Shown here piece by piece: positions 1-64,000 of a stretch of 64,000 bases of DNA. The DNA comes from a virus. The stretch's first letter is position 1, and each line of letters starts with the position of its first letter. A program made the translations under genes and the position numbers. Under the pieces are notes generated by a model. That model had not been told where the DNA came from. It did no database searches and saw only the letters and a list, made by a program, of their open reading frames with translations. The stretch covers positions 1-64,000 of IMG/VR virus record IMGVR_UViG_3300032331_000874; one strand, given 5' to 3'.

Positions 1-817
1 CCCGCGAGCGCCAAGAGGGATGCGCCTCTCTGAATACTTCTTCCCTGTCCTTTGCGCTGACGTACTTATTCCATGACGCATGTATGCGCTTGGTCAGCGG
101 TACAGCATGGGCTTTCTCAATGGCTATCTCTAGCAAGGCAGCTTGCCTTTCCTCAAACTCGCGTGGGTTGCCCTCGGGCGCATGGTCTATGGCATCGCGC
201 AGTTTGTTTAGTTCATCCTGCCACTTGGTTAGGACGGTATTGTGTTGTTTCATGTAGCCGCGCTTGATGTCCTCGTCACGCCTGAACAGCGGTATCAAAG
301 TGCGTGTGTGTGGTTTCTGTAGCTTGACCTGCGCTTGCTTCAACGCTGTTTGTATGTGCGTGGGTGTCCAGTCAACCCATGCTGTGCCTAGCGGTATCTC
401 ACGCTTATCATCTGACGCGTCATTCCTAAACGCGTATTCTTCCTGCGGCGTGCGAGTACCTGCTTTTTGATACGTGCGCAACAACCCCAAGCATTTACTT
501 AGCGCACTAGCATACGGTTCATAGACAGCTAGTTGTTCGGTGTCGTTAGCTCTGCGCATTCTTGTTAGTCGTGCGGCTACGCTTGCTTGCTCTTTTAACA
601 GCGGCTTGATGACTTCTTGCCATGCGTTGTAATACTTCTTGCGTTCACGCTTGGCGGCGTGTTGTGCTTTGCGTTTGGTTTGAACAACGTCTGCTATCTC
701 TGCAATTAGCGGCGGCGGTAGCCCTCGCGCAGTTAAACGATTCACTAATTCTTTGCGCGTCATTTGTATGTAGTGCGTTTTACCCCTGCTTTTCTTACTA
801 GATGTAGTAGCTTTCAT
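1..817 (-). CDS. Hypothetical protein, 3' end cut by window edge
   Basis: An open frame without a stop runs leftward from an ATG at 817 to the window edge, giving at least 272 residues. The start is supported by a GGAGG box seven bases upstream. The protein begins MKATTSSKKSRGKT and is highly charged, with long helical stretches rich in Lys, Arg, Glu and Gln, for example around residues 45-85 and 185-230, suggesting coiled coil. I do not recognise the family and see no catalytic motif. It is the last visible gene of the leftward unit that starts near 2.3 kb and presumably continues outside the window. Confidence 0.75.
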   Translation of the reverse strand, partial: MKATTSSKKSRGKTHYIQMTRKELVNRLTARGLPPPLIAEIADVVQTKRKAQHAAKRERKKYYNAWQEVIKPLLKEQASVAARLTRMRRANDTEQLAVYEPYASALSKCLGLLRTYQKAGTRTPQEEYAFRNDASDDKREIPLGTAWVDWTPTHIQTALKQAQVKLQKPHTRTLIPLFRRDEDIKRGYMKQHNTVLTKWQDELNKLRDAIDHAPEGNPREFEERQAALLEIAIEKAHAVPLTKRIHASWNKYVSAKDREEVFREAHPSWRSR

Positions 818-834
818 GTGTGTCCTCCGGTTTG

Positions 835-1138
835 TGTCCAGTATGTTGACGATAATTCAGCGCAAGTGGACACGCTATACGCTAGTGCTGGCGCGGCATC
901 TGCTATTTTTTGTCCAGATGTCCAGCTTCTCAAGGCCTTAAAGCGCCAAGAAGAATGTTGGTGATTGTTATGAGTTTATTTGTTCTCTCACAATCATTTA
1001 ACATTCTAAATGGACGGGCTTGTATAGGCAAGATGATGGACAAGTGGACATTTATATATATAAATCTTTTAAAAGATAGATAGATAAAGGGTTTTACCTT
1101 TGTCCACTTGCGCTGAAAAACATCTAACAATCTGGACA
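835..1138. promoter_or_regulatory. TGGACA-rich control region, candidate origin
   Basis: This gene-free stretch holds eight exact copies of TGGACA or its complement (835-840, 867-872, 911-916, 919-924, 1037-1042, 1045-1050, 1101-1106, 1133-1138). Two pairs are spaced exactly eight bases apart, at 911-924 and 1037-1050, like iterons. An AT-rich core at 1051-1090 contains the perfect palindrome ATCTTTTAAAAGAT (1064-1077). The arrangement of repeated short sites beside an AT-rich element flanked by an inverted repeat is what phage and plasmid origins look like; a repressor operator cluster is the main alternative. TGGACA is also the core of the dispersed palindromes in the leftward unit. Confidence 0.45.
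856..1117. repeat. 17-bp inverted repeat bracketing the TGGACA region
   Basis: TTCAGCGCAAGTGGACA at 856-872 recurs as its exact reverse complement at 1101-1117, separated by 228 bp. The arms include the TGGACA hexamer. The repeat encloses the AT-rich core and the iteron-like pairs, so it probably marks the limits of one functional element. Confidence 0.8.
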
Positions 1139-1141
1139 TGC

Positions 1142-1342
1142 CTAGTTTTGAAATGACACGTTAGTTTTTAACATGTCAGCGTAGTAGTTGCGCTCTGCTT
1201 GCGTGAGCGTGTGCCATGTGGGCTTGTCATCTGCGTACGCAGCATCTACCTCATCGAACTCATGGACAGTACGTCCACGAGTTTCCTCTGTGACTTGAAA
1301 GCCTACGCGAAGCAATGCTTGTTTGAGTTGGTCGTTACGCAT
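1142..1342 (-). CDS. Hypothetical small protein (66 aa)
   Basis: A 66-residue protein starting MRNDQLKQALLRVGFQ, with an AAGGAGA ribosome-binding site eight bases upstream. It is acidic in the middle (EFDEVDAAYADD) and otherwise featureless; I do not recognise it. It lies 11 bp downstream of the 1354-1539 gene and is probably co-transcribed with it. The coding sequence contains one copy of each of two dispersed hairpin families: the CTCATGGACA-type palindrome at 1259-1281 and the ACACGTTA-type palindrome at 1154-1178, so some of its codons may be constrained by RNA or DNA structure. Confidence 0.65.
   Translation of the reverse strand: MRNDQLKQALLRVGFQVTEETRGRTVHEFDEVDAAYADDKPTWHTLTQAERNYYADMLKTNVSFQN
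1154..1178. repeat. Hairpin family 2 copy (TGACACGTTA-N5-TAACATGTCA)
   Basis: Ten-base arms with one mismatch and a five-base loop, inside the end of the 1142-1342 gene. Related copies are at 59174-59190 and 63957-63977. Confidence 0.55.
1259..1281. repeat. Palindrome family 1 copy, within a gene
   Basis: CTCATGGACA-GTA-CGTCCACGAG, ten-base arms with a three-base spacer. Read on the leftward transcript, both departures from perfect pairing become G-U pairs. It lies inside the coding sequence of the 66-aa gene. Confidence 0.6.
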
Positions 1343-1353
1343 GGTGATTCTCC

Positions 1354-1539
1354 TTAGCAGATGAAGTCAGGGTGGTTGGTGAGGTTGAGTTGCTGTGCCA
1401 GTTGGCGCAACTCGGTCTGGCTTTTGGTAGTGCGAGCGCAGCGGATTAGACCGGACAGAGCGCGTGCTGCGGTGTCGATCATATTGTGTTGAATGTACGT
1501 GTGAACCATGTTTACTTCGCGTGTCTCTGATTTAGTCAT
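1354..1539 (-). CDS. Hypothetical small protein (61 aa)
   Basis: A 61-residue protein beginning MTKSETREVNMVHTYIQ, with a CGGAGAA box seven bases before the ATG. The composition (Arg, Thr, Gln, Leu rich, ending LNLTNHPDFIC) suggests a small helical protein. No family recognised. Its leader contains a strong GC hairpin at 1572-1597 and the palindrome at 1611-1633, both lying between it and the upstream 1634-2032 gene. Confidence 0.65.
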   Translation of the reverse strand: MTKSETREVNMVHTYIQHNMIDTAARALSGLIRCARTTKSQTELRQLAQQLNLTNHPDFIC

Positions 1540-1571
1540 GATGATTCTCCGGTTTGACTGATATGGGATTC

Positions 1572-1597
1572 CGCGCAGAGGGGTGATTCTCTGCGCG
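1572..1597. other. Perfect 9-bp hairpin in intergenic leader
   Basis: CGCGCAGAG and CTCTGCGCG are exact complements separated by GGGTGATT. There is no T-run on either side, so it is not a classical intrinsic terminator. It may be an RNA processing, stability or attenuation element in the leader of the 1354-1539 gene. Confidence 0.55.
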
Positions 1598-1610
1598 TAT
1601 CGGTTGAAAA

Positions 1611-1633
1611 CTCATGGACAAACTGTCCGCGAG
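1611..1633. repeat. Palindrome family 1 copy, intergenic
   Basis: CTCATGGACA-AAC-TGTCCGCGAG, immediately after the stop codon of the 1634-2032 gene. On the leftward transcript the hairpin is followed by TTTTC, resembling a weak terminator or attenuator. Confidence 0.65.
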
Positions 1634-2032
1634 TTACGCTGACAGCAACTCGATCAACTTGCGACGTTGCGCTGGTGTGAAGTTCTTCAGGATGCGTTGC
1701 GCCTCGCGCTGTACTGCATCTGCTTTCGGCTTGGCTGCGGCTTTACCCTCGCCGCTCGGCGCGTCAACGCTAGGGAAGCAAACCTCAAGCACGCGAGTGA
1801 CTGACTTCTGCGCTGCTTCGAAAGCCTTCTTGTCCTTGCTGTCAAACGTCAGACCACGTTGACCCTCTTTAACTGCGACACCATGCTTCTTGGCTGCCCA
1901 TGCTACTGCGAACGGTCTAGCTGTCGCACGGTCGCCGATACCCTCGGCAAGTAATCGCTCTGCGAATGAAAGTGATGCATTGTCTGCATCGGTGAAGATA
2001 GCAAATACTGCTGCGTTGATGAATTGGTTCAT
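1634..2032 (-). CDS. Hypothetical protein (132 aa), first gene of left operon
   Basis: I place the start at the ATG at 2032 (MNQFINAAVFAIFTD), because AGGAGA lies six bases upstream. An in-frame extension to 2218 would swallow the palindrome at 2057-2079 and has no ribosome-binding site. The 132-residue product has an N-terminal helical part (to about residue 85), an Ala/Lys-rich linker (about 90-108) and a C-terminal helix with EAQRILKNFTPAQRRKL. No family recognised. It is the promoter-proximal gene of the leftward early unit, so an early host-takeover role is possible but only inferred. Confidence 0.65.
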   Translation of the reverse strand: MNQFINAAVFAIFTDADNASLSFAERLLAEGIGDRATARPFAVAWAAKKHGVAVKEGQRGLTFDSKDKKAFEAAQKSVTRVLEVCFPSVDAPSGEGKAAAKPKADAVQREAQRILKNFTPAQRRKLIELLSA

Positions 2033-2056
2033 GGTAGTTCTCCTAAAGATGATTGA

Positions 2057-2079
2057 CTCGTGGACAATGTGTCCATGAG
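2057..2079. repeat. Palindrome family 1 copy, upstream of early gene
   Basis: CTCGTGGACA-ATG-TGTCCATGAG, 24 bp upstream of the 2032 start and just before its ribosome-binding site. One mismatch between the arms. Confidence 0.65.
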
Positions 2080-2303
2080 TGAGAGAAAACGTATCCCTCA
2101 TATAGTTGCGAAATGGCTTCGCATCAATCAAATCGGCAACATTCTCGACCCCACCATACCCCATCCCCCCAAATCTGAGCAGGGTCGCAGGTCCGACACA
2201 GAACACTATTCCCCACACGCAATCTCACTTTTGTTTCAAATTCAATAACATGCTCAAAAAAAGCAAAACATGGGTAAGTAGTCAAATAAATAACACAAAA
2301 ATT

Positions 2304-2343
2304 TCTATAAAAAAATAAAACCAAACATGTCAAACCTTTGACA
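2304..2343 (-). promoter_or_regulatory. Leftward early promoter with overlapping palindromic operator
   Basis: On the minus strand TTGACA (2333-2328) is followed after 18 bases by TATAGA (2309-2304), a good sigma70-type pair. The -35 box is part of a perfect 16-bp palindrome, TGTCAAA-CC-TTTGACA (2328-2343), typical of an operator overlapping a promoter. Transcription would enter the leftward genes after a long (about 260-nt) leader. The region 2080-2300 between it and the first gene is AT-rich near the promoter and holds a G-rich run on the minus strand (2150-2173), with no convincing gene. Confidence 0.5.
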
Positions 2344-2352
2344 CATACAAAT

Positions 2353-2379
2353 AAAAAAAGCCCCCGCCGAAACGGGGGC
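2353..2379 (-). terminator. Rho-independent terminator, leftward
   Basis: GCCCCCG (2360-2366), a six-base loop and CGGGGGC (2373-2379) form a perfect 7-bp GC stem. On the minus strand it is followed by seven T residues (2359-2353). It terminates leftward transcription entering from about 2.4 kb, where no protein gene exists. Confidence 0.85.
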
Positions 2380-2455
2380 CTCAAAGGGCCGTTGCCCTGT
2401 GCGAGAAATCTCCAACCACGGAGACAGCAATCATGTAAAAATTTACACAACCGCA
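2353..2455 (-). ncRNA. Candidate small RNA with four hairpins
   Basis: A minus-strand promoter-like pair, TTGCAG-17-TATACT (the -10 at 2467-2462), would start transcription near 2455 and the GC terminator ends it at about 2353, giving about 100 nt. The intervening sequence folds locally into four consecutive hairpins: TGTAAA-N2-TTTACA (2434-2447), TCTCC-N6-GGAGA (2409-2424), AGGGC-N4-GCCCT (2385-2398) and the terminator. No open frame fits. Divergent from the late promoter, it could be a regulatory RNA. Promoter and fold are read by eye only. Confidence 0.4.
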
Positions 2456-2471
2456 GAATCGAGTATATACT
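2442..2471 (+). promoter_or_regulatory. Rightward promoter of late module
   Basis: TTTACA (2442-2447), an 18-base spacer and TATACT (2466-2471) precede the first packaging gene by about 30 bp. The -10 lies within the perfect 12-bp palindrome GAGTATATACTC (2461-2472), so the same core can serve divergent promoters. Confidence 0.5.
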
Positions 2472-2502
2472 CCGCCCAACGTGACTGCAATGGTCAGCGC
2501 CT

Positions 2503-3111
2503 ATGCTAGAGCATTTATTGAATGAAACTGTTTTTACTCCCGACGTTCTCGACACGCCGGTGGCTACGCCTGTCTCAAAAGCAAGCCCAGAACAACTAAT
2601 GGACGCACAAGTTGAAACGGCTAAATGGCTTGAGGAACTGGGCGCAGTATCCGACGAAGACGTAACGGACCAAATTCAGGAAGACAGCGCCAGACAAGCG
2701 TTCGCTGTGCTAACCCAAGACCAAGACCCCAAAGCCAAGAAAGCGGCGCTAACAAAAGTGACTACGCCAGAAGCGGTAAAGCACCTTGTTGGAATGTTAA
2801 CTGCCTACGACTGGCACTTTGTTGAACAGGCTAAAGAGATCAGGGGTTATGCGGTGGCGCAGTTGGTGGAGGAAACAAAGCACCCTGATGCCAAGATACG
2901 TCTACGTGCGCTTGAGCTGCTGGGTAAAGTAACAGAGGTTGCGTTATTTACTGACCGGGTAGAAGTTAAAAAGACTGACCTGTCAGACTCTGAGCTAGAT
3001 AGTCGCATCAAAGAGAAGTTGGAACGCATGGCAAAGATCGTGGATATAACGGACGTGACGTACGTGGAGGATGTAACACCAAAGGCCGACGATGAACCTG
3101 AACCAGCATGA
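2503..3111 (+). CDS. Putative terminase small subunit
   Basis: A 202-residue acidic protein located directly before the large terminase, overlapping it by 20 bp, which is the usual place of the small subunit that recognises DNA at packaging initiation. The sequence is helical, with two HEAT-like stretches (about residues 60-95 and 105-145, with AKIRLRALELLGKV), and an acidic C-terminus ending DDEPEPA. I see no clear helix-turn-helix. The ATG at 2503 has only a poor ribosome-binding site. A 12-codon open frame starting at 2490 overlaps it and might deliver ribosomes. Function is assigned mainly from position. Confidence 0.6.
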   Translation: MLEHLLNETVFTPDVLDTPVATPVSKASPEQLMDAQVETAKWLEELGAVSDEDVTDQIQEDSARQAFAVLTQDQDPKAKKAALTKVTTPEAVKHLVGMLTAYDWHFVEQAKEIRGYAVAQLVEETKHPDAKIRLRALELLGKVTEVALFTDRVEVKKTDLSDSELDSRIKEKLERMAKIVDITDVTYVEDVTPKADDEPEPA

Positions 3112-4630
3112 GATTGCAGCGCTCAACAAGATACTCCCTACGCTATCGCCGCAGGAGAAAGCCGAACTGTTGGCTGATCTGGAGGAACGGGCGCATCGTG
3201 CGGGTAAGAAAGCTGCTCAAGATTCGGTACTGGGGTTTGCAACACAGGTCTATCCGGGATTCAAGATAGGCCCACACCACAGAAAGCTAGCCAAAATCTT
3301 TCAAGACGTAATTGATGGCAAGAAAAAGCGCGTGATTATCAACATCGCGCCACGTATGGGTAAGTCAGAGTTCTCCTCCTACCTGTTCCCCGCCTACTTC
3401 CTTGGCAAATACCCCGAGAAAAAGATCATCATGGGCACGCACACCGCGGGTCTGTCTGAGGATTTTGGTCGTCGCGTGCGAAATTTGCTAGAGTCTGAGG
3501 AATACGCAGAGATTTTTCCCAAGACTAGGGTAGCCGACGACCAGAAAGCAGCCGGTAAGTGGTCAACTAGCGCGGGAGGCCAGTACTACGCAGCCGGTGT
3601 GGGTGGTGCGTTGGCTGGTCGTGGTGCGGATTTGTTTGTAATTGACGACCCGCACTCAGAACAGGACATGAAAGCCAACAGTCGCGGTGCGTTTGATGCC
3701 GCGTGGTCATGGTTCCAGCAGGGTCCGCTACAACGTCTGATGCCAAACGGCGCAATTATCGTAATCATGACGCGCTGGAGTTTGGTTGATTTGACCGGAC
3801 GCTTAATTGACTACCAGATCAAGAACCCAGACGCGGATACGTGGGAGATTGTTGAGCTTCCTGCCATATTTAACGAGGGAACGCCGGAAGAAAAGTCTCT
3901 GTGGCCTGAACAATGGCCGTTGGAGATGTTAAAAGCCAAGAAAGCTAATTTAGACCCACGCTTTTGGAACGCGCAGTACATGCAAAACCCCACATCGGAC
4001 GTGTCTGCCATTATTGGCAGGGGTTCGTGGAAGATTTGGGAGCATGATGAGCCGCCACAGTGCGATTACGTCATTCAGAGTTGGGATACGGCGCATGAAT
4101 CCAAGACATCAGCCGACTATAGCGCGTGTACTACGTGGGGCGTTTGGTATAACGACGAGGATAACGGCGCGCCTAACTTAATATTGTTGGATGCGTTCAA
4201 AGACCGGATGCAGTTCCCTGAATTAAAGGCTACGGCCTTGAAACACTATAAGGAGTGGGAGCCAGATGCGTTCATTGTGGAGAAAAAGGCAGCAGGCGCA
4301 CCCCTCATCCAAGAACTCAGAGCAATGGGCATCCCCGTCGATGAGTTCACCCCCAGCCGAGGCCGCGTCAAAGGCACCACAGATAAAACCGCCCGTCTTA
4401 ACGCTGTTGCCGACTTCTTCCACAGCGGCAAAGTATGGGCACCAGACACACGATGGGCAAGAGAAGTGATTGAGGAGGTCGCAGCGTTTCCTGTAGGAGA
4501 GCATGACGACTATGTTGATACGGTGTCCCAAGCGCTACTGCGCTATCGCCAAGGCGGCTTTGTTAGTCTGCCAAGCGACTACGAGGATGAGCCGACATTT
4601 TTTAAACGCAAGACACACGCATACTATTAA
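3092..4630 (+). CDS. terL: Terminase large subunit (packaging ATPase-nuclease)
   Basis: The 512-residue motor that pumps DNA into the prohead and cuts it. The N-terminal ATPase carries a Walker A motif IAPRMGKSE (residues 85-93), Walker B LFVIDDP (181-187) and a coupling motif MTRW (226-229). The C-terminal RNase H-like nuclease shows QSWDT (Asp332), VEKKAAG (Glu397) and HDDYVDT (Asp472/473), the expected three acidic metal ligands. Full length, intact and overlapping the small-subunit gene by 20 bp, consistent with translational coupling. Confidence 0.97.
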   Translation: MNLNQHEIAALNKILPTLSPQEKAELLADLEERAHRAGKKAAQDSVLGFATQVYPGFKIGPHHRKLAKIFQDVIDGKKKRVIINIAPRMGKSEFSSYLFPAYFLGKYPEKKIIMGTHTAGLSEDFGRRVRNLLESEEYAEIFPKTRVADDQKAAGKWSTSAGGQYYAAGVGGALAGRGADLFVIDDPHSEQDMKANSRGAFDAAWSWFQQGPLQRLMPNGAIIVIMTRWSLVDLTGRLIDYQIKNPDADTWEIVELPAIFNEGTPEEKSLWPEQWPLEMLKAKKANLDPRFWNAQYMQNPTSDVSAIIGRGSWKIWEHDEPPQCDYVIQSWDTAHESKTSADYSACTTWGVWYNDEDNGAPNLILLDAFKDRMQFPELKATALKHYKEWEPDAFIVEKKAAGAPLIQELRAMGIPVDEFTPSRGRVKGTTDKTARLNAVADFFHSGKVWAPDTRWAREVIEEVAAFPVGEHDDYVDTVSQALLRYRQGGFVSLPSDYEDEPTFFKRKTHAYY

Positions 4631-4639
4631 GGACGCATC

Positions 4640-7123
4640 ATGTCGATAGATAAAGCACTGTACGCTGCCCCCTTGGGCATGCCAGCCGACGCAGAAGACG
4701 ATGGCATAGAGATTGAGATTGAAGACCCAGAGGCCGTGCATATTAAAGCTGGCGACATGGAAATTGACCTTTTGCAAGGCGATGAGGAAGAAGACTTTAA
4801 CGCCAACCTTGCAGAAGAGATGGATGAGAGCGAGTTGCAGTCGCTTGTTGGCGAAATTTTGGATGATGTACGTAACGACTTGTCTTCACGCAAAGATTGG
4901 GAAGATACATATAAAGAAGGTTTAACGCTGTTAGGTTTGAAGTACGACGAGCGTACGGAACCGTGGGCAGGTGCGTGTGGCGTGTTCCACCCCATGATTA
5001 CTGAAGCCGTTGTTCGCTTTCAATCAGAAACAATTACAGAAACATTCCCAGCTAAAGGCCCAACCAAAGCCAAGATTATTGGCAAAGAAACGCCTGAGAA
5101 AAAAGAAATTGCAGAGCGTGTGCAAGACGATATGAACTACGAATTGACTGAAGTCATGAAAGAGTTTCGTCCTGAACATGAACGCATGTTGTTCTCTTTG
5201 CCGGCAATCGGCTCCGCGTTTAAGAAGGTGTATAAGGACCCCACACTAGATCGGCAAACATCGGTCTACGTATCCGCAGAAGACATCATCCTGCCTTACG
5301 GCACGACAGAACTACAAACATGTCCGCGTCTAACGCATCGCATGCGCAAGACCGAGAACGACATCCTGAAGCTACAAAAGGCTGGCTTCTATCGTGACCT
5401 TGACTTAGGTGAGCCACCTAAAGTAACCAACGAAACACAGCAAAAGAAAGACAAAGAGTCAGGCATGTCGGCATCGTTTGATGACCGCTATGAGTTGTAT
5501 GAAGTGCATATTGATTTGGACTTGCCCGGCTACGAAGATGTGGATGATGATGGTGAGATGACCGGCATTGCGTTGCCGTACGTTGTAACTATCCTCAAAG
5601 GTTCTGACGAGATATTGGCTATTCGCCGTAACTGGTTGGAAGATGATGACCTTAGATTAAAGAGGCAGCACTTTGTTCACTACCAATACATTCCCGGCTT
5701 TGGTCCCTACGGCTTCGGGTTGTTTCACCTTATTGGTGGATACGCCAAGTCAGCCACCAGTCTTATGCGTCAGCTCGTGGATGCGGGAACTCTCAGCAAT
5801 CTCCCCGGCGGACTTAAGTCGCGAGGACTTCGGATTAAAGGTGATGACACACCAATCGCCCCCGGCGAATGGCGAGACGTAGATACAGGTTCAGGAGCTA
5901 TACGTGACAACATACTGCCGCTACCTTACAAAGAACCATCGGCCACTCTATTCCAACTCCTTGGTACTATCGTTGAGGAGGGCCGACGTTTCGCAGCAAC
6001 TGCCGACATCCAAGTGTCCGATATGTCGGCTAATACTCCGGTGGGAACAACTCTTGCCATACTTGAACGAACGCTCAAAGTTATGTCTGCCGTTCAAGCA
6101 CGAGTCCACTACGCGCTCAAACAAGAACTCCAACTCTTAGCAGCAATCATTCGTGACTACTCGCCAGAAGATTACGAGTATGAACCTGAGTCTGGCAACA
6201 AGCGTGCTAAAAAATCTGACTACTCTGACGTAGAGATTATTCCTGTCTCTGACCCTAATGCTGCAACGATGTCGCAGCGGGTTGTGCAATACCAAGCGGT
6301 GTTGCAGTTAGCGCAGACTGCACCACAAATATACGACATGCCTATGTTGCATCGTCAGATGTTGGATGTGTTGGGTATCAAAAACGCTAATAAGTTAGTG
6401 CCAACGGAAGAAGATCGCAAACCACAGGACCCAATAACAGAAAACATGAACGTGTTGAAGTTAAAGCCTGTAAAAGCGTTCTTATATCAAGACCACGAAG
6501 CACATATCAAAGTACACATGGCAGCAGCGCAAGACCCACTCATTCAACAGATGATGGGGCAAAACCCACAAGCGCCGATGATTCAACAAGCGATGATGGC
6601 GCATATTGCAGAACACTTAGGCTTTGCATATCGCAGCAAGATTGAAGCTGCGTTGGGTGCTGATTTGCCGATGCCTGATGAAACTATGAATCCTGCTGTA
6701 GAAGTACAGCTCTCACGGCTTATTGCACAAGCCGCACCTATCGTTTTACAAAACAGCCAAGGCCAAGTTGCACAACAAGCCGCCGCTGCACAAGCGCAAC
6801 AAAATCAGCAAGACCCTGTTATTCAAATGCAGATGCAAGAACTTCAACTCAAGATGCAAGAGCTTGAGCTTAAGAAACAAAAACTGGCAGCAGACATTGC
6901 TGCACAAGCTGACAAACTTGAATTGGATAAAGAAAAACTTTCTGCTGACTTTGAGTTGGAAGGCATGAAACTGGGTATGAAGTCTAAGCAAGATCAAGAA
7001 CGCATGACTTCAGAAAATGAAAAAGAAGGACTTCGTATCGGTGCAGATATTTCACGAAGCAAAGCCGACATGGCACTAAAGCACCAGCAGCTTAATAAAC
7101 CCCAGTCAAAAGGAGCTAAATGA
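4640..7123 (+). CDS. Portal protein
   Basis: An 827-residue protein directly after the terminase, with the position and length of podovirus portals, the dodecameric ring at one capsid vertex through which DNA passes. The first 65 residues are strongly acidic. The body carries portal-like features such as VRNDLSSRKDWEDTY near residues 77-91 and a conserved-looking central block around FGLFHLIGGYAKSATSLMRQ (about 360-380). The C-terminal 130 residues are Gln/Ala/Lys-rich coiled coil (about 695-800), as in P22-like portals with a long barrel. The ribosome-binding site is AAGGA, ten bases upstream. Confidence 0.88.
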   Translation: MSIDKALYAAPLGMPADAEDDGIEIEIEDPEAVHIKAGDMEIDLLQGDEEEDFNANLAEEMDESELQSLVGEILDDVRNDLSSRKDWEDTYKEGLTLLGLKYDERTEPWAGACGVFHPMITEAVVRFQSETITETFPAKGPTKAKIIGKETPEKKEIAERVQDDMNYELTEVMKEFRPEHERMLFSLPAIGSAFKKVYKDPTLDRQTSVYVSAEDIILPYGTTELQTCPRLTHRMRKTENDILKLQKAGFYRDLDLGEPPKVTNETQQKKDKESGMSASFDDRYELYEVHIDLDLPGYEDVDDDGEMTGIALPYVVTILKGSDEILAIRRNWLEDDDLRLKRQHFVHYQYIPGFGPYGFGLFHLIGGYAKSATSLMRQLVDAGTLSNLPGGLKSRGLRIKGDDTPIAPGEWRDVDTGSGAIRDNILPLPYKEPSATLFQLLGTIVEEGRRFAATADIQVSDMSANTPVGTTLAILERTLKVMSAVQARVHYALKQELQLLAAIIRDYSPEDYEYEPESGNKRAKKSDYSDVEIIPVSDPNAATMSQRVVQYQAVLQLAQTAPQIYDMPMLHRQMLDVLGIKNANKLVPTEEDRKPQDPITENMNVLKLKPVKAFLYQDHEAHIKVHMAAAQDPLIQQMMGQNPQAPMIQQAMMAHIAEHLGFAYRSKIEAALGADLPMPDETMNPAVEVQLSRLIAQAAPIVLQNSQGQVAQQAAAAQAQQNQQDPVIQMQMQELQLKMQELELKKQKLAADIAAQADKLELDKEKLSADFELEGMKLGMKSKQDQERMTSENEKEGLRIGADISRSKADMALKHQQLNKPQSKGAK

Positions 7124-7335
7124 CAACCCTACAGGAGTACACGTCGTTTGTTGATGTCCTGCGCAAGAAAATTCGGGACGATATGAACAACTACGCTGAC
7201 GATATCGCAGGCGGTGTCTGCGCTGATTATGCGGCTTATACAAAGCTTTGCGGTGTGATTCAAGGTCTAGCTATCGCAGAGCGCCACTTACTTGACCTTG
7301 CTGAGAAAGCTACAAAGGATGACTTCGATGAGTGA
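7120..7335 (+). CDS. Small hypothetical protein between portal and GroES-like gene
   Basis: A 71-residue protein starting within the portal stop codon (ATGA overlap) and ending 8 bp inside the next gene. It is acidic, helical and contains a central Ala/Tyr/Cys segment (CADYAAYTKLCGVIQGLAIAE). Tight overlaps on both sides argue that it is a genuine translated gene of the head module. Similar small proteins follow the portal in many aquatic podophages; the function is unknown. Confidence 0.75.
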   Translation: MTTLQEYTSFVDVLRKKIRDDMNNYADDIAGGVCADYAAYTKLCGVIQGLAIAERHLLDLAEKATKDDFDE

Positions 7336-7765
7336 TTTAGTACTCCCGCAGTATTTAAAGGACTTGATTAAAGCTGAAACGGCTTTGAAAGAGGAAGACA
7401 CAGATGCACCTGCTGACGCAACAAAAGCGCGTCAACTACCAAGACCTGTTGGGCACAAAATTTTGTGCGCTATTCCACCAGCAGGAGATACGTTTGATGA
7501 TTCGATGATTGCTAAAGCAAGTCTATCGCAACGCATTGAAGAACAAACGTCAACGGTGTTGTTTGTTGTGGCGTTAGGTCCTGACGCATACAAAGACCCA
7601 GATAGGTTCCCCGGCGGTCCTTGGTGCAAAGAAGGTGATTTTGTTTTAGTTCGTGCTTATAGCGGCACACGATTCCAGATTCACGGACGTGAGTTCCGCA
7701 TGATCTATGACGATCAAGTTGATGGCACGGTAGAAGACCCTCGCGGTTACGCACGCGCAGCATAA
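7328..7765 (+). CDS. GroES-like co-chaperonin
   Basis: A 145-residue protein starting at ATG 7328 (MSDLVLPQYLKD). The core from VGHKILCAIPPAG (about residue 40) through FVVALGPDAYKDP and KEGDFVLVRAYSGTRFQIHG to FRMIYDDQ follows the layout of the GroES/Cpn10 beta-barrel: an N-terminal strand, a variable mobile loop and a roof, then a C-terminal strand pair. Phage co-chaperonins replace host GroES during folding of capsid proteins, and this gene sits just before scaffold and capsid. An N-terminal extension of about 38 acidic residues is additional to cellular GroES. Sequence similarity is moderate. Confidence 0.6.
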   Translation: MSDLVLPQYLKDLIKAETALKEEDTDAPADATKARQLPRPVGHKILCAIPPAGDTFDDSMIAKASLSQRIEEQTSTVLFVVALGPDAYKDPDRFPGGPWCKEGDFVLVRAYSGTRFQIHGREFRMIYDDQVDGTVEDPRGYARAA

Positions 7766-7775
7766 GGAGAAACAC

Positions 7776-8771
7776 ATGGCTAATGAAGAGTACATGACGG
7801 AATTAAAGATTCCGGGCAAAGGTGGCGGGGATGACCTGCCAGATATTCGTATGGAAGACGATGATATTGATATCAGCGCCGAGTCCGATGTCGAGATCGA
7901 AATTGAAGACGATACCCCCGAACAAGACCGAGGCAGAAAACCTCTGGAGCGTGATGTAGCTGACCCATCTGATGATGAGATTGAGCAGTACAGCGACAAG
8001 GTTCAAAAGCGTATCAAAGAGTTGGCTCATGCTAGGCACGACGAACGCCGTGCTAAAGAGACAGCCCTGCGCGAACGCGAGGAAGCCATTCGGGTAGCCC
8101 AGCAGCTTGTAGATGAAAACAAGAAACTGCGCGGGTACGTCAATTCTGGGGAGCAGACCTTTGCTGAAGTATTAAAGTCAAAAGCAGAGGCCGATCTGGA
8201 GATGGCTCGGAAACGATACAAAGAAGCGGTTGAGGCATACGACACTGATGCCATGCTTGAGGCACAGGAAGAACTGCAAGATGCCAAGATCAGGTTGGAC
8301 AAAGCAAATAATTTTAAGCCAACCTCTTTACAAGTTGAACAAGACGAGGTATATAGTCAACCATCGCCTCAAACTGAGGTGCGCCCCGACGATAAGACCC
8401 TGCGCTGGCAGGCCAAAAACCAGTGGTTCGGAGCGCCCGGTTACGAGGAAGTCACCGCAATGGCCTTGGCTACACACCAACGTCTAACAGCGGAACACGG
8501 CGCTGACTACGCCCGGACAGATGAATACTACGAGAGAATTGACTCTCGCCTCAGAGAAAAGTTCCCCGAGATTTTTGGGGAGCCTGCAAAGCCGCAAGGC
8601 GCACCCACTTCAAAAAGACCAGCCGCGACCGTTGTCGCATCTGCTGCGCGTTCTACTGCAACGAAAAAGATTAAGTTGACAAGATCGCAAGAGGCAATCG
8701 CTGCCAAACTTGGTCTTACCCCGAAGCAGTATGCCGTTGAACTTATGAAAATGGAGGCCCGAAATGGCTAA
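7776..8771 (+). CDS. Scaffolding protein
   Basis: A 331-residue protein between the portal region and the capsid genes, with a very acidic N-terminus (residues 20-75), a long charged coiled coil (about 75-185, with KRIKELAHARHDERRAK and repeated Glu/Ala/Arg heptads) and a basic C-terminal tail (about 275-331). This is the classic layout of a head scaffold, in which the C-terminal basic helix binds the coat protein. RBS AAGGAGAA lies seven bases before the ATG. It overlaps the next gene by 8 bp. Confidence 0.8.
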   Translation: MANEEYMTELKIPGKGGGDDLPDIRMEDDDIDISAESDVEIEIEDDTPEQDRGRKPLERDVADPSDDEIEQYSDKVQKRIKELAHARHDERRAKETALREREEAIRVAQQLVDENKKLRGYVNSGEQTFAEVLKSKAEADLEMARKRYKEAVEAYDTDAMLEAQEELQDAKIRLDKANNFKPTSLQVEQDEVYSQPSPQTEVRPDDKTLRWQAKNQWFGAPGYEEVTAMALATHQRLTAEHGADYARTDEYYERIDSRLREKFPEIFGEPAKPQGAPTSKRPAATVVASAARSTATKKIKLTRSQEAIAAKLGLTPKQYAVELMKMEARNG

Positions 8772-9201
8772 TAACCGCACTCCCCGTGATCTTGAAACAC
8801 GCGAACATTCAACTCGTGACGACTATAAACCGCCGAGCGTACTGCCAGACCCGATTCCTGACCCGAACTACAAGTTCCGTTGGATTTCGACTCATGTCTT
8901 TGGTCAAGCAATCCCTTCTCATGTGTCATTACAGATTCGTGAAGGTTGGGAGCCTGTAAGGGCGGCAGATCACCCAGAATTGAAGCTAAACGCCAATGAA
9001 AATGGCGAAGTGCAAATGGGCGGTTTACTTCTTTGCAAGATGCCAAAAGAAAAAGTCGAAGCACGTAACCAGTATTATCAGCGTCAAGCGGAAGGCTGGA
9101 TGCAGTCAGTTGACAACAACCTGATGCGTCAAAGCGACCCAAGGATGCCTCTGTTCAATGAACGGAAGTCCGCGACAAGTTTTGGCAAGGGTATTAAGTA
9201 A
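8764..9201 (+). CDS. Conserved head-region protein, function unknown
   Basis: A 145-residue protein between scaffold and the capsid decoration gene. It has a charged, Pro-rich N-terminus (RDDYKPPSVLPDPIPDP) followed by NYKFRWISTHVFGQ and IREGWEPVRAADHPE, which suggests a small beta-domain, then a helix with KEKVEARNQYYQRQAEGWMQ. The same gene order is usual in aquatic podophages. It is likely a minor head or head-assembly protein, but no enzymatic or metal-binding motif is visible. Confidence 0.7.
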   Translation: MANNRTPRDLETREHSTRDDYKPPSVLPDPIPDPNYKFRWISTHVFGQAIPSHVSLQIREGWEPVRAADHPELKLNANENGEVQMGGLLLCKMPKEKVEARNQYYQRQAEGWMQSVDNNLMRQSDPRMPLFNERKSATSFGKGIK

Positions 9202-9224
9202 TTTATTAACCTTGGAGTTTAACT

Positions 9225-9878
9225 ATGGCATATCCTACAGTTGACAAGCCTTATGGCTTGCAGCCGGTCAATTTGATCGGTGGTCAGGTGTACGCCGGTT
9301 CCACTCGCCTAATGCGTATTGCTAGCGGCTACAACACTAGCATTTACTATGGTGACGTGGTAAAGCTTATTTCTGACGGAACTATCAATAAAGATACTGG
9401 CACTAGCACAGCTACGCCGGTAGGCATCTTTGTTGGTTGCACCTACACAAACCCTTCTACTAACCAAAAGACTTTTGCACAGTACTGGCCTGCTGGTACC
9501 GCTGCAAGTGACGCTCAAGGTTATGTAGTTGATGACCCTGATATTTTGTTCAAAGTAGCGACCGTTTCTACCGGCACGACTGTAGCTTTCTATAGCTCAG
9601 CTCTTGTTGGCGAAAATGCTGTTTTGGTACAAAACGCAGGTTCTAACAATACTGGTGATTCGGCTGTTGGTATTTTCGGTGGTAACACTGCGACTACTGC
9701 ATCCTTCCCCATCCGTGTTGTTGACATCGTTCCTGACACGTCAAACGGCTCAAATGGCTTCTGCGAGTACATTTGTAAGTTTAACGCGCCATACGTAACG
9801 ATCTCTGTCAGCTTGTCCGGCGCTAACACAGCAACGGTAACTGGCGGTCATCAGTATCTCAACCCAACCGGCGTATAA
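9225..9878 (+). CDS. Putative capsid decoration protein
   Basis: A 217-residue beta-rich protein immediately before the major capsid gene, rich in Ser, Thr, Gly, Val and Asn and poor in Lys. It begins MAYPTVDKPYGLQPVNLIGGQ; this start, followed by small-residue strands (GDVVKLISDGTINKDTGTST), is typical of proteins annotated as head decoration or stabilisation factors upstream of the coat gene. RBS TTGGAG lies eleven bases upstream. Role assigned from position and composition. Confidence 0.6.
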   Translation: MAYPTVDKPYGLQPVNLIGGQVYAGSTRLMRIASGYNTSIYYGDVVKLISDGTINKDTGTSTATPVGIFVGCTYTNPSTNQKTFAQYWPAGTAASDAQGYVVDDPDILFKVATVSTGTTVAFYSSALVGENAVLVQNAGSNNTGDSAVGIFGGNTATTASFPIRVVDIVPDTSNGSNGFCEYICKFNAPYVTISVSLSGANTATVTGGHQYLNPTGV

Positions 9879-9888
9879 GGAGTAACTC

Positions 9889-10797
9889 ATGGCTATTTCA
9901 CGCGCTCAATTGCTTAAAGAGCTGCTGCCCGGCCTGAACGCTCTGTTCGGTCTGGAATATGCACGCTATGGCGAAGAACACAAAGAAATCTACGAAACAG
10001 AGACTTCTGAGCGTTCGTTCGAAGAAGAAACCAAGCTGTCAGGCTTTACTGCTGCACCTGTCAAAAACGAAGGTAGTGCAATTCGTTACGACAATGCGCA
10101 AGAAGCTTGGACTGCTCGATATAACCACGAAACTATCGCTCAGGGCTTCTCCCTGACCGAAGAGGCAATCGAAGATAACTTGTACGACTCTCTGTCGGCT
10201 CGTTACACGAAAGCTCTCGCACGTTCGATGGCTTATACCAAGCAAGTTAAAGCAGCGTCGGTCATTAACAACGGCTTCTCCGCTAGCTACCCCGGTGGCG
10301 ACGGTGTTGCTCTGTTCTCGACTGCACACCCACTAGTATCTGGCGGCACTAACGCTAACACGCCGACTACTCAGGCCGACTTGAACGAGACTTCTTTGGA
10401 AGCCGCCGTTATTCAGATCGCTGCTTGGACTGACGAACGTGGTCTGCTGATTGCTGCTAAGCCACGTAAACTAATCATCCCATCGGCTCTGCAATTCGTT
10501 GCGACCCGTCTGTTGGAAACCAGCCTGCGTGTTGGTACTACCGACAACGACATCAACGCGTTGAAGAACAATGGTTCGATTCCAGAAGGCTACACGATCA
10601 ACCACTTCTTGACCGACACAAACGGCTGGTATTTGACTACCGACGTTCCAAACGGCATGAAGCACTTTATTCGTGTTCCAATGTCTACTGGTATGGACGG
10701 TGATTTCGATACTGGTAACGTACGTTACAAGGCTCGTGAGCGTTACTCGTTTGGCTGGTCTGACCCGCTAGGCATGTACGGTTCGCAAGGTGCGTAA
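9889..10797 (+). CDS. Major capsid protein (HK97-like, Mu gpT-type)
   Basis: A 302-residue coat protein that forms the icosahedral shell. It begins MAISRAQLLKELLPGLNALFG and contains an acidic E-loop-like region with repeated Glu (residues 25-45), a spine-helix-like stretch EAIEDNLYDSLSARYTKAL, and a central P-domain block ending in the SFGWSDPLGMYGSQGA C-terminus, all common to Mu-type major head subunits. It is followed at once by a strong terminator, as expected for the most highly expressed gene. RBS AAGGAGT lies seven bases before the ATG. Confidence 0.85.
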   Translation: MAISRAQLLKELLPGLNALFGLEYARYGEEHKEIYETETSERSFEEETKLSGFTAAPVKNEGSAIRYDNAQEAWTARYNHETIAQGFSLTEEAIEDNLYDSLSARYTKALARSMAYTKQVKAASVINNGFSASYPGGDGVALFSTAHPLVSGGTNANTPTTQADLNETSLEAAVIQIAAWTDERGLLIAAKPRKLIIPSALQFVATRLLETSLRVGTTDNDINALKNNGSIPEGYTINHFLTDTNGWYLTTDVPNGMKHFIRVPMSTGMDGDFDTGNVRYKARERYSFGWSDPLGMYGSQGA

Positions 10798-10800
10798 TTG

Positions 10801-10828
10801 AGAAAGGGGGGCTTTCGCCCCCCTTTCT
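10801..10828 (+). terminator. Terminator after major capsid gene
   Basis: A 12-bp stem (core AAAGGGGGGC and GCCCCCCTTT) closes a TTTC tetraloop and is followed by a short TTG-TAT tract. Its place three bases after the capsid stop suggests it ends the abundant capsid message and protects its 3' end. Confidence 0.85.
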
Positions 10829-10832
10829 TGTA

Positions 10833-10841
10833 TGGTATAAA
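10833..10841 (+). promoter_or_regulatory. Extended -10 promoter candidate downstream of terminator
   Basis: TGGTATAAA fits an extended -10 element (TGnTATAAT with one mismatch), five bases after the terminator stem. No good -35 is present. It would restart transcription for the tail genes. Confidence 0.35.
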
Positions 10842-10850
10842 AGAAGTATT

Positions 10851-10915
10851 CCGGGGTACCCGGTTTGGCAGACAGTCCCGGCTGACTTTCATGCAGACTG
10901 CCAACACCTAACTCG
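10851..10915 (+). other. Structured 5' leader of the 10936 gene
   Basis: This leader contains CCGGG-N3-CCCGG, and a nested inverted repeat in which TTGGCAG pairs with CTGCCAA across an inner AGTC/GACT pair. The fold resembles a branched RNA element placed between the promoter-like TATAAA and the ribosome-binding site AGAGGA of the next gene. It carries no open frame. Confidence 0.4.
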
Positions 10916-10935
10916 CATGAAGAGGACAATTTATT

Positions 10936-11409
10936 ATGGGCATTTCTACTACCCAAGCTATTTGGCGTTCGGGCGGCGACGACCCGACACGTACAGCTTA
11001 TTGCGGCTCGATGGTTATGGCTGCAACTTTCTACACAGCTAACATTGTAACCAGCTCCAACGCTGTTGTTGCTTCTGGTCAAACTGCCACAGTAATTCTG
11101 CCCGGTAACGCCGTTGTTACATCGGTAATGATTACTGACCCTTCTGCTGCTGGCACTATTAACGTGGGCTACGTATTGGTTGACGGTTCGGCTAACAGCG
11201 CAAATGCTTTTGTTGATTCGTTGACTGCTACAAGCGCTAAGACAGTTACGCCCGGTTCTACTGGTGCTGGTACTAACATGGGTTTAATCATGAACTCCAC
11301 CAAAGAAGCGGTCATTACGATTGAAAGCTCCAGCGCAGCTACAGGCAATGTTGGCGGCATCATTCAGTATTACGTAGCCGACTACCTGTTTGGTCAGCAG
11401 AACGTCTAA
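10936..11409 (+). CDS. Putative virion surface protein (157 aa)
   Basis: A 157-residue protein dominated by Ala, Ser, Thr, Val and Gly, with alternating hydrophobic strands (AVVASGQTATVILPGNAVVTSVMI) consistent with a beta-sandwich. It is expressed from its own leader after the capsid terminator. The composition and location suggest a structural protein such as a decoration or head-fibre subunit. It ends in a short amphipathic tail (IIQYYVADYLFGQQNV). No family recognised. Confidence 0.6.
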   Translation: MGISTTQAIWRSGGDDPTRTAYCGSMVMAATFYTANIVTSSNAVVASGQTATVILPGNAVVTSVMITDPSAAGTINVGYVLVDGSANSANAFVDSLTATSAKTVTPGSTGAGTNMGLIMNSTKEAVITIESSSAATGNVGGIIQYYVADYLFGQQNV

Positions 11410-11424
11410 TAAGGAGGCATCACC

Positions 11425-11949
11425 ATGATGCAAACAGACGTCAAGGCGGCGCATATAAACCAATCTGGTTTTTTAGTTAAATTTCGTTGCCGAAAAAAAC
11501 AAGTTACGTTGGCTGGTAATGCAAGCCAAACGGGTAAACTCGCTTTTTTTGATACATCTACAGCGCCCGTAACTGCTGGTACTTACGGGCGTTCAGGAAA
11601 TGTAATTACGGTTTCTTCTACAAACCATGGTTTAAGTAACGGTGCAACTGTAGGCATTTCTTTCAACACAAATACTGGTGTATCTGCAACAGACGGTAAT
11701 TACACTATTACTGCCACTGATGCCAATACATTTACGATGACAGATATTAACTCTGGAACCGTGACAAACGCAGGCACAGGTTGTCAGTATGTTTATGGAA
11801 ATACTAATACTTGGTTAGCCACGTATGAAACATTATCTGGCGCAACAGCTACGCAGCAGTTGTTAGTACCCGGAGAAGGCCAATTGTGCCAAAACGGTAT
11901 TTATGCGTATATGAATAACATGGGCTTTGTAACTGTTCACTATGGCTAA
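11425..11949 (+). CDS. Virion-associated beta-rich protein with FCCH-like module
   Basis: A 174-residue protein. Residues about 60-110 (VITVSSTNHGLSNGATV, then DGNYTITATDANTFTM) match the 'H-G-L/F-x-x-G, D-G-x-Y-T-I, N-T-F-T' pattern of the small beta module that recurs in phage tail and stabilisation proteins. A similar module is in the 22760-24895 protein. RBS AAGGAGG lies nine bases before the ATG. A structural role at the head or tail is inferred. The stop overlaps the next gene by 8 bp. Confidence 0.6.
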   Translation: MMQTDVKAAHINQSGFLVKFRCRKKQVTLAGNASQTGKLAFFDTSTAPVTAGTYGRSGNVITVSSTNHGLSNGATVGISFNTNTGVSATDGNYTITATDANTFTMTDINSGTVTNAGTGCQYVYGNTNTWLATYETLSGATATQQLLVPGEGQLCQNGIYAYMNNMGFVTVHYG

Positions 11950-12196
11950 GTCACCAGCATGGCAGAGGAAAGAAGGCAAGAACCCCAAGGGCGGTCTGAA
12001 CGCCAAAGGGCGTGCCTCCTACAACGCAGCCAACCCGGGGAAACCCGGGTTGAAAGCCCCGCAGCCAGAGGGCGGCCCAAGGAAAAAGTCGTTCTGTTCC
12101 AGAATGGAAGGGATGAAAAAGAAGCTCACTTCTCCCAAAACCGCGAACGACCCGAACAGCCGTATTAACAAATCGTTGAGGGCATGGAAATGCTAA
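11942..12196 (+). CDS. Small basic DUF6321-like protein
   Basis: An 84-residue, very basic protein. It carries the hallmark blocks KSPAWQRKEGKNPKGGLNAKG near the N-terminus and SFCSRMEGMKKKLTSPKTAN then DPNSRINKSLRAWKC at the C-terminus, which I associate with DUF6321 proteins common in aquatic phages. Two Cys (in SFCSRM and the C-terminal WKC) are present. The basic charge suggests binding to DNA or packaging with it. It overlaps both neighbours. Confidence 0.75.
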   Translation: MAKSPAWQRKEGKNPKGGLNAKGRASYNAANPGKPGLKAPQPEGGPRKKSFCSRMEGMKKKLTSPKTANDPNSRINKSLRAWKC

Positions 12197-12381
12197 AAGA
12201 TCATATCGAGCCTGACCTGATGGATAACATATCTATCCTCGCTGGTATGGGCGTTTTAATTGGATGGCTACCTAACGTGCTTTCGTTCGTCACTATTGCG
12301 TGGTTCAGCATTCGCATCTGGGAGTCCGACACAGTGCGCGGTTTAACTAACCGAGGTAAAGCTAATGCCGACAGTGAGTAA
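12190..12381 (+). CDS. Small membrane protein, possible holin
   Basis: A 63-residue protein. I prefer the ATG at 12190 over 12184 because GAGGG then lies eight bases upstream. After an acidic N-terminus it has a hydrophobic stretch that can form one or two membrane segments (about ISILAGMGVLIGWL and VLSFVTIAWFSIRIW), and a polar C-terminal tail. Size and topology fit a small holin or spanin-like membrane protein, although the lysis genes proper lie nine kilobases downstream. It overlaps both neighbours. Confidence 0.65.
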   Translation: MLKDHIEPDLMDNISILAGMGVLIGWLPNVLSFVTIAWFSIRIWESDTVRGLTNRGKANADSE

Positions 12382-12763
12382 AAAACAAGAACGCTTTATG
12401 CAGGCGGTTGCCCACAACCCTGCATTTGCTAAAAAGGCCGGCGTGCCTCAAAGCGTGGGTAAAGAATTTACTAAATCAGGAGGCGGTATGGCTGAGTCAA
12501 AAGCAATGGTTAAGAAAGAAGTGTCTTTCATGAAAAAGAAAGGCGCTCCTAAATCAATGGTTAAACATGAGGAGTCTGAAATGGCTGGTATGAAAAAAGG
12601 CGGTATGCCTAAGTTTGCTAAAGGCGGCGTGATTGCTTCCAAAATGGGCGCAGTTAAAACTGCTGCTCCTAGCCGTGATGGTATTGCAGAACGCGGCAAA
12701 ACCAAAGGCAAGCAAATTGTCATGGCTGGTAACAAAAAGATGAACAAGGGCGGGTACTGCTGA
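12365..12763 (+). CDS. Lys/Gly-rich basic phage protein
   Basis: A 132-residue protein beginning MPTVSKKQERFMQAVAHNPA, with FAKKAGVPQSVGKEF close behind. The rest is extremely basic with KKGGMPKFAKGG-type segments and repeated Met-Lys-Lys clusters. The N-terminal block is a familiar conserved feature of small aquatic-phage proteins of unknown role. The charge and late-module location suggest a DNA-associated or virion-packaged protein. It overlaps the membrane-protein gene by 17 bp. Confidence 0.7.
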   Translation: MPTVSKKQERFMQAVAHNPAFAKKAGVPQSVGKEFTKSGGGMAESKAMVKKEVSFMKKKGAPKSMVKHEESEMAGMKKGGMPKFAKGGVIASKMGAVKTAAPSRDGIAERGKTKGKQIVMAGNKKMNKGGYC

Positions 12764-12764
12764 G

Positions 12765-13031
12765 ATGAGAGCCTCACGCGGCATGGGAGATATCAACCCT
12801 TCCAAGATGCCCGGCGCTAAGAAAAAAGCGCGTCGGGATGACACCGACTTTACTGAGTACAAGAAGGGCGGAAAAGTAAAAGCGGTGTGGGAAAAGCCAC
12901 GTCCAAAAGAATTGGGTAAACCTTCGGTGTTAACAGCAACGAAGAAGGCGGCAGCTAAGGCTAGAGCTAAAGCTGCTGGTAGGCCATATCCAAATTTGAT
13001 TGACAACATGGCTGCTGCAAGGAAGAAGTAA
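12765..13031 (+). CDS. Small basic protein (88 aa)
   Basis: An 88-residue, Lys/Ala-rich protein starting MRASRGMGDINPSKMPGAKKK, with TEYKKGGKVKAVWEKP in the middle and an Ala/Lys helix (KKAAAKARAKAAGRP) before the C-terminus. It is the third consecutive basic protein in this stretch and overlaps the next gene by one base. The function is unknown; a DNA-binding or virion-internal role is possible. Confidence 0.7.
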   Translation: MRASRGMGDINPSKMPGAKKKARRDDTDFTEYKKGGKVKAVWEKPRPKELGKPSVLTATKKAAAKARAKAAGRPYPNLIDNMAAARKK

Positions 13032-13771
13032 TGGCGTATACCACCGACACCACAGCATTTAACCCGACCCTCAACGATTATTTCGAAGAGGCGTTTGAGC
13101 GTTGTGGCGTTGAGATGCGCACCGGCTATCATTTTAGGACAGCGCGTCGTAGCCTGAACTTAATGCTAAATGAGTGGGCTAACCGCGGTGTAAACCTGTG
13201 GACGATTGAACAAGGCTCAATCAACATGGTGCAGGGCGTAGTTACTTATGATCTTCCTGACGACACCGTTGATCTGCTTGAGCAAGTTATTCGTACACAG
13301 GCGAGTAATGTACCAAACCAGACAGACTTAAACATAACCCGCATTTCTGTTTCGACGTACTCAACCATCCCTAACAAGCTGGCACAAGGTCGTCCAATTC
13401 AGGTGTGGATTAACCGTCAATCTGGGCAGAAATCGGGTTCGGAAGCAGCGGTTGCTGCGCATCCACAGATTAACGTCTGGCCTGCGCCAGATCAGGGTAC
13501 GGAAACTAATCCGTACTACGTGTTTTACTACTGGCGTATGAAGCGCATATACGACGCTGGTAACGGTGTTAATGCAGTTGAAATACCGTTTCGTTTTACC
13601 AATGCGCTGGTTGCGGGGTTGGCGTACATGTTGGCAATGAAATTGCCGGGGGCTGAAGCGCGTGTTCAGCTACTTAAAGCCATGTATGACGAGGCGTGGG
13701 ACCTTGCCGCAGGCGAGGACCGTGAAAAGGCAGCAGAACGTCTGGTGCCTAGACAGATGTTTATAACGTAA
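13031..13771 (+). CDS. Head-tail adaptor, P22 gp4-like
   Basis: A 246-residue protein with the pattern of the P22 tail accessory factor family: RTARRSLNLMLNEWANRGVNLWTIEQ (residues about 38-63), then a beta-strand pair VVTYDLPDDTVDLLEQVIR, and later NVWPAPD and YYVFYYWRMKRIYDAGN. Such proteins form the ring that plugs the portal and joins it to the tail. The C-terminal REKAAERLVPRQMFIT is basic. It sits among the adaptor genes of the late module. Confidence 0.65.
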   Translation: MAYTTDTTAFNPTLNDYFEEAFERCGVEMRTGYHFRTARRSLNLMLNEWANRGVNLWTIEQGSINMVQGVVTYDLPDDTVDLLEQVIRTQASNVPNQTDLNITRISVSTYSTIPNKLAQGRPIQVWINRQSGQKSGSEAAVAAHPQINVWPAPDQGTETNPYYVFYYWRMKRIYDAGNGVNAVEIPFRFTNALVAGLAYMLAMKLPGAEARVQLLKAMYDEAWDLAAGEDREKAAERLVPRQMFIT

Positions 13772-14193
13772 TGGGTAATAGATTTTCGTCAGGTCGCTTC
13801 AGCATTGCTGAGTGCGACAGGTGCGGTCAGCGGTACAAGCTCAAAGAGCTAATTAAGCTGGTCATTAAAACCAAGCAAGTGTCGATCAAAGTATGTCCGA
13901 CTTGCTGGGAACCAGATCAGCCGCAGTTGCAGTTAGGTATGTATCCGGTGGATGACCCGCAAGCTGTACGCGAACCACGTAGAGATAACAGCTATATACA
14001 GTCTGGATATAACGGTTTGCAGATTACGGCAAACACAAGCACTACGGTGTTGTCAGACGGAACGCCATCAGGCGGTAGCAGGGTAATACAGTGGGGTTGG
14101 AACCCTGTGGGTGGAGCAAGAGCAAACGATTTAGGATTGACGCCAAACTATCTGGTGGCATCGACAACGGTAGCAAACGTGACAATTAACTAG
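13771..14193 (+). CDS. Zinc-ribbon structural protein
   Basis: A 140-residue protein whose N-terminal half has two CxxC pairs, ECDRCGQRYKLKEL and VCPTCWEPDQPQ, predicting one zinc ribbon at residues about 14-47. The C-terminal half is Ser/Thr/Gly-rich and beta-like. It starts within the stop of the previous gene (TAATG), so the two are translationally coupled. The pairing of zinc ribbon and adaptor-region position recurs in related phages, but a function is not known to me. Confidence 0.7.
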   Translation: MGNRFSSGRFSIAECDRCGQRYKLKELIKLVIKTKQVSIKVCPTCWEPDQPQLQLGMYPVDDPQAVREPRRDNSYIQSGYNGLQITANTSTTVLSDGTPSGGSRVIQWGWNPVGGARANDLGLTPNYLVASTTVANVTIN

Positions 14194-14202
14194 GAGTGCA
14201 GG

Positions 14203-14367
14203 ATGGACACTAAACAGGTCAAACGGATTGCCGATAAAGAAGTCAAAGCGCATGAGAAACGCATGCACAAAGGCGTTAAAGGCATGAAAAAGGGTGGTCC
14301 GACCTCTGAGGACCGTATGCGCGTGGGTCGTAATTTGTCCCGTGTCGCCAGCCAAAAGACGGGGTAA
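14203..14367 (+). CDS. Small basic protein (54 aa)
   Basis: A 54-residue protein starting at the ATG at 14203, six bases after a TAGGAG box, running to TAA at 14365-14367. The sequence begins MDTKQVKRIADKEVKAHEKR and contains KGVKGMKKGGP, the same Met-Lys-Lys-Gly-Gly motif as the 12365-12763 product. It is basic and unstructured-looking. The good ribosome-binding site, tight packing (9 bp after the previous stop, 2 bp before the next start) and shared motif support it as a real gene. Confidence 0.7.
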   Translation: MDTKQVKRIADKEVKAHEKRMHKGVKGMKKGGPTSEDRMRVGRNLSRVASQKTG

Positions 14368-14369
14368 TC

Positions 14370-14639
14370 ATGGCAAAGAACATTAAACCAGCGTCGTCAT
14401 ACGCTAAGCCACACACAATGGCTGGCGGTAAAGTATCGGTTGAAGGCCAAGTAAAAGCGCAGTACGAAGGTACTGACCCTAATACTTTGGCAGCTAACAA
14501 GATGAACCCACGCGATCACGGTACATACCGTGTAAGTGCTGGTGACCCTGCGGCAGACCATATTAAAACTGATGGCATCAAGATTCGTGGTACTGGTGCA
14601 GCTACTAAAGGCACGATGGCTCGTGGTCCGATGGGTTAA
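14370..14639 (+). CDS. Small basic protein (89 aa)
   Basis: An 89-residue protein rich in Lys, Gly and Thr, starting MAKNIKPASSYAKPHTMAGGK and ending KGTMARGPMG. It has no hydrophobic core and is probably disordered. Together with the 54-aa gene just upstream it forms a pair of small late proteins beside the adaptor genes. Function unknown. Confidence 0.65.
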   Translation: MAKNIKPASSYAKPHTMAGGKVSVEGQVKAQYEGTDPNTLAANKMNPRDHGTYRVSAGDPAADHIKTDGIKIRGTGAATKGTMARGPMG

Positions 14640-14642
14640 TAA

Positions 14643-15365
14643 ATGAACTATACAACCCTGTTTAATACGATCAAGACCTATTGCGAAAACGATTTCGCAA
14701 CTACGGCCTTTACGAGTACGGATAATACCAATGAGGTAATTATCCCTAGCTCCGATCAGATAAACACGTTCATTCAACAGACTGAAACGCGGGTTTATAA
14801 CGCAGTTCAATTTCCATCCCTTCGTGCTAACAAGTACGGTACGTTAACAGCTAACAACAAGTACCTTTCAGCGCCAAGTGATTTTCTGTCTGTGTATTCA
14901 ATCGCAGTCATAGAAAACTACGGCACGGCAACGGAGACGTTTCACTACCTTTTAAACAAGGACGTGAACTACATTCGTGAAGCTTACCCAACACCTGCTG
15001 ATACAGGACTGCCTTCGTACTACGCTATTTTCGGCCCCACCACATCAAGCAACGTCGCTACTAATGAGCTGAGCTTTATCCTTGGCCCCACGCCTGATGC
15101 TGGCTACTATGTTGAGTTGCATTATTACTATTATCCAGAATCTATAGTAACCGCAGGTACAACATGGCTGGGGGACAACTACGACCCTGTGTTGTTATAC
15201 GGTTCGTTGCGCGAAGCATATTTGTTTATGAAGGGCGAACAAGATTTGATTGCCAACGTGGAAGCTAAGTACAATGAAGCCTTAGCAGAAGCTAAACGTC
15301 TTGGCGATGGTTTGGAGCGTCAGGATGCGTACCGTACTGGACAAGTTAGAGTGCCGGTGACCTGA
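14643..15365 (+). CDS. Phage adaptor / tail tubular protein A-like
   Basis: A 240-residue protein of the phage adaptor family that joins the portal to the tail. It starts with an amphipathic helix (YTTLFNTIKTYCEND), has an acidic helix around DQINTFIQQTETRVYNAVQFP, a strand block PSYYAIFGP, and the C-terminal helix RLGDGLERQDAYRTGQ. The spacing of a Pro-rich strand region with YYVELHYYYYPESI resembles T7 gp11-like tubular proteins. The gene overlaps the next start by one base. Confidence 0.65.
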   Translation: MNYTTLFNTIKTYCENDFATTAFTSTDNTNEVIIPSSDQINTFIQQTETRVYNAVQFPSLRANKYGTLTANNKYLSAPSDFLSVYSIAVIENYGTATETFHYLLNKDVNYIREAYPTPADTGLPSYYAIFGPTTSSNVATNELSFILGPTPDAGYYVELHYYYYPESIVTAGTTWLGDNYDPVLLYGSLREAYLFMKGEQDLIANVEAKYNEALAEAKRLGDGLERQDAYRTGQVRVPVT

Positions 15366-15790
15366 TGACGATACAGCAAGGATTAACTACCAGCTTTAAG
15401 CTGGACATGGTGAGAGGTACGCAGAATCTTGCGTCTGACACGTTATACATGGCGTTGTATACAGCGTTTGCTGACATCAACGACAACACTACGGCGTATT
15501 CACCAACTAATGAAGTTACAGGCGGCAGTTACACGGCAGGAGGACAAGCGTTATCCAACGTGACAATTAACTCAACCAGTAACGGTGTTGTGTACGTAAG
15601 TTTTAGTAATGTAGTTTGGAACTCAGTGCAGTTCACTGCTAGAGGTGCTTTGATATACAACGCTACTAAAAGTAATGCGTCAATAGCGGTGTTGGATTTT
15701 GGGTCAGATAAAACGCAAACAGCAAACAGTACGTTTTCCGTACTGTTGCCCCCTGACACATCGTCTAGTGCGCTAATTCAGATTAATTAA
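15365..15790 (+). CDS. Tail-associated beta-rich protein (141 aa)
   Basis: A 141-residue protein with an N-terminal helix (MTIQQGLTTSFKLDMVRG), then TLYMALYTAFADIND and repeated Thr/Ser/Asn strands. This layout of a short helix followed by a beta-sandwich appears in small tail-fibre-like proteins of phages. No catalytic motif is seen. It sits between the adaptor and tail-fibre genes. Confidence 0.6.
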   Translation: MTIQQGLTTSFKLDMVRGTQNLASDTLYMALYTAFADINDNTTAYSPTNEVTGGSYTAGGQALSNVTINSTSNGVVYVSFSNVVWNSVQFTARGALIYNATKSNASIAVLDFGSDKTQTANSTFSVLLPPDTSSSALIQIN

Positions 15791-15799
15791 GGAGTAATC

Positions 15800-16375
15800 A
15801 TGTCTAATGAAAAGTCCAAGTCAAGCGAGAAAATCTCGGGTGATGTGGTACGCAAAGAAGGTTTTGTAGAAGGCCTATCGTCTGGCGGTGTGTTTACTGT
15901 TACATGTCACGACAAAAACGGTAATGAGAAATGGGTTGAGATTGCGCCTAACCTTGTAGTTAATACCGGCCTCCAAGCTATGAACACCCAGTTTTTTACT
16001 GGCTCTGCTTACACAGCAGCTTGGTATATTGGTTTGGTCAACGGCACATCGGCTTCCACAACTTTCTCTGGTGGCGATACATTGGCTACGCATACTGGTT
16101 GGACTGAGAATAGCAGCTATGTTGGTACGCGCAAGGCAGCTTCATTTAGTGCAGCTACTTTGGCAGACCCATCTAACATCAACAACTCAGCTTCTGCTGC
16201 TTCGTTCACAATGAATGCTAATGCAACGATTGCTGGTGCATTCTTGACTAATGTTGCGTCTGGCACTACAGGACTGTTGTTCTCGGCGGCAGACTTTCAA
16301 GCGCCGGGTGATCGTACTGTGGTAAGCGGTGATGTTCTGAACATCACATATTCATTCAACCTTGACGCTGTTTAA
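15800..16375 (+). CDS. Tail-associated protein (191 aa)
   Basis: A 191-residue protein with a charged N-terminus (KSKSSEKISGD), then FTVTCHDKNGNEKWVEIAPNLVVNTGLQAMNTQFF, followed by a low-complexity beta-region and a C-terminal NITYSFNLDAV. The pattern, with a helix-capped NTGL segment and IGLVNGT block, is seen in short phage structural proteins. It is preceded by AAGGAG. A virion tail or fibre role is inferred from the neighbours. Confidence 0.6.
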   Translation: MSNEKSKSSEKISGDVVRKEGFVEGLSSGGVFTVTCHDKNGNEKWVEIAPNLVVNTGLQAMNTQFFTGSAYTAAWYIGLVNGTSASTTFSGGDTLATHTGWTENSSYVGTRKAASFSAATLADPSNINNSASAASFTMNANATIAGAFLTNVASGTTGLLFSAADFQAPGDRTVVSGDVLNITYSFNLDAV

Positions 16376-16387
16376 TAGGGGATAAGC

Positions 16388-16564
16388 ATGGCAACATTTA
16401 AAAAGGGCGATGTAGTCAAGGTTAAGGCTGTAACTCCAGAAGGCCCAATCACTAAGATGCGCATGGATGAAGATGGCACGATCTACTATTTGGTATCGTG
16501 GTCTACGGACGGTATCGAGCATGAGCGTTGGTTTACGGATGAGCAGATTGTTGCTGCGGGGTAA
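16388..16564 (+). CDS. Small SH3/KOW-like protein (58 aa)
   Basis: A 58-residue protein starting at 16388 behind AGGGGAT. The sequence, FKKGDVVKVKAVTPEG then DGTIYYLVSWSTDGIEHERWFTDEQI, has the alternating strands of a small SH3-like barrel of the DUF2158/YodC type. These act as protein- or nucleic-acid-binding modules. The next gene starts three bases after its stop, so the two are probably coupled. Confidence 0.65.
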   Translation: MATFKKGDVVKVKAVTPEGPITKMRMDEDGTIYYLVSWSTDGIEHERWFTDEQIVAAG

Positions 16565-16567
16565 TGT

Positions 16568-17557
16568 GTGGCCCAAGTCGATGGCGGCTACAGCAGTGGC
16601 TATTGGGGTGAGGCTGGCTGGGGATGCTCAGTCTACTACCCTATCATCTCTAATGCTGGTTGGGGTAATGGCATTTGGGGTGGTGCTAATGACGCGTATG
16701 GCGGCTGGGGCTTAGGTAATGGCGGCTTAATATCTGCTAGTGATTCTGTCAACGTAGCAGCGCAGGCGGCGATTACTGGAAACATAGCAGAAACAGCAAA
16801 TGTAACTGAGACGTTTAGTGGGGCGTTGGTTTTAGCTAGTTCTGTAACGGATACAGTAAATGCGAATGAAACAGTAGCAAGTGCAATAGTATTTGTAGGT
16901 AATGTCAGCGATGCTGCGAATGCAAGCGAAACAGTAGTAAGCACGGTTGTATTTGGAAGCACGGTATCTGATACTGCGAATGCTAGTGAGACAGTAAGCA
17001 CGTTAGTAATACTTGGAAGTGCGGTATCTGATACAGCAAACGCGGCAGAGACAGTAACGATTAGTGTAGTAGGCAGCAGGAATGTAAGTGACACAGCAAA
17101 CGCAAGTGATACAGTATCTGCTGGTCAGGCTTTTGCAAGTACAGTAAGCGATACAGCTAACATATCTGAGGCCATACTAAGCGCGTTCGGTATATCAGGT
17201 GCTGTGGCAGAAACAGCTAATGTAAGTGAGACTGTAGTAGGAGTTAGGAATACGTTTGGTACGGTAGATGACACCGCAACAGCGGAAGACTTTGCAAATG
17301 CGCAAGCAATATTCCAGACGTTAATTACGGAATTATTGAACGCTGAAGATGTAATAAGTGTAGCAGCACAGAATGAAAGAACAGTAGCAGAAAGTATCAC
17401 GATATCGGATTACTGGTTTGCGCAGTACTTGTGGAATTTAATTAACGATGCACAGACCGCTAACTGGGCTGCAATTAACACAGATACTTCTGGCGGTTGG
17501 CAGATGATAAGCACGACAGAAAATACGTCGTGGCGAGTAATAAACACCATTATGTAA
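16568..17557 (+). CDS. Repeat-rich tail fibre protein
   Basis: A 329-residue protein starting at GTG 16568, three bases after the previous stop. Residues 1-52 form a Gly/Trp-rich head (GYWGEAGWGCS, GWGNGIWGGAN). Residues 73-252 hold nine tandem units of exactly 20 residues, with the consensus VSDTANASETV. The C-terminal part (270-329) has Trp-rich aromatic strands ending VINTIM, possibly the receptor-facing tip. Such repeats build a rod-like beta stack in fibres and adhesins. The ligand is unknown. Confidence 0.7.
   Translation: MAQVDGGYSSGYWGEAGWGCSVYYPIISNAGWGNGIWGGANDAYGGWGLGNGGLISASDSVNVAAQAAITGNIAETANVTETFSGALVLASSVTDTVNANETVASAIVFVGNVSDAANASETVVSTVVFGSTVSDTANASETVSTLVILGSAVSDTANAAETVTISVVGSRNVSDTANASDTVSAGQAFASTVSDTANISEAILSAFGISGAVAETANVSETVVGVRNTFGTVDDTATAEDFANAQAIFQTLITELLNAEDVISVAAQNERTVAESITISDYWFAQYLWNLINDAQTANWAAINTDTSGGWQMISTTENTSWRVINTIM
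16784..17323 (+). repeat. Nine tandem 60-bp (20-codon) units in fibre gene
   Basis: Nine in-frame 20-codon units, for example VSDTANASETVSTLVILGSA. Protein conservation is higher at the first eleven positions than in the second half, and nucleotide identity is imperfect, so the array is old and under selection rather than a recent expansion. Unit boundaries are judged by eye. Confidence 0.75.
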
Positions 17558-17566
17558 GGATGGATC

Positions 17567-18745
17567 ATGGCAAGTACATATAGCAGCCTAAAGATCGAAC
17601 TGATCGGAACTGGAGATCAGGCAGGTACGTGGGGTAATACCACGAATACCAACCTTGGCACGGCCCTTGAGGAAGCTATCACTGGCTCTGCCAACGTAAC
17701 TTTTGCAAGCTCAAACGCGGCAATAGCGTTGACAGATACAAACGCATCTCAAACAGCACGTAATTTACGTTTAAATTTGGTAGGTACTATTACCAACGTA
17801 CAGACACTGTTTGTACCCCCAATTAAAAAACAGTATTTGGTAACAAACGGATTATCAAACTCTGTCATTATTTCCAACGGTACTAACGCATCGCCTACAG
17901 GTACTACAGTAACAATTCCTACAGGCAGATCAGTAATTATATTTAATGATGCAACTAACATAGCAGAAACAGTTAGCTATGTAAGCAATTTGGCGCTGGG
18001 CACAGTTTTAGGTTTAATCAGTGGCGGGACTGGAGCAAACAGTGCGCCTGCTGCTATGGCTAATTTGATGGGCTTTACTACTACTGCGACCGCTGGTTCA
18101 AACACAGTTTTAACTAACACTAGCAGCTACTACCAAATATTTACAGGTACAGCTAATCAAAACGTATCTTTGCCTGTAGTAAGCACATTGTCTAATGGCT
18201 GGACATTCCATATCTGCAATAACAGTACAGGTTCGTTGGCTGTTTTATCGTCAGGCTCAAACACAGTTATAACGGTTCCTTCCCAAGTAACAGCGATGTG
18301 TACAGTCATATCAACATCCGGCACTACTGAAGCGTCGTGGGAAGCGGGTCTGACAGACTTTAGTACGTCAACAGGTAATGGCAGCGTTGTTTTATCCAAT
18401 AACGCTACATTAGGGAATGTGTCGGTAAATGCTTATGTAGAAGGCGTAATCGCTGTAGGAAACACAGGTAATGCGGTGACTATCAATATTGCTAACGCTA
18501 CGATTGTTACCGCAACGCTGACAGCAAATTGTACATTTACTATGCCCGGCAATACGGCTGGTAGATCGTTTATCTTGTTGTTAAAGACAGGTAACGGTTC
18601 GTTTACTGGTACGTTTACCAGCGTAAAGTGGGTTGGCAATACTGCTCCTACAATTACCACCGCAAACAACAGCATGGACATTCTGACATTTATAGCTGAC
18701 GGTGCTAACTGGTACGGAAACTATGCGCAGGGATATGTACCTTAA
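17567..18745 (+). CDS. Tail fibre protein
   Basis: A 392-residue fibre. The N-terminus, SSLKIELIGTGDQAGTWG followed by TNTNLGTALEEAI, is a well-known start for aquatic phage tail fibre proteins and probably binds the tail. The remainder is Thr/Ser/Asn/Gly-rich beta structure with a GGTGANSAPAAMANLMGF-type segment (about residues 150-170) like those joining shaft and tip. No enzyme motif. RBS AAGGA lies seven bases upstream. Confidence 0.75.
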   Translation: MASTYSSLKIELIGTGDQAGTWGNTTNTNLGTALEEAITGSANVTFASSNAAIALTDTNASQTARNLRLNLVGTITNVQTLFVPPIKKQYLVTNGLSNSVIISNGTNASPTGTTVTIPTGRSVIIFNDATNIAETVSYVSNLALGTVLGLISGGTGANSAPAAMANLMGFTTTATAGSNTVLTNTSSYYQIFTGTANQNVSLPVVSTLSNGWTFHICNNSTGSLAVLSSGSNTVITVPSQVTAMCTVISTSGTTEASWEAGLTDFSTSTGNGSVVLSNNATLGNVSVNAYVEGVIAVGNTGNAVTINIANATIVTATLTANCTFTMPGNTAGRSFILLLKTGNGSFTGTFTSVKWVGNTAPTITTANNSMDILTFIADGANWYGNYAQGYVP

Positions 18746-18757
18746 TAGGAGCGTTTA

Positions 18758-20719
18758 ATGTACTTGTCTTTTCAAAAAGTTAGTCAATCCTTGCGTAGAG
18801 TTAGCTCTGTAGTTACGGATGCGTACTTTAATCTTGTAACGTTGTTGCTAAACACAACTACGACAAACGGTGCGCAAAATAATACGTTCCTAGATTCCAG
18901 CACTAATAATTTCACCATTACCAGAAATGGTAATGCAACCCAAGGCACGTTTACGCCTTTTAGCCAAACAGGTTGGAGTAATAGACTTAGCAGCGGAAAT
19001 GATTTATCTGGCGCATCAAATGCAGGTTATCAATTTGATTCGGGAAATTTTACTGTAGAAGGTTGGTTTTATTTTAATACTGTAGGAAATGCTCAATTTC
19101 TTTCAGTAGCCGTTGTGGGAGCGCTTTATTGGCAATATTATGCTGGCGCTTTAGATTTTGGTAACAATGCAGGCGGTAGTGTACAAGCATCTTGGAGTCC
19201 GGTTGCAAATACTTGGTATCACATCGCTGCCGTAAGAAATGGTTCAACATTTACAAACTATATAAATGGTGCTGTTCATTCATCTGGCACAGCATTTAAT
19301 GTAACCGCAACTGGACTTTTAAAAATTGGATATGGTGGTGCTGGTTCGTTTGATGGTTATATATCAAACATTCGTATTGTAAAAGGTACGGCTGTTTATA
19401 CGGCAGCATTTACACCACCAACCGTTCCATTAACAGCAATCACAAACACGCAATTATTAACTTGCCAAGCAAATCGTTTTTTAGACAGCAGCACTAATGG
19501 AATTGCTATTTCAGTCAACAGCGGCTCACCATCCGTCCAAGCCTTTAGCCCATTTGCTCCTACTACTGCTTACAGCACAGATGTAGTAGGTGGTAGTGGG
19601 TATTTTGATGGAACAGGGGATTGGTTAGTAACACCATCATCAGGGCAATTTGCCCCTACTGGAGATTGGACAATTTCTTTTTGGTATTACCCAACTAACT
19701 TAACAAATTACATGAGTTTAGTTGCCAGTGATTCTGGCGGTAACGTATCTTCACAATGGAAAATTGAAGTTGATGCAAACGGTCTTTGTAAGTTGTGGTT
19801 ATCTGGATTCAGCGCCGTTACATTTACTGGCTCAAATGGAAATTTTATAAAAAACCAATGGCACTTTGTAAATATTACTCGATCTGGAAGTACAGGAACT
19901 TTCAAAATTAATGGCGCAACTATTGGAACATTTAGTTATACGCAGACTCTTGGCACTTCTTCTTTACCAATAACAATTGGTGCTAGTACTGGAGGTGCTA
20001 ATCCATCCACAGGATATTATTCCGATGTCAGGTTAGTTGCTGGTTCAGCCGTTACAACACTTCCAACTGCTCCATTGACAGCAATAACAGGTACAAATCT
20101 TTTACTCAACTACACCAACGCTGGCATATACGACTCTGCTGCTAAGAATGATTTAGAGACTGTTGGCAATGCGCAGGTAAGCACGACACAGGCGAAGTGG
20201 GGCACAACGTCTATGTATTTTGATGGAGCTGGAGATTACTTAGTATCAAATACAGCAACAACGGATTTGTATGCGTTTGGTTCAGGTGCATTTACAATTG
20301 AATTGTGGATATATCTTAATACTGTTTCCGGTGCTCAAATTTTGTATGATGGGCGGCCTTCCGGTACTCAAACAACACAACCAACTATTTATATGAATGG
20401 TGCTGTTGTTACATATTATGCAAACGGTTCTAATCAAATAAATGGTTCATCATTATCCACTGGTCAGTGGTATCACATTGCTGTTGCAAGAAGTGGAACT
20501 TCAACAAAAATGTTTGTTAATGGAACTCAAGCTGGTTCTACTTATACAGATTCAACCGTTTACACAAATACTGCAAGCAGACCGATAATTGGCGTTGATT
20601 CATTTAGTCTTGGAACTAATCCGTTAAACGGTTACATAGATGATTTGCGAGTTACCAAAGGCTACGCACGTTATACCGCAAACTTTACCGCTCCGACTTC
20701 AGCTTTCCCGACTCAATAG
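18758..20719 (+). CDS. Three-domain LamG-like lectin fibre/receptor-binding protein
   Basis: A 653-residue protein with three concanavalin A-like (LamG/Laminin_G_3) jelly rolls at about residues 75-215, 275-430 and 475-645. Each shows the expected blocks, FTVEGWFYFNT/WTISFWYYPTN/FTIELWIYLNT, then WYHIAAVRNG/WHFVNITRSG/WYHIAVARSG and YISNIRIVKG/YYSDVRLVAG/YIDDLRVTKG. Domains of this kind bind glycans, so the protein probably recognises a surface polysaccharide. The DNA is more AT-rich than the flanking genes, hinting at separate origin. RBS AGGAG lies eight bases upstream. Confidence 0.8.
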   Translation: MYLSFQKVSQSLRRVSSVVTDAYFNLVTLLLNTTTTNGAQNNTFLDSSTNNFTITRNGNATQGTFTPFSQTGWSNRLSSGNDLSGASNAGYQFDSGNFTVEGWFYFNTVGNAQFLSVAVVGALYWQYYAGALDFGNNAGGSVQASWSPVANTWYHIAAVRNGSTFTNYINGAVHSSGTAFNVTATGLLKIGYGGAGSFDGYISNIRIVKGTAVYTAAFTPPTVPLTAITNTQLLTCQANRFLDSSTNGIAISVNSGSPSVQAFSPFAPTTAYSTDVVGGSGYFDGTGDWLVTPSSGQFAPTGDWTISFWYYPTNLTNYMSLVASDSGGNVSSQWKIEVDANGLCKLWLSGFSAVTFTGSNGNFIKNQWHFVNITRSGSTGTFKINGATIGTFSYTQTLGTSSLPITIGASTGGANPSTGYYSDVRLVAGSAVTTLPTAPLTAITGTNLLLNYTNAGIYDSAAKNDLETVGNAQVSTTQAKWGTTSMYFDGAGDYLVSNTATTDLYAFGSGAFTIELWIYLNTVSGAQILYDGRPSGTQTTQPTIYMNGAVVTYYANGSNQINGSSLSTGQWYHIAVARSGTSTKMFVNGTQAGSTYTDSTVYTNTASRPIIGVDSFSLGTNPLNGYIDDLRVTKGYARYTANFTAPTSAFPTQ

Positions 20720-20726
20720 GTGACAA

Positions 20727-21014
20727 ATGTTTTCTAAAAACGGTTCTATACCAAAGCCTGAAACTGACGGTACAGAAGGATGGATTGAAGTTCCTGACCA
20801 ACCTGAATGCCCTGAAGGTAAAGAGGTGGTTTGGTGGTATCCACCGGGTTGGGTTATTCGTGACCCAAAACCAGAGGGCAATTGGTCGTGGAGTCAATCG
20901 CAAGAGCAATGGATTGAGTACATACCCCCGCAAGAAGTTCAAACAGTTGATGTAACTGAGTTGTTTAGCACAGCTATACCTGCATTAACTAGCTCGGACA
21001 TACAGGCTTTGTAA
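20727..21014 (+). CDS. Small tail-fibre-associated protein
   Basis: A 95-residue acidic, Trp/Pro-rich protein (EVVWWYPPGWVIRDPKP, NWSWSQSQEQWIEYIPP). It directly follows the lectin-like fibre and its dense Trp/Tyr and Pro composition matches short fibre-assembly or fibre-capping proteins. No motif defines an enzymatic role. Its stop is immediately followed by AGGGG that may serve the next gene. Confidence 0.55.
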   Translation: MFSKNGSIPKPETDGTEGWIEVPDQPECPEGKEVVWWYPPGWVIRDPKPEGNWSWSQSQEQWIEYIPPQEVQTVDVTELFSTAIPALTSSDIQAL

Positions 21015-21092
21015 GGGGTATATGAAATTGATCCGCTTACCCTTTTAGCCGCAGCAAAAACCGCAGCCGCTGCAATACGTAAAGGCTGTGAG

Positions 21093-21638
21093 ATGTACCA
21101 AGAGTACAAAGCGCAGGGGATGGAGCTAGTAGATGCGTATGGACAGGCCAAGGATGTTGTCGCTGATCTAAGCGGGCACCTTGGTCATTTCTTTAAAGCG
21201 CATGAGCAGTTAGAAACACATGTACATGAAGAAGAGTTAAAGGCTAAGAAGTCGCGTGATCCTGAGCTGTCTGTAAATCAAGAAGCATTTAACAGGGTCA
21301 TGGCAGTAAAAGAAATGATTAGGCTTGAAACTGAATTGCGCGAAATGATGGTGTACCAAGCGCCAAAGGAACTCGGTGCTATATGGTCAGAGTTTGAAGT
21401 AATGCGCGACAGGGTTAAAGCAGAACGGGCTGAAGTCCAACGTCAAGAACTACATAAGCAGCAGGTGGCTCAATGGCGACGGGCAAGTATAAAAAGAAAA
21501 ATCGCAGAACAGATGACGTCAATCGTAGCGGTCGTGTTCATAATATTGTGGTTTCTATGGGTGATGATTCTGATAAGAACGAGCCAAACATACCGTGGAG
21601 TTTACTCATCACCGTTTTGGTCTTGTGTATTGTGCTAG
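21093..21638 (+). CDS. Coiled-coil protein with C-terminal membrane segment; start unclear
   Basis: From ATG 21093 the product has 181 residues. The frame is open back to 21015 and the extra 24 codons encode a good helix (DPLTLLAAAKTAAAAIRKGCE) expected of this family, but contain no ATG, GTG or TTG. Either ATT 21027 is the start, eight bases after AAGGGG, or one base has been lost after the out-of-frame ATG at 21022. The protein has a long charged helix (about 60-140) and a C-terminal membrane segment (IVAVVFIILWFLWVMILI). A lysis-region role is possible. Confidence 0.6.
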   Translation: MYQEYKAQGMELVDAYGQAKDVVADLSGHLGHFFKAHEQLETHVHEEELKAKKSRDPELSVNQEAFNRVMAVKEMIRLETELREMMVYQAPKELGAIWSEFEVMRDRVKAERAEVQRQELHKQQVAQWRRASIKRKIAEQMTSIVAVVFIILWFLWVMILIRTSQTYRGVYSSPFWSCVLC

Positions 21639-21766
21639 TTATAGTGTTGCCAGTGATGGGGATAGCGTATATGGATATGAATAACGCTACTGCGATGGCG
21701 ATGGAAGAAGCAAGAAAGATGCGTGAGTTACGCGCCAAAATAATGCTTGAATTGCAGGGGGAATAA
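21473..21766 (+). CDS. Small membrane protein overlapping the previous gene
   Basis: A 97-residue protein with a basic cytoplasmic N-terminus (KYKKKNRRTDD), one long membrane segment (about SLLITVLVLCIVLVIVLPVMGIAY) and a charged C-terminal helix (EEARKMRELRAKIMLELQGE). AGGTGG lies five bases before the ATG. It overlaps the preceding gene by 166 bp in another frame, and both frames encode membrane segments there. The lysozyme follows within 0.6 kb, so it may be a lysis protein such as a spanin or holin partner. Confidence 0.6.
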   Translation: MATGKYKKKNRRTDDVNRSGRVHNIVVSMGDDSDKNEPNIPWSLLITVLVLCIVLVIVLPVMGIAYMDMNNATAMAMEEARKMRELRAKIMLELQGE

Positions 21767-22281
21767 TGCTGACATTACTTTCAACGCTGGTTTCCTTTTT
21801 GATGGGCGGGTTGCCCAAGATTCTAGATTTCTTCCAAGATAAGTCGGACAAGTCTCATGAGTTAAAACTGGCGCAGATGCAGACCGAACGCGAGTTGCAG
21901 CTAGCCGCCGCAGGATACGCAGCACAGCAACAGATAGAAGCTATCAAGTTAGATGAGATAAAGACACAGACTGCATCTACGGAGAAAGTATCGTTAATCG
22001 ACGCACAAAAAGCAGAGATGAATGCTATTTATGCGCATGACGCATCCTTGTCTGAAGGAACTTCTACTTGGATGAAAGACTTGCGCGCTAGTGTGCGCCC
22101 TGTAATTACTTACGGGTTTTTCTTCTTACTGGTTGGTATAGATAGCGTGTTGGCATACAAAGGTTTAAGCACTGGCGTGAACTTTGATGACCTTGCTAAC
22201 CAGCTATGGGATGACGAAACGCAGGCGTTGTTTGCTGCAATTATTAGTTTCCACTTTGGCGGCAGGGCGTTTGGTAAATGA
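21766..22281 (+). CDS. Putative holin, 3TM-type
   Basis: A 171-residue protein whose start overlaps the previous stop by one base. It has a hydrophobic N-terminus (TLLSTLVSFLMGGLPKILDFF), a long charged coiled coil (about residues 25-95) and two C-terminal membrane-type segments beginning at RASVRPVITYGFFFLLVGIDSVL and ending FAAIISFHFGGRAFGK. The 'ASVRPVITY' block followed by membrane helices is like the 3TM holin family seen in gene-transfer agents and podophages. It lies directly before the endolysin with a 4-bp overlap. Confidence 0.65.
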   Translation: MLTLLSTLVSFLMGGLPKILDFFQDKSDKSHELKLAQMQTERELQLAAAGYAAQQQIEAIKLDEIKTQTASTEKVSLIDAQKAEMNAIYAHDASLSEGTSTWMKDLRASVRPVITYGFFFLLVGIDSVLAYKGLSTGVNFDDLANQLWDDETQALFAAIISFHFGGRAFGK

Positions 22282-22757
22282 TCAGCCCCAAGGCGCTAAA
22301 GATGATAGCGCACCATGAAGGTGTGCGATTAAAGCCGTATCAATGTCCAGCCAAGTTGTGGACTATAGGTGTGGGTCATGTGATAGATCCCAACCACGGC
22401 AGGCTAAAGATTGAAGATAGGGTAGGTTTACCTTGTCCGGCAGGCTGGAACAAGACATTTACGATGGAAGAAGTTAATGCCATACTTGCTAAAGACCTTG
22501 AGCGATTTGAGAATGGAGTTCTTAAATACTGTCCTACTGCTAGCAGTAAGCAAGGCTGGATGGACGCTTTGGTCTCATTTAGTTTTAATGTAGGGCTGGG
22601 TACGCTACAACGCAGCACTTTACGGCAGAAGCACAATCGCGGAGATTACGCGGGTGCAGCCGAGGAGTTTCTGAAGTATACAAAAGCTGGCGGGAAGGTA
22701 CTCAAAGGACTGGTTAATCGGCGCAGTGATGAGCGCGCTTTGTACTTGGGTGGATAA
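22278..22757 (+). CDS. Endolysin, glycoside hydrolase family 24 lysozyme
   Basis: A 159-residue muramidase that cleaves the N-acetylmuramic acid-N-acetylglucosamine bond of host peptidoglycan at lysis. The catalytic triad pattern E-8-D/C-5-T is seen as Glu14, Cys23 and Thr29, followed by GVGH. The family fold continues with FSFNVGLGTLQRSTLRQKHN and the C-terminal GGKVLKGLVNRRSDERALYL. There is no signal peptide, so the holin is needed for export. Full length for T4/P22-type lysozymes. Confidence 0.93.
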   Translation: MISPKALKMIAHHEGVRLKPYQCPAKLWTIGVGHVIDPNHGRLKIEDRVGLPCPAGWNKTFTMEEVNAILAKDLERFENGVLKYCPTASSKQGWMDALVSFSFNVGLGTLQRSTLRQKHNRGDYAGAAEEFLKYTKAGGKVLKGLVNRRSDERALYLGG

Positions 22758-22759
22758 GA

Positions 22760-24895
22760 ATGCCATTACAGCTTTTACAATTTAGGCCGGGGATTAACCG
22801 CGAAGGCACTACGCTTGCCAACGAAGGCGGTTGGTTTGAAGGCGACAAGATACGGTTTCGTTCAGGATACCCTCAGAAACTTGGTGGCTGGCAGCCACTA
22901 TCATCCTACACATATCAAGGCGTTGCACGAGGCTTAATTAACTGGGTTACGCTAAAAGGCTACAACATATTAGGCGTAGGTACGAACTTAAAGTACTACG
23001 TTGAAAGCGGGGGTATCTATAATGACATCACTCCCATACGCAGCACCGCTACATTAACAAATCCTTTCACAACAACTAACGGTTCAAAAACAGTTGTTGT
23101 TACTGATGCTGACCACGGTGGCGTTACTGGCGACTTTGTGACGTTTTCCGGTGCGTCTGCTGTAGGCGGGTTGACGTTAAACGGCGAATACCAGATAACG
23201 TACTTAACAACTAATACATACTCTATACAAGCAGCAACAACGGCTAATGCCGACGCTACAGGCGGCGGTACGGTAACGGCTGTTTATCAAATTAACGTAG
23301 GCTTGCCTGCGTACGGTTATGCAACAGGTTGGGGTGCAGGTTTGTGGGGCGGCTTCATACAAAACACACAGCAAACCACGTTGTCCGCTGCGCTTAACTC
23401 AAGCAACACCAACATTGCCGTTGTATCAACAACAGGGTTTTCCAACGTCACCGGCACGGTGTTAATTAATAACGAGCTAGCTACCTATACAGGCAATACA
23501 GCAACGCTGTTTACCGGAGCCACGCGAGGAGCCAACGGCACAATAGCAACGTCCCACGCAAACAGCACAATTGTTTATAACGCTAATACGTTTACAGGCT
23601 GGGGTGATTCGTCTGCCACAGGTTTAGGTACACAATTGCGTTTGTGGTCACAGGCTAACTTTGGTGACTACTTACTAATTAACCCGCGTGGTGGTTCTAT
23701 CTACATGTGGGTGCCGCAGTATACAGGCGCAAACGTCTTGTTGTTTAACAGCCCAGCTACGCTGCTATCCAATACCAGCGTGGGTATTTACCAAACAGAT
23801 TCAAGTTGCCCAAGCGTTGCAACACAAGTATTAGTGTCGGATGCATCCCGTTTTGTGATTGCGTTTGGTGCAAATGATTACGGCGATACAGCCCAAGACC
23901 CGATGCTTATTCGTTGGTCAGACCAAGAAAGCTACCAAACATGGGCACCGGCTATTACCAACCAAGCAGGTAGTTATAGGTTGTCTAGCGGCTCATCTAT
24001 TGTTACTGCTATTCAAACCCGCCAAGAGATATTTGTTTTGACCGATGCCGCTGCGTACTCCATGCAGTATCTTGGCCCCCCGTATGTGTGGGGCTTTAAC
24101 ATACTATCAAACAACATATCCATCATTGGCCCCAACGCAATTGGTGCGGCTAACAATATTGTGTATTGGATGGGTGCGGATAAATTCTACGTTTACACAG
24201 GCCGTGTAGAAACGCTCCCCTGCGCTTTGCGTCAGTACGTATACGGCGATATTAATTTGGAGCAAAACTATCAGGTGTTTTGCGGTAGTAACGAAGGCTA
24301 CAGCGAGATATGGTGGTTCTACTGCTCAGCAAACTCTACAACAGTAGACCGTTACGTCATATTCAACTATTTGGATAAAGTCTGGTACTACGGCACATTA
24401 AACCGCAGCGCGTGGTTAGATAGTCCTTTGCGCAACTATCCTATGGGCGCAACATATCAGCATACGGTTGTGTACCACGAAAAAGGTAACGACGATATTG
24501 AAGTTAACGGCACAATCCTGCCTATTAATGCTTACATTCAATCATCCGACTTTGACATTGGCGACGGGCACAATCTTGGTTTTGTGTGGCGTATCATTCC
24601 TGATATTACCTTTGACGGTTCAAGCAACCCAACGCCTGATAAACCATCGGCTGTATTTACAGTAAGACCACGACAAAACCCCGGCGGTCCTTACAACGTA
24701 GCTGACGCTCCTACAGTTGCGTCTAAACAGTCTTATGCTAATCAACGAAATTACAACGTGCAAGAATTTACACAGATTGTGTACACACGCGTACGCGGAC
24801 GACAGATGGCATTTAAGATAAGTTCAGACACGCTAGGAACACAATGGCAGTTGGGCGTTCCGCGGATTGATGTACGCCCAGACGGAAGAAGGTAA
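22760..24895 (+). CDS. Packaged DNA stabilisation / tail tubular protein B-like
   Basis: A 711-residue structural protein. The N-terminus, MPLQLLQFRPGINREGTTLANEGGWFEGDKIRFRSG, is a hallmark of the P22 gp10-like stabilisation/tubular protein family in aquatic podophages. Residues about 110-180 hold an FCCH-like module (DADHGGVTGDFVTFSG, GEYQITYLTTNTYSIQA), and residues 350-560 form a beta-propeller-like series (RFVIAFGANDY, YVWGFNILSNN, YSEIWWFYCSANS). It likely forms the tail tube extension and plugs the portal channel after packaging. Confidence 0.75.
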   Translation: MPLQLLQFRPGINREGTTLANEGGWFEGDKIRFRSGYPQKLGGWQPLSSYTYQGVARGLINWVTLKGYNILGVGTNLKYYVESGGIYNDITPIRSTATLTNPFTTTNGSKTVVVTDADHGGVTGDFVTFSGASAVGGLTLNGEYQITYLTTNTYSIQAATTANADATGGGTVTAVYQINVGLPAYGYATGWGAGLWGGFIQNTQQTTLSAALNSSNTNIAVVSTTGFSNVTGTVLINNELATYTGNTATLFTGATRGANGTIATSHANSTIVYNANTFTGWGDSSATGLGTQLRLWSQANFGDYLLINPRGGSIYMWVPQYTGANVLLFNSPATLLSNTSVGIYQTDSSCPSVATQVLVSDASRFVIAFGANDYGDTAQDPMLIRWSDQESYQTWAPAITNQAGSYRLSSGSSIVTAIQTRQEIFVLTDAAAYSMQYLGPPYVWGFNILSNNISIIGPNAIGAANNIVYWMGADKFYVYTGRVETLPCALRQYVYGDINLEQNYQVFCGSNEGYSEIWWFYCSANSTTVDRYVIFNYLDKVWYYGTLNRSAWLDSPLRNYPMGATYQHTVVYHEKGNDDIEVNGTILPINAYIQSSDFDIGDGHNLGFVWRIIPDITFDGSSNPTPDKPSAVFTVRPRQNPGGPYNVADAPTVASKQSYANQRNYNVQEFTQIVYTRVRGRQMAFKISSDTLGTQWQLGVPRIDVRPDGRR

Positions 24896-24897
24896 AC

Positions 24898-25212
24898 ATG
24901 TCCACAGGTACCACAAAATCTCCCTCATTTCCAGTAGCTCCGTTAGAATATAGCCGCCAGTATCAAGACCAGTTAAACAACATTTTACGGTTGTATTTTT
25001 CACAACTGGACAATGCGGGAGCAAGCGCGGGGTCCGCGCAACGCACAGGGAATACAGTTATAGCCGCGCTAAACTTTAGCGCTTTTGACCCTGCAACGGG
25101 AAATACTGTTGTCAGTTTTGCTACTAGCGTAGAAGAAGCGGCTGGGAAATTACGAATTGGCGATGTTTATTATGATGTTGCCACTAACGTGTTAAAAATT
25201 AAGGTGGCCTAA
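24898..25212 (+). CDS. Small late protein (104 aa)
   Basis: A 104-residue protein between the stabilisation protein and the first large internal protein. The N-terminal half carries a helix SRQYQDQLNNILRLYFSQLDN that repeats in small proteins of aquatic podophages. The C-terminal half is beta-like (AAGKLRIGDVYYDVATNVLKIKVA). Possibly an internal or neck protein; no firm family assignment. Confidence 0.6.
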   Translation: MSTGTTKSPSFPVAPLEYSRQYQDQLNNILRLYFSQLDNAGASAGSAQRTGNTVIAALNFSAFDPATGNTVVSFATSVEEAAGKLRIGDVYYDVATNVLKIKVA

Positions 25213-25213
25213 T

Positions 25214-28200
25214 ATGAGCCTGCAAAATCTAGCCAATCAGATGCAATCCACCGGACGTGGCGGTGACACCATGCTCGTCCATATGAACCCAAAAGAAGTA
25301 GCTGGTTTGCAACAACTGGCTATGGCGCATGGCGGCTCATTAACTATCAACCCGCAGACAGGTCTGCCAGAAGCAGGGTTCCTGTCATCTTTGCTTCCTA
25401 CCGTTCTTGGTATGGCCTTAGCCCCCGCTACAGGCGGTGCATCACTTGGTTTGACTGAAGCTTGGCAAACTGCCGCGCTTGTTGGCGCTGGAACAGGTTT
25501 GATGACAGGCAGTTTAAAGAAAGGTTTGATGGCAGGTTTGGGCGCGTTTGGCGGCGCGGGTATGGCTCCGGGGATTATGGGTGCTAGTACTGCTGCGCCT
25601 ACCGCCGCTGCTAATGTTGTAGGTAATACGGCTCAAAACATGGGAGCGCTGTATCAAGGAGGAGCGAATGCGGCAACAGGCGCTGGCGCATCATTAGGAA
25701 CTGCGCAAAACATGGGAGTGTTAAATCAAAATGCAGCATTAGCCCCTGTAACAAACACAGCTCAAAACATGGGTCCGTTGTATCAAGGTGCTGGTGTACC
25801 CCCTACTTCTACAGCAATAAACACACCAGTAGTAGGGCAAGGTGGCGCGCCTAGCGTGTTTGATAAATTTGGTTCAGGGCTTAAAAACATTATTACAAAT
25901 CAAGATGGCGCTGGTTCTCGTTTTGTTGATGAAAATAAAAAGAACTTATTGTCTAGCGGCATATCTATGTTGATGTCTCCTGAAGAAAAAGAAGCGGAGA
26001 AAAAGAGAAAAGAAGAAGAACAGTACGTATTCCATCGTTGGCCTTCTAACTACAGCCGCCAACAAATGTCAGATCGTCCTGCTGGCAGCACGTCTGAACG
26101 CACGTATTTTGCTGCTAGTGGCGGTATGGTTCCCGGCCCTGAAGAACATGGCACGGTTGAGCACATGTCACAGATGAACGCAAACTCGGTGGGCGGTAAC
26201 ATGCGTTATCCAATGGCTAGCCAAACCACACCAACTTACGCAATGCCGGCAGAGCGCCCAATATCACAGAACGTCATTTACCCAGCAACAGATGAACCTG
26301 TTGATGCTTACACAGGCATGCCTACAGCTAAGATGATGGCTAGTGGCGGGATTGCGTCTTTAGCTGCATTTGCTCCCGGTGGTTCCGTTGGTTTTAAATC
26401 TAAACTTACGGCTGTAAAAGCGCCTACAAAAGTCGCACCTAAAACAACAGACACTTCAAAACTGGAAGCTGCAATTAAAGCTGCGCAAAAATATGGTTCG
26501 TCTGAAGAACAGACAAACAAGTACAACGATTTGACTAACCAAATCAAAGACCGTCAAAACGAAAAAGCAAGCAAAGCTAAAGAACTTGCTGATCGTCAAA
26601 AATCTTACGCTGCGGACTTAAAAAGGATGCAAGGCGAACAGGCTGCTCGTGTCAAAGAATTAAATACAGAGTACGGCAATAAAGTTAAAGACTTTAACGC
26701 TGATACACAGAAAGAATTAAAGAGCCGCCAAGCGGATATTAAAAACACCAAAGACAAAAACGAGCAAAAACAAAAACAAGCTGAGCTTGCTGAATGGCAA
26801 AAAGGCCGTGCTAACGATTTGGCTAACATAAACAAAGATAAAACCAACGCTATTAATGATGCTGGTAATGACATAAAAAACTTTACCAACGACTTTAACA
26901 ACTATAAAAATGAAATAGCCACGTTTAATAAAGATGCTGATACACAAATCAGTACATTGGCAAAAGACCAAGCCACGGCTAAACAATACGCTGGCCTTGC
27001 AAAAACTCGTGAAGGCCAAGAAAAACAATTTGAAGATACAAAGAGCGCAAATCAAAAGCTACTTGACAAAGCTAACGAAGACTTTGAAGCAGCTACAAAT
27101 AAATACACTGATTACCAGAACGCTTTGAAAGACGAAAAAGCTAAATGGGAAGAAGAAACTAAGCGTACTACTAGTGGCATAGCTGCGCGTGGTACGTATA
27201 CTAAAGCTCCGGGTAATGAGACTGCTGCTGATTTGCAATCACGGATTGACTACATTGTTAAACACCCTGAAGGTGCTGGCGCAATGGGTGCTACCTATCT
27301 TACAAAAGAACAAAAAGATCAAGTAGCTAAGCTTAAAGACCAGCTTACGTCTGCTTCAAACACTAAAGTTTACAATCCGGCTACGGGACAATACGAAGCA
27401 AATACTACAAAAACATACCAAGAACTTAAAGCTGCGCCGAGCTACGACACTACAAAGAAAATTCAAGAAGAAGATAATGTTCGTCAAATTTTTGAAGAGT
27501 TAACAGGGCGTTCACCAACTCAAGATGAGTTAAAGCAATTTGGTTTTGGTAAAAACATGTCAGATCAAGACGTGGTTAACGCTATAACTAACAAGAAAAG
27601 TGGTTTAGCTGAACTAAACATGACTGCTCAGTTTAGTGATGATGATTTAAACGATCAAGCTAAGTATTACTGGGGCCGCGCCATGACCAAAGGCGAGCTA
27701 GCGTACTTTAAAGACCCAGCTAACAAGATTACTAACTTCAATGCGTTACGTTCAGTAATGCAGAATAACCCTGCGTACTTGCAAAACCTAAACAAAATTA
27801 ACCAAGCAGCATTTAACAAAGAACAAACTGCTGCACAAGTAGCAATGGAAGGCCCTGTTACAAAAGAACAAGTGTCTTCACTTTATCAAGATTTGTTTGG
27901 CAAACCACCAACAGATGAACAGCTAAGCGCTGCTTTAAGTTCAGGCGCATCTAAATCTCAGCTTACGGCGCAACTTAAAGCGTCTCCTGAGTATTCCGCC
28001 AAAATGACGCAACCTTTAGTTCCTGAAGTAAAACAAACCACTGCTGGTATACCTGCTATTAACACAGGGCCTGCAATGACACAGGAACGAATGAACGCTC
28101 TTCTTGCCGCATATAACACAGCACCTGCCGGTGGACAACAAACGGCTGACCAACTTGGTTTGGCTCCATTAGTAAAAGGCACTACAGGGCAGGGCGGGTA

Positions 28201-28702
28201 TGTGTTTAACCAGCCACAGCAGGAAGCATCTATTGCGGGTGCGCTGCCGTACCAAGACATCATTAACCGTTTAGGTATTGGTGGGGTATACCAACAAATT
28301 GCAGACAAAGCACCAGCACTTCAACCCGGCGCGCAGTTTAATGTTGCACAGGGTTACACGCCAATTGGTCAAACAGCTAGACCGATGGCTGATGGTGGTT
28401 ACGCTGGCGGTGGTTATCATTTGGGAGATTACTCAGATGGCGGCAGATTACTCAAAGGCCCCGGTGATGGAGTTAGTGATTCTATTCCTGCTTCCATTGG
28501 TAACAAGCAGCCTGCCCGTCTTGCTGATGGTGAGTTTGTTATTCCCGCACGGATTGTGTCTGAGTTGGGTAACGGTTCTACCGAAGCAGGTGCACGTCAG
28601 TTGTACGCCATGATGGACCGAGTACAAAAGAAACGCAGAGCTACGGTTGGTAAAGGAAAAGTTGCGGTAAATAGCCGAGCGCATCAAGTATTACCTGCAT
28701 GA
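25214..28702 (+). CDS. Large internal virion (ejection-type) protein
   Basis: A 1,162-residue protein. The N-terminal 130 residues are hydrophobic and Gly/Ala-rich (FLSSLLPTVLGMALAPATGG), as in proteins that cross the host envelope. Three short repeats of TAQNMG-x-L-Y/N-Q follow (about 138-190). Residues 400-650 form a long Lys/Gln/Asp coiled coil. Residues about 750-935 contain DUF4214-like blocks (FEELTGRSPTQDELKQFGFG, LYQDLFGKPPTDEQL). The C-terminus (GDGVSDSIPASIGNKQPARL) is a common end in aquatic-phage internal proteins. The 3' end overlaps the next gene by 4 bp. Confidence 0.7.
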   Translation: MSLQNLANQMQSTGRGGDTMLVHMNPKEVAGLQQLAMAHGGSLTINPQTGLPEAGFLSSLLPTVLGMALAPATGGASLGLTEAWQTAALVGAGTGLMTGSLKKGLMAGLGAFGGAGMAPGIMGASTAAPTAAANVVGNTAQNMGALYQGGANAATGAGASLGTAQNMGVLNQNAALAPVTNTAQNMGPLYQGAGVPPTSTAINTPVVGQGGAPSVFDKFGSGLKNIITNQDGAGSRFVDENKKNLLSSGISMLMSPEEKEAEKKRKEEEQYVFHRWPSNYSRQQMSDRPAGSTSERTYFAASGGMVPGPEEHGTVEHMSQMNANSVGGNMRYPMASQTTPTYAMPAERPISQNVIYPATDEPVDAYTGMPTAKMMASGGIASLAAFAPGGSVGFKSKLTAVKAPTKVAPKTTDTSKLEAAIKAAQKYGSSEEQTNKYNDLTNQIKDRQNEKASKAKELADRQKSYAADLKRMQGEQAARVKELNTEYGNKVKDFNADTQKELKSRQADIKNTKDKNEQKQKQAELAEWQKGRANDLANINKDKTNAINDAGNDIKNFTNDFNNYKNEIATFNKDADTQISTLAKDQATAKQYAGLAKTREGQEKQFEDTKSANQKLLDKANEDFEAATNKYTDYQNALKDEKAKWEEETKRTTSGIAARGTYTKAPGNETAADLQSRIDYIVKHPEGAGAMGATYLTKEQKDQVAKLKDQLTSASNTKVYNPATGQYEANTTKTYQELKAAPSYDTTKKIQEEDNVRQIFEELTGRSPTQDELKQFGFGKNMSDQDVVNAITNKKSGLAELNMTAQFSDDDLNDQAKYYWGRAMTKGELAYFKDPANKITNFNALRSVMQNNPAYLQNLNKINQAAFNKEQTAAQVAMEGPVTKEQVSSLYQDLFGKPPTDEQLSAALSSGASKSQLTAQLKASPEYSAKMTQPLVPEVKQTTAGIPAINTGPAMTQERMNALLAAYNTAPAGGQQTADQLGLAPLVKGTTGQGGYVFNQPQQEASIAGALPYQDIINRLGIGGVYQQIADKAPALQPGAQFNVAQGYTPIGQTARPMADGGYAGGGYHLGDYSDGGRLLKGPGDGVSDSIPASIGNKQPARLADGEFVIPARIVSELGNGSTEAGARQLYAMMDRVQKKRRATVGKGKVAVNSRAHQVLPA

Positions 28703-29130
28703 AGCTACAACTTAGTTTAATACCGCACGGTATGTTTTACAGGGTGTTGCCTGCCCTGATGCCGTACTTAGAAGAATCTGTTGTTCGTAGCCGTGGGCGC
28801 GTAGTTGTTGATGATTTAATTCGTATTATCGTAAACGGCGAAATGCAGTTATGGGTAGTGTACGAAGAAGACAGCAATCAGATATACGGGCACTTTATGA
28901 CGGAGGTACGTAAGTACCCACAAATGCAGTTGCTAGTAATACAGTACGCAGCAATGGAGCCTAATCACATGGCTCAGATAGAAGATCAAATGCAAGAATA
29001 CGCAACTAGGTTTGCAAAAGAAATGGGTTGCGCTGGTATAGAGTTTATTGGCAGACCGGGTTGGAAAAAACACGCGACTAAATATGGGTACCAAGCGCAG
29101 AGCGTGACGTACCAAAAATTTTTTGAATAG
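28699..29130 (+). CDS. GNAT-like protein, internal virion module
   Basis: A 143-residue protein with the layout of a GNAT acetyltransferase fold: strand LWVVYEEDSNQIYGHFMTEV, then QMQLLVIQYAAMEPN, and the C-terminal GCAGIEFIGRPGWKKHATKYGYQAQSVTYQKFF, in which the R-P-G-W segment precedes the last strands. Comparable small proteins sit between internal virion genes in aquatic podophages. A classical Q/R-x-x-G-x-G/A acetyl-CoA motif is not obvious, so catalytic activity is uncertain. Confidence 0.6.
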   Translation: MKLQLSLIPHGMFYRVLPALMPYLEESVVRSRGRVVVDDLIRIIVNGEMQLWVVYEEDSNQIYGHFMTEVRKYPQMQLLVIQYAAMEPNHMAQIEDQMQEYATRFAKEMGCAGIEFIGRPGWKKHATKYGYQAQSVTYQKFFE

Positions 29131-29138
29131 AGGCGACT

Positions 29139-30290
29139 ATGAGCCGAGTATCGTATGCAATGATGGAAGCTGGGTATATACCCGGCGACTTGGGCGCGTT
29201 TAAAAAAGAGGGCGGCAAAATCAAGCTGTATGGTGATAGCCCTCCTTCGACCCCTACTAGCCAAACAGTTACCAACCTATCGTATCCAGATTGGGCAAAA
29301 CCGTACGTTAGAGAAACGGTTGAAAACGCTTTAGTTCAAGCAAAGTCGCCTTATCAAGCATACCAAGGGCAACGACTTGCTGGGTTTGACCCGCTTCAAC
29401 TAACTGCACAGCAAGCTGTCGCTAACATTACTCCATCCCAGCAACTTGGACCCGCCACACAATACGCGGCTTCGGCAGGACTGCAAGCTGGCAACATGCA
29501 GTACAACCCCATGTATGCGCAGACAGGCTCGTTTACTCAACCGGGCGTAGCTGGGCAGTACATGTCGCCTTATACGCAGAACGTCATCGACATACAGAAC
29601 CGTGAAGCGGCTCGTCAATCTGAAATACAAAGAAACCAAAACCAAGCACAAGCTGTAGGTCAAGGTGCGTTTGGTGGTTCACGTTCGGCTATTGTTGAAG
29701 CAGAACGTCAACGTAATTTGATGCAGCAACAAGGCGACATCCAGCAAAAAGGCCAGCAAGCAGCCTACGAACAAGCGCAAAACTTGTATGGCAACGAGCA
29801 ACAACGCGCGCTGCAAGCTCAACAGCAAACAGAACAGTCACGCCAATATGGTGCAGGTCTTGGTTTACAAGGATTGCAAACACAGTTGCAAGCAGCAGGG
29901 CAGCTTGGTTCTCTTGGTGGACAACAGTTCCAGCAACAAACAGACATCATCAATGCGCTAAATGCAGCCGGTGCGCAACGTCAAGGTTTGAACCAACAGC
30001 GACTGTCGCAAGACTATCAGGACTTCCTGACACAGAAACAATACCCGTACCAGCAAATTGCTTTTGCTAACGAAATGATTAAAGGTGTGCCAACACAGAC
30101 TACACAGTCTATGTATGCAGCGCCACCTTCACTTACGTCTCAGCTAGGCGGTTTGGGTTTGGCAGCGTATGGATTATTTGGTGCAGGTAAAGCTGAAGGC
30201 GGTAAGATTGAAGAAGACCGTATGGAGCAGGGCTATCCGGGTCTGGGTGAATTAGCAATGTACAACGCAATGCAGAGAGCGCGAGGCTAA
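29139..30290 (+). CDS. Gln-rich internal virion protein
   Basis: A 383-residue protein with a Gln-rich coiled-coil middle (about 150-320, with QKGQQAAYEQAQNLYGNEQQ) and an N-terminal segment containing PYVRETVENALVQAKSPYQAYQGQRLAGFDPLQ, a recurrent motif of aquatic-phage internal proteins. The C-terminus has a small hydrophobic patch (LGGLGLAAYGLFGAGKAEGGK). It likely forms part of the internal core ejected with the DNA, like T7 gp14/15/16 analogues. Confidence 0.65.
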   Translation: MSRVSYAMMEAGYIPGDLGAFKKEGGKIKLYGDSPPSTPTSQTVTNLSYPDWAKPYVRETVENALVQAKSPYQAYQGQRLAGFDPLQLTAQQAVANITPSQQLGPATQYAASAGLQAGNMQYNPMYAQTGSFTQPGVAGQYMSPYTQNVIDIQNREAARQSEIQRNQNQAQAVGQGAFGGSRSAIVEAERQRNLMQQQGDIQQKGQQAAYEQAQNLYGNEQQRALQAQQQTEQSRQYGAGLGLQGLQTQLQAAGQLGSLGGQQFQQQTDIINALNAAGAQRQGLNQQRLSQDYQDFLTQKQYPYQQIAFANEMIKGVPTQTTQSMYAAPPSLTSQLGGLGLAAYGLFGAGKAEGGKIEEDRMEQGYPGLGELAMYNAMQRARG

Positions 30291-30291
30291 T

Positions 30292-32016
30292 ATGATAGGC
30301 ATGCCAAACATCAATCAGTATTTTAAAGCGGCTATGGGCTATGACCTAGCCAAGCTTCAAGCTGTCATTCGTGGGCAAGACCATTCTATCCCTATGGTTG
30401 CCGCTATGGCTGCGTTTGAACTTAAAAAGCCAATGATTACGGCTATGCAAGCGCAACAAGCAGCGCAACAAAAATCTACGTTTACTGTACGCGACAAGCT
30501 TGAAGACGAGATGCAGCCCAAAGGCATGATGCCTGACAATGCCATGATGGCTGCACATCAACAGCAACAAGGTTCTCTGCCTGAGAATACAGGCATTGGG
30601 CAACTACCAGCACCTAACATGCAGACTATGCACGCTGCTAACGGCGGCATTATTGCGTTTGATGATGGTGGTTATGTACCGGGCTACGCTGGTAACGATT
30701 TGTTTGCTGGCAGTGATGTTGATGAGGAAGAAGTTGCTGCGTTAGATGCAGACCAAGTTTTAACTCCCGGTCGCGGCAGAGGCGCTCCGCCTAAAGGTGG
30801 CATACCCGAAAAGACACGAAAAGTTTTAGAAAATAAAGACAAGGACAAAGGCAAAACTAAAGGACGTGGTGGAGTCCCTATTAAAGATACCAACATCCTT
30901 GATGAGTTGATAGGAAAACCCACGCCTAGCCCCAACCGTCCTAGTGCCGCAACGCCAGATATAACACCCCCACTTGCGCAATCTGAAGTAGATAGGTTAG
31001 TGCAAGCAAACAAGAGCATGCAAAACATGCCTCGTGAGGCAGCAACACCTACTTTATCTGTGCCTCCTACAGAAAGACGTACCGCGCCTACAGCTTACGC
31101 AACACCTGCTGCGCCTCAAGGACCAGATACAGAACAACAGATGGCTGATACGCTTTCTAGGATTTCTGGCACACAAGACGCTGAAATTAAAAACCAATAC
31201 AAAGACCTTGAAAAACAAACTGCTACAGGCATAGAAGCGTTGCGTAGAGAAAGAGCGATAGGCAAACCAACAGGCCAAGCATACTCAGGCTTAGAAGCAT
31301 CGTTAAAGAAAGACGAAGAAGCGGTTAAAGGCAAAGAAGACAAAAACTTGCAGATGGCGTTAATCAATGCTGGCTTAGCTATTGCTGGCGGCACATCCCG
31401 TTATGCGCTTGAGAACATTGGTAAAGGCGCAATGGTTGGTACTAAACAATATATGGATGGGTTGGACAAACTGGAAGCCGCCGCTAAAGACCGCCAGAAA
31501 ATGTCAGCTATGATTGAAGAAGCACGTCGTGCTGAAGCTCGTGGTGATTGGAAAGAAAAGAATGACTTTGAATCCAAAGCGTTTGAACTAGGTATTAGTT
31601 CGCGTAAACAAAGTATTGATGCGTTAAGTAAAATCTACGACACCAATAAAAAAGCGGCAGTTGATATTTTTAACAGGTTAGAGCAAGATAAAAGCGCTAA
31701 CATTCGCAACAGAGAAACTAACGCAGCGCATTTGCAAGGCCAAAATATTATGGCTAACGCATATAAAGAGCGTGCTGGTGCTGCTAACAACCCAGTCAAT
31801 GTTGCAATGGATAACGCTCGTCAAGAGTGGGATGCTTTTACCAAAGACAAGGGGAACATGCTGCTAAAGCCAGAACAAAAAGCTTTAAAACAACGTGAGA
31901 TATATGAACGCGTATTTAGAGCGCATGGTTTGCCTAGCCCATTTAGTACAGGCGCATCGCCTGCTGGCGGTGGACAACGTGTTCCGTTGTCACAAAGATC
32001 TGATCTGTTCCAATAA
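30292..32016 (+). CDS. Internal virion protein (574 aa)
   Basis: A 574-residue protein beginning MIGMPNINQYFKAAMGYDL, with GQDHSIPMVAAMAAFELKKP, a pattern common at the start of internal virion proteins of aquatic podophages. A charged, Pro/Gly-rich linker (about 140-280) is followed by a long coiled coil (about 330-500) with a short hydrophobic patch LQMALINAGLAIAGGTSRYAL. It lies between the Gln-rich protein and the giant polyvalent protein, so the three probably form the ejection core. Confidence 0.65.
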   Translation: MIGMPNINQYFKAAMGYDLAKLQAVIRGQDHSIPMVAAMAAFELKKPMITAMQAQQAAQQKSTFTVRDKLEDEMQPKGMMPDNAMMAAHQQQQGSLPENTGIGQLPAPNMQTMHAANGGIIAFDDGGYVPGYAGNDLFAGSDVDEEEVAALDADQVLTPGRGRGAPPKGGIPEKTRKVLENKDKDKGKTKGRGGVPIKDTNILDELIGKPTPSPNRPSAATPDITPPLAQSEVDRLVQANKSMQNMPREAATPTLSVPPTERRTAPTAYATPAAPQGPDTEQQMADTLSRISGTQDAEIKNQYKDLEKQTATGIEALRRERAIGKPTGQAYSGLEASLKKDEEAVKGKEDKNLQMALINAGLAIAGGTSRYALENIGKGAMVGTKQYMDGLDKLEAAAKDRQKMSAMIEEARRAEARGDWKEKNDFESKAFELGISSRKQSIDALSKIYDTNKKAAVDIFNRLEQDKSANIRNRETNAAHLQGQNIMANAYKERAGAANNPVNVAMDNARQEWDAFTKDKGNMLLKPEQKALKQREIYERVFRAHGLPSPFSTGASPAGGGQRVPLSQRSDLFQ

Positions 32017-32025
32017 GGACAAGTC

Positions 32026-35000
32026 ATGCCGTTAAATGTAGAACGCGCCTTACAAGAAGGCTACCCTCTTTCAGAGATTGCTGATGTATTGGCGAAAGAA
32101 ACACGCTTTAATATTGGCAAAGCAAGAGAAGAAGGTTACAACGATAACGATATTGTTGACCTGCTGTCTAAAAAGCGTTCGCAAGCGCAACCACAGGCCG
32201 GGTTTGTCCCTGCTTTTAAATCAGGCGTAGAAGGACTTAAAGGCGATATAGGTGCGCTTGGCGTTGGAGCCAATGTGCAAGGCGCTGAAGAGTACGTCAA
32301 ACAACAGCGCGAAAAACAAGCACAGATATATAAGCAGCCTGAGTTTAGTGAATCTCCTGTTTCCTATCTTACTGGTTTGCTTGGACAATCCGTTCCTTAT
32401 ATGTTGGCTCCTGCTGCCGCAGGTGCAGCAGCTTTTGCCGCAGTCCCCGCTGGCGCAACTGCGCTTACTGCCAGTATTGCTTCTGGTCTAGCTGCTGGTT
32501 TAGCGTCCGCTACGCAGTTCACTGGCTCAAATATTTCTCGTCAGTTAGAAGCAGGCAAAGCTGGTAAAGACGTTGACGTTGCTAAAGCTGTAGCTGCGGC
32601 TATTCCACAAGCAGCGCTTGATACGTTCAGTATGCGTATGGTCCCCGGGCTGGGTAAGATATTTGGCAAAGCCGGTATCGAAATGACCGAGGCAGAGCTT
32701 GAGCAAGTAGCCAAGCATGGGCTAGTTAGCGGCGTAGCTGACAAAGTACGTAAGTACGGACCCGCCGTAATTAAAACGGCTGGCGCTGAAGGTTTAACAG
32801 AATCTGCACAACAAGTTCTTGAGCGTGCGCAAGCTGGCTTAAACTTGACTGATGAAGAAGCAAAGAAAGAATACTACGACAACTTCATAGGCGGCGCGCT
32901 TCTCGGTGGCACACTAGCTATACCCGGTCACGCTATGGAGCGTGGTGCGGCTCGTCAAGAAGCACAGCAAAAGAAAGACGAACGCTTAGCTAAAGAACGT
33001 GAAGCAGAACGTCAAAAGGAAGAAGCATACAAACAGTCTGACGAATACTTCGTCAAACTTGATACGCAGTTTACTGACCTCAAAAAACAACAACAAGATT
33101 TAATTGCTCAACGCGGCAAGAAGCCCGGCAAAGATGCTGACGAGGATGCTAAAACTCAGTACAACGAATTAACAAATCAGATCAAAGATTTAAACGGGCA
33201 GCTCAAAGATGTAGCGGCAGAACACAAAGCCGCGCTGCCGCGTATTACCGCTATTAAAGCCGAGGCTGAACGCCAAGGCATGACCCCAGAAGAATACTTC
33301 TTGAAACAGATGGGCGAGAAGCCGCCCGAAGAAGCTAAGCCCAAAGAAGAGCCAACTGAAACAGGCATGGCTGATTTGGTTGAAGGCAAGTTTGAACGTG
33401 TCAACCCACTACAAAAACAACTAGACCAGCGTCTACAAGGGATACGTTACTTTGACCGCATGAAAGAGCATGCGGTAGTGGCACGGCATATTGCTGAAGA
33501 CCCACAGCTTGCAGAAGCGTTTGTTAACGGCGAACTAAAGATACCTGAACTAAACGCCAAGGATATTAAAACTATCCAAAAGGCTATGCCGTTGCAGCTT
33601 AAAGCCATTGAAGAAGAACGTGCGGCTGAAGCAGAGAAAAAAGTTGGCGAAGAAAAAGGTGCGTTGTTCCGCATTTCTGAAAACGTCCGTGCAGCAGAAG
33701 ACATCAATCGCCGCTTAGACTCAGAGCGTTACGCGCTGCGTAATATTGCTCAGGATGAAAGCAACCCTGTTGGCATCAACGAGAAGCTAAACGAAATTGT
33801 TCGTTTACTAGAAGCCAAAACAAAAACAACTGTTGAGAGTGAAGTTAAACGCGCAGCTAAGCCCGGTGCTGTTGTAGGCCGCCGTACGGCGGGAGAAGGC
33901 AGACGTACTGAACGTGCGCCAGCACTTGTACTTAATGAAGAGACTGGTGAATACGAAGAACAGAAAACGCCGGGAGATGCAGCCGCACTACGCATAGGTC
34001 CTGATAGCGAACTGCTTCGTATGATTGAACAGTTTCGCGTTCTTCAACAACAGAAAGGCGCAGCACGCGACAGCGCTGAGTTAACTGAATTAGCAGAAAA
34101 GATTCGTTTAGCTGCACAGCCGCAGCGTAATGAAGTCATCGGTGGCCCCACGCTTGAGATTGTTAGCTTGCTGGAGAAGCCCGGCCAGAAGAGTACGTAC
34201 ATAGCTGAGCTTGACCGCCTGTCAAAAGAACAGGATGAAGCGTTTCCTGCCGCGCTAGACGCTGTACGCGCAGCGTCGGAGTATCGTAAAAACCCTGAAG
34301 CACCTCCACTCACAGGCACACTAAGCGCTAAATCTGGGTCGCCAGAACAACGTATTGAAGCAGAAAGCGCACGGTTAGATGCCGAGGAACGTAAAGCTCG
34401 TGGCCGGTTTACTACTGCGGTACTGCAAGAGGTTGAAGCTAACCGCCGTGCAAACGCTGTGCCTTCGGTTACTAAAGACGAAGCTAACCTTATTGCTGGT
34501 CGTGTTAACAACATGTTGCAGATGGCTGCTGCCCGTAAGTTTGGTGCGCCTACAGAAGCAATGGATGTTATACGTGACGACATCGCAAAGCTTGTAACCC
34601 AGTATAGCGATGTTGAGCGTGTAAAAGGCACACCTAAACGTGTTGAGTTAGTTGGGCCTAGAAAACCTGCAGCTACAGAAGAAGTAGCCGTAGAAGAAGT
34701 AAAAGCAGAACCAGCAGTAGAAGAGGCTGCTCCTGTTGTCCCATATAACGAAGAGCCGGGTTCTTTCTTAGCTAACTTTAGACAATTTACTCAAACACAA
34801 AAAGAAGAACGTGAAGAGATAAAGAAAGAAGTTAAACAGGTAACTGCTGCCAGCAAACAAGAAGGCATGACTGCCAAACGCGCATTAAACATTGTTAATG
34901 CGCACATCGATGCTATGGCAGCAAAGCTTGAGACGTTAGTTAATGCTGTAAGACAACAACGCCGTATTGCAGAACGCTCTGGCACTAAATCGCCCGGCTA

Positions 35001-38000
35001 CGCAAAAGTTGAAGCTGACATTAACAAAAAGCTTGAAGCATTTGCTGAAGATCAGAAAAAAGTACAACAGTACTACGAGACATTAAAGCGTTATCGCGGT
35101 ATACAAGATCAGTCCGCTGATGCACTGGTCAAAGTGTATAACCAGCTTGATAAACAACGCCGTGACGTAGAGAAACGAAGAGACGCGTTAAAGCCTAATA
35201 CACCACAGGCACGTACCGCATTGCGTGCGTACAACCAGCAGATTGCTGAGATTGATAAAGAGTTTGAAGAAATGCGCTCTGGGTTTGCATCCAGCGGCAA
35301 AGAAATTGATACCGCCGTTACAGCGTTTGAAAAGAAAATTCAAAGCATACAGAACTTCCAAGATGCTCTTGCTGACAACGCTGCAATAGCGCGTCAACCA
35401 GCCTTGCAATACCTAAAAGACTACATAGGTAGAAACAAAGCCGTTAAAGCTGCGCTTGAAGAAGCTACTGGTCTGCGTAAAGTATTTGATACGTTACAGC
35501 AACAACGCCGTGAGTTTATAAGCAAGGTAGCCGGAGCTAAACGTACAGCCGCTGCTATTGAAGCAGGTCAAGGTAAGACTGCTGCACAACGTATGGCAGA
35601 AGACCAAGCTGCGCTTGCAAGACAGCAAGGTCTTGGGTTACCCGGAACAAAAGTTACTCGCGCTGATATTAAGTCTGATATTGCTGCTGCTGAAGATACG
35701 CTGGCAGAAGAACGTGATCGTCTTGAAAAAATGCGTGACGACCGTGAAGACATGAATACCCGCGAAGGTATTGATAAACAAGAAAAGTCTGCGCTTACCC
35801 GTTTAATTAAAACGGCAGAAGACAAAACTATTCCTAATATTGAAAGTGAGATAGGTAGCCTAAAACAAGAAGCTAAAGGCATGACCGAACCCGCAGTAAA
35901 AGAAAAAGCTAAACCAGAAGGCGCTTTACCCGCAGGTAAACAAGAAAAAGCTAAAGCAAAGTTTGAAGAAGCGTTTGAAGAATTTTTATTAACAAAAGAC
36001 CTTTCGCGTGAGTTTGACGAAGAAGGTTTTCCAATTAAAAAAGTACGTGGCCCTTATACAAAAACGCTAAGCCCACCACAAATTCGCACATCGGCAGCCG
36101 CAGCCGCTGGTCCTGTACGTGTAGCAACTGCTGAACAAAAAGCAAAAGCAGCGGAACGCATAGCTAAAGAAAAACCAAGAAGCGAGATCGACACAACTAA
36201 CACAGGTTGGGAACGCTTTACTAAAAATAAAACAGTATTCCGTGTAGGCAAAGAACCTGCCACACCAGTTGACGCTAAAGAAGCGCAAGCCTACATAGAT
36301 CAGGTTACCAACGAGTTGCCTGATAGCATTAACTTTACATACGCTAAAGACATACAAAGTTTGCCTGAAGAATTTATTGGTTACATGATTGACCAAAAGG
36401 TAGACATTCTGAAAGACGGCGGCAAGATAAAAGGCGGCGTTACGCCTGAAGGCAAAGTGTTTGTTATTGGCGCAGCGCATAAGTCGATGGCTGATTTAGA
36501 GTTGACTGTTGCTCATGAAATTGTAGGCCACTACGGTATCGACGCTATGCTTGGCCCTAAAGGTATGGGCGCGTTGGTTCGTGCTGTAGAACGTGGCGAA
36601 GGTGGTGTAATGGGGTTGGCTAAACGTCTGGGTGTTGAAGAAGGCGTACAGCAAACCATGCTTGCCTATGATGAGCAAATACAGGCAGCTAAAGACCGTA
36701 ACGCATCAGCTAAAGAAATAGCTGACTTGGAAAAAGCCAAACGCATTACCGTGGTGCGTGAACTGGTTGCGTATTCTGCTGAGCGCACGTTTACTGACAA
36801 GGCTGAAGCTAAGACGTGGATGCAGAAAGCTAACAACTTTATTAAAGAAATTGTAGCTGCCCTGCGTAACCGCCTAATCAAGATGGGCTTTAAGTATTTG
36901 ATTACGGCAGACACCAAAGACATCTACCGTTTGCTACAAGAATCTGCGCGGTCTATTGGCGATAAAACAGTTGGCGCTTATCAAACAATTGATGGTGACA
37001 TGGTGTTCCGCCGTGAAGCTATGTATGGCAATACGCCAACAGACGTAAAAAATACAGTAAACGCTGTTGTTAAAGGTCCTACAACAATTGCTGATCGTAT
37101 TAGGTCTGAGGTTACAGGCATTGGCGCACGCACTATGTTTGTTGATCGTTTTGCACCTTTGCAAAATGTAGCCGACTATTTAAAGAAATCATCGCAAGCT
37201 ATGCAGATGATGTACTACGCTCGTATGCACGATCAACGTATGGCGTGGACAGCTTCTACCGTTAATGATGGCGCACCTACGCTTGAGGTAGATGAAAAAG
37301 GTAACCGCATTATTAAGACGCGGGGTGGCGCTAATTTAAATCAAATTGCTAACAAGCTGGCTGAAGTTAAAGGCTACGGCAACGCTGAAGCTGTACGCAA
37401 TTTGTTTACAACCTATTTAGCTGCACACCGTGCCAAGAACAAAGGCATCAACACCCTAAACTTTTCTGGCGCTGTAACACCTGCTGAACTTAAGCGCGTC
37501 ATGGATTTGGGCGACAGCATCCCGCAGTTTGTAGAAGCACGGAAGATGTACAACGAGTACAACAACGGCTTAATAAACTGGATAGCTGAAGCTGGCGCTA
37601 TTGATAAAGCCGTAGCAACGCAACTAACTAAAGACCAAGACTACGTACCGTTCTATCGCGCTATTGGCGACAATGTAGTTATGGAAGTTGCTGGCTCACA
37701 GACTATTACTATTGGCAACATACAGAACCAACCATACTTAAAAGAGTTAGTTGGTGGCGACCAGAAAATTCAGGACTTCTTCACGTCTTCGCTGCAAAAC
37801 ACTAGCATGCTGGTGGATATGGGCTTGCGTAACTTAGCCACTAAAGAAGCGGTGTTCTCACTGCAAGAAGCTGGACTGCTTCAACAACTTGGTACGTACA
37901 AAGGCAAGCCAACATACATGGCTAACGGGCATGGCCCAACGCAACCTAACGTCTTACGCTTTAAGCGTGATGGCAAAGACGTTTACGCAACCGTCAACAG

Positions 38001-39618
38001 CGAATCAATTGGTATTCCCTCAGAGCTTTTGGTCAAAGGCATGCACGGCGTAACAACCACGATTGGTGGCTTCACCAAAGTTCTGGCTGTGCCTGCAAAA
38101 TTCTTGCGTGCTATGGTCACGCGAAGCCCAGTCTACGCAGCCCGTCAGGTTGTTCGCGATTCGATGTCAAACTATTTGCTGGTTGGTGGAGATATGACAC
38201 CCGTGGCTTCTGCCGCAAAAGAATTGATAAACATGTACAGCGGTAAAAGTACAGGGGAGAAGGCGCTGCAACAGCGTGGTGTGATTGGTGGGCAGTTGTT
38301 GACCGGCACATCAGAAGACATGCAAAACATTCTGCTTCAACTAACCAAAGGCGGTTCAGGTTGGGAGATGGCGCTGGCAAAGTTAGACCGCATGCACATG
38401 AAGGCAGATGCAGCCGCACGTATCACGCTCTACAACAGCTACCGCAAGCAGGGTATGTCGGATATGGAAGCAACGCTGGCTACGCTAGAGTCCATGAACT
38501 TTAGTAAGCGCGGTGCTAGCGGTTCGCTGTATGCGTTGAACATGATGGTGCCATTCCTAAACGCACAGATACAAGGTTTGAACGTACTGTACGAAGCGTT
38601 TACAGGCAAGCTGCCTTACGCTGAGAAACTGGCTGTTCAACGCAAACTAATTGCGCGGGGCTTGATGATGGCGGCAGGTACTGTAGCCTACGCAGCCATG
38701 ATGCAGGATGATGACGCATACAAGAACGCTAGCTTGCGTGACCGTTTGCAAAACTGGTTTATTCGCGTACCCGGTTTTGATGAGCCAGTTAAAGTACCTA
38801 TTCCGTTTGAAGTTGGTTTGATCTTCAAGGCGTTGCCTGAAGCTGTTCTGTTGATGAACAAGGACGATGAAGACGCTACTAAAGTATTAGCAGCATTGGG
38901 CGGGTTGGCAGCGATGTCTTCTCCTGTGGGCGTTTCTACGGCTGTGCCACAAGCAGCTAAGCCAGTTGTTGAAGGCGTGATGAACAAGTCGTTCTATAAC
39001 GGCGCTGAGATTGAATCCCAACGTGAGCAAGAGTTGCTGCCCCAAGAACGTGTACGTGATAAGACAAGTGGTGTTGCTAAGTTGTTGAGTGGTGCGATTG
39101 GCGCTGTAACTGAGACTGCCGGTTACCCAACCAAAGGCATCTCGCCAATCATGATCGACCATTTAATTAACGGCTACACAGGCGGTACAGGTCTGGCTAT
39201 TGCACAGATGGTTGGCACATTAGTGCCAGTTGGGGAGCAACCTCCTGCTGCAACCAAGCGCATGTCTGACTTGCCTATAGTTGGTTCGATGTTCCAGCCA
39301 ATTGATGCAACAGGGCAGATCACACAGTTCTACGATAAAGCTACAGAGTACGGGCAGATCAAAGCAACGTACGACAAAATGGTTGCGGAAGGCCGTGATA
39401 AAGAAGCGGAAAAGTTTGCCAACGATTACGCCAAAGAAATTACATTTGCAGATATTGGCAGCGACTTTAAAGGCGTGATGTCAGACTTTACTGAACTAGA
39501 ACGCGCCATCAAAGCTGATCGTGAGATGCCTCCTCAAGAGAAGCGAGAGAAGTTGGATGAGCTTCGTCAGGCGAAGATTGAGTTTGCAAAATCCTTTCAC
39601 GCCGCTTCGCGCCAATAG
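32026..39618 (+). CDS. Giant polyvalent internal protein with HEXXGH motif and LPD38-like domain
   Basis: A 2,530-residue protein that ends the late module, like the polyvalent proteins packaged in virions and injected with DNA. The N-terminus has two EGY-x-x-x-x-I-x-x-x-L helical motifs (residues 8-47). Residues 110-175 are membrane-like. Long charged coiled coils fill about 290-1400. HEIVGH (His1497, Glu1498, His1502) is an HEXXGH zinc-peptidase-like signature. Residues about 2030-2200 resemble an LPD38 domain (DAAARITLYNSYRKQGMSDM, NFSKRGASGSLYALNMMVPF). It could form a channel and carry a hydrolase into the cell; activity is inferred. Confidence 0.8.
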   Translation: MPLNVERALQEGYPLSEIADVLAKETRFNIGKAREEGYNDNDIVDLLSKKRSQAQPQAGFVPAFKSGVEGLKGDIGALGVGANVQGAEEYVKQQREKQAQIYKQPEFSESPVSYLTGLLGQSVPYMLAPAAAGAAAFAAVPAGATALTASIASGLAAGLASATQFTGSNISRQLEAGKAGKDVDVAKAVAAAIPQAALDTFSMRMVPGLGKIFGKAGIEMTEAELEQVAKHGLVSGVADKVRKYGPAVIKTAGAEGLTESAQQVLERAQAGLNLTDEEAKKEYYDNFIGGALLGGTLAIPGHAMERGAARQEAQQKKDERLAKEREAERQKEEAYKQSDEYFVKLDTQFTDLKKQQQDLIAQRGKKPGKDADEDAKTQYNELTNQIKDLNGQLKDVAAEHKAALPRITAIKAEAERQGMTPEEYFLKQMGEKPPEEAKPKEEPTETGMADLVEGKFERVNPLQKQLDQRLQGIRYFDRMKEHAVVARHIAEDPQLAEAFVNGELKIPELNAKDIKTIQKAMPLQLKAIEEERAAEAEKKVGEEKGALFRISENVRAAEDINRRLDSERYALRNIAQDESNPVGINEKLNEIVRLLEAKTKTTVESEVKRAAKPGAVVGRRTAGEGRRTERAPALVLNEETGEYEEQKTPGDAAALRIGPDSELLRMIEQFRVLQQQKGAARDSAELTELAEKIRLAAQPQRNEVIGGPTLEIVSLLEKPGQKSTYIAELDRLSKEQDEAFPAALDAVRAASEYRKNPEAPPLTGTLSAKSGSPEQRIEAESARLDAEERKARGRFTTAVLQEVEANRRANAVPSVTKDEANLIAGRVNNMLQMAAARKFGAPTEAMDVIRDDIAKLVTQYSDVERVKGTPKRVELVGPRKPAATEEVAVEEVKAEPAVEEAAPVVPYNEEPGSFLANFRQFTQTQKEEREEIKKEVKQVTAASKQEGMTAKRALNIVNAHIDAMAAKLETLVNAVRQQRRIAERSGTKSPGYAKVEADINKKLEAFAEDQKKVQQYYETLKRYRGIQDQSADALVKVYNQLDKQRRDVEKRRDALKPNTPQARTALRAYNQQIAEIDKEFEEMRSGFASSGKEIDTAVTAFEKKIQSIQNFQDALADNAAIARQPALQYLKDYIGRNKAVKAALEEATGLRKVFDTLQQQRREFISKVAGAKRTAAAIEAGQGKTAAQRMAEDQAALARQQGLGLPGTKVTRADIKSDIAAAEDTLAEERDRLEKMRDDREDMNTREGIDKQEKSALTRLIKTAEDKTIPNIESEIGSLKQEAKGMTEPAVKEKAKPEGALPAGKQEKAKAKFEEAFEEFLLTKDLSREFDEEGFPIKKVRGPYTKTLSPPQIRTSAAAAAGPVRVATAEQKAKAAERIAKEKPRSEIDTTNTGWERFTKNKTVFRVGKEPATPVDAKEAQAYIDQVTNELPDSINFTYAKDIQSLPEEFIGYMIDQKVDILKDGGKIKGGVTPEGKVFVIGAAHKSMADLELTVAHEIVGHYGIDAMLGPKGMGALVRAVERGEGGVMGLAKRLGVEEGVQQTMLAYDEQIQAAKDRNASAKEIADLEKAKRITVVRELVAYSAERTFTDKAEAKTWMQKANNFIKEIVAALRNRLIKMGFKYLITADTKDIYRLLQESARSIGDKTVGAYQTIDGDMVFRREAMYGNTPTDVKNTVNAVVKGPTTIADRIRSEVTGIGARTMFVDRFAPLQNVADYLKKSSQAMQMMYYARMHDQRMAWTASTVNDGAPTLEVDEKGNRIIKTRGGANLNQIANKLAEVKGYGNAEAVRNLFTTYLAAHRAKNKGINTLNFSGAVTPAELKRVMDLGDSIPQFVEARKMYNEYNNGLINWIAEAGAIDKAVATQLTKDQDYVPFYRAIGDNVVMEVAGSQTITIGNIQNQPYLKELVGGDQKIQDFFTSSLQNTSMLVDMGLRNLATKEAVFSLQEAGLLQQLGTYKGKPTYMANGHGPTQPNVLRFKRDGKDVYATVNSESIGIPSELLVKGMHGVTTTIGGFTKVLAVPAKFLRAMVTRSPVYAARQVVRDSMSNYLLVGGDMTPVASAAKELINMYSGKSTGEKALQQRGVIGGQLLTGTSEDMQNILLQLTKGGSGWEMALAKLDRMHMKADAAARITLYNSYRKQGMSDMEATLATLESMNFSKRGASGSLYALNMMVPFLNAQIQGLNVLYEAFTGKLPYAEKLAVQRKLIARGLMMAAGTVAYAAMMQDDDAYKNASLRDRLQNWFIRVPGFDEPVKVPIPFEVGLIFKALPEAVLLMNKDDEDATKVLAALGGLAAMSSPVGVSTAVPQAAKPVVEGVMNKSFYNGAEIESQREQELLPQERVRDKTSGVAKLLSGAIGAVTETAGYPTKGISPIMIDHLINGYTGGTGLAIAQMVGTLVPVGEQPPAATKRMSDLPIVGSMFQPIDATGQITQFYDKATEYGQIKATYDKMVAEGRDKEAEKFANDYAKEITFADIGSDFKGVMSDFTELERAIKADREMPPQEKREKLDELRQAKIEFAKSFHAASRQ

Positions 39619-39799
39619 TAAAGAGAACACCGAGCTTGCCATCCTTGATGGCTGGCTCGGCTTTACCCCAAATACGGTTACGTATCCCTTCCTTTAGTCC
39701 TTCTTCCCGCGTTTTAGCAACGTCCAGCGTTGGTACAAAAAACCCACCATACGAAGGCAGCGCGTCCCACGGATATTTAACTTTCAGCTTCTTGGGCAT
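39509..39799 (-). CDS. Conserved small phage protein, overlaps late 3' end
   Basis: I start it at ATG 39799 (MPKKLKVKYPWDALPSYGGFF), giving 96 residues. The N-terminal block, YPWDALPSYGGFFVPTLDVAKTREE, and the GKLGVLF segment are a familiar conserved arrangement in small replication-module proteins. The last 31 residues beyond GVLFTIG are Arg/Ser-rich and read across the 3' end of the late polyvalent gene (110-bp tail-to-tail overlap), so a C-terminal extension by loss of an earlier stop is likely. It overlaps the primase gene by 23 bp. Confidence 0.65.
   Translation of the reverse strand: MPKKLKVKYPWDALPSYGGFFVPTLDVAKTREEGLKEGIRNRIWGKAEPAIKDGKLGVLFTIGAKRRERILQTQSSPDEAHPTSLASLEEASHDQL
39630..39660. 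terminator. Convergent hairpin between late and early units
   Basis: CCGAGC-TT-GCCATC-CTT-GATGGC-TG-GCTCGG forms a 12-bp stem interrupted by one 2x2 mismatch, 12 bp after the late-module stop. It is followed by CTTTACC on the plus strand, a weak T-run. It lies within the coding sequence of the leftward gene. It could end rightward transcription, perhaps with rho. Confidence 0.4.
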
Positions 39800-42707
39800 T
39801 TCGCTCAAACATTTCTTTAGGCTGACTAATCTTTACTACGTTCACACGCATAGGTGGTCCGTTGGTTTTGCGTAATAGGTCAAACTTCGGAATGTACTGC
39901 ACACGATAGATGTTCTCTATGTCACGCTTAAAGTCAGAGAAGCTAAATCCCATCGCAGCACAATGTGCCTTGAGTTGCTGCTCCTCGATGTAAAAGTCAA
40001 CAAAGCCCGGCGCTACTTCATGCTCCACACGCCCAGCTACTTTGTTACGCAGCGTGTTCTTCTCAACCAACGTATCGTCACCAAACCTAGCACCGATAGG
40101 GTCAGCAGCAGAAAACACAACGAGGTTGCCGTAGAACGTGGTGGTGTAGTCTGACAGTACATCCTCAGCAGTCCTGACACTTGCGCGCATTAACTTACGC
40201 TGCTCAACTACCATACCCTTCAACGCTTTGATGATGCCTTCAATCGGTAGGTTAACAATCCCTGCGTAGTTGTCGCCTACAAGAATGGCTCCAGCTACAT
40301 CAGCAGCGCAACCTGCCAACCAAAAACGCTCATCATCCACGATGTTGAACTCAACCTTTAACCGTGCTTCAACTTCTTTGTACACACGCTGAATAGTCTC
40401 GCGGTTACGAACAGCCCATTGTGCAAACAACGGACCTGCAACTCCATAACTGTCTGCGTATGTCTTGATAAGCTCAAGCTCGGCAGGAGTCCAGCGCAGC
40501 TTAGTACGTGGGTTATGTTCCAAGACTCGACGTAGTTCGCCCTCAGAGGAGTGTTTACGTACGCCTGTCATGTAGTCCAGCACCACCGTGTTGGATGCCA
40601 TCAAAGCTAACCCCATCCAGAATGATGTGTTGATTCGTTCCTTGTTGGCTCCCGCCTCCATCCTGTCCTTGCCACCACCTTCGCTATAGCTAAAGCAGAA
40701 AGCAGGGAACCACTCTAAGTTCGCACGGTTCTTGGTTGTGATCTCATCCGAGATCAACGCCAGACTACCTAATAGGCCAGCCCTTTGCAGCATAGCGACA
40801 TCAGATGTCGCAGCACCTACGCGATAGCGGTTAGGATGCCCCCAGATAGACGCTGCCATACGCAACGCGTATGACTTACCTGTGCCTGATTCTCTGTGCC
40901 CCAAGTGAAACGTCATACCATCAATGCCAGAGAACGCCATGACGATGGAACCAAACCCAACGCATGCACTAGCTAACAACGGATGCAGGTCTTCAGGCTT
41001 GTTGTAGGTAGACGATGCCAACAAAAGAAAGCGTTTGCGCCAACCTTCCAACGTACCCTCGCGTCCTGTGGCATGGAACACATTCTCTAAGCCCGGCATA
41101 GGTATCTTGCGAATCGAACCATCAGTACCATAGATCAAGTTATGGTGAACAAATGACTTATCTTTCTGCCAGCCGTAGTTAGATGGCACACCCATAGCAC
41201 CACGACCTGAACTGTAGTTCTCAACGCAGCCACGCACATACATCCACAACTGCGCGTCGTTACCTGCACCAAAAGCAGCGATGATGTTCTGAGATGCCAA
41301 TGACTTGGCTAGCTCATCTTTACCAATGACTACTTTCTGTGGAAACAAAATATCCACCGCACCTTCAGGACGCAGCGCCACCATGTGAACTGTGTGGTCG
41401 CCATCAATCGGCTTTAGTATGTCCATGACAAACAGGTCGTACGGCAAGATCATCCGTTGCGCGGTAACTTTATTACCCTCTTCATCCGTCGTTGTTTCCT
41501 CACGATAGATACCGCCCGTCTTACCATACGAGAAACCACGAGGCGCTGTCGGGCGAACATACGTAACCTGCGTTGCTTCTTCATGGGGTGCAGTAGGCTG
41601 CTTAACAACCTGTATAACCTTTTCCTCGATCTCAACCTGCACCTCCCTGCCTAACGCTAGCGGGTTAGTTATCTTGCCAAAGTGTTTGCAGCCTGTGCAA
41701 ATGCCGGGGTTTTCGCTATCAAACTTAGTGCATGGGTACGGACCCTTGATCTCGCGCAGCTTCTGCGCCATGCGCTCTTTAGTATATGGATGACGCTCAG
41801 TAAGAAAGTTTGATGCTTTAACACCGTCTTCGCATTTCGTTGCGATTGATAGCCAGCCGCGCCACAGCGGCTCCATGCCATCTTCAGCGGCGTTTTCTAA
41901 ATAGTGTACGAGTTGGCCGCAGCCTTCCCCCTTCGTTGATTTGTTAAGTATTGTTTTAAAGAACGTCGATGAGTTCTCAAACAGTTTGAGTGTGGTTGGT
42001 GTCGCTGGTAGCGTGGGCTTCTTGCCGGGTATCGCTTCAAAGTCTTGTACCGGAGGTACGTCTATGAGATTCTCACGGACGATCTTGGCAAAGTCATCAA
42101 ATAAAAACATCTCTGGCGATGGCTCTTGCAACACAACTACAGGCAGCGTGATGCCGTACTTTCTGACTCGCTTCCAGTTAGTAGTGCCGGGCACACGCAA
42201 TACACGCGCAGCGTCAGCAGGTACAGTCATGTCGATCTTCAAGCCTTCTTGTTTGCACAAGCGCTTAAAGTTTTCAGCCACAGGCTTCCACGTATCTATA
42301 TCGACGTTAGCTGTCAGAGGCCAGTACACATGGTAGCCACCGCCTGAGTCAACGACGAGAGGTACGCCTAACTTAGCTAAACCAGTTTTTTCAAGAAACG
42401 CATTAAATGCAAACGCACCCGCTTCTTTATCAGCGTATGTCTTGGGTCCATCTTCTGCGCAATCAATATCAAGGAAGAACGAACGCATAGCTTTAGCGTT
42501 ATCAGCAGTACGGCTCCCTGAATGTTTGAACGACGCTAACGCAAAGTATGTGTTCTTTTCATCACGATCAAACTGTGCTGCGTTAGACGCAAGCTCTTCC
42601 AACGACTTACCAAAGACGTGTTCTTTCTTGCGCGTATCTAACTCTACGACGCAATAAAAATCTTCAGCGAACGGTAGTACCGCCGCTAGAAAATCTAACG
42701 GTTCCAT
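39777..42707 (-). CDS. Primase-polymerase/helicase fusion (AEP + DUF927-like)
   Basis: A 976-residue replication protein. I start at ATG 42707 because GGGAG lies five bases upstream. The N-terminal archaeo-eukaryotic primase core shows FFLDIDCAEDGP (Asp80 and Asp82) and VDSGGGYHVYWPL (His126). A Cys cluster (YPCTKFDSENPGICTGCKHF) follows near residue 330. The C-terminal half is a DUF927-like superfamily 3 helicase, with Walker A ESGTGKSYALRM (residues 606-617) and a Walker B-like stretch SLALISDEITTKNR. It probably primes and unwinds DNA for the phage polymerase. Confidence 0.82.
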   Translation of the reverse strand: MEPLDFLAAVLPFAEDFYCVVELDTRKKEHVFGKSLEELASNAAQFDRDEKNTYFALASFKHSGSRTADNAKAMRSFFLDIDCAEDGPKTYADKEAGAFAFNAFLEKTGLAKLGVPLVVDSGGGYHVYWPLTANVDIDTWKPVAENFKRLCKQEGLKIDMTVPADAARVLRVPGTTNWKRVRKYGITLPVVVLQEPSPEMFLFDDFAKIVRENLIDVPPVQDFEAIPGKKPTLPATPTTLKLFENSSTFFKTILNKSTKGEGCGQLVHYLENAAEDGMEPLWRGWLSIATKCEDGVKASNFLTERHPYTKERMAQKLREIKGPYPCTKFDSENPGICTGCKHFGKITNPLALGREVQVEIEEKVIQVVKQPTAPHEEATQVTYVRPTAPRGFSYGKTGGIYREETTTDEEGNKVTAQRMILPYDLFVMDILKPIDGDHTVHMVALRPEGAVDILFPQKVVIGKDELAKSLASQNIIAAFGAGNDAQLWMYVRGCVENYSSGRGAMGVPSNYGWQKDKSFVHHNLIYGTDGSIRKIPMPGLENVFHATGREGTLEGWRKRFLLLASSTYNKPEDLHPLLASACVGFGSIVMAFSGIDGMTFHLGHRESGTGKSYALRMAASIWGHPNRYRVGAATSDVAMLQRAGLLGSLALISDEITTKNRANLEWFPAFCFSYSEGGGKDRMEAGANKERINTSFWMGLALMASNTVVLDYMTGVRKHSSEGELRRVLEHNPRTKLRWTPAELELIKTYADSYGVAGPLFAQWAVRNRETIQRVYKEVEARLKVEFNIVDDERFWLAGCAADVAGAILVGDNYAGIVNLPIEGIIKALKGMVVEQRKLMRASVRTAEDVLSDYTTTFYGNLVVFSAADPIGARFGDDTLVEKNTLRNKVAGRVEHEVAPGFVDFYIEEQQLKAHCAAMGFSFSDFKRDIENIYRVQYIPKFDLLRKTNGPPMRVNVVKISQPKEMFERNAQEAES

Positions 42708-42722
42708 TAGCGCTCCCATAAA

Positions 42723-42881
42723 TTAGCGCTCGTTGTATCGTAGTGCTGGGTTAACTAGGTCTTCAAGTCGTTTGATAATTTCTTCTTGCCACTCAACAGG
42801 TAGTTTGCCCTCGGCAAGCAGCATGTCGCCATATCGTACAAGTTCTTTATCTGTTAATTTGGAAGGCTGAACGCTGAACAT
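42723..42881 (-). CDS. Small acidic protein (52 aa)
   Basis: A 52-residue protein from ATG 42881 to TAA 42723, preceded by GGAGAAG at six bases. It begins MFSVQPSKLTDKELVRYGDM and ends DLVNPALRYNER, a small helical protein with a charged amphipathic helix (VEWQEEIIKRLEDL). It overlaps the upstream HTH gene by 28 bp and ends 15 bp before the primase start. A good ribosome-binding site and tight packing support it. Function unknown. Confidence 0.7.
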   Translation of the reverse strand: MFSVQPSKLTDKELVRYGDMLLAEGKLPVEWQEEIIKRLEDLVNPALRYNER

Positions 42882-43132
42882 ATTCTTCTCCGTGCTTCCT
42901 CCAACGAGGGGGAAGTCTGCATTATTGTTAAAAGCGACGAGACAGCAGCGCGGTAGGGTTGTAGTACTTCTCCACCTGCAAACCAGTTGTATACGGTTTG
43001 TCGCGTTGCTCCGGTCGCACCAGCAATCAAAGTAACAGGAACATCTAAATGAACAGCGTAGCGCCCAAGCTGGTTGCCCAGCGTCTTGGGTGCTTTCATA
43101 ATCCTGTCAATAACGGTGTGTGAGTAGGGCAT
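42854..43132 (-). CDS. Helix-turn-helix DNA-binding protein
   Basis: A 92-residue protein with a convincing HTH: VPVTLIAGATGATRQTVYNWFAGGEV (about residues 32-57), in which GATRQTVYNWF is the recognition helix region, as in Cro/CI-type regulators. The N-terminus (HTVIDRIMKAPKTLGNQLGRY) is helical. It overlaps the preceding gene's stop (TAATG). It is likely a repressor or activator of the early/late switch, but its target sites are not known; the TGGACA palindromes are candidates. Confidence 0.75.
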   Translation of the reverse strand: MPYSHTVIDRIMKAPKTLGNQLGRYAVHLDVPVTLIAGATGATRQTVYNWFAGGEVLQPYRAAVSSLLTIMQTSPSLEEARRRICSAFSLPN

Positions 43133-43395
43133 TAGGATTCTTCATTTGGTATGACACGATATTTAAACAAACCTCGCTTAACGTATTCACGTTCTACTGT
43201 GTGTCCCCCGAACTTGCGCTTGCGAAAGTCACGCAGTCGCGCACTCACGCTTGCTTCAGGACAGTAAACTTTTTCTGAGATTTGTTGCAGAGTTCTCCAA
43301 CGTCCATCACGCATCAATTTCCAGACGTTGTAGAGTTGTGTAGTAAGGCGGTCTTTGTCACGCGCTGGGTCGTAGGTTTTTCCATCAAAAGACAT
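43132..43395 (-). CDS. Winged-helix DNA-binding protein
   Basis: An 87-residue protein from ATG 43395, chosen because AGGAGA lies eight bases upstream; the longer in-frame start at 43425 has none. It shows a winged-helix pattern: LYNVWKLMRDGRWRTLQQISEKV, then the recognition helix PEASVSARLRDFRKRKFGG, and a wing FKYRV. It is the first of a pair of DNA-binding genes between the SSB-like gene and the primase and probably regulates replication genes. Confidence 0.7.
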   Translation of the reverse strand: MSFDGKTYDPARDKDRLTTQLYNVWKLMRDGRWRTLQQISEKVYCPEASVSARLRDFRKRKFGGHTVEREYVKRGLFKYRVIPNEES

Positions 43396-43497
43396 CAACG
43401 ATCTCCTGTAAAAGTGCGGGGTCACCAGTCTAGGTGAACCAACGAAAGGGGTAACTGGCCCCCGCTGCCGGTGTTATTAACGCCACCTCCGGCTGGG
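43396..43497. other. Structured leader upstream of winged-helix gene
   Basis: A gap of about 100 bp with two inverted repeats: GGTCACC...GGTGAACC (43429-43440 region) and GCCGGTG-N10-CACCTCCGGC (43477-43493 region). No promoter of good quality is visible. It is probably a leader or attenuator in the leftward transcript. Confidence 0.4.
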
Positions 43498-43641
43498 CTA
43501 TTGGGTGGGGTACTCGCTGCGTCTGTGATGTTTTTCAGTCGGGCCTACTTGTCCGTATTCTTTCAACGGTGAGCCGATAGCTGTTACTCGCCAGCATTCG
43601 CTTTCCCCCCTAACTTTAGTCGTCTGTGTCGTCCCAAGCAT
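43498..43641 (-). CDS. Tentative 47-aa protein
   Basis: An open frame of 47 codons from ATG 43641 to TAG 43498, beginning MLGTTQTTKVRGESECWRVT and continuing AIGSPLKEYGQVGPTEKHHR. It overlaps the end of the SSB-like gene by 26 bp. The amino acid composition is balanced and protein-like, but no ribosome-binding site is visible, so it may be translated only by coupling or not at all. The same bases may instead act as a structured leader. Confidence 0.35.
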   Translation of the reverse strand: MLGTTQTTKVRGESECWRVTAIGSPLKEYGQVGPTEKHHRRSEYPTQ

Positions 43642-44545
43642 CGACCAGTTTGTTCAGGTCGGAGCCGCCTTTAGGAACATTCTTACCAACGACTGCTTCC
43701 TTGCGTACTGCTGGCTCGTCGCCATCATCTTCCTCAACCTTTGGCTTGGCTGTCTTTGCTGCTTTGACTGCCTTCGGTGCAGTACCTGCCACCTCAGACT
43801 GCGAGACAACCTTAGTATCGGTTTGCGATACTGTCATCGTGATGGCGTTCGTTGCCTCACGAGTCTGGCCTTTCTCAATAGCCACAGCGTACTCGTCGTC
43901 GTTCAACCAACGCTTCGCTTCAAAGAACAGCTTAGGTACAGGAGCCTTCGTATCAAAGCGCAGACGTGTAACAACTGCATCAGGACCTGCGCCCATCGCA
44001 GTCATGTAACGAGCGTACGCTTGCAGCGGACGGTTCTTGCCTTCTTCCTTACCAAAGATAGACTGAGCAGGTAACGCTAACTGCATAACGTCACCGTCCA
44101 TATCATTCTCTAGCACCACAGCAAGACGCTGGCTGTAACGGCATGCGCGGCTAGTGCCATCACCTGAACCCGCGATGTTCTGTGGGCAGGTAGCACACGT
44201 TGTGCTTTGTGGGTTCTCGGCCTTAGTATCAGGACGTTCGCCATCAGCAGACCAGCAAGCTGGGGCAGACGTATTACCTTCTTCGTACTTGCCCATGTAG
44301 AACGTGCGCGACACCTTGGGTGCAGCGTTGACAATAACTACATCGAGGTAGCGCTCATCGATGGCAGCGACTTCTTCGCCGTTGGAGATCAGACGGAATA
44401 CACCGCCCTTGATGGAGATACGCTTGCCACCACCTGCGCTGTTACCAGCCAAGGCTTTAGCAACTGCGGAAAGCTCACCGCGTTTAACAAAGGAAGGGAC
44501 GGAAGAGGGATTAAATTCAACGATATTTGACATAGGTTTACTCAT
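43616..44545 (-). CDS. SSB-like single-stranded DNA-binding protein
   Basis: A 309-residue protein whose start overlaps the previous stop (ATGA). The N-terminal body contains KRISIKGGVFRLISNGEEV and a Cys cluster (ACWSADGERPD, STTCATCPQN, SRACRYSQR) that could bind zinc. Residues about 125-215 carry beta-strands with aromatic residues (LQAYARYMTAMGAGP). The tail is low complexity and ends LVDAWDDTDD, the acidic C-terminus seen in phage SSBs that recruits partners. No clear oligonucleotide-binding fold could be confirmed by eye. Confidence 0.55.
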   Translation of the reverse strand: MSKPMSNIVEFNPSSVPSFVKRGELSAVAKALAGNSAGGGKRISIKGGVFRLISNGEEVAAIDERYLDVVIVNAAPKVSRTFYMGKYEEGNTSAPACWSADGERPDTKAENPQSTTCATCPQNIAGSGDGTSRACRYSQRLAVVLENDMDGDVMQLALPAQSIFGKEEGKNRPLQAYARYMTAMGAGPDAVVTRLRFDTKAPVPKLFFEAKRWLNDDEYAVAIEKGQTREATNAITMTVSQTDTKVVSQSEVAGTAPKAVKAAKTAKPKVEEDDGDEPAVRKEAVVGKNVPKGGSDLNKLVDAWDDTDD

Positions 44546-44946
44546 TTAGTTGGTTTACGAACACTGATCTGATACACCGTATCAGAGTTAAGCCCCGGCG
44601 GAACTAACGTCGGGTTTTCTTCAAGGAACTGCGCCATATTGCGCTGGGCAATGCGACGCTCCAGAAGGTCTACGGCGTCGTTCTGGATGATGAAGTCCTT
44701 GAACGACCCCCAATCTTGGGTGGTATAGCGGGTTTTAGTACCGAGCATGACTGTGCCAGCGTCAGTCTTCATCGACTTCGTGCCAAGCGCCATCATCTGT
44801 GTCTTCATGGCGTTCTCGATCTCGTCTTCTTGCTTGTCGAGTTCAGCCAGTTCTGCTTCGTACTGCGTGGTTAGCTCTGCCTTTGCGTTCCTGATTCGCA
44901 GGTAGACCTTGGCGAGCTTGTCCATAGGGACGATCTCTGTATTCAT
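44542..44946 (-). CDS. Phage protein of recombination/replication module (134 aa)
   Basis: A 134-residue protein with a charged N-terminal coiled coil (LAKVYLRIRNAKAELTTQYEAELAELDKQED), then a central DAGTVMLGTKTRYTTQDWGSF strand region and a helical C-terminus (LLERRIAQRNMAQFLEENP). This layout is similar to Gp157-like and related phage proteins that act with single-strand annealing or SSB proteins. It is coupled to the SSB-like gene by a 4-bp overlap. AGGAGT lies six bases before the ATG. Confidence 0.6.
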   Translation of the reverse strand: MNTEIVPMDKLAKVYLRIRNAKAELTTQYEAELAELDKQEDEIENAMKTQMMALGTKSMKTDAGTVMLGTKTRYTTQDWGSFKDFIIQNDAVDLLERRIAQRNMAQFLEENPTLVPPGLNSDTVYQISVRKPTK

Positions 44947-44980
44947 TATTTACTCCTGTGGTTGGGTACTTCTGTCAAAC

Positions 44981-45009
44981 ATTTTACAACCGGCTTTTTT
45001 AAGATGCAA
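44981..45009 (-). promoter_or_regulatory. Possible leftward promoter
   Basis: Minus strand: TTGCAT (45009-45004), 17 bases, TAAAAT (44986-44981), about 35 bp before the 44946 start. The -35 is weak and overlaps the end of the helicase gene. Confidence 0.3.
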
Positions 45010-46558
45010 GCTCTTCTTCGTACAACTTCACTAGCACGGCGTGGTCATCGACCCGCCCTGCTAGCTTTTTAAACATCTTTTTCTCCAACTCGCTGCCCTC
45101 GATGTGGACAACGGTTACCTTGTCTGAGTTCTGGCCTACGCGGTCAGTACGCGCACAGCATTGCAGGTACGTCTCAACAGACATGACCGGACCCCAAAAC
45201 ACCACCGTGTCAGCGGCTGTCAGCGTGACTCCGTGCGATGCCGACTGTGGCTGAATGACCAGTACACGCGGCGACTGCGTAGTCTGGAACTGCTTGAAGA
45301 TAGCTGTGCGTTTGGCTGGGGTTACGTCGCCATGTATCTGCGCACACTCAATGTTGTTCTTTAATAAAAACTCTGAGATGGTGTCGATGCTGTGGCGGTA
45401 AGGCGCAAACACCAAGACCTTGCGGCTTGTCTCTTCTAGCACCTCAAGCAGTACGTTCAAGCGTGGGGAGCAGTCAAAGGTAATGACTTCTTGGTTGTCG
45501 GTGTACGCTGCCCCTGCGCTGATCTGTAGGAGCTTGTTGACCCCAGCCGCAGCGTTGACTGCGGTGATTGTTTCACCAGCGGCTTGCATCACCATGCGGT
45601 CTTTTAACAGCTTGTAGTACTTAGCTTGCTGTGCAGTCAGCGGGACTTCACGCGTGACAGTAATAACTGGCGGCAGGTCAAGGCACTGCTCTTTCGTAAA
45701 CCTGATCGCTGGTTGCAAGGCATCATGCACATCGCCCCCTGACGTGGGCTTGGGCATCCACTTAAAGCGGGTAGCTTGGTACATCACCTTGTCGCGCCAG
45801 CCTGTATAGAACTTAGGCACAGCGTCAGGGTTAACCAACTTAGCTAGGCCATACGCATCTAACGGCGACTGCGCTGCTGGCGTTCCTGTCATCATCCACA
45901 GGTGCGTGTTGGGCTTTAGTATCTTTAGCAGCGATTTGAATCGCTTGGTTCCTACGTTTTTGTATGCGTTGGCTTCATCGACAATCACCAGATCGAACTT
46001 GCCATCTTTGACTAACTCGTCAGCAATCAGATTCAAACCATCGTAGTTAGTAATAACAAAGTCATAGCCGCCTCTGACCATCTCCAGCCTACGTGCGGCT
46101 TGCGAGTGGTGGGCTACGATACAACTGCGGTGAATGATGCTGTTGTTTAAATCCTGCATCCACGCCGAGGTCATGATCGACAGAGGACACAACACCAAGC
46201 AACGGCGCACTTCACCGATTTTCATCAGGTAGTCAGCCGCCCACAGCGCCGACAAAGTTTTACCTGTGCCGGGTTCTGAGAACACAAAGCTGCGACGATT
46301 GAGCGTGAGAAAGGAAGCCGTTTCACGTTGATGCGCGAACGGCTTGAACCTGCCCGGCCAATCGTACTTACCCTCGATAGGCGAGACAACTTTCTTTACA
46401 CCCAGATTGCGAAGCACTCGCGCTTCGTCCAAACCAAAATGTACTGCTACTTCGTATATACCGTTATCGTGACTGACTATCTTATGTTTCGGAATGATTG
46501 AATATTTTTCTGGATTACGTGTTCTCAAAAGATATAACTTGTTGTCAATGATCTGCAT
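44999..46558 (-). CDS. SNF2-type superfamily 2 helicase
   Basis: A 519-residue DNA-dependent ATPase. Motif I is FSEPGTGKTLS (residues 93-103), motif Ia is LVLCPLSIMTSAW, motif II is VIVDEANAYKN (Asp194, Glu195; DEAN instead of the usual DEAH), motif III is MMTGTPAAQ (223-230), motif V resembles VLVIQPQSASHGVTLTAAD, and motif VI is QCCARTDRVGQ. Length and order match phage SNF2-like helicases that assist replication or recombination. The gene abuts the HNH gene (one-base overlap). Confidence 0.9.
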   Translation of the reverse strand: MQIIDNKLYLLRTRNPEKYSIIPKHKIVSHDNGIYEVAVHFGLDEARVLRNLGVKKVVSPIEGKYDWPGRFKPFAHQRETASFLTLNRRSFVFSEPGTGKTLSALWAADYLMKIGEVRRCLVLCPLSIMTSAWMQDLNNSIIHRSCIVAHHSQAARRLEMVRGGYDFVITNYDGLNLIADELVKDGKFDLVIVDEANAYKNVGTKRFKSLLKILKPNTHLWMMTGTPAAQSPLDAYGLAKLVNPDAVPKFYTGWRDKVMYQATRFKWMPKPTSGGDVHDALQPAIRFTKEQCLDLPPVITVTREVPLTAQQAKYYKLLKDRMVMQAAGETITAVNAAAGVNKLLQISAGAAYTDNQEVITFDCSPRLNVLLEVLEETSRKVLVFAPYRHSIDTISEFLLKNNIECAQIHGDVTPAKRTAIFKQFQTTQSPRVLVIQPQSASHGVTLTAADTVVFWGPVMSVETYLQCCARTDRVGQNSDKVTVVHIEGSELEKKMFKKLAGRVDDHAVLVKLYEEELAS

Positions 46559-46791
46559 TACTTATTGTCTCCTTGATTCACGCTCTTGCTGCGCAACCGC
46601 AGATTCCCTTTGGTTGACTTACCGCCTTTGCGTAATGGTTTAACGTGGTCGATGTCTTTCCCGCTTCTATCAATACCCAGCTTGTCGTACATGCGACGCG
46701 CTCTTTGGCGCTCATGCTGGTCACTACCGGGACCGGATTTGCCGGTCTGTAAATCTCTTTTGTATTCCTTCTTGTAGTCTCTGGTTGCCAT
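46558..46791 (-). CDS. HNH-like endonuclease
   Basis: A 77-residue basic protein with the HNH signature DIDHVKPLRKGGKSTKGNLR, followed by LRSKSVNQGDNK. The D-H pair, PLRKGG and the NLR block align with small phage HNH enzymes that nick DNA at packaging or recombination steps. RBS GGAGG lies five bases upstream. It sits between the helicase and a Cas4/RecB-like nuclease. Confidence 0.8.
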   Translation of the reverse strand: MATRDYKKEYKRDLQTGKSGPGSDQHERQRARRMYDKLGIDRSGKDIDHVKPLRKGGKSTKGNLRLRSKSVNQGDNK

Positions 46792-46800
46792 GCTGGCCTC

Positions 46801-47472
46801 CTAATGTTGAGGATGATGCTCACAGTCAGTTACCGGACACCAACCACACAACGGTGTTTGGTTCGGGTTCCATACATCAACACTATGGCTAGCTGCCAGA
46901 CGAGCGACACGCTCACGGTAGCGCCACCATAGATGCTCTTGCTCTTCCGCGTTGACTTCGTGTGTGACCATCGACTTCTTCACCACAAACAACAACGCTG
47001 ACTTCACACGTTTGATATGCGGGAAATGTTTGAACACCATCAACGACATCAGGATTAACTGATCGCGGTCAGGGTATCTATCGTTTCCTGTTTTGTAGTC
47101 CACTACTCGCGCTGTAAAGTTATCGTCGTTGACGATAATCAAGTCAGCGATACCACGCACCCATACGTTCTCACTATCGAAAGCGCAGGGGTTTAAATCT
47201 TCTGTCAACGCCATCTCGTACTCAACAAACTTCCTGCCTGTCTTAGCTTTCAACGAGTCAAGCGTAGGCTGCACAAACGCAAACTGCTCAGGCAAAGGTG
47301 TGTCGTCTTTGATGTAGAACTCTGCGGCTTCGTGTAACTGCTTGCCATATCTTGTCTGCTCTGTGTCTTGGAACGGAAACTTCTTCAACACTTTTACTTC
47401 GTGGTATCGACGAGCGCAGCCTTCAAAATCTTTGAGCGAACTGTGTGACCATTTAATTTTTACTGGAATCAT
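46801..47472 (-). CDS. PD-(D/E)XK nuclease, Cas4/RecB-like with Fe-S cysteines
   Basis: A 223-residue nuclease. Motifs seen are SHSSLKDFEGCARRY (Cys19), GIADLI (metal-binding Asp), VVDYKTGNDRYPDRDQLIL (D-x-K core with the distal Gln). The C-terminus holds three further cysteines in LCGWCPVTDCEHH (Cys209, 212, 217). One N-terminal and three C-terminal Cys are the pattern of the 4Fe-4S cluster in Cas4/AddB-like exonucleases. A DNA-end-processing role in recombination is likely. Confidence 0.88.
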   Translation of the reverse strand: MIPVKIKWSHSSLKDFEGCARRYHEVKVLKKFPFQDTEQTRYGKQLHEAAEFYIKDDTPLPEQFAFVQPTLDSLKAKTGRKFVEYEMALTEDLNPCAFDSENVWVRGIADLIIVNDDNFTARVVDYKTGNDRYPDRDQLILMSLMVFKHFPHIKRVKSALLFVVKKSMVTHEVNAEEQEHLWWRYRERVARLAASHSVDVWNPNQTPLCGWCPVTDCEHHPQH

Positions 47473-47711
47473 TTCTGCCCCCTTGCGCGGATAGCTATAG
47501 CAATTCCTTCAGCCGTGTCGCTGCTACAAACATCTTCTGCTACATCGTAAGAATCACATACATTCGCACACGCTTCGCGCTCTGCTGCTGCGACTAAGAC
47601 GGCAAAGCGTTCAACACTCCTGAAAATGAGTAAGTCAACATCGCTTTCTATAGATGCTGAAATTGGAAATTCGGCCTCACGCGCCATGCGGATAATGTCG
47701 TCTTTATTCAT
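47469..47711 (-). CDS. Small phage protein with conserved Cys/Ala-rich helix
   Basis: An 80-residue protein with a common phage pattern: MNKDDIIRMAREAEF at the start, a middle helix AAAEREACANVCDSYDV, and a C-terminal EGIAIAIRARGQK. Proteins of this kind are abundant in tailed phages and their function is unknown. It overlaps both neighbours by 4 bp, as in a tightly coupled operon. Confidence 0.75.
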   Translation of the reverse strand: MNKDDIIRMAREAEFPISASIESDVDLLIFRSVERFAVLVAAAEREACANVCDSYDVAEDVCSSDTAEGIAIAIRARGQK

Positions 47712-47890
47712 GCCTGCCCCCTTGCGCGTAATTCCTCTTGCGCTTGTCTAACCATCTCTTGTAATTCGGGCTCATCAAATTTTAATTGGGCAATCAACTC
47801 AACTGTTTTGTCTGACGCATTACGCCATATAAACCAACGTCCATTGATAACCGCCCATACACCCTGCAAGACTTCAATCACTTGTTTCAT
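47708..47890 (-). CDS. Small protein (60 aa)
   Basis: Starting at ATG 47890 (MKQVIEVLQGVWAVINGRWF), with AGAGGCGG just upstream, and overlapping the previous gene by 4 bp (ATGA). It is a short helical protein with an aromatic N-terminal patch (GRWFIWRNASDKTVEL) and a charged C-terminal helix (ELQEMVRQAQEELRARGQA). Not recognised. The last residues resemble the ends of its downstream neighbour (both ARGQ). Confidence 0.65.
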   Translation of the reverse strand: MKQVIEVLQGVWAVINGRWFIWRNASDKTVELIAQLKFDEPELQEMVRQAQEELRARGQA

Positions 47891-48090
47891 ATCCGCCTCT
47901 GACAAACAAACGCTTCATGGTTTACGCGAAAGGCTCCTGCGTATTTGCAGTCGCCGACCACCCTGCCTTCAGTTTGCACTTGACCCATCCATATACCCAG
48001 CACAAACATAAGCACAGCAGCTAACGACTTAGCCCACACGTCATTAATCCAAGCAAAGACTTTCTTATAATCAATTGTTTCAACAATCAC
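47887..48090 (-). CDS. Single-pass membrane protein (67 aa)
   Basis: A 67-residue protein with one central membrane segment (SLAAVLMFVLGIWMGQV), a charged N-terminus and a C-terminal tail with two Cys (GDCKYAGAFRVNHEAFVC). It overlaps the DNA polymerase gene by 4 bp. The two cysteines suggest a periplasmic disulphide if the tail is outside. Possibly a superinfection-exclusion or signalling protein; no evidence beyond topology. Confidence 0.6.
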   Translation of the reverse strand: MIVETIDYKKVFAWINDVWAKSLAAVLMFVLGIWMGQVQTEGRVVGDCKYAGAFRVNHEAFVCQRRI

Positions 48091-50048
48091 TTAGCATCTC
48101 CATAGCGTTTAGCAACATCAATATCAGCGTTGAGTGGAATCCCCGGCATGTAGTCAGGGGTAGTAATCATCTGTTCAAGCACCCACGGCAAAGCGTCTGA
48201 AACGTGAGTTTCAGGTACGAGAACAGCAACTTCATCATGTACAGTTAGCACGCATGGGTAACGCTCTTGTATACGCAGCATGCCATCGGTCATGATGCAA
48301 CGAGCTACTGCCTGAACAATGTTTTCAGTCAGCTTCCCACCGTACAACTTCTTTTCATCGGGACCATACGACCATTGCACACGGCCTTTGTCGTCGGCTT
48401 TACCTTTCAAATCAGGATAGCGCAAAGACAGACCGCTTGGCAAGACGATTTCTTCTTTCTTAAATGTTACGCATTTGTGCGTGTAATCAAAGCCATCTTT
48501 CAAGCTACGTGCGATAAGCGCCTGACACATCTCCCAGTAATCAACCACAGGCTGCGCTGCTGCACGGTACTTATCAATGATCTCTTTTGCAACTAAGCAA
48601 TGTACTAACAACTCTTGCTCGGTGCATGTATGCGGGATAGCACGCATCTTCTCAAGGTTCACAGGCCAGTCAACAAACTTAGCAACCTTCTCTGATGTCA
48701 CACCAAGCTGACGTGCATCTGCTTTTGTATAACGTAGTGGTGGCGCACCAAGAAAGCCTGTCAATAGCTGTGCTGCAAACGATGCCCAGCCTAAGTTATA
48801 TCCTGCACCAAGCAACGCTGACTTAGCCGACTGCCGTTCTACAGGATGTGTTTCCTTTGTCATGCCGGGCAAGTTAAACATCTGCGCACCGAAGGTTGCG
48901 TACGCATCACCACCTTCACGGAACACATCAAGCAGCGCATCGTAGCCAGACAGCCAACCCAATACACGCGGCTCGATCTGCGATAGGTCAGAGACAATCA
49001 GCATGTAGCCATCTGGTGCAAGAATAGATTTGCGCAAGAACGAACCACGCTTCATGTTCTGCATGTTGATACCGCTGCCTCGGCTAGCAGACCAACGCCC
49101 TGTGTGTGCGCCGTAGTAGTTCAATGGAACCGGGAGTTTTCCTCGCTGCGAGATGTCATAAAATCGCTGCGCTCTCGTACGCTCCAATGTTGATTTAACT
49201 CGCAGTCGTGCTTGGCATAGGAGTGCAACGTCCTTTCGTTCTCCATTAAGTAGCGCTTGGAAATGTGCATCATTCTTCGCAAGTGCCAGCGTCTTTTTAC
49301 CTGTAGTCTTGCTGATCTTAGTCGGTACTTCGCATCCCAAACCTTCCAATAAATCCGCGAACTTCGGGTTGCTAGCCAACGCTGCATCATCAATTTCAAG
49401 GCGCGCCAATAGTTCTTCACGTTCTTCTTTCTCTTCTAAGATAGCGTCGCTGAGCATGTTAGGGTCAAGCTCAAGGACAGGGTGGGTAAACATTTTCAAC
49501 GTCATGTCAATGAGCATTAGCTCTTTCGCCGGATAGCCCTTGACCAAACGCTTGAATACTTCGATACACAGAAAGACATCATGCGCACAGTACGCCGCGA
49601 GTTCAGCTTCGACCGTCTCAGAAATCTCGGATAGTCCGTCTGTGGAATGTACGGCTCGACCCTTCTCTGGTAGTCCGAAGTCGGCTGCGAGTTTTGCAAG
49701 ATTATTGCCAACTTCCACACCTCGTAAAGCACGGGCCATACTGAGAGAATCAAAAATAAAGCAAGGACTAGCACCGTAAATCCAGTCCAAGATAGACACA
49801 TCAAACTGAGCGTTATGAGCAAGTACGGCAGTACTACACCAATCAACTTGAGCGATGTAATCAGGTAGATTTTCATGGGTCACCCATTCAGTAGTGTCTT
49901 CATCAAGATAGCGGAAGCACGCGCCAAACGCTTTAAAGCGTGGGTCACGTATGTACTCCTCAGTCGTCAGCTTCGATAGCGTGTAGTCCTTGCTAGACCA
50001 GCGCGTCTCGAAGTCAACAACGAGGATACGTTTGTAAGGCTTCTTCAA
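48087..50048 (-). CDS. DNA polymerase I family A with 3'-5' exonuclease
   Basis: A 653-residue replicative polymerase. The N-terminal exonuclease shows VVDFETRW (Exo I, Asp11 and Glu13), VLAHNAQFDVSILD (Exo II) and YCAHDVFLCIEVF (Exo III). Polymerase motif A is LIVSDLSQIEPRVLGWLSG, motif B is ERQSAKSALLGAGYNLG, and motif C is LTVHDEVAVLVPE. In motif B the residue equivalent to E. coli position 762 is leucine (Leu413), a substitution associated in virioplankton with slower or lysogenic lifestyles. No 5' nuclease is present, as in T7. Confidence 0.95.
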   Translation of the reverse strand: MKKPYKRILVVDFETRWSSKDYTLSKLTTEEYIRDPRFKAFGACFRYLDEDTTEWVTHENLPDYIAQVDWCSTAVLAHNAQFDVSILDWIYGASPCFIFDSLSMARALRGVEVGNNLAKLAADFGLPEKGRAVHSTDGLSEISETVEAELAAYCAHDVFLCIEVFKRLVKGYPAKELMLIDMTLKMFTHPVLELDPNMLSDAILEEKEEREELLARLEIDDAALASNPKFADLLEGLGCEVPTKISKTTGKKTLALAKNDAHFQALLNGERKDVALLCQARLRVKSTLERTRAQRFYDISQRGKLPVPLNYYGAHTGRWSASRGSGINMQNMKRGSFLRKSILAPDGYMLIVSDLSQIEPRVLGWLSGYDALLDVFREGGDAYATFGAQMFNLPGMTKETHPVERQSAKSALLGAGYNLGWASFAAQLLTGFLGAPPLRYTKADARQLGVTSEKVAKFVDWPVNLEKMRAIPHTCTEQELLVHCLVAKEIIDKYRAAAQPVVDYWEMCQALIARSLKDGFDYTHKCVTFKKEEIVLPSGLSLRYPDLKGKADDKGRVQWSYGPDEKKLYGGKLTENIVQAVARCIMTDGMLRIQERYPCVLTVHDEVAVLVPETHVSDALPWVLEQMITTPDYMPGIPLNADIDVAKRYGDAK

Positions 50049-50311
50049 TTCAATATCCTTTTCGGTCCGCCTTCGGCTTCGTTAATCATCTCGTACGCGC
50101 TCGTTATCATCATCAATAGCGTGGACAAGTTAGCGTTGAATGTGTACGTCTGTAGTCTGCCATCTGCTTCATCATAGACAAGGAACACAGCGTGCTTCTT
50201 GGCATCAGCTTCATGCAACGTCTTAGTAAACGCTTCTACTGCTTCTTTGATGAACGCTTCTTTGTCTACAGTCTCGCTACTCTCAAGCACATTCGTTAGT
50301 TCTTCTGTCAT
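50045..50311 (-). CDS. Hypothetical small protein (88 aa)
   Basis: An 88-residue protein with a strongly acidic N-terminal helix (NVLESSETVDKEAFIKEAVEAF), followed by AVFLVYDEADGRLQTYTFNAN and a hydrophobic helix (LSTLLMMITSAYEMINEAEGG). It is not recognised. It lies between the VRR-NUC gene and the polymerase and overlaps both by 4 bp. Confidence 0.65.
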   Translation of the reverse strand: MTEELTNVLESSETVDKEAFIKEAVEAFTKTLHEADAKKHAVFLVYDEADGRLQTYTFNANLSTLLMMITSAYEMINEAEGGPKRILN

Positions 50312-50595
50312 GTAAACCCTTTCAGTATCTGCTCAAGCAGATCAATGTTGTCTTCGTTAATTACCGCAGCCACACCCTGCGCTGTGCGAATCTTTTCCAT
50401 CTCAGCTTCTTGCAACGGTGTTGGTTTGTTCTTACCAGCCTTACACTCGATAGCAATGAAACGCCCTTTGTAGCAACAGATAATGTCTGGCACACCAGAC
50501 TTACCGTATCCGCCTGTTACTGGGGAGAAGTAATACACGCCCCACTCTTTTAGTATCTTGTATAGCTTGGCTTTTACTTTAGCTTCAGGTGTCAT
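50308..50595 (-). CDS. VRR-NUC nuclease
   Basis: A 95-residue nuclease with GYGKSGVPDIICCYKGRFIA and IECKAGKNKPTPLQEAEM, where the conserved PD...(E)xK residues form the active site and TPLQ marks the VRR-NUC family, which acts on DNA junctions and flaps. It is a stand-alone small version typical of phages. It overlaps the sugar-reductase gene by 4 bp, linking the replication and carbohydrate blocks into one transcript. Confidence 0.9.
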   Translation of the reverse strand: MTPEAKVKAKLYKILKEWGVYYFSPVTGGYGKSGVPDIICCYKGRFIAIECKAGKNKPTPLQEAEMEKIRTAQGVAAVINEDNIDLLEQILKGFT

Positions 50596-51509
50596 GTGAG
50601 TCCTAACAAAGTATCTGCTGCGCGTTTAATGTTCTCCCACGAATCATATCGAGGTCTATAGCCAAACTGTTCTGCTGTTTGGTTGCGCGAATAATAGAAA
50701 GTCTTTAGTCCTGTGGGCGAAACAAACGTAGGATGAGTAACTTCAAACTTTAATCCGTAGGTACGCTTCATGTTCGCCAACAAATCATTCTTAGTAATCG
50801 GCTCTCGCGTGTAGCAATCCAACGCACCGTTAGCCGTAGGTTGAATAAGTATCCACGATAGTAGATGCCCTAAGTCCTCGGGTCCGATAAAGTCCCGCAC
50901 AAGGTTTGTTGTGTCCACAGGCATGACTTCATTATTCTTAACAGCGCGAATCATATTCATCGCCATAAAGTTCAAATTAATATCCTGTGTACCGCTGATG
51001 TAATTAAACACACGCACATCCACTATGTGTTTGTCTCGCAGCGTGCGATGCCTAACCTCTGCTTGATGCTTGGCTAACCCATAGTAGTGCTGTGGTTGTG
51101 GGCTAGTTGGAAACGTAACATTCGTACTCCACCCCGCAGGGTCAATATCAAAAACGTCACCGTACGCTGCACCACTACTAATGAAAATGTACTTGGTGTT
51201 AGGGCGGCGCAAGAAGCGCAACGCAAGCTCGTCATACTTGTAGGTGATAGGGAATATGTCAGCGCCCATCGCTGCTAACTTAACAGGGTCACCTACACCT
51301 ACGAAGTTAATTACCGCATCTACATACCACTGCGTATCAGGCAGCACATGGTAGCCAAACGATAGATAGTCACGCAGTCCTGCCGCTTGCATGAACGTAT
51401 CAACTTCTGCTGGCTTACGCGAGAACAACATCAGCGCGTGGTTATCCGCCAGATGCCGAATAAAATCCTTAGCCATCTGACTTGTCGCACCTAGTATTGC
51501 AATCCTCAT
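50592..51509 (-). CDS. NAD-dependent sugar reductase/epimerase (SDR)
   Basis: A 305-residue extended short-chain dehydrogenase. The Rossmann motif is IAILGATSQMAK (residues 3-14). Ser112 (FISSGAAYGD) and Tyr143-x3-Lys147 (YGLAK) give the catalytic triad. It resembles nucleotide-sugar 4-reductases/epimerases and is the last gene of the carbohydrate operon. Next to an E1-type dehydrase and a TPP enzyme, it may reduce the 4-keto group of a dideoxy or branched nucleotide sugar (a YerF/RfbD-like step). The substrate is inferred from context. Confidence 0.8.
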   Translation of the reverse strand: MRIAILGATSQMAKDFIRHLADNHALMLFSRKPAEVDTFMQAAGLRDYLSFGYHVLPDTQWYVDAVINFVGVGDPVKLAAMGADIFPITYKYDELALRFLRRPNTKYIFISSGAAYGDVFDIDPAGWSTNVTFPTSPQPQHYYGLAKHQAEVRHRTLRDKHIVDVRVFNYISGTQDINLNFMAMNMIRAVKNNEVMPVDTTNLVRDFIGPEDLGHLLSWILIQPTANGALDCYTREPITKNDLLANMKRTYGLKFEVTHPTFVSPTGLKTFYYSRNQTAEQFGYRPRYDSWENIKRAADTLLGLT

Positions 51510-52243
51510 GGCTTCACCACCATTTCTTCTTCTATAGTTTCAGGCGGCAAGAACGGTGTCATGTCATGCAGCGGCGCTTGCTTACCATCCTTGAACGACT
51601 GCGAAGGCAGGACTTGTTGGTCTGGTGTGCAACGGCAGTCAAATATTATTGAATCGTAGTCACAAAACAAAAGATCAAAGTCTCTATTCATGCCTGTCAC
51701 GTCTTCTATAAACATGTAGTTCACATCAAAAGCTGCTGCCACATCTCTGAAATTAGGAAAAAACAAACCTGTTTTATCGTTGACACCATGCACGCGTCCT
51801 TCAAAAAACTTTGACTGCGTGTTTTTGATGCTGAGGTAACCGGAGTTGTTTATCACCACAATCTTAATGTTTAAATAATGTTCGCTAATAACAGCAAGCT
51901 CTTGTATGTTGGACATAAAGCTACCATCACCTACGATACAAATAACTTGTTTAGCTCCAGCCTTAGCTACGCCTATAGCAGCAGGTAACGCCCAGCCCAT
52001 GTCACCTTGCGACTGACTCATCACAAGACGCTGTGTCCCTTTGAATTTGTACGCTTGCGGGACTGCATAGAAAGCTGTACCAGCGTCACACATAATGACA
52101 GCTTCATCATCACTGTGTTTGCTTATGGCATCAAGCACTGCATAAATATTCAGCCCGTTGCTGTCATCTAAATACTCTGGCTGCATGACAGGCCACTTGT
52201 ATTTCCAATGCTCACACTTGGCTAACCATTCATTTCTTGTCAT
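51506..52243 (-). CDS. TPP-dependent enzyme, C-terminal half (acetolactate-synthase-like)
   Basis: A 245-residue protein carrying only the pyrophosphate-binding domain of an acetolactate-synthase-type enzyme: AGTAFYAVPQAYKFKG, QSQGDMGWALPAAIGVAKA, and the TPP motif GDGSFMSNIQELAVIS (residues 105-120) closing with INNSGY (131-136). It begins inside the stop of the upstream gene (ATGA). The upstream gene encodes the missing halves, and together they reach about 580 residues, the length of a whole enzyme. It should work only as a complex with its partner. Confidence 0.85.
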   Translation of the reverse strand: MTRNEWLAKCEHWKYKWPVMQPEYLDDSNGLNIYAVLDAISKHSDDEAVIMCDAGTAFYAVPQAYKFKGTQRLVMSQSQGDMGWALPAAIGVAKAGAKQVICIVGDGSFMSNIQELAVISEHYLNIKIVVINNSGYLSIKNTQSKFFEGRVHGVNDKTGLFFPNFRDVAAAFDVNYMFIEDVTGMNRDFDLLFCDYDSIIFDCRCTPDQQVLPSQSFKDGKQAPLHDMTPFLPPETIEEEMVVKP

Positions 52244-53247
52244 AGCATCCCTCTAAAAAAACTATCGAGCGTTGTTTCTATTTTCCAATCTATTGGAATG
52301 ATGTCTTTGTGCAATTCATGGACTTCAATGTCTACGTATATCTTGTACGCCGTAGGATTAAACTGCGCAGGGTCGTAGCCCACAACAGGTGCGCCAAGCG
52401 ATGTGCCTAAGAACAGTAACAAGTCAGCGTTCTGCATAGCGAAGTTACCTGCACGATTACCACGCACACCGGGCGTGCCGATGTTTAGTGGGTGTGTGTA
52501 CGGTGCGTAGTCTTGCGCTCCATAGGTTGTGACGAACGGTATCTTGAACTGCTCAACAAACTTCATAAACCTTTCTACTTCCCCTGACATCCTGACACCT
52601 GTTCCAACCACAACCAACGGACGCTGTGCTTTATTCAACGTGTCAGTTAGTTTGTATTTCCCTGTAAACATCAGGTACTCACGCGCAACGTATCGCTGCT
52701 CGTACTCAGGCATCTGTGCAGTTTGTATGTCGCTAGGTATATCCAACCACACAGGACCCTTTCTACCGAACTGCGCCTCACCTATGGCTTCCTGCAACGC
52801 CATTGGCACTTCTTCTGGATAGCCTATGAACCGCGCTACCTTTGTCATGGTACGCATCGTTGCCACCACATCATGCTCTTGCGTACCATAGTGGCGTAAG
52901 TTTAAAAACTTAGTTTCTCTCAACCATGTCGTGCAGTTGTCGCGCTTAACATTGCCTGACAGAAAGAGAATAGGCACACCGTCCTGCCACGCGTTAAGCA
53001 CGCTAGTCGCACAGTTAGTACCACCGCACCCTGTTGTGGGGTTAACCACAGCAAGCTCACCTGTGTACTTAGCTTCTCCTATGGCTGCATGCCCTGCGCC
53101 TTGCTCGTTGTGATAGCAGATGTATTCGATCTTCCCATGCTTGATGAAGCCATCATTCAATCCTGCTGCACCACCACCCATCAAGCCATGCACACGCCGT
53201 ACACCTATGCTATACAGGTAGTCTGCTATCCAATCAGCTACTCTCAT
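52240..53247 (-). CDS. TPP-dependent enzyme, N-terminal half (acetolactate-synthase-like)
   Basis: A 335-residue protein holding the pyrimidine-binding domain, with the catalytic Glu48 in ICYHNEQGAGHAAIGEAK, PTTGCGGTNCATSVLNAW, and a central domain (PLVVVGTGVRMSGEVERFM, then LGTSLGAPVVG). It stops exactly where the interdomain linker would be and the downstream gene continues with the TPP domain in the -1 frame. A YerE-like role, transferring an acetaldehyde unit from pyruvate onto a 4-keto-dideoxy sugar, is a plausible reading of its place next to an E1 dehydrase. Confidence 0.85.
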   Translation of the reverse strand: MRVADWIADYLYSIGVRRVHGLMGGGAAGLNDGFIKHGKIEYICYHNEQGAGHAAIGEAKYTGELAVVNPTTGCGGTNCATSVLNAWQDGVPILFLSGNVKRDNCTTWLRETKFLNLRHYGTQEHDVVATMRTMTKVARFIGYPEEVPMALQEAIGEAQFGRKGPVWLDIPSDIQTAQMPEYEQRYVAREYLMFTGKYKLTDTLNKAQRPLVVVGTGVRMSGEVERFMKFVEQFKIPFVTTYGAQDYAPYTHPLNIGTPGVRGNRAGNFAMQNADLLLFLGTSLGAPVVGYDPAQFNPTAYKIYVDIEVHELHKDIIPIDWKIETTLDSFFRGML

Positions 53248-54479
53248 TAAAAATCTCCCATGAACGCAGACACTTTCTCTGCTACGTACTCCAACATTTC
53301 TTTAGTCAGCGCAGGTTGCACACCTAACCACAGCGTGTTGTTCATTACTTGGTCAGTCTTGCGCAAGTCGCCTTGCACTCGATAGTTCTGGCCTTTCAAG
53401 AACGGTTGCTTCGTTGCGTTGCCAGCAAACAGTAAGCGTGTGCCTATCTGGTTCTGGTTTAAGTAACGAACAAACGTGTCACGATCAAAGTCACAGCTAT
53501 CAGAGAGCGTGATAGGAAACCCAAACCATGAAGGCGTAGCTAAAGCATAAACGCCGGGGAACCATAGGTTAGTATGCTGTAGCTTGTCAGCTAAGAACTG
53601 GTAGTTATCCTGTCTTGCTTTAACAAACTCATGCACACGCTCAAGCTGCGCTACACCACACGCTGCTTGCATCTCTGTGATCTTTAAGTTGTAACCCACA
53701 TGACTGAACACATACTTGTGGTCATAGCCTTGTGGTAAGTCGCCATGCTTCTGATCGAACCGCATGCCACATGTGTTGTCACTACCCGGCGAACACCAGC
53801 AGTCACGCCCCCAATCACGGAACGATTCCACTAAACGTAGTAACTCCAGATCATTAACAATGACTGCCCCACCTTCGCCCATCGTAATGTGATGCGCGGG
53901 GAAAAACGATAATGTAGATAAGTGTCCAAATGTACCCACCTTTTGCCCTCGCCACTCAGCGCCCAACGCATCGCAGCAGTCCTCGATTAACCACAGGTTG
54001 TACTTCTTTGCGAACGCTACAACCACGTCAAGATTGAATGGGTTGCCCAACGTATGCGCAATGAAGATAGCCTTAGTCTTTTCAGTAACGGCACTCTCAA
54101 GCATACTCACATCGATGTTAAGCGTTGCATCTACATCCAAGAACACAGGCACACAACCGAACTGAATGATCGGGTTGATCGTAGTAGGGAACCCACACGC
54201 AACAGAGATAACCTCGTTCCCCCGCTTGATCGCTCTGTCTCCCAACTTAGGAGACGTAAGCGCAGAGAAGGCTACGAGGTTAGCTGAACTGCCTGAGTTG
54301 ACTGTACGCACAGCCTTGCACTTTAAGTATTCACCTAGCATGCGTTCAAACTGCGCGTTGTATGCACCCGCAGTCAACCAGCCCTTGTCAACGGCATCGT
54401 GCATGTAGTCTTTCTCACGATCTCCCACCACCTGCCCAGAGGCAGGGATGAAAGTCTTACCGGCTACGAAGTTACTCAT
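53247..54479 (-). CDS. rfbH: CDP-6-deoxy-4-hexulose-3-dehydrase (E1, RfbH/DdhC-type)
   Basis: A 410-residue PMP-dependent iron-sulphur enzyme of the aminotransferase fold that removes the 3-hydroxyl of a CDP-4-keto-6-deoxyhexose. The PLP lysine is replaced by His in SFFPAHHITMGEGGAV (His196/197), and the [2Fe-2S] ligands fit exactly C-X57-C-X1-C-X7-C: Cys169, Cys227, Cys229 and Cys237. Other family blocks are VNSGSSANLVAF and GYDHKYVFSHVGYNLKITE. It overlaps the TPP gene by one base. The partner reductase E3 and CDP-glucose 4,6-dehydratase are not in the window, so the host must supply them or they lie outside. Confidence 0.94.
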   Translation of the reverse strand: MSNFVAGKTFIPASGQVVGDREKDYMHDAVDKGWLTAGAYNAQFERMLGEYLKCKAVRTVNSGSSANLVAFSALTSPKLGDRAIKRGNEVISVACGFPTTINPIIQFGCVPVFLDVDATLNIDVSMLESAVTEKTKAIFIAHTLGNPFNLDVVVAFAKKYNLWLIEDCCDALGAEWRGQKVGTFGHLSTLSFFPAHHITMGEGGAVIVNDLELLRLVESFRDWGRDCWCSPGSDNTCGMRFDQKHGDLPQGYDHKYVFSHVGYNLKITEMQAACGVAQLERVHEFVKARQDNYQFLADKLQHTNLWFPGVYALATPSWFGFPITLSDSCDFDRDTFVRYLNQNQIGTRLLFAGNATKQPFLKGQNYRVQGDLRKTDQVMNNTLWLGVQPALTKEMLEYVAEKVSAFMGDF

Positions 54480-55270
54480 ACTGGCGTTTGGATAGGAGTG
54501 AAGCCGGGCGTTGCTTGTGCAACAGGTGCAGCCGGAGGCGGCATCAAGATGCCATCAAACATGTGAGTACCAACGTGCGCTAACTGCGCCCACGGTGCAG
54601 CCCATACAGTACCGCCGCATTTCTCACGCCACTCACGGCAGAAATGATAGTCCTCAGACAGCAAGCGTTCGCCAGTAGGCTCGATGCTAGTAGCAAAGAA
54701 CTCAGAGATACGCTCCTTACCAATGTTGCCACCCAAGTCATGTGTGTCGTTGATGTAGCTAGGTACGTGGTCGCGCAGTTGTTCAAACACCTCACGTTTA
54801 ATCAGCATGAAACCTGTGCCACCGTTCCATATCTCAACAGGCTGGTCAAGCTGCACCTGTGCTTCACCTGCGTAGCCAACTAAGTTAACAACGAACGAGC
54901 CAGAGTACTTACGCAGTTCATGTGGCGGCACACCAGCAAGCGCAGCTTTGTGAATCATCTCCCAATTAATCTCTTTCTTAGGATAGATACCGCAGATGAT
55001 TGGCTTGTCTGCCAACATCATAGGCAGTACGTCCGCAGGGTTGAAACGAATGTCAGCGTCAATGAACATCAGGTGCGTGAAGTCAGACTTCAAGAAGCCA
55101 TGTGCCAACGCATTACGCGCACGCTGAATCAACGACTCGTTAAACAGGAACGACATAGCTACGTCAATCTTATTGTCACGCAACGTATTCTGTAATGTCA
55201 TCAGCGACTGCGCGAAGTAACCAAAGCATTGGCCGCCGTACATTGGTGTTGCTATAAAAACTTTTGCCAT
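54476..55270 (-). CDS. GT-A type glycosyltransferase
   Basis: A 264-residue protein with the metal-binding DxD motif in FIDADIRFNPADVL (Asp71, Asp73), an N-terminal VFIATPMYGG nucleotide-binding strand, and NGGTGFMLIKREVFEQL, SEDYHFCREWREKCG blocks that close the acceptor side in this fold. The C-terminal 25 residues are Pro/Ala-rich and probably disordered. It overlaps the rfbH gene by 4 bp. The donor sugar is unknown; it may act on the dideoxy or branched product. Confidence 0.85.
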   Translation of the reverse strand: MAKVFIATPMYGGQCFGYFAQSLMTLQNTLRDNKIDVAMSFLFNESLIQRARNALAHGFLKSDFTHLMFIDADIRFNPADVLPMMLADKPIICGIYPKKEINWEMIHKAALAGVPPHELRKYSGSFVVNLVGYAGEAQVQLDQPVEIWNGGTGFMLIKREVFEQLRDHVPSYINDTHDLGGNIGKERISEFFATSIEPTGERLLSEDYHFCREWREKCGGTVWAAPWAQLAHVGTHMFDGILMPPPAAPVAQATPGFTPIQTPV

Positions 55271-55279
55271 TCCTAACTC

Positions 55280-56011
55280 CTAGTATTTAAAGATAGATTT
55301 CTGTAGCCACGGGAATGTAGCTCCAAACTTGTACTGCATATATTCATTGTTACCTAAGAACGTCTCCTTGCTCATGCCTCCTGACCCATCTTTGGATAAT
55401 CGGTAATTAACTGAGTGCTTGCCTGTCGTACCTGTTGATAGCTTTGCGTTCATCAATGCGCGTTGAAAGTTTCTATCCGATACAACAGGTACGTACCATG
55501 CGTGGCTGTGCTGCCTAGCTATCGCTGTACGTACTGCGTAGCATGAGTTGTCAACGAGGTAGTGCCCTGTTGCGTTAGGCTGCATGCCTAGTGACTCGCA
55601 GTTGTCATCACAAATAAAGTTGCCATCAGCGTCAACGATCTTTCTAAAGCTATACGCCCACGCTAGGCTGTGTTCTTCTATCAACGCAACCAAACCCTCA
55701 ATGTGGTCAGGCTCGTACCAGTTGTCATCGTCAAGGTAGAAGATCACATCCTCGTCAACAACAAATGGAGCCATAGCAAAAACGGGAGCCATACCGTAGC
55801 CATCGCCGCCGTTAGCATTAGGTAGATAAACACCTTCCACATAGGGGTAGTCCTCTAATAGTATGTCCACTTTTACGTGGTGCGGTTGACCATGAGCAAA
55901 CACGTAGTGCCTTACTTTGCCTTTGTACGTTTGCTTACGTACACTCTCAAGTGCTTGGCATATCGTGTTTCTGCCTTGCGTGCTAGTTATTACGGCTACG
56001 GATAAGCTCAT
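55280..56011 (-). CDS. Family 2-like glycosyltransferase
   Basis: A 243-residue inverting-type glycosyltransferase. It starts SLSVAVITSTQGRNTICQAL with SVRKQTYKGK, as in GT2 enzymes, and has FYLDDDNWYEPDHIEGLV, the DxD region (Asp94-96). Later blocks include NSCYAVRTAIARQ and VSDRNFQRALM. It is separated from the downstream GT gene by 9 bp and overlaps the upstream fucosyltransferase gene by 4 bp. Confidence 0.85.
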   Translation of the reverse strand: MSLSVAVITSTQGRNTICQALESVRKQTYKGKVRHYVFAHGQPHHVKVDILLEDYPYVEGVYLPNANGGDGYGMAPVFAMAPFVVDEDVIFYLDDDNWYEPDHIEGLVALIEEHSLAWAYSFRKIVDADGNFICDDNCESLGMQPNATGHYLVDNSCYAVRTAIARQHSHAWYVPVVSDRNFQRALMNAKLSTGTTGKHSVNYRLSKDGSGGMSKETFLGNNEYMQYKFGATFPWLQKSIFKY

Positions 56012-56949
56012 GCTGCCACCATATAGTTAAGTAGTGTGTCAACGAAGTGCGCGTTGTAAAACTGCTCTGCGTCCGGTGAAGTAATAAACTTTCGTATGGC
56101 TACGAGGTAGTCCATGTACTCGTAGCTAGGCATGTTAACTAAGTACTCGTATAGTTCCTCGTACGTGTGGAAATCATTAACGTCAACAAAACACTCAGGC
56201 GGTATGTGGTCACGCACGTTATGCGCACCCAAGTACACAGGCACAACGCCCACCATGAAACAATCCGTTAGCTTCTCGCTGATGTAGCCGTACGAATGAC
56301 AGTTCTCATACGCTAAACAGAACCGATAGTTAGCTAGCGTCTTTAGCTTGTCATTGGTTGCGCCCTTGTACGTGGAGAAGTTATGCCCCTGCCAGTTGCG
56401 TCCCCACAAATCAAAGTCCCTCGGCGCTTGCGCTGTAAAAAATCGAATAGCTTCCACACGCTTGTGATATATGCTGAGTGGGTGTGAGCTTTGCTTGTAC
56501 GTATTCATCAAACACATCAGCTTGCGCTTGTGATAGTTCGTAAACACCTCGTCAGGCGTAGGCATGTACGCGTCTTGCAAGTTAGTCGTGAAGTTAGACT
56601 TGATGAACTTGTTGCCATCGACTAAGCGGTCGTCCCACGTAAAGACCTTCTCGCAACTATCAAGGAAGTCCTTGTCGTAGTTGTTAGGGATGATGCTGTC
56701 TGGTTCGTACAGCACAGCGATAGTGCGTGGTGCTTTAGCTTTGATGGTTGTCGGTCTGTCCAACAGGATAAGCAGGTCACCCTCGTCGCGTTGGTCAGGC
56801 GTAAACATTTCTATACCGCGCTCTTTCGCAGCCGCATACAGATCGTTCCACGGACGCAGCAAGCCAGCCCCGATGTCGCTGTCAGGGTTGGTGAACAGGT
56901 AGCCGTTGGTCGTGATGAAATCGTAATGGTTCTGGACTATGACTCTCAT
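56008..56949 (-). CDS. Fucosyltransferase-like (GT10) protein
   Basis: A 313-residue protein with the GT10 C-terminal signature at residues 208-241: YRFCLAYENCHSYGYISEKL then TDCFMVGVVPVYLGAHNV, the nucleotide-binding region of alpha-1,3-fucosyltransferases. The N-terminal half (TPDQRDEGDLLILLDRPTTI) supplies the acceptor domain. GT10 enzymes use GDP-fucose, but no GDP-fucose synthesis gene is visible in the window. It overlaps both neighbours by 4 bp. Confidence 0.85.
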   Translation of the reverse strand: MRVIVQNHYDFITTNGYLFTNPDSDIGAGLLRPWNDLYAAAKERGIEMFTPDQRDEGDLLILLDRPTTIKAKAPRTIAVLYEPDSIIPNNYDKDFLDSCEKVFTWDDRLVDGNKFIKSNFTTNLQDAYMPTPDEVFTNYHKRKLMCLMNTYKQSSHPLSIYHKRVEAIRFFTAQAPRDFDLWGRNWQGHNFSTYKGATNDKLKTLANYRFCLAYENCHSYGYISEKLTDCFMVGVVPVYLGAHNVRDHIPPECFVDVNDFHTYEELYEYLVNMPSYEYMDYLVAIRKFITSPDAEQFYNAHFVDTLLNYMVAA

Positions 56950-57965
56950 ATCAGTACGTACCTATAGACAGGGTTGATGGTGTTGTAGTTGAAAGCGAAG
57001 TTGTCCCAACGCGTCCAGTTGGCAGCGTTGACTAAGTTGGCAGAAGGACAGGCCAAGCTCTCCTCACATTCAATCAGAGCAAGGTAGTTCTTCAGGATTG
57101 GCAGACACGAAACCTTCTCGCCATACCTATGGCGATAGCCTCGATGTCCGAAGGGCGTGATGTTGGTGACTGCGTTGTCTTTATCTACTATGCGTTCGGC
57201 TAGCACGTAGTCATCAGACAGTACAAGTCGGCGGGGTACGCGCCGCGCAAGGGCAGCAGCGTCTTTCATTATTAAATCTTCAGGCGGCAGGATTGTCTCT
57301 GCTTCTAGCTTGTCACCACCACGCAGAAAGATTAGCCCTGCGCCTTGGACGTTGTACTTCTCGTCTTTGTAATAGCTCTTGATCTCGCGCTCGATCTGTC
57401 CGTACATGAACACTTTGAACTGACTGAACTGGTCGATGTGCATGGGTGATGCGGTAAAGATAAAGTCACGCATAGATTCAAAGTGAATCGCTTGCGGGTT
57501 GGTAGGTAGCTTATCGACTAGCGTGAATGTCGTACGGAATATATCGTTGAACGGTTCTTTGTAGTCCCACCATGCGTACGTGTTATCAATCAACAGTTCC
57601 TTGTTGTTCATACGCGCAACGTAGGCAGCGACAATCATGTTATCAATGACTGAAAAGAAACCAGAGTTACGTGGTTGATACAGCATCGAACCAGTAGGTA
57701 TGTAGGGCAGATTAAAAAGGGGATTGCTATCGAATGAAACGCCTATGTACTTGTTGTACTGCTCATCCGTTAGGTTGTAGTGCTTGCACGCAAGCTCCAT
57801 CCCCAAGCAGGAGACAATCTCCTGCTTGTAGAAATGGTTCTTTACTTGGTGTAGAGGAGGGAGGTCGGCAAGCGAAACCTGACCCCACAAGTACTGACGT
57901 GCGTTGATAGCCGCAAGCCTTGCGGGGTCATTGTCTGCCGGTGAGTAGCGGTTGAATTGAATCAT
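56946..57965 (-). CDS. Putative fucosyltransferase-like protein with RGGDK motif
   Basis: A 339-residue protein in which LIFLRGGDKLEAET (residues 211-224) resembles the nucleotide-sugar-binding H/F-x-R-x-G-D-K motif of GT23/GT11 fucosyltransferases. The N-terminus has a WGQVSLADLPPL segment and LLIDNTYAWWDYKEPF in the middle. The C-terminus ends NYNTINPVYRYVLI. The gene is immediately upstream of the GT10 gene and overlaps it, indicating a shared saccharide product. Family assignment rests on one motif and is moderate. Confidence 0.6.
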   Translation of the reverse strand: MIQFNRYSPADNDPARLAAINARQYLWGQVSLADLPPLHQVKNHFYKQEIVSCLGMELACKHYNLTDEQYNKYIGVSFDSNPLFNLPYIPTGSMLYQPRNSGFFSVIDNMIVAAYVARMNNKELLIDNTYAWWDYKEPFNDIFRTTFTLVDKLPTNPQAIHFESMRDFIFTASPMHIDQFSQFKVFMYGQIEREIKSYYKDEKYNVQGAGLIFLRGGDKLEAETILPPEDLIMKDAAALARRVPRRLVLSDDYVLAERIVDKDNAVTNITPFGHRGYRHRYGEKVSCLPILKNYLALIECEESLACPSANLVNAANWTRWDNFAFNYNTINPVYRYVLI

Positions 57966-58148
57966 TTAAACCCTAAGCATTACGTTTAAAAACTTAGAAA
58001 AGAAAGAATACTTTTTATCCACATCCCCTAGTATCAGGTCTTGCGCAAAGCGTTCTTCCGGTGTGCGTTCATCTTCTTTAATCTTTGGCAGGTAGTACCT
58101 GCCAATCTTTGGTAGTTCCTCTTTGATGAAGCGTCCCTCTTTTAACAT
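57966..58148 (-). CDS. Hypothetical small charged protein (60 aa)
   Basis: A 60-residue protein beginning MLKEGRFIKEELPKIGRYYL. It is charged at the start (KEDERTPEERFAQD) and aromatic and hydrophobic at the end (KKYSFFSKFLNVMLRV). RBS AGGAGA lies seven bases upstream. It directly precedes the glycosyltransferase gene (TAAATG junction) and heads the carbohydrate block. Not recognised. Confidence 0.6.
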   Translation of the reverse strand: MLKEGRFIKEELPKIGRYYLPKIKEDERTPEERFAQDLILGDVDKKYSFFSKFLNVMLRV

Positions 58149-58157
58149 CGCGTTCTC

Positions 58158-58481
58158 CTATAGATCATCGAAGTCGTCCTCGATGAAGTAACTAGATACG
58201 CGGCTACGCCGTTGCTTACTGTCCTTGATGTCCTCGTTCTTACGGCGCACCGCAGTTTGTACAGCCTTGATCTTTGAGACTTCAGCAGGGGTGTAAACAG
58301 GAGGTGCTTTGAACTTGACAGGGTTAGGCGGTCGTCCTGCGCTACGTGTTTCAATGACTGTCTCTAGCGTTTGGAATCTCGCCTTACATGATTCGCACTT
58401 ACGGTAACGTAACACCCCATCCAATGTAGATTGTTTGACGGTCGAAGTTACCTGCGAATTGCCACCGCACTTGCATTTCAT
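58158..58481 (-). CDS. Zinc-ribbon DNA-binding protein, NrdR-like N-terminus
   Basis: A 107-residue protein with an N-terminal zinc ribbon at residues 1-45: MKCKCGGNSQVTST with Cys3 and Cys5, RYRKCESCKARFQTLETVIE with Cys29 and Cys32. The 'CxC-G-G...RxRxCxxCxxRFxTxE' pattern is that of NrdR zinc ribbons that bind DNA. The C-terminal part is basic (TAVRRKNEDIKDSKQRRSRV) then acidic. It lacks the ATP-cone of NrdR, so it is a stand-alone ribbon, probably a transcription regulator. Confidence 0.7.
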   Translation of the reverse strand: MKCKCGGNSQVTSTVKQSTLDGVLRYRKCESCKARFQTLETVIETRSAGRPPNPVKFKAPPVYTPAEVSKIKAVQTAVRRKNEDIKDSKQRRSRVSSYFIEDDFDDL

Positions 58482-58498
58482 TTACACCCCTTACTGAA

Positions 58499-58987
58499 TT
58501 AATCAAGCGTCCATTCGCGCACTAAACGCTCTGCCTTAGTCGGCATTTCTTTCTGCATAGGATGCGGGTCAACTAACGAACCCTTGTCCATGCCTTCGGG
58601 CAGTCGCCACAACTCGATAGCTTTCTTGTCTTTGGTGCGCAGCGCGGTGTATGTACCCGCACCCCACAGGATACTAGCGCGTGACGAGATGCTTGACTGC
58701 AAGGAGCCGATGTCAAAACCGTTGAGTGGGATGGTGATTAACTGGTCATGGACAAGGTTGTCCATGAGTGGGGCTAGGTAGGTTGTCATCGTGCCGCGAG
58801 GCAGCTTGGAGTGGATACGCTTTCTCTTGCCCAGCTTCTCAGGCTTGATCGTACCTACCTTGATGCCGTACTCCTCGCTGTAAACTACAAAGTCGATGTC
58901 GGCTTTGTCCTTCATCATCTTCAATGTGTTGATAGCGCGGTCGAGCAATGTTTGGTATGTCTGAGGTAATGTTTTGGCTTTAGCCAT
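58499..58987 (-). CDS. Hypothetical protein (162 aa)
   Basis: A 162-residue protein that starts MAKAKTLPQTYQTLLDRAIN. It has a basic, Lys-rich region (KPEKLGKRKRIHSKLPRG), then GTMTTYLAPLMDNLVHDQLIT, and a second basic region RTKDKKAIELWRLPEGMDKG. It could bind nucleic acid but no known motif is visible. One copy of the palindrome family lies within its coding sequence at 58746-58767. It has a good promoter at 59017-59044. Confidence 0.6.
   Translation of the reverse strand: MAKAKTLPQTYQTLLDRAINTLKMMKDKADIDFVVYSEEYGIKVGTIKPEKLGKRKRIHSKLPRGTMTTYLAPLMDNLVHDQLITIPLNGFDIGSLQSSISSRASILWGAGTYTALRTKDKKAIELWRLPEGMDKGSLVDPHPMQKEMPTKAERLVREWTLD
58746..58767. repeat. Palindrome family 1 copy, within a gene
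   Basis: TCATGGACA-AGGT-TGTCCATGA: nine-base perfect arms with a four-base spacer (other copies have three) in the 58499-58987 coding sequence. Confidence 0.6.
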
Positions 58988-59016
58988 GATAGAACTCCAT
59001 GTGGTTGGTTTACGAA

Positions 59017-59044
59017 ATCATACAGATGTAGCAAAAACTGTCAA
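59017..59044 (-). promoter_or_regulatory. Strong leftward sigma70-type promoter
   Basis: Minus strand TTGACA (59044-59039), 16-base spacer and TATGAT (59022-59017), about 30 bp before the 58987 start. The -35 overlaps the stop codon of the upstream gene. The transcript would begin near the motif AACCAACCAC that recurs in several leaders. It likely drives the small genes and carbohydrate operon. Confidence 0.65.
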
Positions 59045-59664
59045 GCGTTGGACAATAATTTTAACAAATCTACTGTCTTCTGCCAGACTTCCTGCCTAAC
59101 GGCAGCATCCTTGCGGATGTCCTGCACCTGATACTCCGCCAAACCTGACAGGGTATCGAGGGTTTCAGATACTGTGTTATTTTTTAACACGTCATTGAAG
59201 AAGCGAAACAGCTTGACCTCATAAGTCAAGCCGCGCACCGTCTCCTCATGAAAGCGGCGAGGTCGTGCCTCCCCGTCCACAAAGTCCATCTTCAAGCGTT
59301 GGTTCAGGTCATACACAACCTGCTCCACGCGAGTTAGTAAGTCACGCTCCATCAAGTCACACCTGCGGCGCAGTTCTAACGCCAGAGTGGCAAGCAGTTT
59401 GCCGGACTTGTTGTCAAAGTTGTATGGATAGGCTATGTAGTACACCTGCAAGTCACAGCCTTTCTCTTTTAAGTCGCGCTTGAATGACTCCACCTCCTGA
59501 TTGAAGTCCTCCCACATATCATCAGGCAGGGCACGCAGTCCATCTGTGCCCCATAGCAGCGTGTGCCTGTGAATGTAACTACGCGCTAACGCCGACATGG
59601 CGTTGATCGCTTTCGCGTTCTCACCTTGTCGGTCGTAGCTCACCTTTGTATCTACTAAGATCAT
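59041..59664 (-). CDS. Hypothetical protein (207 aa)
   Basis: A 207-residue protein with RBS CGGAGG upstream of ATG 59664. It starts ILVDTKVSYDRQGENAKAIN and has a mixed alpha/beta N-terminal region (DLQVYYIAYPYNFDNKSGKL), then long helices rich in Leu, Arg and Glu (LALELRRRCDLMERDLLTRV). The C-terminal half is helical and acidic. I do not recognise a family. The second hairpin family occurs within the gene at 59174-59190. Confidence 0.65.
   Translation of the reverse strand: MILVDTKVSYDRQGENAKAINAMSALARSYIHRHTLLWGTDGLRALPDDMWEDFNQEVESFKRDLKEKGCDLQVYYIAYPYNFDNKSGKLLATLALELRRRCDLMERDLLTRVEQVVYDLNQRLKMDFVDGEARPRRFHEETVRGLTYEVKLFRFFNDVLKNNTVSETLDTLSGLAEYQVQDIRKDAAVRQEVWQKTVDLLKLLSNA
59174..59190. 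repeat. Hairpin family 2 copy (GTGTTA-N5-TAACAC)
   Basis: Six-base perfect arms with a five-base loop inside the 59041-59664 gene. The 3' arm continues GTCA as in the other two copies (1154-1178, 63957-63977). Confidence 0.45.
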
Positions 59665-59894
59665 TCAGTCCTCCGTATTCGTGCGGCTGCATGTTGGATG
59701 GTTGCGCACAGTTCTTTGATTTGATCGTAGCTTGATTCACTACGCAAATTTTCTACTATGTGGTTGGCGTGCAGGATGGCGCGGCTTAGTTCACCATGCG
59801 TCACAAGTGCTGACACAATGCTGTTTAACTGCGCCTCCAGTTGCTGAACCATGTCGATCAACTCATCCTTACTCAGTCCCTGTAACTCGCTCAT
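59661..59894 (-). CDS. Small coiled-coil protein (77 aa)
   Basis: From ATG 59894 (MSELQGLSKDELIDMV), preferred over 59900 because GGAGG needs six bases of spacing. The 77-residue product is an amphipathic coiled coil (DMVQQLEAQLNSIVSAL, then ELCATIQHAAARIRRTE) with Leu and Ile at heptad positions, a likely dimeric structural or scaffold-like protein. It overlaps the next gene by 4 bp and the previous by 26 bp. Confidence 0.65.
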   Translation of the reverse strand: MSELQGLSKDELIDMVQQLEAQLNSIVSALVTHGELSRAILHANHIVENLRSESSYDQIKELCATIQHAAARIRRTE

Positions 59895-60078
59895 TGTCAT
59901 CCTCCATTGGGTCTACGCGAAAGCGTATGGTGTCTACGTTAAGCGTGTCGATGTCACGTTGTGATATGGCATCTAACCCCGCCGCGATTGCTTCTTCTGC
60001 GCTGCTGTTGTACACAGTCAATGACTTCTCAAAGTCAGCGCGTCCTTTGATGCGTACTACGAATGATTTCTTGCTCAT
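59869..60078 (-). CDS. Small protein (69 aa)
   Basis: A 69-residue protein with a basic N-terminal strand (KSFVVRIKGRADFEKSLTVY), then NSSAEEAIAAGLDAISQRDI and a strand TIRFRVDPMEDD. The pattern resembles a ferredoxin-like or ACT-like half-fold. RBS AGGAGGA lies five bases upstream. Not recognised. Confidence 0.6.
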   Translation of the reverse strand: MSKKSFVVRIKGRADFEKSLTVYNSSAEEAIAAGLDAISQRDIDTLNVDTIRFRVDPMEDDNERVTGTE

Positions 60079-60260
60079 ACTTCCTCCTTAATTTCCATTG
60101 ACAGGGTTTTGATGTCGCTGATGATCTCGTGGTCGTACTCACTCTTATCAGTACCCATCTCTACCGCTTGAATCATTGCGTCTGGCATATGGTCGGCGTT
60201 TATCCAACCCCACACACGTACCTCGCACAGTACTACTTGCTCTACTTTGAATCGTTTCAT
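60075..60260 (-). CDS. Small protein (61 aa)
   Basis: From ATG 60260 (MKRFKVEQVVLCEVRVWGWI), with AGGAGA seven bases upstream. The short product has a strand-helix-strand pattern like its downstream neighbour (VRVWGWINADHMPDAMIQAVEMG), and may be a paralogous small alpha/beta protein; both start with a basic strand followed by 'A-x-x-A-I-A/Q'. Function unknown. Confidence 0.6.
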   Translation of the reverse strand: MKRFKVEQVVLCEVRVWGWINADHMPDAMIQAVEMGTDKSEYDHEIISDIKTLSMEIKEEV

Positions 60261-60271
60261 TTTGGTTCTCC

Positions 60272-60529
60272 TCACATTACAGGTATGTACTTGCTTAGTA
60301 CGATGAAATCTTCCTCTGGTATTTCGTTATGCCCCGCATTGAAGATCAACGTGCAGTCAGACCAGTAGCCATCATGTGCATCGTCGTAGTCAGCTTTAGT
60401 GCCGCCCCTCCACCCCATCGCTGTCTTTTTGGTGAACTTGTAGGGGTCGCCTTTGGTTTTGAATAAATACGTATCGGTGTACTCAAAGTCACCGTTACGC
60501 TCTAAGATTTTGCCTATGTAGTATTTCAT
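60272..60529 (-). CDS. Small acidic phage protein (85 aa)
   Basis: An 85-residue protein, MKYYIGKILERNGDFEYTDT then LFKTKGDPYKFTKKTAMGWRGG and DDAHDGYWSDCTLIFNAG. The GWRGG and DGYWSD segments are familiar in small conserved phage proteins of unknown function. AGGAGA lies seven bases upstream, and a perfect copy of the palindrome family lies 19-41 bp upstream at 60548-60570. Confidence 0.65.
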   Translation of the reverse strand: MKYYIGKILERNGDFEYTDTYLFKTKGDPYKFTKKTAMGWRGGTKADYDDAHDGYWSDCTLIFNAGHNEIPEEDFIVLSKYIPVM

Positions 60530-60547
60530 TTGGTTCTCCTAAATAAA

Positions 60548-60570
60548 CTCATGGACACCATGTCCATGAG
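60548..60570. repeat. Palindrome family 1, perfect copy
   Basis: CTCATGGACA-CCA-TGTCCATGAG with ten-base perfect arms (eleven including A/T). On the leftward transcript it is followed by TTTATTT and then the ribosome-binding site of the 60272-60529 gene. Confidence 0.85.
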
Positions 60571-60574
60571 TAAG

Positions 60575-60757
60575 TCACATAAAAAACGAAGGCACGTAGC
60601 GCACAAACAAGAAAGCCAAGCACGCGCCAACGATCATCAGCAAACAGGCTGCGCAAATGCCAATGGCAACCTCACGCAAAAAGTCATCATCGCCCATGAA
60701 ACCCCCCACAAGAATAAGAATGACACCCGTCAAAAGAAAGATTTCAGGCACGCTCAT
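60575..60757 (-). CDS. Two-pass membrane protein (60 aa)
   Basis: A 60-residue protein that is hydrophobic almost throughout: two membrane segments, PEIFLLTGVILILVGGFMG and VAIGICAACLLMIVGACLAF, separated by a short charged loop (DDDFLRE). Its ATG overlaps the previous stop by 4 bp, with AAGGAGG upstream. Possibly a small holin- or antiholin-like or exclusion protein. Confidence 0.65.
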   Translation of the reverse strand: MSVPEIFLLTGVILILVGGFMGDDDFLREVAIGICAACLLMIVGACLAFLFVRYVPSFFM

Positions 60758-61017
60758 GCCCCCTCCTTCGCTCGGTCGATGGCATCTTGCGCCTCAAGGG
60801 ATGACGCAGTTATAGAACGTGCGTGTTCGATGTCGCTGACGATCTGTGCGAAGATCACGCTAAGAGGGACACCATGTCCCGCATGACCTAACACAAACCC
60901 TACTGCGTACAGTAGGGCAGGCATGGCAACGGCAGGTTTCATCCCATCATCGCCATCGATCACATGAAGCAATCGCTTCATCAACGCTTTTACTTCTTCG
61001 TCGTGTATGCTAGACAT
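60754..61017 (-). CDS. Hypothetical protein (87 aa)
   Basis: An 87-residue helical protein: MSSIHDEEVKALMKRLLHVI, a hydrophobic middle (MKPAVAMPALLYAVGFVLGHAGHG) and SVIFAQIVSDIEHARSITAS. It is coupled to the downstream membrane protein by a 4-bp overlap. RBS AAGGAGGA lies seven bases upstream. The alternation of hydrophobic and charged helices could reflect membrane association. Not recognised. Confidence 0.6.
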   Translation of the reverse strand: MSSIHDEEVKALMKRLLHVIDGDDGMKPAVAMPALLYAVGFVLGHAGHGVPLSVIFAQIVSDIEHARSITASSLEAQDAIDRAKEGA

Positions 61018-61026
61018 AACTCCTCC

Positions 61027-62025
61027 TTACATAAGTGTTGTGCTGTCGTGGTTGCCAGACTCGAACAGATCGAATATCCACTCGGCTGCCTCGTCTGGGT
61101 ATGCGTTAACCATGTCCCACATCTCGCCCTCATGCTTCTCACCGAACGATTGCTCAAGCAGGAACGCTGCTTTGTTGGGAGCCATCAACACCCAGTCATA
61201 CAACGCTTTGATGCCACGCTTGTGACAGTTGTGCGCAGCGCGTGTGATCTTGGTGATGTTTAACTTCTTGCCGAACGATGAAACATCAGAGTCATAGATT
61301 GCATAGTCCTCGAACTCGGCATACTCGTCATCGTAGTCACCGAACGCAGCACCGCTTGCTAGACTCTTGCTGCTGTGCTTGGTTGAACCCTTGATGTTGT
61401 AGCCGTAGCTGTCGTTCATACCCCACCCGCCGGTGTAATACTTGTTGACGTTGTTCTTGCGACCATGACCATGCAAGTGTGATGACCACGCATACGTGTT
61501 GGATAACCACGCGCCCTCATGTTCGACGCCTGCGTCATAGTTAAGCACGACACTCTCACCGCTGCTGTGCATGAAAGCAAACTTGTTGCTGTGACCGATC
61601 ATGTCTTCGAGGTACGTCTGGTAGTCAGGGTCAAAGAGCAGCGCAGGGTTAGCTTCCAACGCAGGGCGCAGGATGAACTTGATGAAGTGCCATGTGTCGG
61701 ACTTGGTTTTATCTACTGGGTTGCCCATCGACAGGATGCCGTTGTGCGCCATCCATATCTCGTCAGTTACTTTGTATGGATGACAGTTCTCCATGTCGAT
61801 GTCGCCGTGGGTTTTCATACGATAGTGAATGATGCACTCGCGTCCCTTCAATGCGTCTTTGTACAGCGCATTAATTTCCTGGGGTTTGCCTAGTGTCTTA
61901 ACGACTACGAGCTTGCCACCCTCTGCATACATAGCACCGAAACCGTCAGAGTTGTGTGCATAAAAGTCGTTGAGCAATTCGTCGCTGAATGATACGTTTG
62001 ATGGATGATGAATAAGAATACACAT
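61027..62025 (-). CDS. Class II glutamine amidotransferase
   Basis: A 332-residue Ntn-type hydrolase that releases ammonia from glutamine. The N-terminal Cys2 nucleophile follows the initiator Met (MCILIHHPSN). The family motifs are HNSDGFGAMY (residues 24-33), IIHYRMKTHGD (65-75) and WMAHNGILSMGNP (91-103). The C-terminal half is a less conserved Tyr/Asp/Gly-rich region (about 180-260) of unknown fold. It is 26 bp downstream of the amidoligase gene, suggesting ammonia or amide transfer in the same pathway. Confidence 0.93.
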   Translation of the reverse strand: MCILIHHPSNVSFSDELLNDFYAHNSDGFGAMYAEGGKLVVVKTLGKPQEINALYKDALKGRECIIHYRMKTHGDIDMENCHPYKVTDEIWMAHNGILSMGNPVDKTKSDTWHFIKFILRPALEANPALLFDPDYQTYLEDMIGHSNKFAFMHSSGESVVLNYDAGVEHEGAWLSNTYAWSSHLHGHGRKNNVNKYYTGGWGMNDSYGYNIKGSTKHSSKSLASGAAFGDYDDEYAEFEDYAIYDSDVSSFGKKLNITKITRAAHNCHKRGIKALYDWVLMAPNKAAFLLEQSFGEKHEGEMWDMVNAYPDEAAEWIFDLFESGNHDSTTLM

Positions 62026-62051
62026 AGTTAGTTCTCCTTTAAGTGGTTGGA

Positions 62052-63659
62052 TTACGACATGATGCCTTGCAGTTTGAGATGCTTGCGTAAATGCTTTGTC
62101 TCGCTGCGTTGTGATGATGAATCGATGAAGTCTAAGAAGCGTGGTGTTGATAGATGAAACCCTGCCGGTGAGGCTGGCATGGTGAAGTTGACTACTGCAT
62201 TAGCAAACTCGATAGCAGACAACAGCGTGTCATACACAAGCGTACCCTTGAAGATACGAAACTCGACAGTCTGATCGTTGGTAATGTTCAATGCATCGCG
62301 GCGTTCAACGTCATACTTGTGTGCGGTAGACAAACGCTTACGTGCTATGCGTGCATAGTTGACGTTGTACCTACGTGCTACTGCTTTGACTAGCTCATGG
62401 TTGTCAGGATGATTCAAGAAGACATTCATCTTGTTAAGCTGCATGACGTGCATATTCTTACGACTGACATGCACATGCAGACCACACGTTGACGTGTCAT
62501 GCGAACGCATACCACGCGTCAAGTCACGATCATTTAACGCAGACCATAACTCGTAATGACTGTCTAAGCCCATCGGATTAGTGATGATCTCAAAGCCATG
62601 CGTCAATGAACCGTCAGCCTCGAAGTACACACGCTTGCCTACCTCACCATCGTTGAGCTTGGCGTTCAATACTTCAACGTGGTCATCGATGCTGCCATCC
62701 TTGACCTCGACCTCAAGCTCTACGCCCATGAAGCGGTCGTTGCGTTGTGTCCATACTGAATGAAGGAAGGGTTGCTTACCGACACGCGAACGATTGTGAT
62801 AGCTGCCAAGTAACTGCGGCTTTCTGCCCTCGTATTCGTAATGAATGTAAGCATCCTCGTCATCATCCCAATGGAAATCATCGTCATCCTCGTGGACATA
62901 CACCTCGTCACCGTCTCGGTCTAACGCCCAACGACCGCTGTCTGTGTACACGTATTCGCTGTAGTGTTCCGAGTAGCGATAGTTGTTGTCGATACATGAG
63001 TCGCACACGTTGTCGGTGCTATCGTACGGCGTACGCATCAAGTCCTCATGTGCGTAGTTGCAGCAGTCAGAGCAAGAGTGGTAACCGTTGCTTTGCAATA
63101 TCTCCTCGACCTCATCGCGGTCGTTCTCTGCGTGGTTGACTAAAATGGTAGCTATCTCGCTGCGTTTGTTGCGTGATAAGGCGCTGTTGCTCAAGTCACC
63201 GCCTTGTATGTGCCACACCGTTGTGAGTAGACCGTATCCCGTGTTCTCTGCGATCTCATCAAGCGGCTGCCGCATTACGCCGTTCAATAGTTTACGCATG
63301 ACAGAGTGGAGCGCTTGTTCTACTGTGTTGCCGTACCGCAGCTCGCTTATCTGCACCCTGATACGAATAGTCATGGGTTGAAATACCAAGTTAACGAAGG
63401 CATACGCTGCGCTCTTGCTGCCGAAGTCGCCACGCTCAACAAGTCTGGCTACTGCATTGAAGAACGCCTCAAGTCTGTCGCGTGCTGCTAAACGTACGTC
63501 TTCTGGATAGACTTGGCGTGGGTCGGGGTTGTCGTGCATGAGCGCATAGGTAGAGGTCATAACTACCAGTAGCGCGTGTTCCAAGCGGTTAATGTAGCCG
63601 CTTTCTGGTTGGGGTTGAGCTACAGTAAAAAAGTCATACTGTGACGATGATTGTGTCAT
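62052..63659 (-). CDS. Amidoligase family protein
   Basis: A 535-residue protein. The C-terminal half has the amidoligase (glutamine-synthetase-like fold) pattern: RFMGVELEVEV (309-319), YFEADGSLTHGFEIITNPMG (345-364), CGLHVHVSRKNM (392-403) and TVEFRIFKGTL (464-474). These carry the Glu, His and Arg expected to bind ATP and metal. The middle (195-275) has a Cys cluster (CSDCCNYAHE, VCDSCIDNN) that may bind zinc, followed by an acidic segment. The family forms amide bonds on peptides or cell-wall components. Its substrate is unknown. Confidence 0.88.
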   Translation of the reverse strand: MTQSSSQYDFFTVAQPQPESGYINRLEHALLVVMTSTYALMHDNPDPRQVYPEDVRLAARDRLEAFFNAVARLVERGDFGSKSAAYAFVNLVFQPMTIRIRVQISELRYGNTVEQALHSVMRKLLNGVMRQPLDEIAENTGYGLLTTVWHIQGGDLSNSALSRNKRSEIATILVNHAENDRDEVEEILQSNGYHSCSDCCNYAHEDLMRTPYDSTDNVCDSCIDNNYRYSEHYSEYVYTDSGRWALDRDGDEVYVHEDDDDFHWDDDEDAYIHYEYEGRKPQLLGSYHNRSRVGKQPFLHSVWTQRNDRFMGVELEVEVKDGSIDDHVEVLNAKLNDGEVGKRVYFEADGSLTHGFEIITNPMGLDSHYELWSALNDRDLTRGMRSHDTSTCGLHVHVSRKNMHVMQLNKMNVFLNHPDNHELVKAVARRYNVNYARIARKRLSTAHKYDVERRDALNITNDQTVEFRIFKGTLVYDTLLSAIEFANAVVNFTMPASPAGFHLSTPRFLDFIDSSSQRSETKHLRKHLKLQGIMS

Positions 63660-63685
63660 GATGCTTCTCCTTAAAGTGTGGTTGG

Positions 63686-63883
63686 TTATGCTGCGTTGTG
63701 GTGCTTCAGGTAATACTCTTGTTGCTCGAGCTTTTGGTTCAGCAAGGTTAGCTTCGCCTCCACTTCTTTTAATAGTTTGTTCTCTTGCTCAATACGCCAG
63801 AGCGTTAGCTCATGCTGCGCTTTAAACTTAGCGATCAGCGTTTCGGCTGCCGTTGGTTTGTTTAGTTGTAGTTCTAACTGCAT
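63686..63883 (-). CDS. Small coiled-coil protein (65 aa)
   Basis: A 65-residue protein, MQLELQLNKPTAAETLIAKF, then an uninterrupted Glu/Leu/Lys/Gln coiled coil (LWRIEQENKLLKEVEAKLTL, LNQKLEQQEYYLKHHNAA). It may dimerise or tether another protein. Its leader follows a strong leftward terminator (63897-63921) by 13 bp, so it must use readthrough or a promoter I cannot see. It lies upstream of the amidoligase gene and may be its partner. Confidence 0.65.
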   Translation of the reverse strand: MQLELQLNKPTAAETLIAKFKAQHELTLWRIEQENKLLKEVEAKLTLLNQKLEQQEYYLKHHNAA

Positions 63884-63896
63884 GGTTCACCCCCAT

Positions 63897-63921
63897 AAAA
63901 AAGGGGCGCATGGTGCGCCCC
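63897..63921 (-). terminator. Rho-independent terminator, leftward
   Basis: GGGGCGCA-TGG-TGCGCCCC, an 8-bp perfect stem with a three-base loop, followed on the minus strand by six T residues (63902-63897). It ends a leftward unit arriving from beyond the window edge. Confidence 0.85.
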
Positions 63922-63928
63922 GATAAAA

Positions 63929-63951
63929 CTCATGGACAACACGTCCATGAG
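63929..63951. repeat. Palindrome family 1 copy, upstream of terminator
   Basis: CTCATGGACA-ACA-CGTCCATGAG, one departure from symmetry (a G-U pair on the leftward transcript), followed on that strand by TTTTATC. Confidence 0.7.
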
Positions 63952-63956
63952 ATACT

Positions 63957-63977
63957 ACACGTTAAAAAATAACGTGT
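63957..63977. repeat. Hairpin family 2 copy (ACACGTTA-N5-TAACGTGT)
   Basis: Eight-base perfect arms with an AAAAA loop, followed by CA. A near match is at 1154-1178, in the other arm of the leftward unit. Confidence 0.6.
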
Positions 63978-64000
63978 CAAAACAAAACCTTTTACTCTAC

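Follow-up and report, generated by a model that had tools for sequence, protein, structure and literature searches.

The window covers 64,000 of the 64,045 bases in a virus record and carries structural genes on the plus strand. From about position 39,800 on, genes lie mostly on the minus strand, and this half holds a DNA polymerase, an SNF2 helicase, nucleases and a block of sugar genes. In order of transcription the block runs as listed here and is followed by a gene for an Hjc-like nuclease.

56946..57965, minus strand: FUT8/NodZ/POFUT1-like fold (Foldseek), probable GDP-sugar glycosyltransferase with an RGGDK motif ("FUT8-like")
56008..56949, minus strand: GT10 fucosyltransferase-family protein (Pfam Glyco_transf_10, 65.7 bits); adjoins gmd and fcl in relatives
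55280..56011, minus strand: GT2-like glycosyltransferase (Pfam Glycos_transf_2)
54476..55270, minus strand: GTa, GT-A fold glycosyltransferase-like protein (phrog_1574)
53247..54479, minus strand: E1, RfbH-type [2Fe-2S] 3-dehydrase, 410 aa (NCBIfam RfbH; alignment with 3bcx; conserved Cys and His)
52240..53247, minus strand: TPPn, PYR and central domains of a split YerE-like ThDP enzyme, 335 aa (Pfam TPP_enzyme_N and _M; JanthE, 8rph, top PDB match; catalytic Glu)
52240..52243, minus strand: ATGA stop/start overlap between TPPn and TPPc (identical junction in 12 of 12 clade members)
51506..52243, minus strand: TPPc, PP domain of the split YerE-like ThDP enzyme, 245 aa (Pfam TPP_enzyme_C; 8rph match; GDG...NN)
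50592..51509, minus strand: SDR, probable side-chain ketoreductase, 305 aa (Pfam Epimerase; YxxxK; position as in bacterial operons)

The block forms one operon on the minus strand, and its junctions are overlaps of 1 to 4 bases, with the sole exception of GT2/GTa, where an AGGAG lies ahead of the start. GC content stays between 0.45 and 0.51 throughout the region and so gives no sign of recent import. The block recurs in about 24 related contigs of aquatic phages (contig counts here take in fragments), which excludes a chance association of its genes; L056, with reading frames broken throughout, was excluded. Defence-system models gave no match, and tRNA genes, sought as a clue to the host, were not found. 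Among isolated phages, the closest by TerL have Pelagibacter, cyanobacteria and a gammaproteobacterium as hosts.

The original prediction placed an E1 dehydrase, a TPP enzyme and a following SDR at 50592-54479, and both the coordinates and the position of the SDR behind the ThDP genes proved correct. E1 passes the NCBIfam RfbH equivalog model at 640.7 bits against a cut-off of 423 and aligns with the solved E1 3bcx over its length (532 bits). Its [2Fe-2S] cysteines Cys169, 227, 229 and 237 (C-X57-C-X1-C-X7-C) fall on Cys193/251/253/261 of 3bcx, and His196, in place of the PLP lysine, falls on His220; this alignment, together with conservation, confirmed the motif claimed earlier. The four cysteines are kept in the phage clade wherever aligned. 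Among 80 bacterial homologues, which are those nearest to the phage E1 and no random sample, they are kept with one exception, a single Ser at position 237. The histidine is present in 25 of 25 clade members and 80 of 80 bacterial sequences, and the four cysteines and the histidine were found in all 42 readable cases among the further freshwater contigs described below. The 24 phage E1 sequences group as a single, fully supported clade in a tree that, like those of the ThDP enzymes and of the freshwater clade below, comes from a quick search and has some long branches.

By Pfam, TPPn holds the PYR and central domains and TPPc the PP domain of a ThDP enzyme. For both halves the best PDB match is JanthE (8rph), which outscores E. 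coli AHAS I in each case (for TPPc, 129 bits against 81). The catalytic Glu and the ThDP-binding GDG...NN occur in 12 of 12 clade members, and the phage enzyme is about one-third identical to its bacterial relatives. With dN/dS well below 1, TPPn and TPPc both come out as being under purifying selection. In an 81-sequence tree the E1-linked ThDP enzymes stand apart (96% SH-aLRT) from the four outgroups used, all from E. coli (IlvI, IlvB, Gcl and PoxB). JanthE has an orthologue in a Duganella locus (L088, 1186 bits), and 5ahk, which we take to be PpYerE, has one in a Pseudomonas locus (L079, 880 bits); both lie in RfbF-RfbG-E1-ThDP-SDR operons. JanthE belongs to the YerE-like enzymes and joins 2-oxo acids to ketones (PMC12188165), and the biochemistry of JanthE and YerE is documented (PMC12188165, PMC12247030). 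The two halves thus group with JanthE and PpYerE instead of classing with acetolactate synthases, the outcome that was to count against the original prediction. What had been called a TPP enzyme like acetolactate synthase overlapping E1 is indeed a ThDP enzyme, but it is YerE-like and encoded by two genes that overlap at ATGA.

The split recurs. All 12 clade members compared share the ATGA junction, and the same form, with the N and M domains in one gene and C in the next (N+M|C), is found in 44 of 48 further viral loci; a sequencing frameshift as its cause was therefore rejected. We also discarded a -1 frameshift that would fuse the halves: the 12 junctions have no conserved slippery site, and most of them carry a GGAG-like site ahead of the second ThDP start. 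All 43 bacterial E1 loci with both ThDP parts have a fused single gene. When mapped on a profile built from 24 bacterial enzymes, the phage splits fell at domain borders: the window group has N+M|C, as do L026, L050 and L060; about 16 other phage loci have N|M+C; L038/L039 have N|M|C; and L033 has N and C without M. The tree forces at least four changes, so that cuts at domain borders arose in phage YerE-like genes four times or more; a single origin of all phage splits was rejected (AU test, p=0.0004, with the caveat of long branches). A further scan identified freshwater contigs split in this N+M|C way, which join the window group in one clade (100% SH-aLRT). As far as checked they are T4-like, L237 having gp44- and gp45-type genes. 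The half-gene trees conflict for the window, the C half being sister to L002 (100/97) and the N half not, which suggests that the ThDP halves recombine. The predicted phage ThDP enzyme is a split variant of the YerE-like enzymes and not a standard single-polypeptide member.

In most clade members a ThDP enzyme sits between E1 and the SDR; L018 has E1 and a split YerE with no adjacent SDR, and L019 has E1 with no adjacent ThDP gene. Within the one phage E1 clade this slot is filled in three ways: by a split YerE, by a fused YerE (L006, L008, L009, L011, L016, L022), or by a pair of split-transketolase genes (L012, L015, L017, L020). Slot type requires seven changes on the E1 tree, where three is the minimum. 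The phage SDRs likewise form one clade (100/98) in which slot types are intermixed, and Y143 and K147 of their YxxxK motif are invariant in 11 phage SDRs. Two comparisons locate the exchange. Identity between L016 and L020 is 97% as far as the end of E1, is lost entirely in the slot, and returns to 87% from the SDR start. L150, the closest relative found, matches the window at 88-91% nucleotide identity from 41,448 to the SDR start codon, where the enzyme swap falls and a transketolase pair begins; its contig stops inside that pair, short of where an E1 would lie. Bacterial loci alternate likewise, with E1-YerE-SDR in six and E1-tktN-tktC-SDR in five (L073, L074, L080, L086, L096). The SDR would be shared across slot types because YerE and transketolase would both leave an alpha-hydroxy ketone, and we infer for it one consistent role as ketoreductase of this branch ketone. 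In close relatives the transketolase pair probably builds a different branch; a branching role for split transketolases has been proposed in the literature (PMC12247030). Slot exchange, recurrent splitting and a link to fucose (below) are additions to the original prediction.

The early steps of such a pathway are missing, as had been noticed for E3 and the 4,6-dehydratase. RfbF and RfbG were not found in the 64,045-base record or in clade relatives, weak RfbG-model matches in four of these being their GMD genes, and an E3-type reductase (NAD_binding_1) was found in none of 41 phage records, that of the window included. Without RfbF, RfbG and E3 the route depends on the host. In two more distant E1 phages (L023, L030) RfbF and RfbG were both found at equivalog level, in support of a CDP sugar. 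Bacterial loci have RfbF and RfbG beside E1 in 70 of 80 cases, which indirectly favours a CDP-4-keto-6-deoxyhexose as the predicted E1 substrate. An E3 is near E1 in just 9 of 80, so the absence of E3 from the phage is not odd.

We propose that the host supplies CDP-4-keto-6-deoxyglucose, by way of RfbF and RfbG, together with the reductase that drives E1. Phage E1 would then take off the 3-hydroxyl; TPPn and TPPc would assemble into a YerE-like enzyme that, with pyruvate or another 2-oxo acid as donor, moves an acyl unit onto the C4 ketone; and the SDR would reduce the new side-chain ketone to give a 4-C-branched 3,6-dideoxyhexose. Of the phage glycosyltransferases, which would add the branched sugar to a glycan, most likely on the surface of the infected cell, two are fucosyltransferase-like. 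Even for Yersinia, the reductase step of yersiniose synthesis has been called uncharacterised (PMC4753412). JanthE and PpYerE have orthologues in RfbF-RfbG-E1-YerE-SDR operons, whose E1-ThDP-SDR order the phage keeps; the block therefore likely encodes the distal half of a nucleotide-sugar pathway of the yersiniose type, plus glycosyltransferases. This reading was put forward in the original prediction and is strengthened here by the grouping with JanthE/PpYerE and by the bacterial operon order. It is probable that the substrates, the product and the assembly of the ThDP halves would be as proposed, and the yersiniose-like class of the sugar is well supported.

Two other readings of the enzymes were weighed. 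E1 and the SDR might make a plain, unbranched 3,6-dideoxyhexose of the abequose or paratose type while the ThDP genes act elsewhere. In abequose and paratose synthesis the C4 ketone is in fact reduced by SDRs, and the phage SDR matches only the general Pfam Epimerase profile; an improbable arrangement nonetheless, given that a ThDP enzyme of either of two kinds stands between E1 and the SDR in most clade members, and likewise in bacteria. That the ThDP pair is an acetolactate synthase for branched-chain amino acid synthesis, beside E1 by chance, was rejected as very improbable: AHAS models are the best curated NCBIfam matches, but the halves reach only 158 and 100 bits against a TIGR00118 cut-off of 538, JanthE scores above AHAS I in both, the tree places E. 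coli AHAS outside the E1-linked group, a transketolase pair replaces the ThDP pair in the same slot, and no ACT-domain regulatory subunit was found in Pfam scans of the window.

Beside the branched sugar, the glycan may contain fucose. The FUT8-like protein has no Pfam match; its top Foldseek matches are FUT8, NodZ and POFUT1 with TM-scores below 0.5, so that the assignment is a fold-level hint only. GT10 adjoins gmd and fcl in L008, L009, L011 and L017. With GT10, the FUT8/NodZ-like fold, and GMD and fucose synthase in four relatives, a glycan with fucose is also indicated. The genes gmd, fcl and GT10 belong to the same cassettes in the phages, and to E1 loci of some bacteria; L068, L075 and L096 combine gmd, fcl, GT10, RfbF, RfbG and E1, and the phage set thereby resembles a bacterial surface-polysaccharide locus.

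This likeness, the lack of a tyrosine integrase in 24 records, and the lack of DNA-modification families in Pfam scans of the window lead us to favour, with modest confidence, the infected host surface over the virion or the DNA as the site of the glycan. That an altered O-antigen or capsule would exclude later phages, as the original prediction suggested, is plausible only as a tentative extension. The phage could instead use the same sugar pathway to decorate its own virion proteins, for example to shield or tune adsorption. The glycosyltransferases are small, GTa has distant fold similarity to protein glycosyltransferases, and a Gtr-type flippase family was not found in the window Pfam scans, all of which would suit virion glycosylation. 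We consider it unlikely, however, with the block lying in the minus-strand half among replication genes, away from the structural genes, and with the bacterial loci that share its fucose and E1 genes looking like surface-polysaccharide loci. Less likely still is a sugar placed on phage DNA as a hypermodification against restriction. Some phages do glycosylate their DNA, and the block adjoins replication genes; yet thymidylate synthase-like, hydroxymethylase, DNA methylase and TET families were not among the Pfam hits of the window, a provisional result given that many genes there are of unknown family. A search for DNA modification by known Pfam families in the window thus yielded nothing.

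The exchange of the slot raises a further possibility, to which we give somewhat less than even weight. The phages may carry an exchangeable branched-sugar factory, in which E1 and SDR stay constant as a frame while the slot enzyme is swapped among split YerE, fused YerE and split transketolase, and in T4-like phages possibly also small keto-acid-dehydrogenase-like pairs. With each enzyme a different branch would be built, so that the glycan changes like an antigen; the repeated cuts at domain borders would let half-enzymes recombine, and the phages would be lytic. Phage modification of host sugars is usually seen as the moving of common sugars; here the sugar that phages appear to make is a rare, branched one, with a branch chemistry apparently varied by gene replacement, which makes variation in a glycan arms race testable with two near-identical phages. 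Annotation is also affected. Viral ilvB has been counted as an auxiliary gene of amino-acid and butanoate metabolism, in a table that also has rfbG, gmd and fcl (PMC8226683). In these cassettes ilvB, like a transketolase that would be read as pentose-phosphate, is likely annotated in error and probably encodes a sugar-branching enzyme. The loci are, finally, a source of natural two-chain YerE-like enzymes and of E1-linked split transketolases outside Streptomyces; ketone-accepting transketolases have been named as a gap in tertiary-alcohol biocatalysis (PMC12247030).

O-antigen nucleotide-sugar genes including RfbH have already been listed in phages (PMC11295528, PMC10980836). Our literature search, which was not exhaustive, found no description of a phage yersiniose/YerE-type module, of a phage split ThDP or split YerE-like enzyme, or of an exchange between YerE and transketolase. 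GtrABC-type O-antigen conversion modules resemble the block in being phage genes that may alter a host surface glycan. Unlike them, the block would produce a sugar nucleotide that is new, where those modules transfer a common one, and neither a Gtr family nor a tyrosine integrase was found with it. Split-gene transketolases of the miharamycin and amipurimycin pathways, for which a two-carbon addition to a keto sugar is proposed (PMC12247030), are the kind of enzyme that replaces split YerE in L012, L015, L017, L020 and L150. The review lists Streptomyces sequences only (PMC12247030); unlike those cases, the transketolase pair here stands between E1 and the SDR, both in phages and across diverse bacteria, most of them Gram-negative. 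JanthE, the nearest solved relative of both phage halves, and PpYerE are single chains in bacteria, whereas the phage form is 335 + 245 aa, and where JanthE has CDG the phage has GDG. A close parallel in pathway is the yersiniose A route of Yersinia pseudotuberculosis, in which E1, a YerE-like ThDP enzyme and a reductase likewise lead to a 4-C-branched 3,6-dideoxyhexose. The phage version, its product predicted from the genes, differs in being phage-borne, in dividing the ThDP enzyme between two genes, in leaving out RfbF, RfbG and E3, and in having fucosyltransferase-type enzymes alongside.

Further genes of the window are as follows.

58158-58481, minus strand: gene directly upstream of the sugar block, encoding a small protein that bears an NrdR-like zinc ribbon
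61027-63659, minus strand: two adjoining genes, one class-II glutamine amidotransferase-like (Pfam GATase_4), the other amidoligase-like (Amidoligase_2)
32026-39618, plus strand: gene of 2530 aa, part of the block of late genes on this strand

Relatives of the NrdR-like zinc-ribbon protein were found in three phage E1 loci (L005, L007 and L010). The GATase_4 and Amidoligase_2 genes possibly form a peptide- or wall-modifying pair. LPD38 (large polyvalent protein) was among the Pfam matches of the window, and this match probably belongs to the 2530-aa gene.

The YerE-like enzymes of other phage E1 loci included two further domain layouts: the pair in L033 (9139-10187) has N and C domains and lacks the central domain, and the enzyme in L038 (7380-9009) is encoded as three separate genes, one domain each. 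In two contigs of one freshwater phage group, E1 is separated from the split YerE by other genes. In L237, a T4-like phage, these were a small E1_dh / Transket_pyr pair (7830-8995; 207 and 180 aa), possibly another ThDP enzyme for branching, of keto-acid-dehydrogenase type; in L215, the position was taken by a class I/II aminotransferase (7834-9000), which might supply the 2-oxo acid donor.

Among the 80 bacterial E1 loci nearest to the phage E1 (L065-L144), 15 had a transketolase pair near E1, and these were spread over several phyla. E1-linked transketolase pairs reach beyond the Streptomyces cases of a review (PMC12247030).

Follow-up and report, generated by a model that had tools for sequence, protein, structure and literature searches.

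A seven-gene cassette found in podoviruses of the RIO-1, phiEco32, LUZ24 and phiM6 type holds an Amidoligase_2 protein and one or more class II glutamine amidotransferases (GATases), together with an ATP-grasp protein, a GGCT, further ligases and a C26 peptidase. A shorter arrangement is present in mycobacteriophage Marvin, whose gp105 and gp106 (PHROG 22302 and 25883) are an adjacent amidoligase and GATase, and the same gene pair in the same order occurs in the OM43 phages MEP401 and MEP402 and in the Manatee Spring podovirus MW202733. The two-gene arrangement is thus already known, and in the OM43 phages it has been published as AMGs encoding an amidoligase (PF12224) and a GATase (PF13522) (PMC10580990). 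The initial annotation of the DNA analysed here had described such enzymes as little studied in phages. This statement stands only in a weaker form, since members from phiEco32, LUZ24 and RIO-1 podoviruses, Marvin and the OM43 phages are published and matches to the amidoligase motifs number in the hundreds among metagenomic viral contigs; no characterised member of the amidoligase-GATase pair was found in the literature searched.

Gene layout and the two predicted enzymes

The sequence analysed (the window) comprises bases 1-64000 of a 64,045-base IMG/VR virus record. The TerL it encodes is ~46-52% identical to its nearest relatives, which come from phages infecting Pelagibacter, cyanobacteria and Gammaproteobacteria and measuring 57-65 kb. 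The amidoligase and GATase genes lie at the right end of the window, the GATase 26 nt downstream of the amidoligase, each preceded by an AAGGAG-type ribosome-binding site (Table 1). Their positions, adjacency and shared strand are exactly as initially annotated. The order, amidoligase and then class II GATase on one strand, is that of the two-gene module of Marvin and the OM43 phages, and judging from this layout the genes are an operon-like pair.

Table 1. Features of the window discussed in the text
Feature	Position	Strand	Evidence
Amidoligase gene, 535 aa	62052-63659	(-)	intact ORF, Pfam Amidoligase_2, PHROG 16683, AF2, Foldseek
Segment for amidoligase aa 193-290: predicted zinc-ribbon-like unit and acidic beta-hairpins	62790-63083	(-)	conservation, pLDDT, composition
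Intergenic gap, 26 nt, with GATase ribosome-binding site AAAGGAGAAC	62026-62051	(-)	sequence
Class II GATase gene, 332 aa	61027-62025	(-)	intact ORF, Pfam GATase_4, AF2, Foldseek
Three glycosyltransferase-like genes: GT10 fucosyltransferase-type, GT2, weak Anp1-like	54476-56949	(-)	
Phage-encoded sugar pathway, whole	50592-54479	(-)	
RfbH-type CDP-4-keto-6-deoxyglucose 3-dehydratase	53247-54479	(-)	640.7 bits, cut-off 423
Acetolactate-synthase-like TPP enzyme, two genes overlapping by 4 nt	52240-53247 and 51506-52243	(-)	
NAD epimerase/reductase	50592-51509	(-)	

The amidoligase is a member of Pfam Amidoligase_2 (PF12224, the GS/GCS-like COOH-NH2 ligases; E = 5.7e-7, 30.1 bits, curated cut-off 22) and matches PHROG 16683 (2.8e-30). 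The full set of eight residues E314, E316, E357, H395, H397, R430, E466 and R468 is kept in 74 of 75 aligned relatives. Using its AlphaFold2 model (mean pLDDT 89.3), Foldseek retrieved glutamine synthetase (GS; 2.9e-4, probability 1.00, low TM-score) as well as gamma-glutamylmethylamide synthetase (GMAS), the Pup ligase PafA, Dop and YbdK, while a sequence search of the PDB gave no useful match. PafA, GMAS and YbdK are GS-fold carboxylate-amine ligases, and Dop is a depupylase relative. The protein is therefore predicted to combine a GS-type fold with a Glu/His/Arg active site. The fold matches of both members of the pair are significant, yet their TM-scores are low (0.2-0.5), so that for the amidoligase the GS fold class is supported and the exact subfamily is not.

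The GATase matches Pfam GATase_4 (E = 1e-5, 25 bits, cut-off 23) and PHROG 25883 (5.6e-7), and has all the marks of a class II (Ntn) GATase: a Cys after the initiator Met, the Arg, the Asp and the oxyanion Asn-Gly. This set (Cys2, Arg69, Asn95-Gly96 and Asp110), which is the glutamine-hydrolysing set of GlmS-like enzymes, is complete in 66 of 67 aligned relatives. The AlphaFold2 model (mean pLDDT 82) predicts an Ntn glutaminase domain (residues 1-185), a disordered linker (~189-246) and a C-terminal helical domain (~257-322); Foldseek matches it to the glutaminase domain of GlmS (E = 9.4e-7), in agreement with an Ntn glutaminase fold, and to the ergothioneine hydrolase EgtC (3e-5), its second-best structural match. 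The near-invariance of the residue sets agrees with the earlier claim that both proteins keep their active-site motifs and makes both look like active enzymes. Profiles, conserved residues and predicted folds likewise bear out that phages pair a GS-fold amidoligase with a class II GATase.

The Cys-rich, acidic region of the amidoligase had been taken for an unexplained insertion. It is instead a separate module (~aa 193-290), predicted to be folded, that follows a helical N-terminal region (1-190) and lies N-terminal to the GS-fold catalytic domain (~300-530). The motif C196xxC199...C219xxC222 is succeeded by short acidic strands modelled as beta-hairpins, with pLDDT values of ~91-97 across most of the module. 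C199, C219 and C222 occur in all 75 relatives and C196 in 63 of 75, and a Ruminococcus homologue gives LIM/Zn-ribbon Pfam matches at this place. The region is best described as a predicted zinc-ribbon-like recognition module that is conserved family-wide. Its acidic composition (pI 4.2, with 26 Asp/Glu and 7 Lys/Arg among 101 residues) argues against nucleic-acid binding.

Elsewhere in the window, four genes on the same strand make up a phage-encoded sugar pathway whose gene set matches that for CDP-yersiniose A, a dideoxy sugar with a branched chain; such a pathway is unusual for a phage. The glycosyltransferase-like genes directly upstream suggest that this sugar is transferred to a target on the envelope or the virion.

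Pairing, co-inheritance and genomic contexts

Viral contigs and GTDB genomes were scanned with amidoligase motifs, and the best 80 of ~580 viral and the best 80 of ~543 bacterial loci were examined. The GATase gene was next on the same strand in 80 of 80 viral loci (median gap 20 nt) and in 77 of 80 bacterial loci, with a seed alignment that came largely from loci already having both genes and with GATase presence not used as a selection criterion. Two of the three remaining bacterial loci stop at a contig edge and one truly lacks the gene, which gives 77 of 78 for those with enough downstream sequence; in that sole exception (L176:5482-6660) a 677-aa ORF is next. The initial annotation had made its proposal depend on the two genes co-occurring in relatives, and at these frequencies they do. 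No natural amidoligase-GATase fusion was noticed among the examined loci. In 26 non-redundant, terminase-bearing genomes the distance matrices of amidoligase and GATase correlate with r = 0.91, against 0.73 and 0.74 for the correlation of the two genes with TerL in the same genomes, which means that the pair tends to be passed on as one unit.

Clustering of the neighbours in the phage loci revealed no third gene conserved beside the pair. A dedicated peptide substrate gene was considered for the phages and rejected, the up- and downstream neighbours varying between loci; the 65-aa ORF upstream of the pair in the window recurs in close relatives only. Membership in a cassette of the seven-gene phiEco32/RIO-1 type was ruled out, given that GGCT and the phiM6-type ATP-grasp are absent in 21 genomes, namely the window record and 20 relatives (18 viral records of 51-65 kb, MW202733 and MEP402). 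The positive controls of this search, phiM6 and StenR_269, were both positive; the phiM6 protein served as ATP-grasp query, as Pfam R2K_3 gave no signal even in the phiM6 control. The phiM6 amidoligase does not match the HMM of the window family at E 1e-3, and PADLOC returned no match to a known anti-phage defence model. A related amidoligase without a GATase was observed in Clostridioides phage AR1086-1, as well as in plasmid records that match it (L014:66-6860); there the adjacent RlaP nucleotidyltransferase and the KptA RNA 2'-phosphotransferase upstream suggest an RNA-repair neighbourhood.

Among the best 80 of ~543 bacterial matches the majority lie in Ruminococcus flavefaciens and relatives, with several copies per genome. 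The gene order in these elements is DUF960, amidoligase, small hydrophobic protein, GATase and a serine recombinase or tyrosine integrase, and on the other side there is often a MobA-type relaxase with a small companion gene. For the 46 loci with enough flank, a relaxase was found in 24, a recombinase in 34 and both in 21. The loci (L100-L179, e.g. L145:4149-8482 and L149:2903-8381) are putative copies of integrative mobilizable elements. The small proteins encoded between the genes (47-65 aa; L102-L179) have a single hydrophobic stretch, in most cases together with an acidic C-terminus, and fall into at least two sequence types; a membrane anchor, a substrate peptide or an immunity partner are possible roles. 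The presence of the pair on these elements implies that it serves mobile elements generally and not one phage lifestyle.

Proposed function and alternative explanations

A glutaminase alone would be wasteful, and the ligase is always accompanied by one and by nothing else; the pair is hence most simply read as a glutamine-dependent amidoligase. The two proteins very probably work together, and with somewhat better than even confidence we propose that they are the two subunits of one such enzyme, acting on a macromolecular carboxylate to the benefit of the mobile element. The GATase, with its N-terminal Cys as nucleophile after Met removal, would split glutamine and pass ammonia to the amidoligase, which would spend ATP in converting a carboxylate into an acyl phosphate and then an amide. 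Labour would be divided by analogy with GlmS, AsnB and CarAB, the difference being a GS-fold synthetase that forms a chain of its own. The zinc-ribbon/acidic beta module would pick the substrate, for which a protein or cell-envelope precursor seems likelier than a free metabolite; conservation of the module favours a macromolecular target, and in the Ruminococcus elements the small hydrophobic protein favours a membrane-linked one. The modification could help the mobile element, for example, via an altered host surface or host protein. Rather unlikely, in our estimate, is the more specific picture of a glutamine-fed, zinc-module-guided two-subunit enzyme that amidates proteins or peptides and is portable cargo of phages and Ruminococcus elements, reprogramming or protecting the host.

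The match of EgtC to the GATase, nearly as good as that of GlmS, speaks against the supply of ammonia, considering that EgtC takes off a gamma-glutamyl group instead. The amidoligase might accordingly join the gamma-carboxyl of glutamate to an amine and the Ntn hydrolase later remove it, in a gamma-glutamyl cycle. Such attaching and removing pairs are EgtA/EgtC in ergothioneine synthesis and PuuA/PuuD in putrescine degradation, and the occurrence of YbdK/GCS-type and GMAS ligases among the fold matches of the amidoligase, the rank of EgtC among those of the GATase, and the GGCT and C26 gamma-glutamyl hydrolases of related phage clusters are all consistent with such a cycle. Protection and deprotection require an intermediate step, however, and the phage loci have neither a conserved third gene nor, in the 21 genomes, GGCT. 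With no ATP-grasp either, the pair probably does a complete step alone, which fits ammonia-coupled amidation better than a ligase and a hydrolase working against each other, and we consider a gamma-glutamyl cycle unlikely. Hypermodification of nucleotides or DNA, with an amide placed on a modified base by analogy with Gat-QueC for archaeosine-type bases, appears highly improbable. Class II GATases are known from DNA-modification pathways of phages, but the strongly acidic zinc module is unlike a nucleic-acid binder and the annotated parts hold no 7-deazaguanine or hydroxymethyl-pyrimidine genes; a link to 7-deazaguanine DNA modification was ruled out, as the genome lacks a QueC homologue.

GATases are already used in wall amidation, LtsA/AsnB amidating meso-DAP via a class II GATase domain and MurT/GatD amidating D-Glu via a class I GATase. 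The carboxylate could belong to a peptidoglycan precursor, its amidation altering receptors or lysis by competitor phages and leading to superinfection exclusion. This reading narrows the amidoligase explanation given above to one kind of substrate, so that the confidences overlap, and we regard it as possible but doubtful. It has been put forward for the phiEco32, RIO-1 and OM43 phages (Iyer et al., 2009, cited by PMC10580990 and PMC11318856) and repeated since (PMC5498523), and the Ruminococcus elements, with a small hydrophobic protein next to the enzymes, would suit it. Peptidoglycan genes, however, are not linked to the pair, Mur-type ligases do not feature a zinc-ribbon module, and the pair spans different phage groups and Firmicutes elements with different walls. 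For the glutamine-dependent amidoligase that we prefer, near-perfect pairing and mapped domains give a vague annotation the shape of a definite two-protein enzyme amenable to co-expression. GATase C2, amidoligase E314/E316/H395/H397/R468 and the predicted zinc cysteines 196/199/219/222 offer residues with which to probe amidation and superinfection exclusion.

Comparison with known systems

To the described systems the present analysis adds a quantified obligate pairing, a separation from the seven-gene form, an explanation of the Cys-rich region and a mobilizable-element form, the pair being widespread in aquatic phages and also cargo of gut and rumen mobilizable elements. Our literature search found no paper describing the pair on Ruminococcus mobilizable elements, and its presence there with a small putative membrane protein is new as far as searched. 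The amidoligases of the OM43 phages and MW202733, which belong to different phage groups, share 23-30% identity with that of the window, and in the alignment MEP402 has no zinc-ribbon cysteines at the corresponding position. Marvin gp105 resembles the window amidoligase in its Cys-rich, zinc-ribbon-like N-terminus, but its identity to the window protein is low and it has no long helical N-terminus, the zinc unit lying at the extreme N-terminus. Marvin gp106 is a class II GATase with an MC N-terminus and RWATHG and HNG motifs, as in the window family, and carries a Cys-rich tail of its own, unlike the window GATase.

The window GATase has the fold and the catalytic Cys/Arg/Asn-Gly/Asp in common with the GlmS glutaminase domain and EgtC, as far as its predicted structure indicates; in contrast to GlmS it has no isomerase domain, and its putative synthetase partner is a separate GS-fold protein. 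The amidoligase shares the predicted fold of its catalytic region with glutamine synthetase, GMAS, PafA, Dop and YbdK at ~9-15% identity, and differs from these GS-fold ligases in its additional Zn/beta and helical N-terminal modules and its separate GATase partner.
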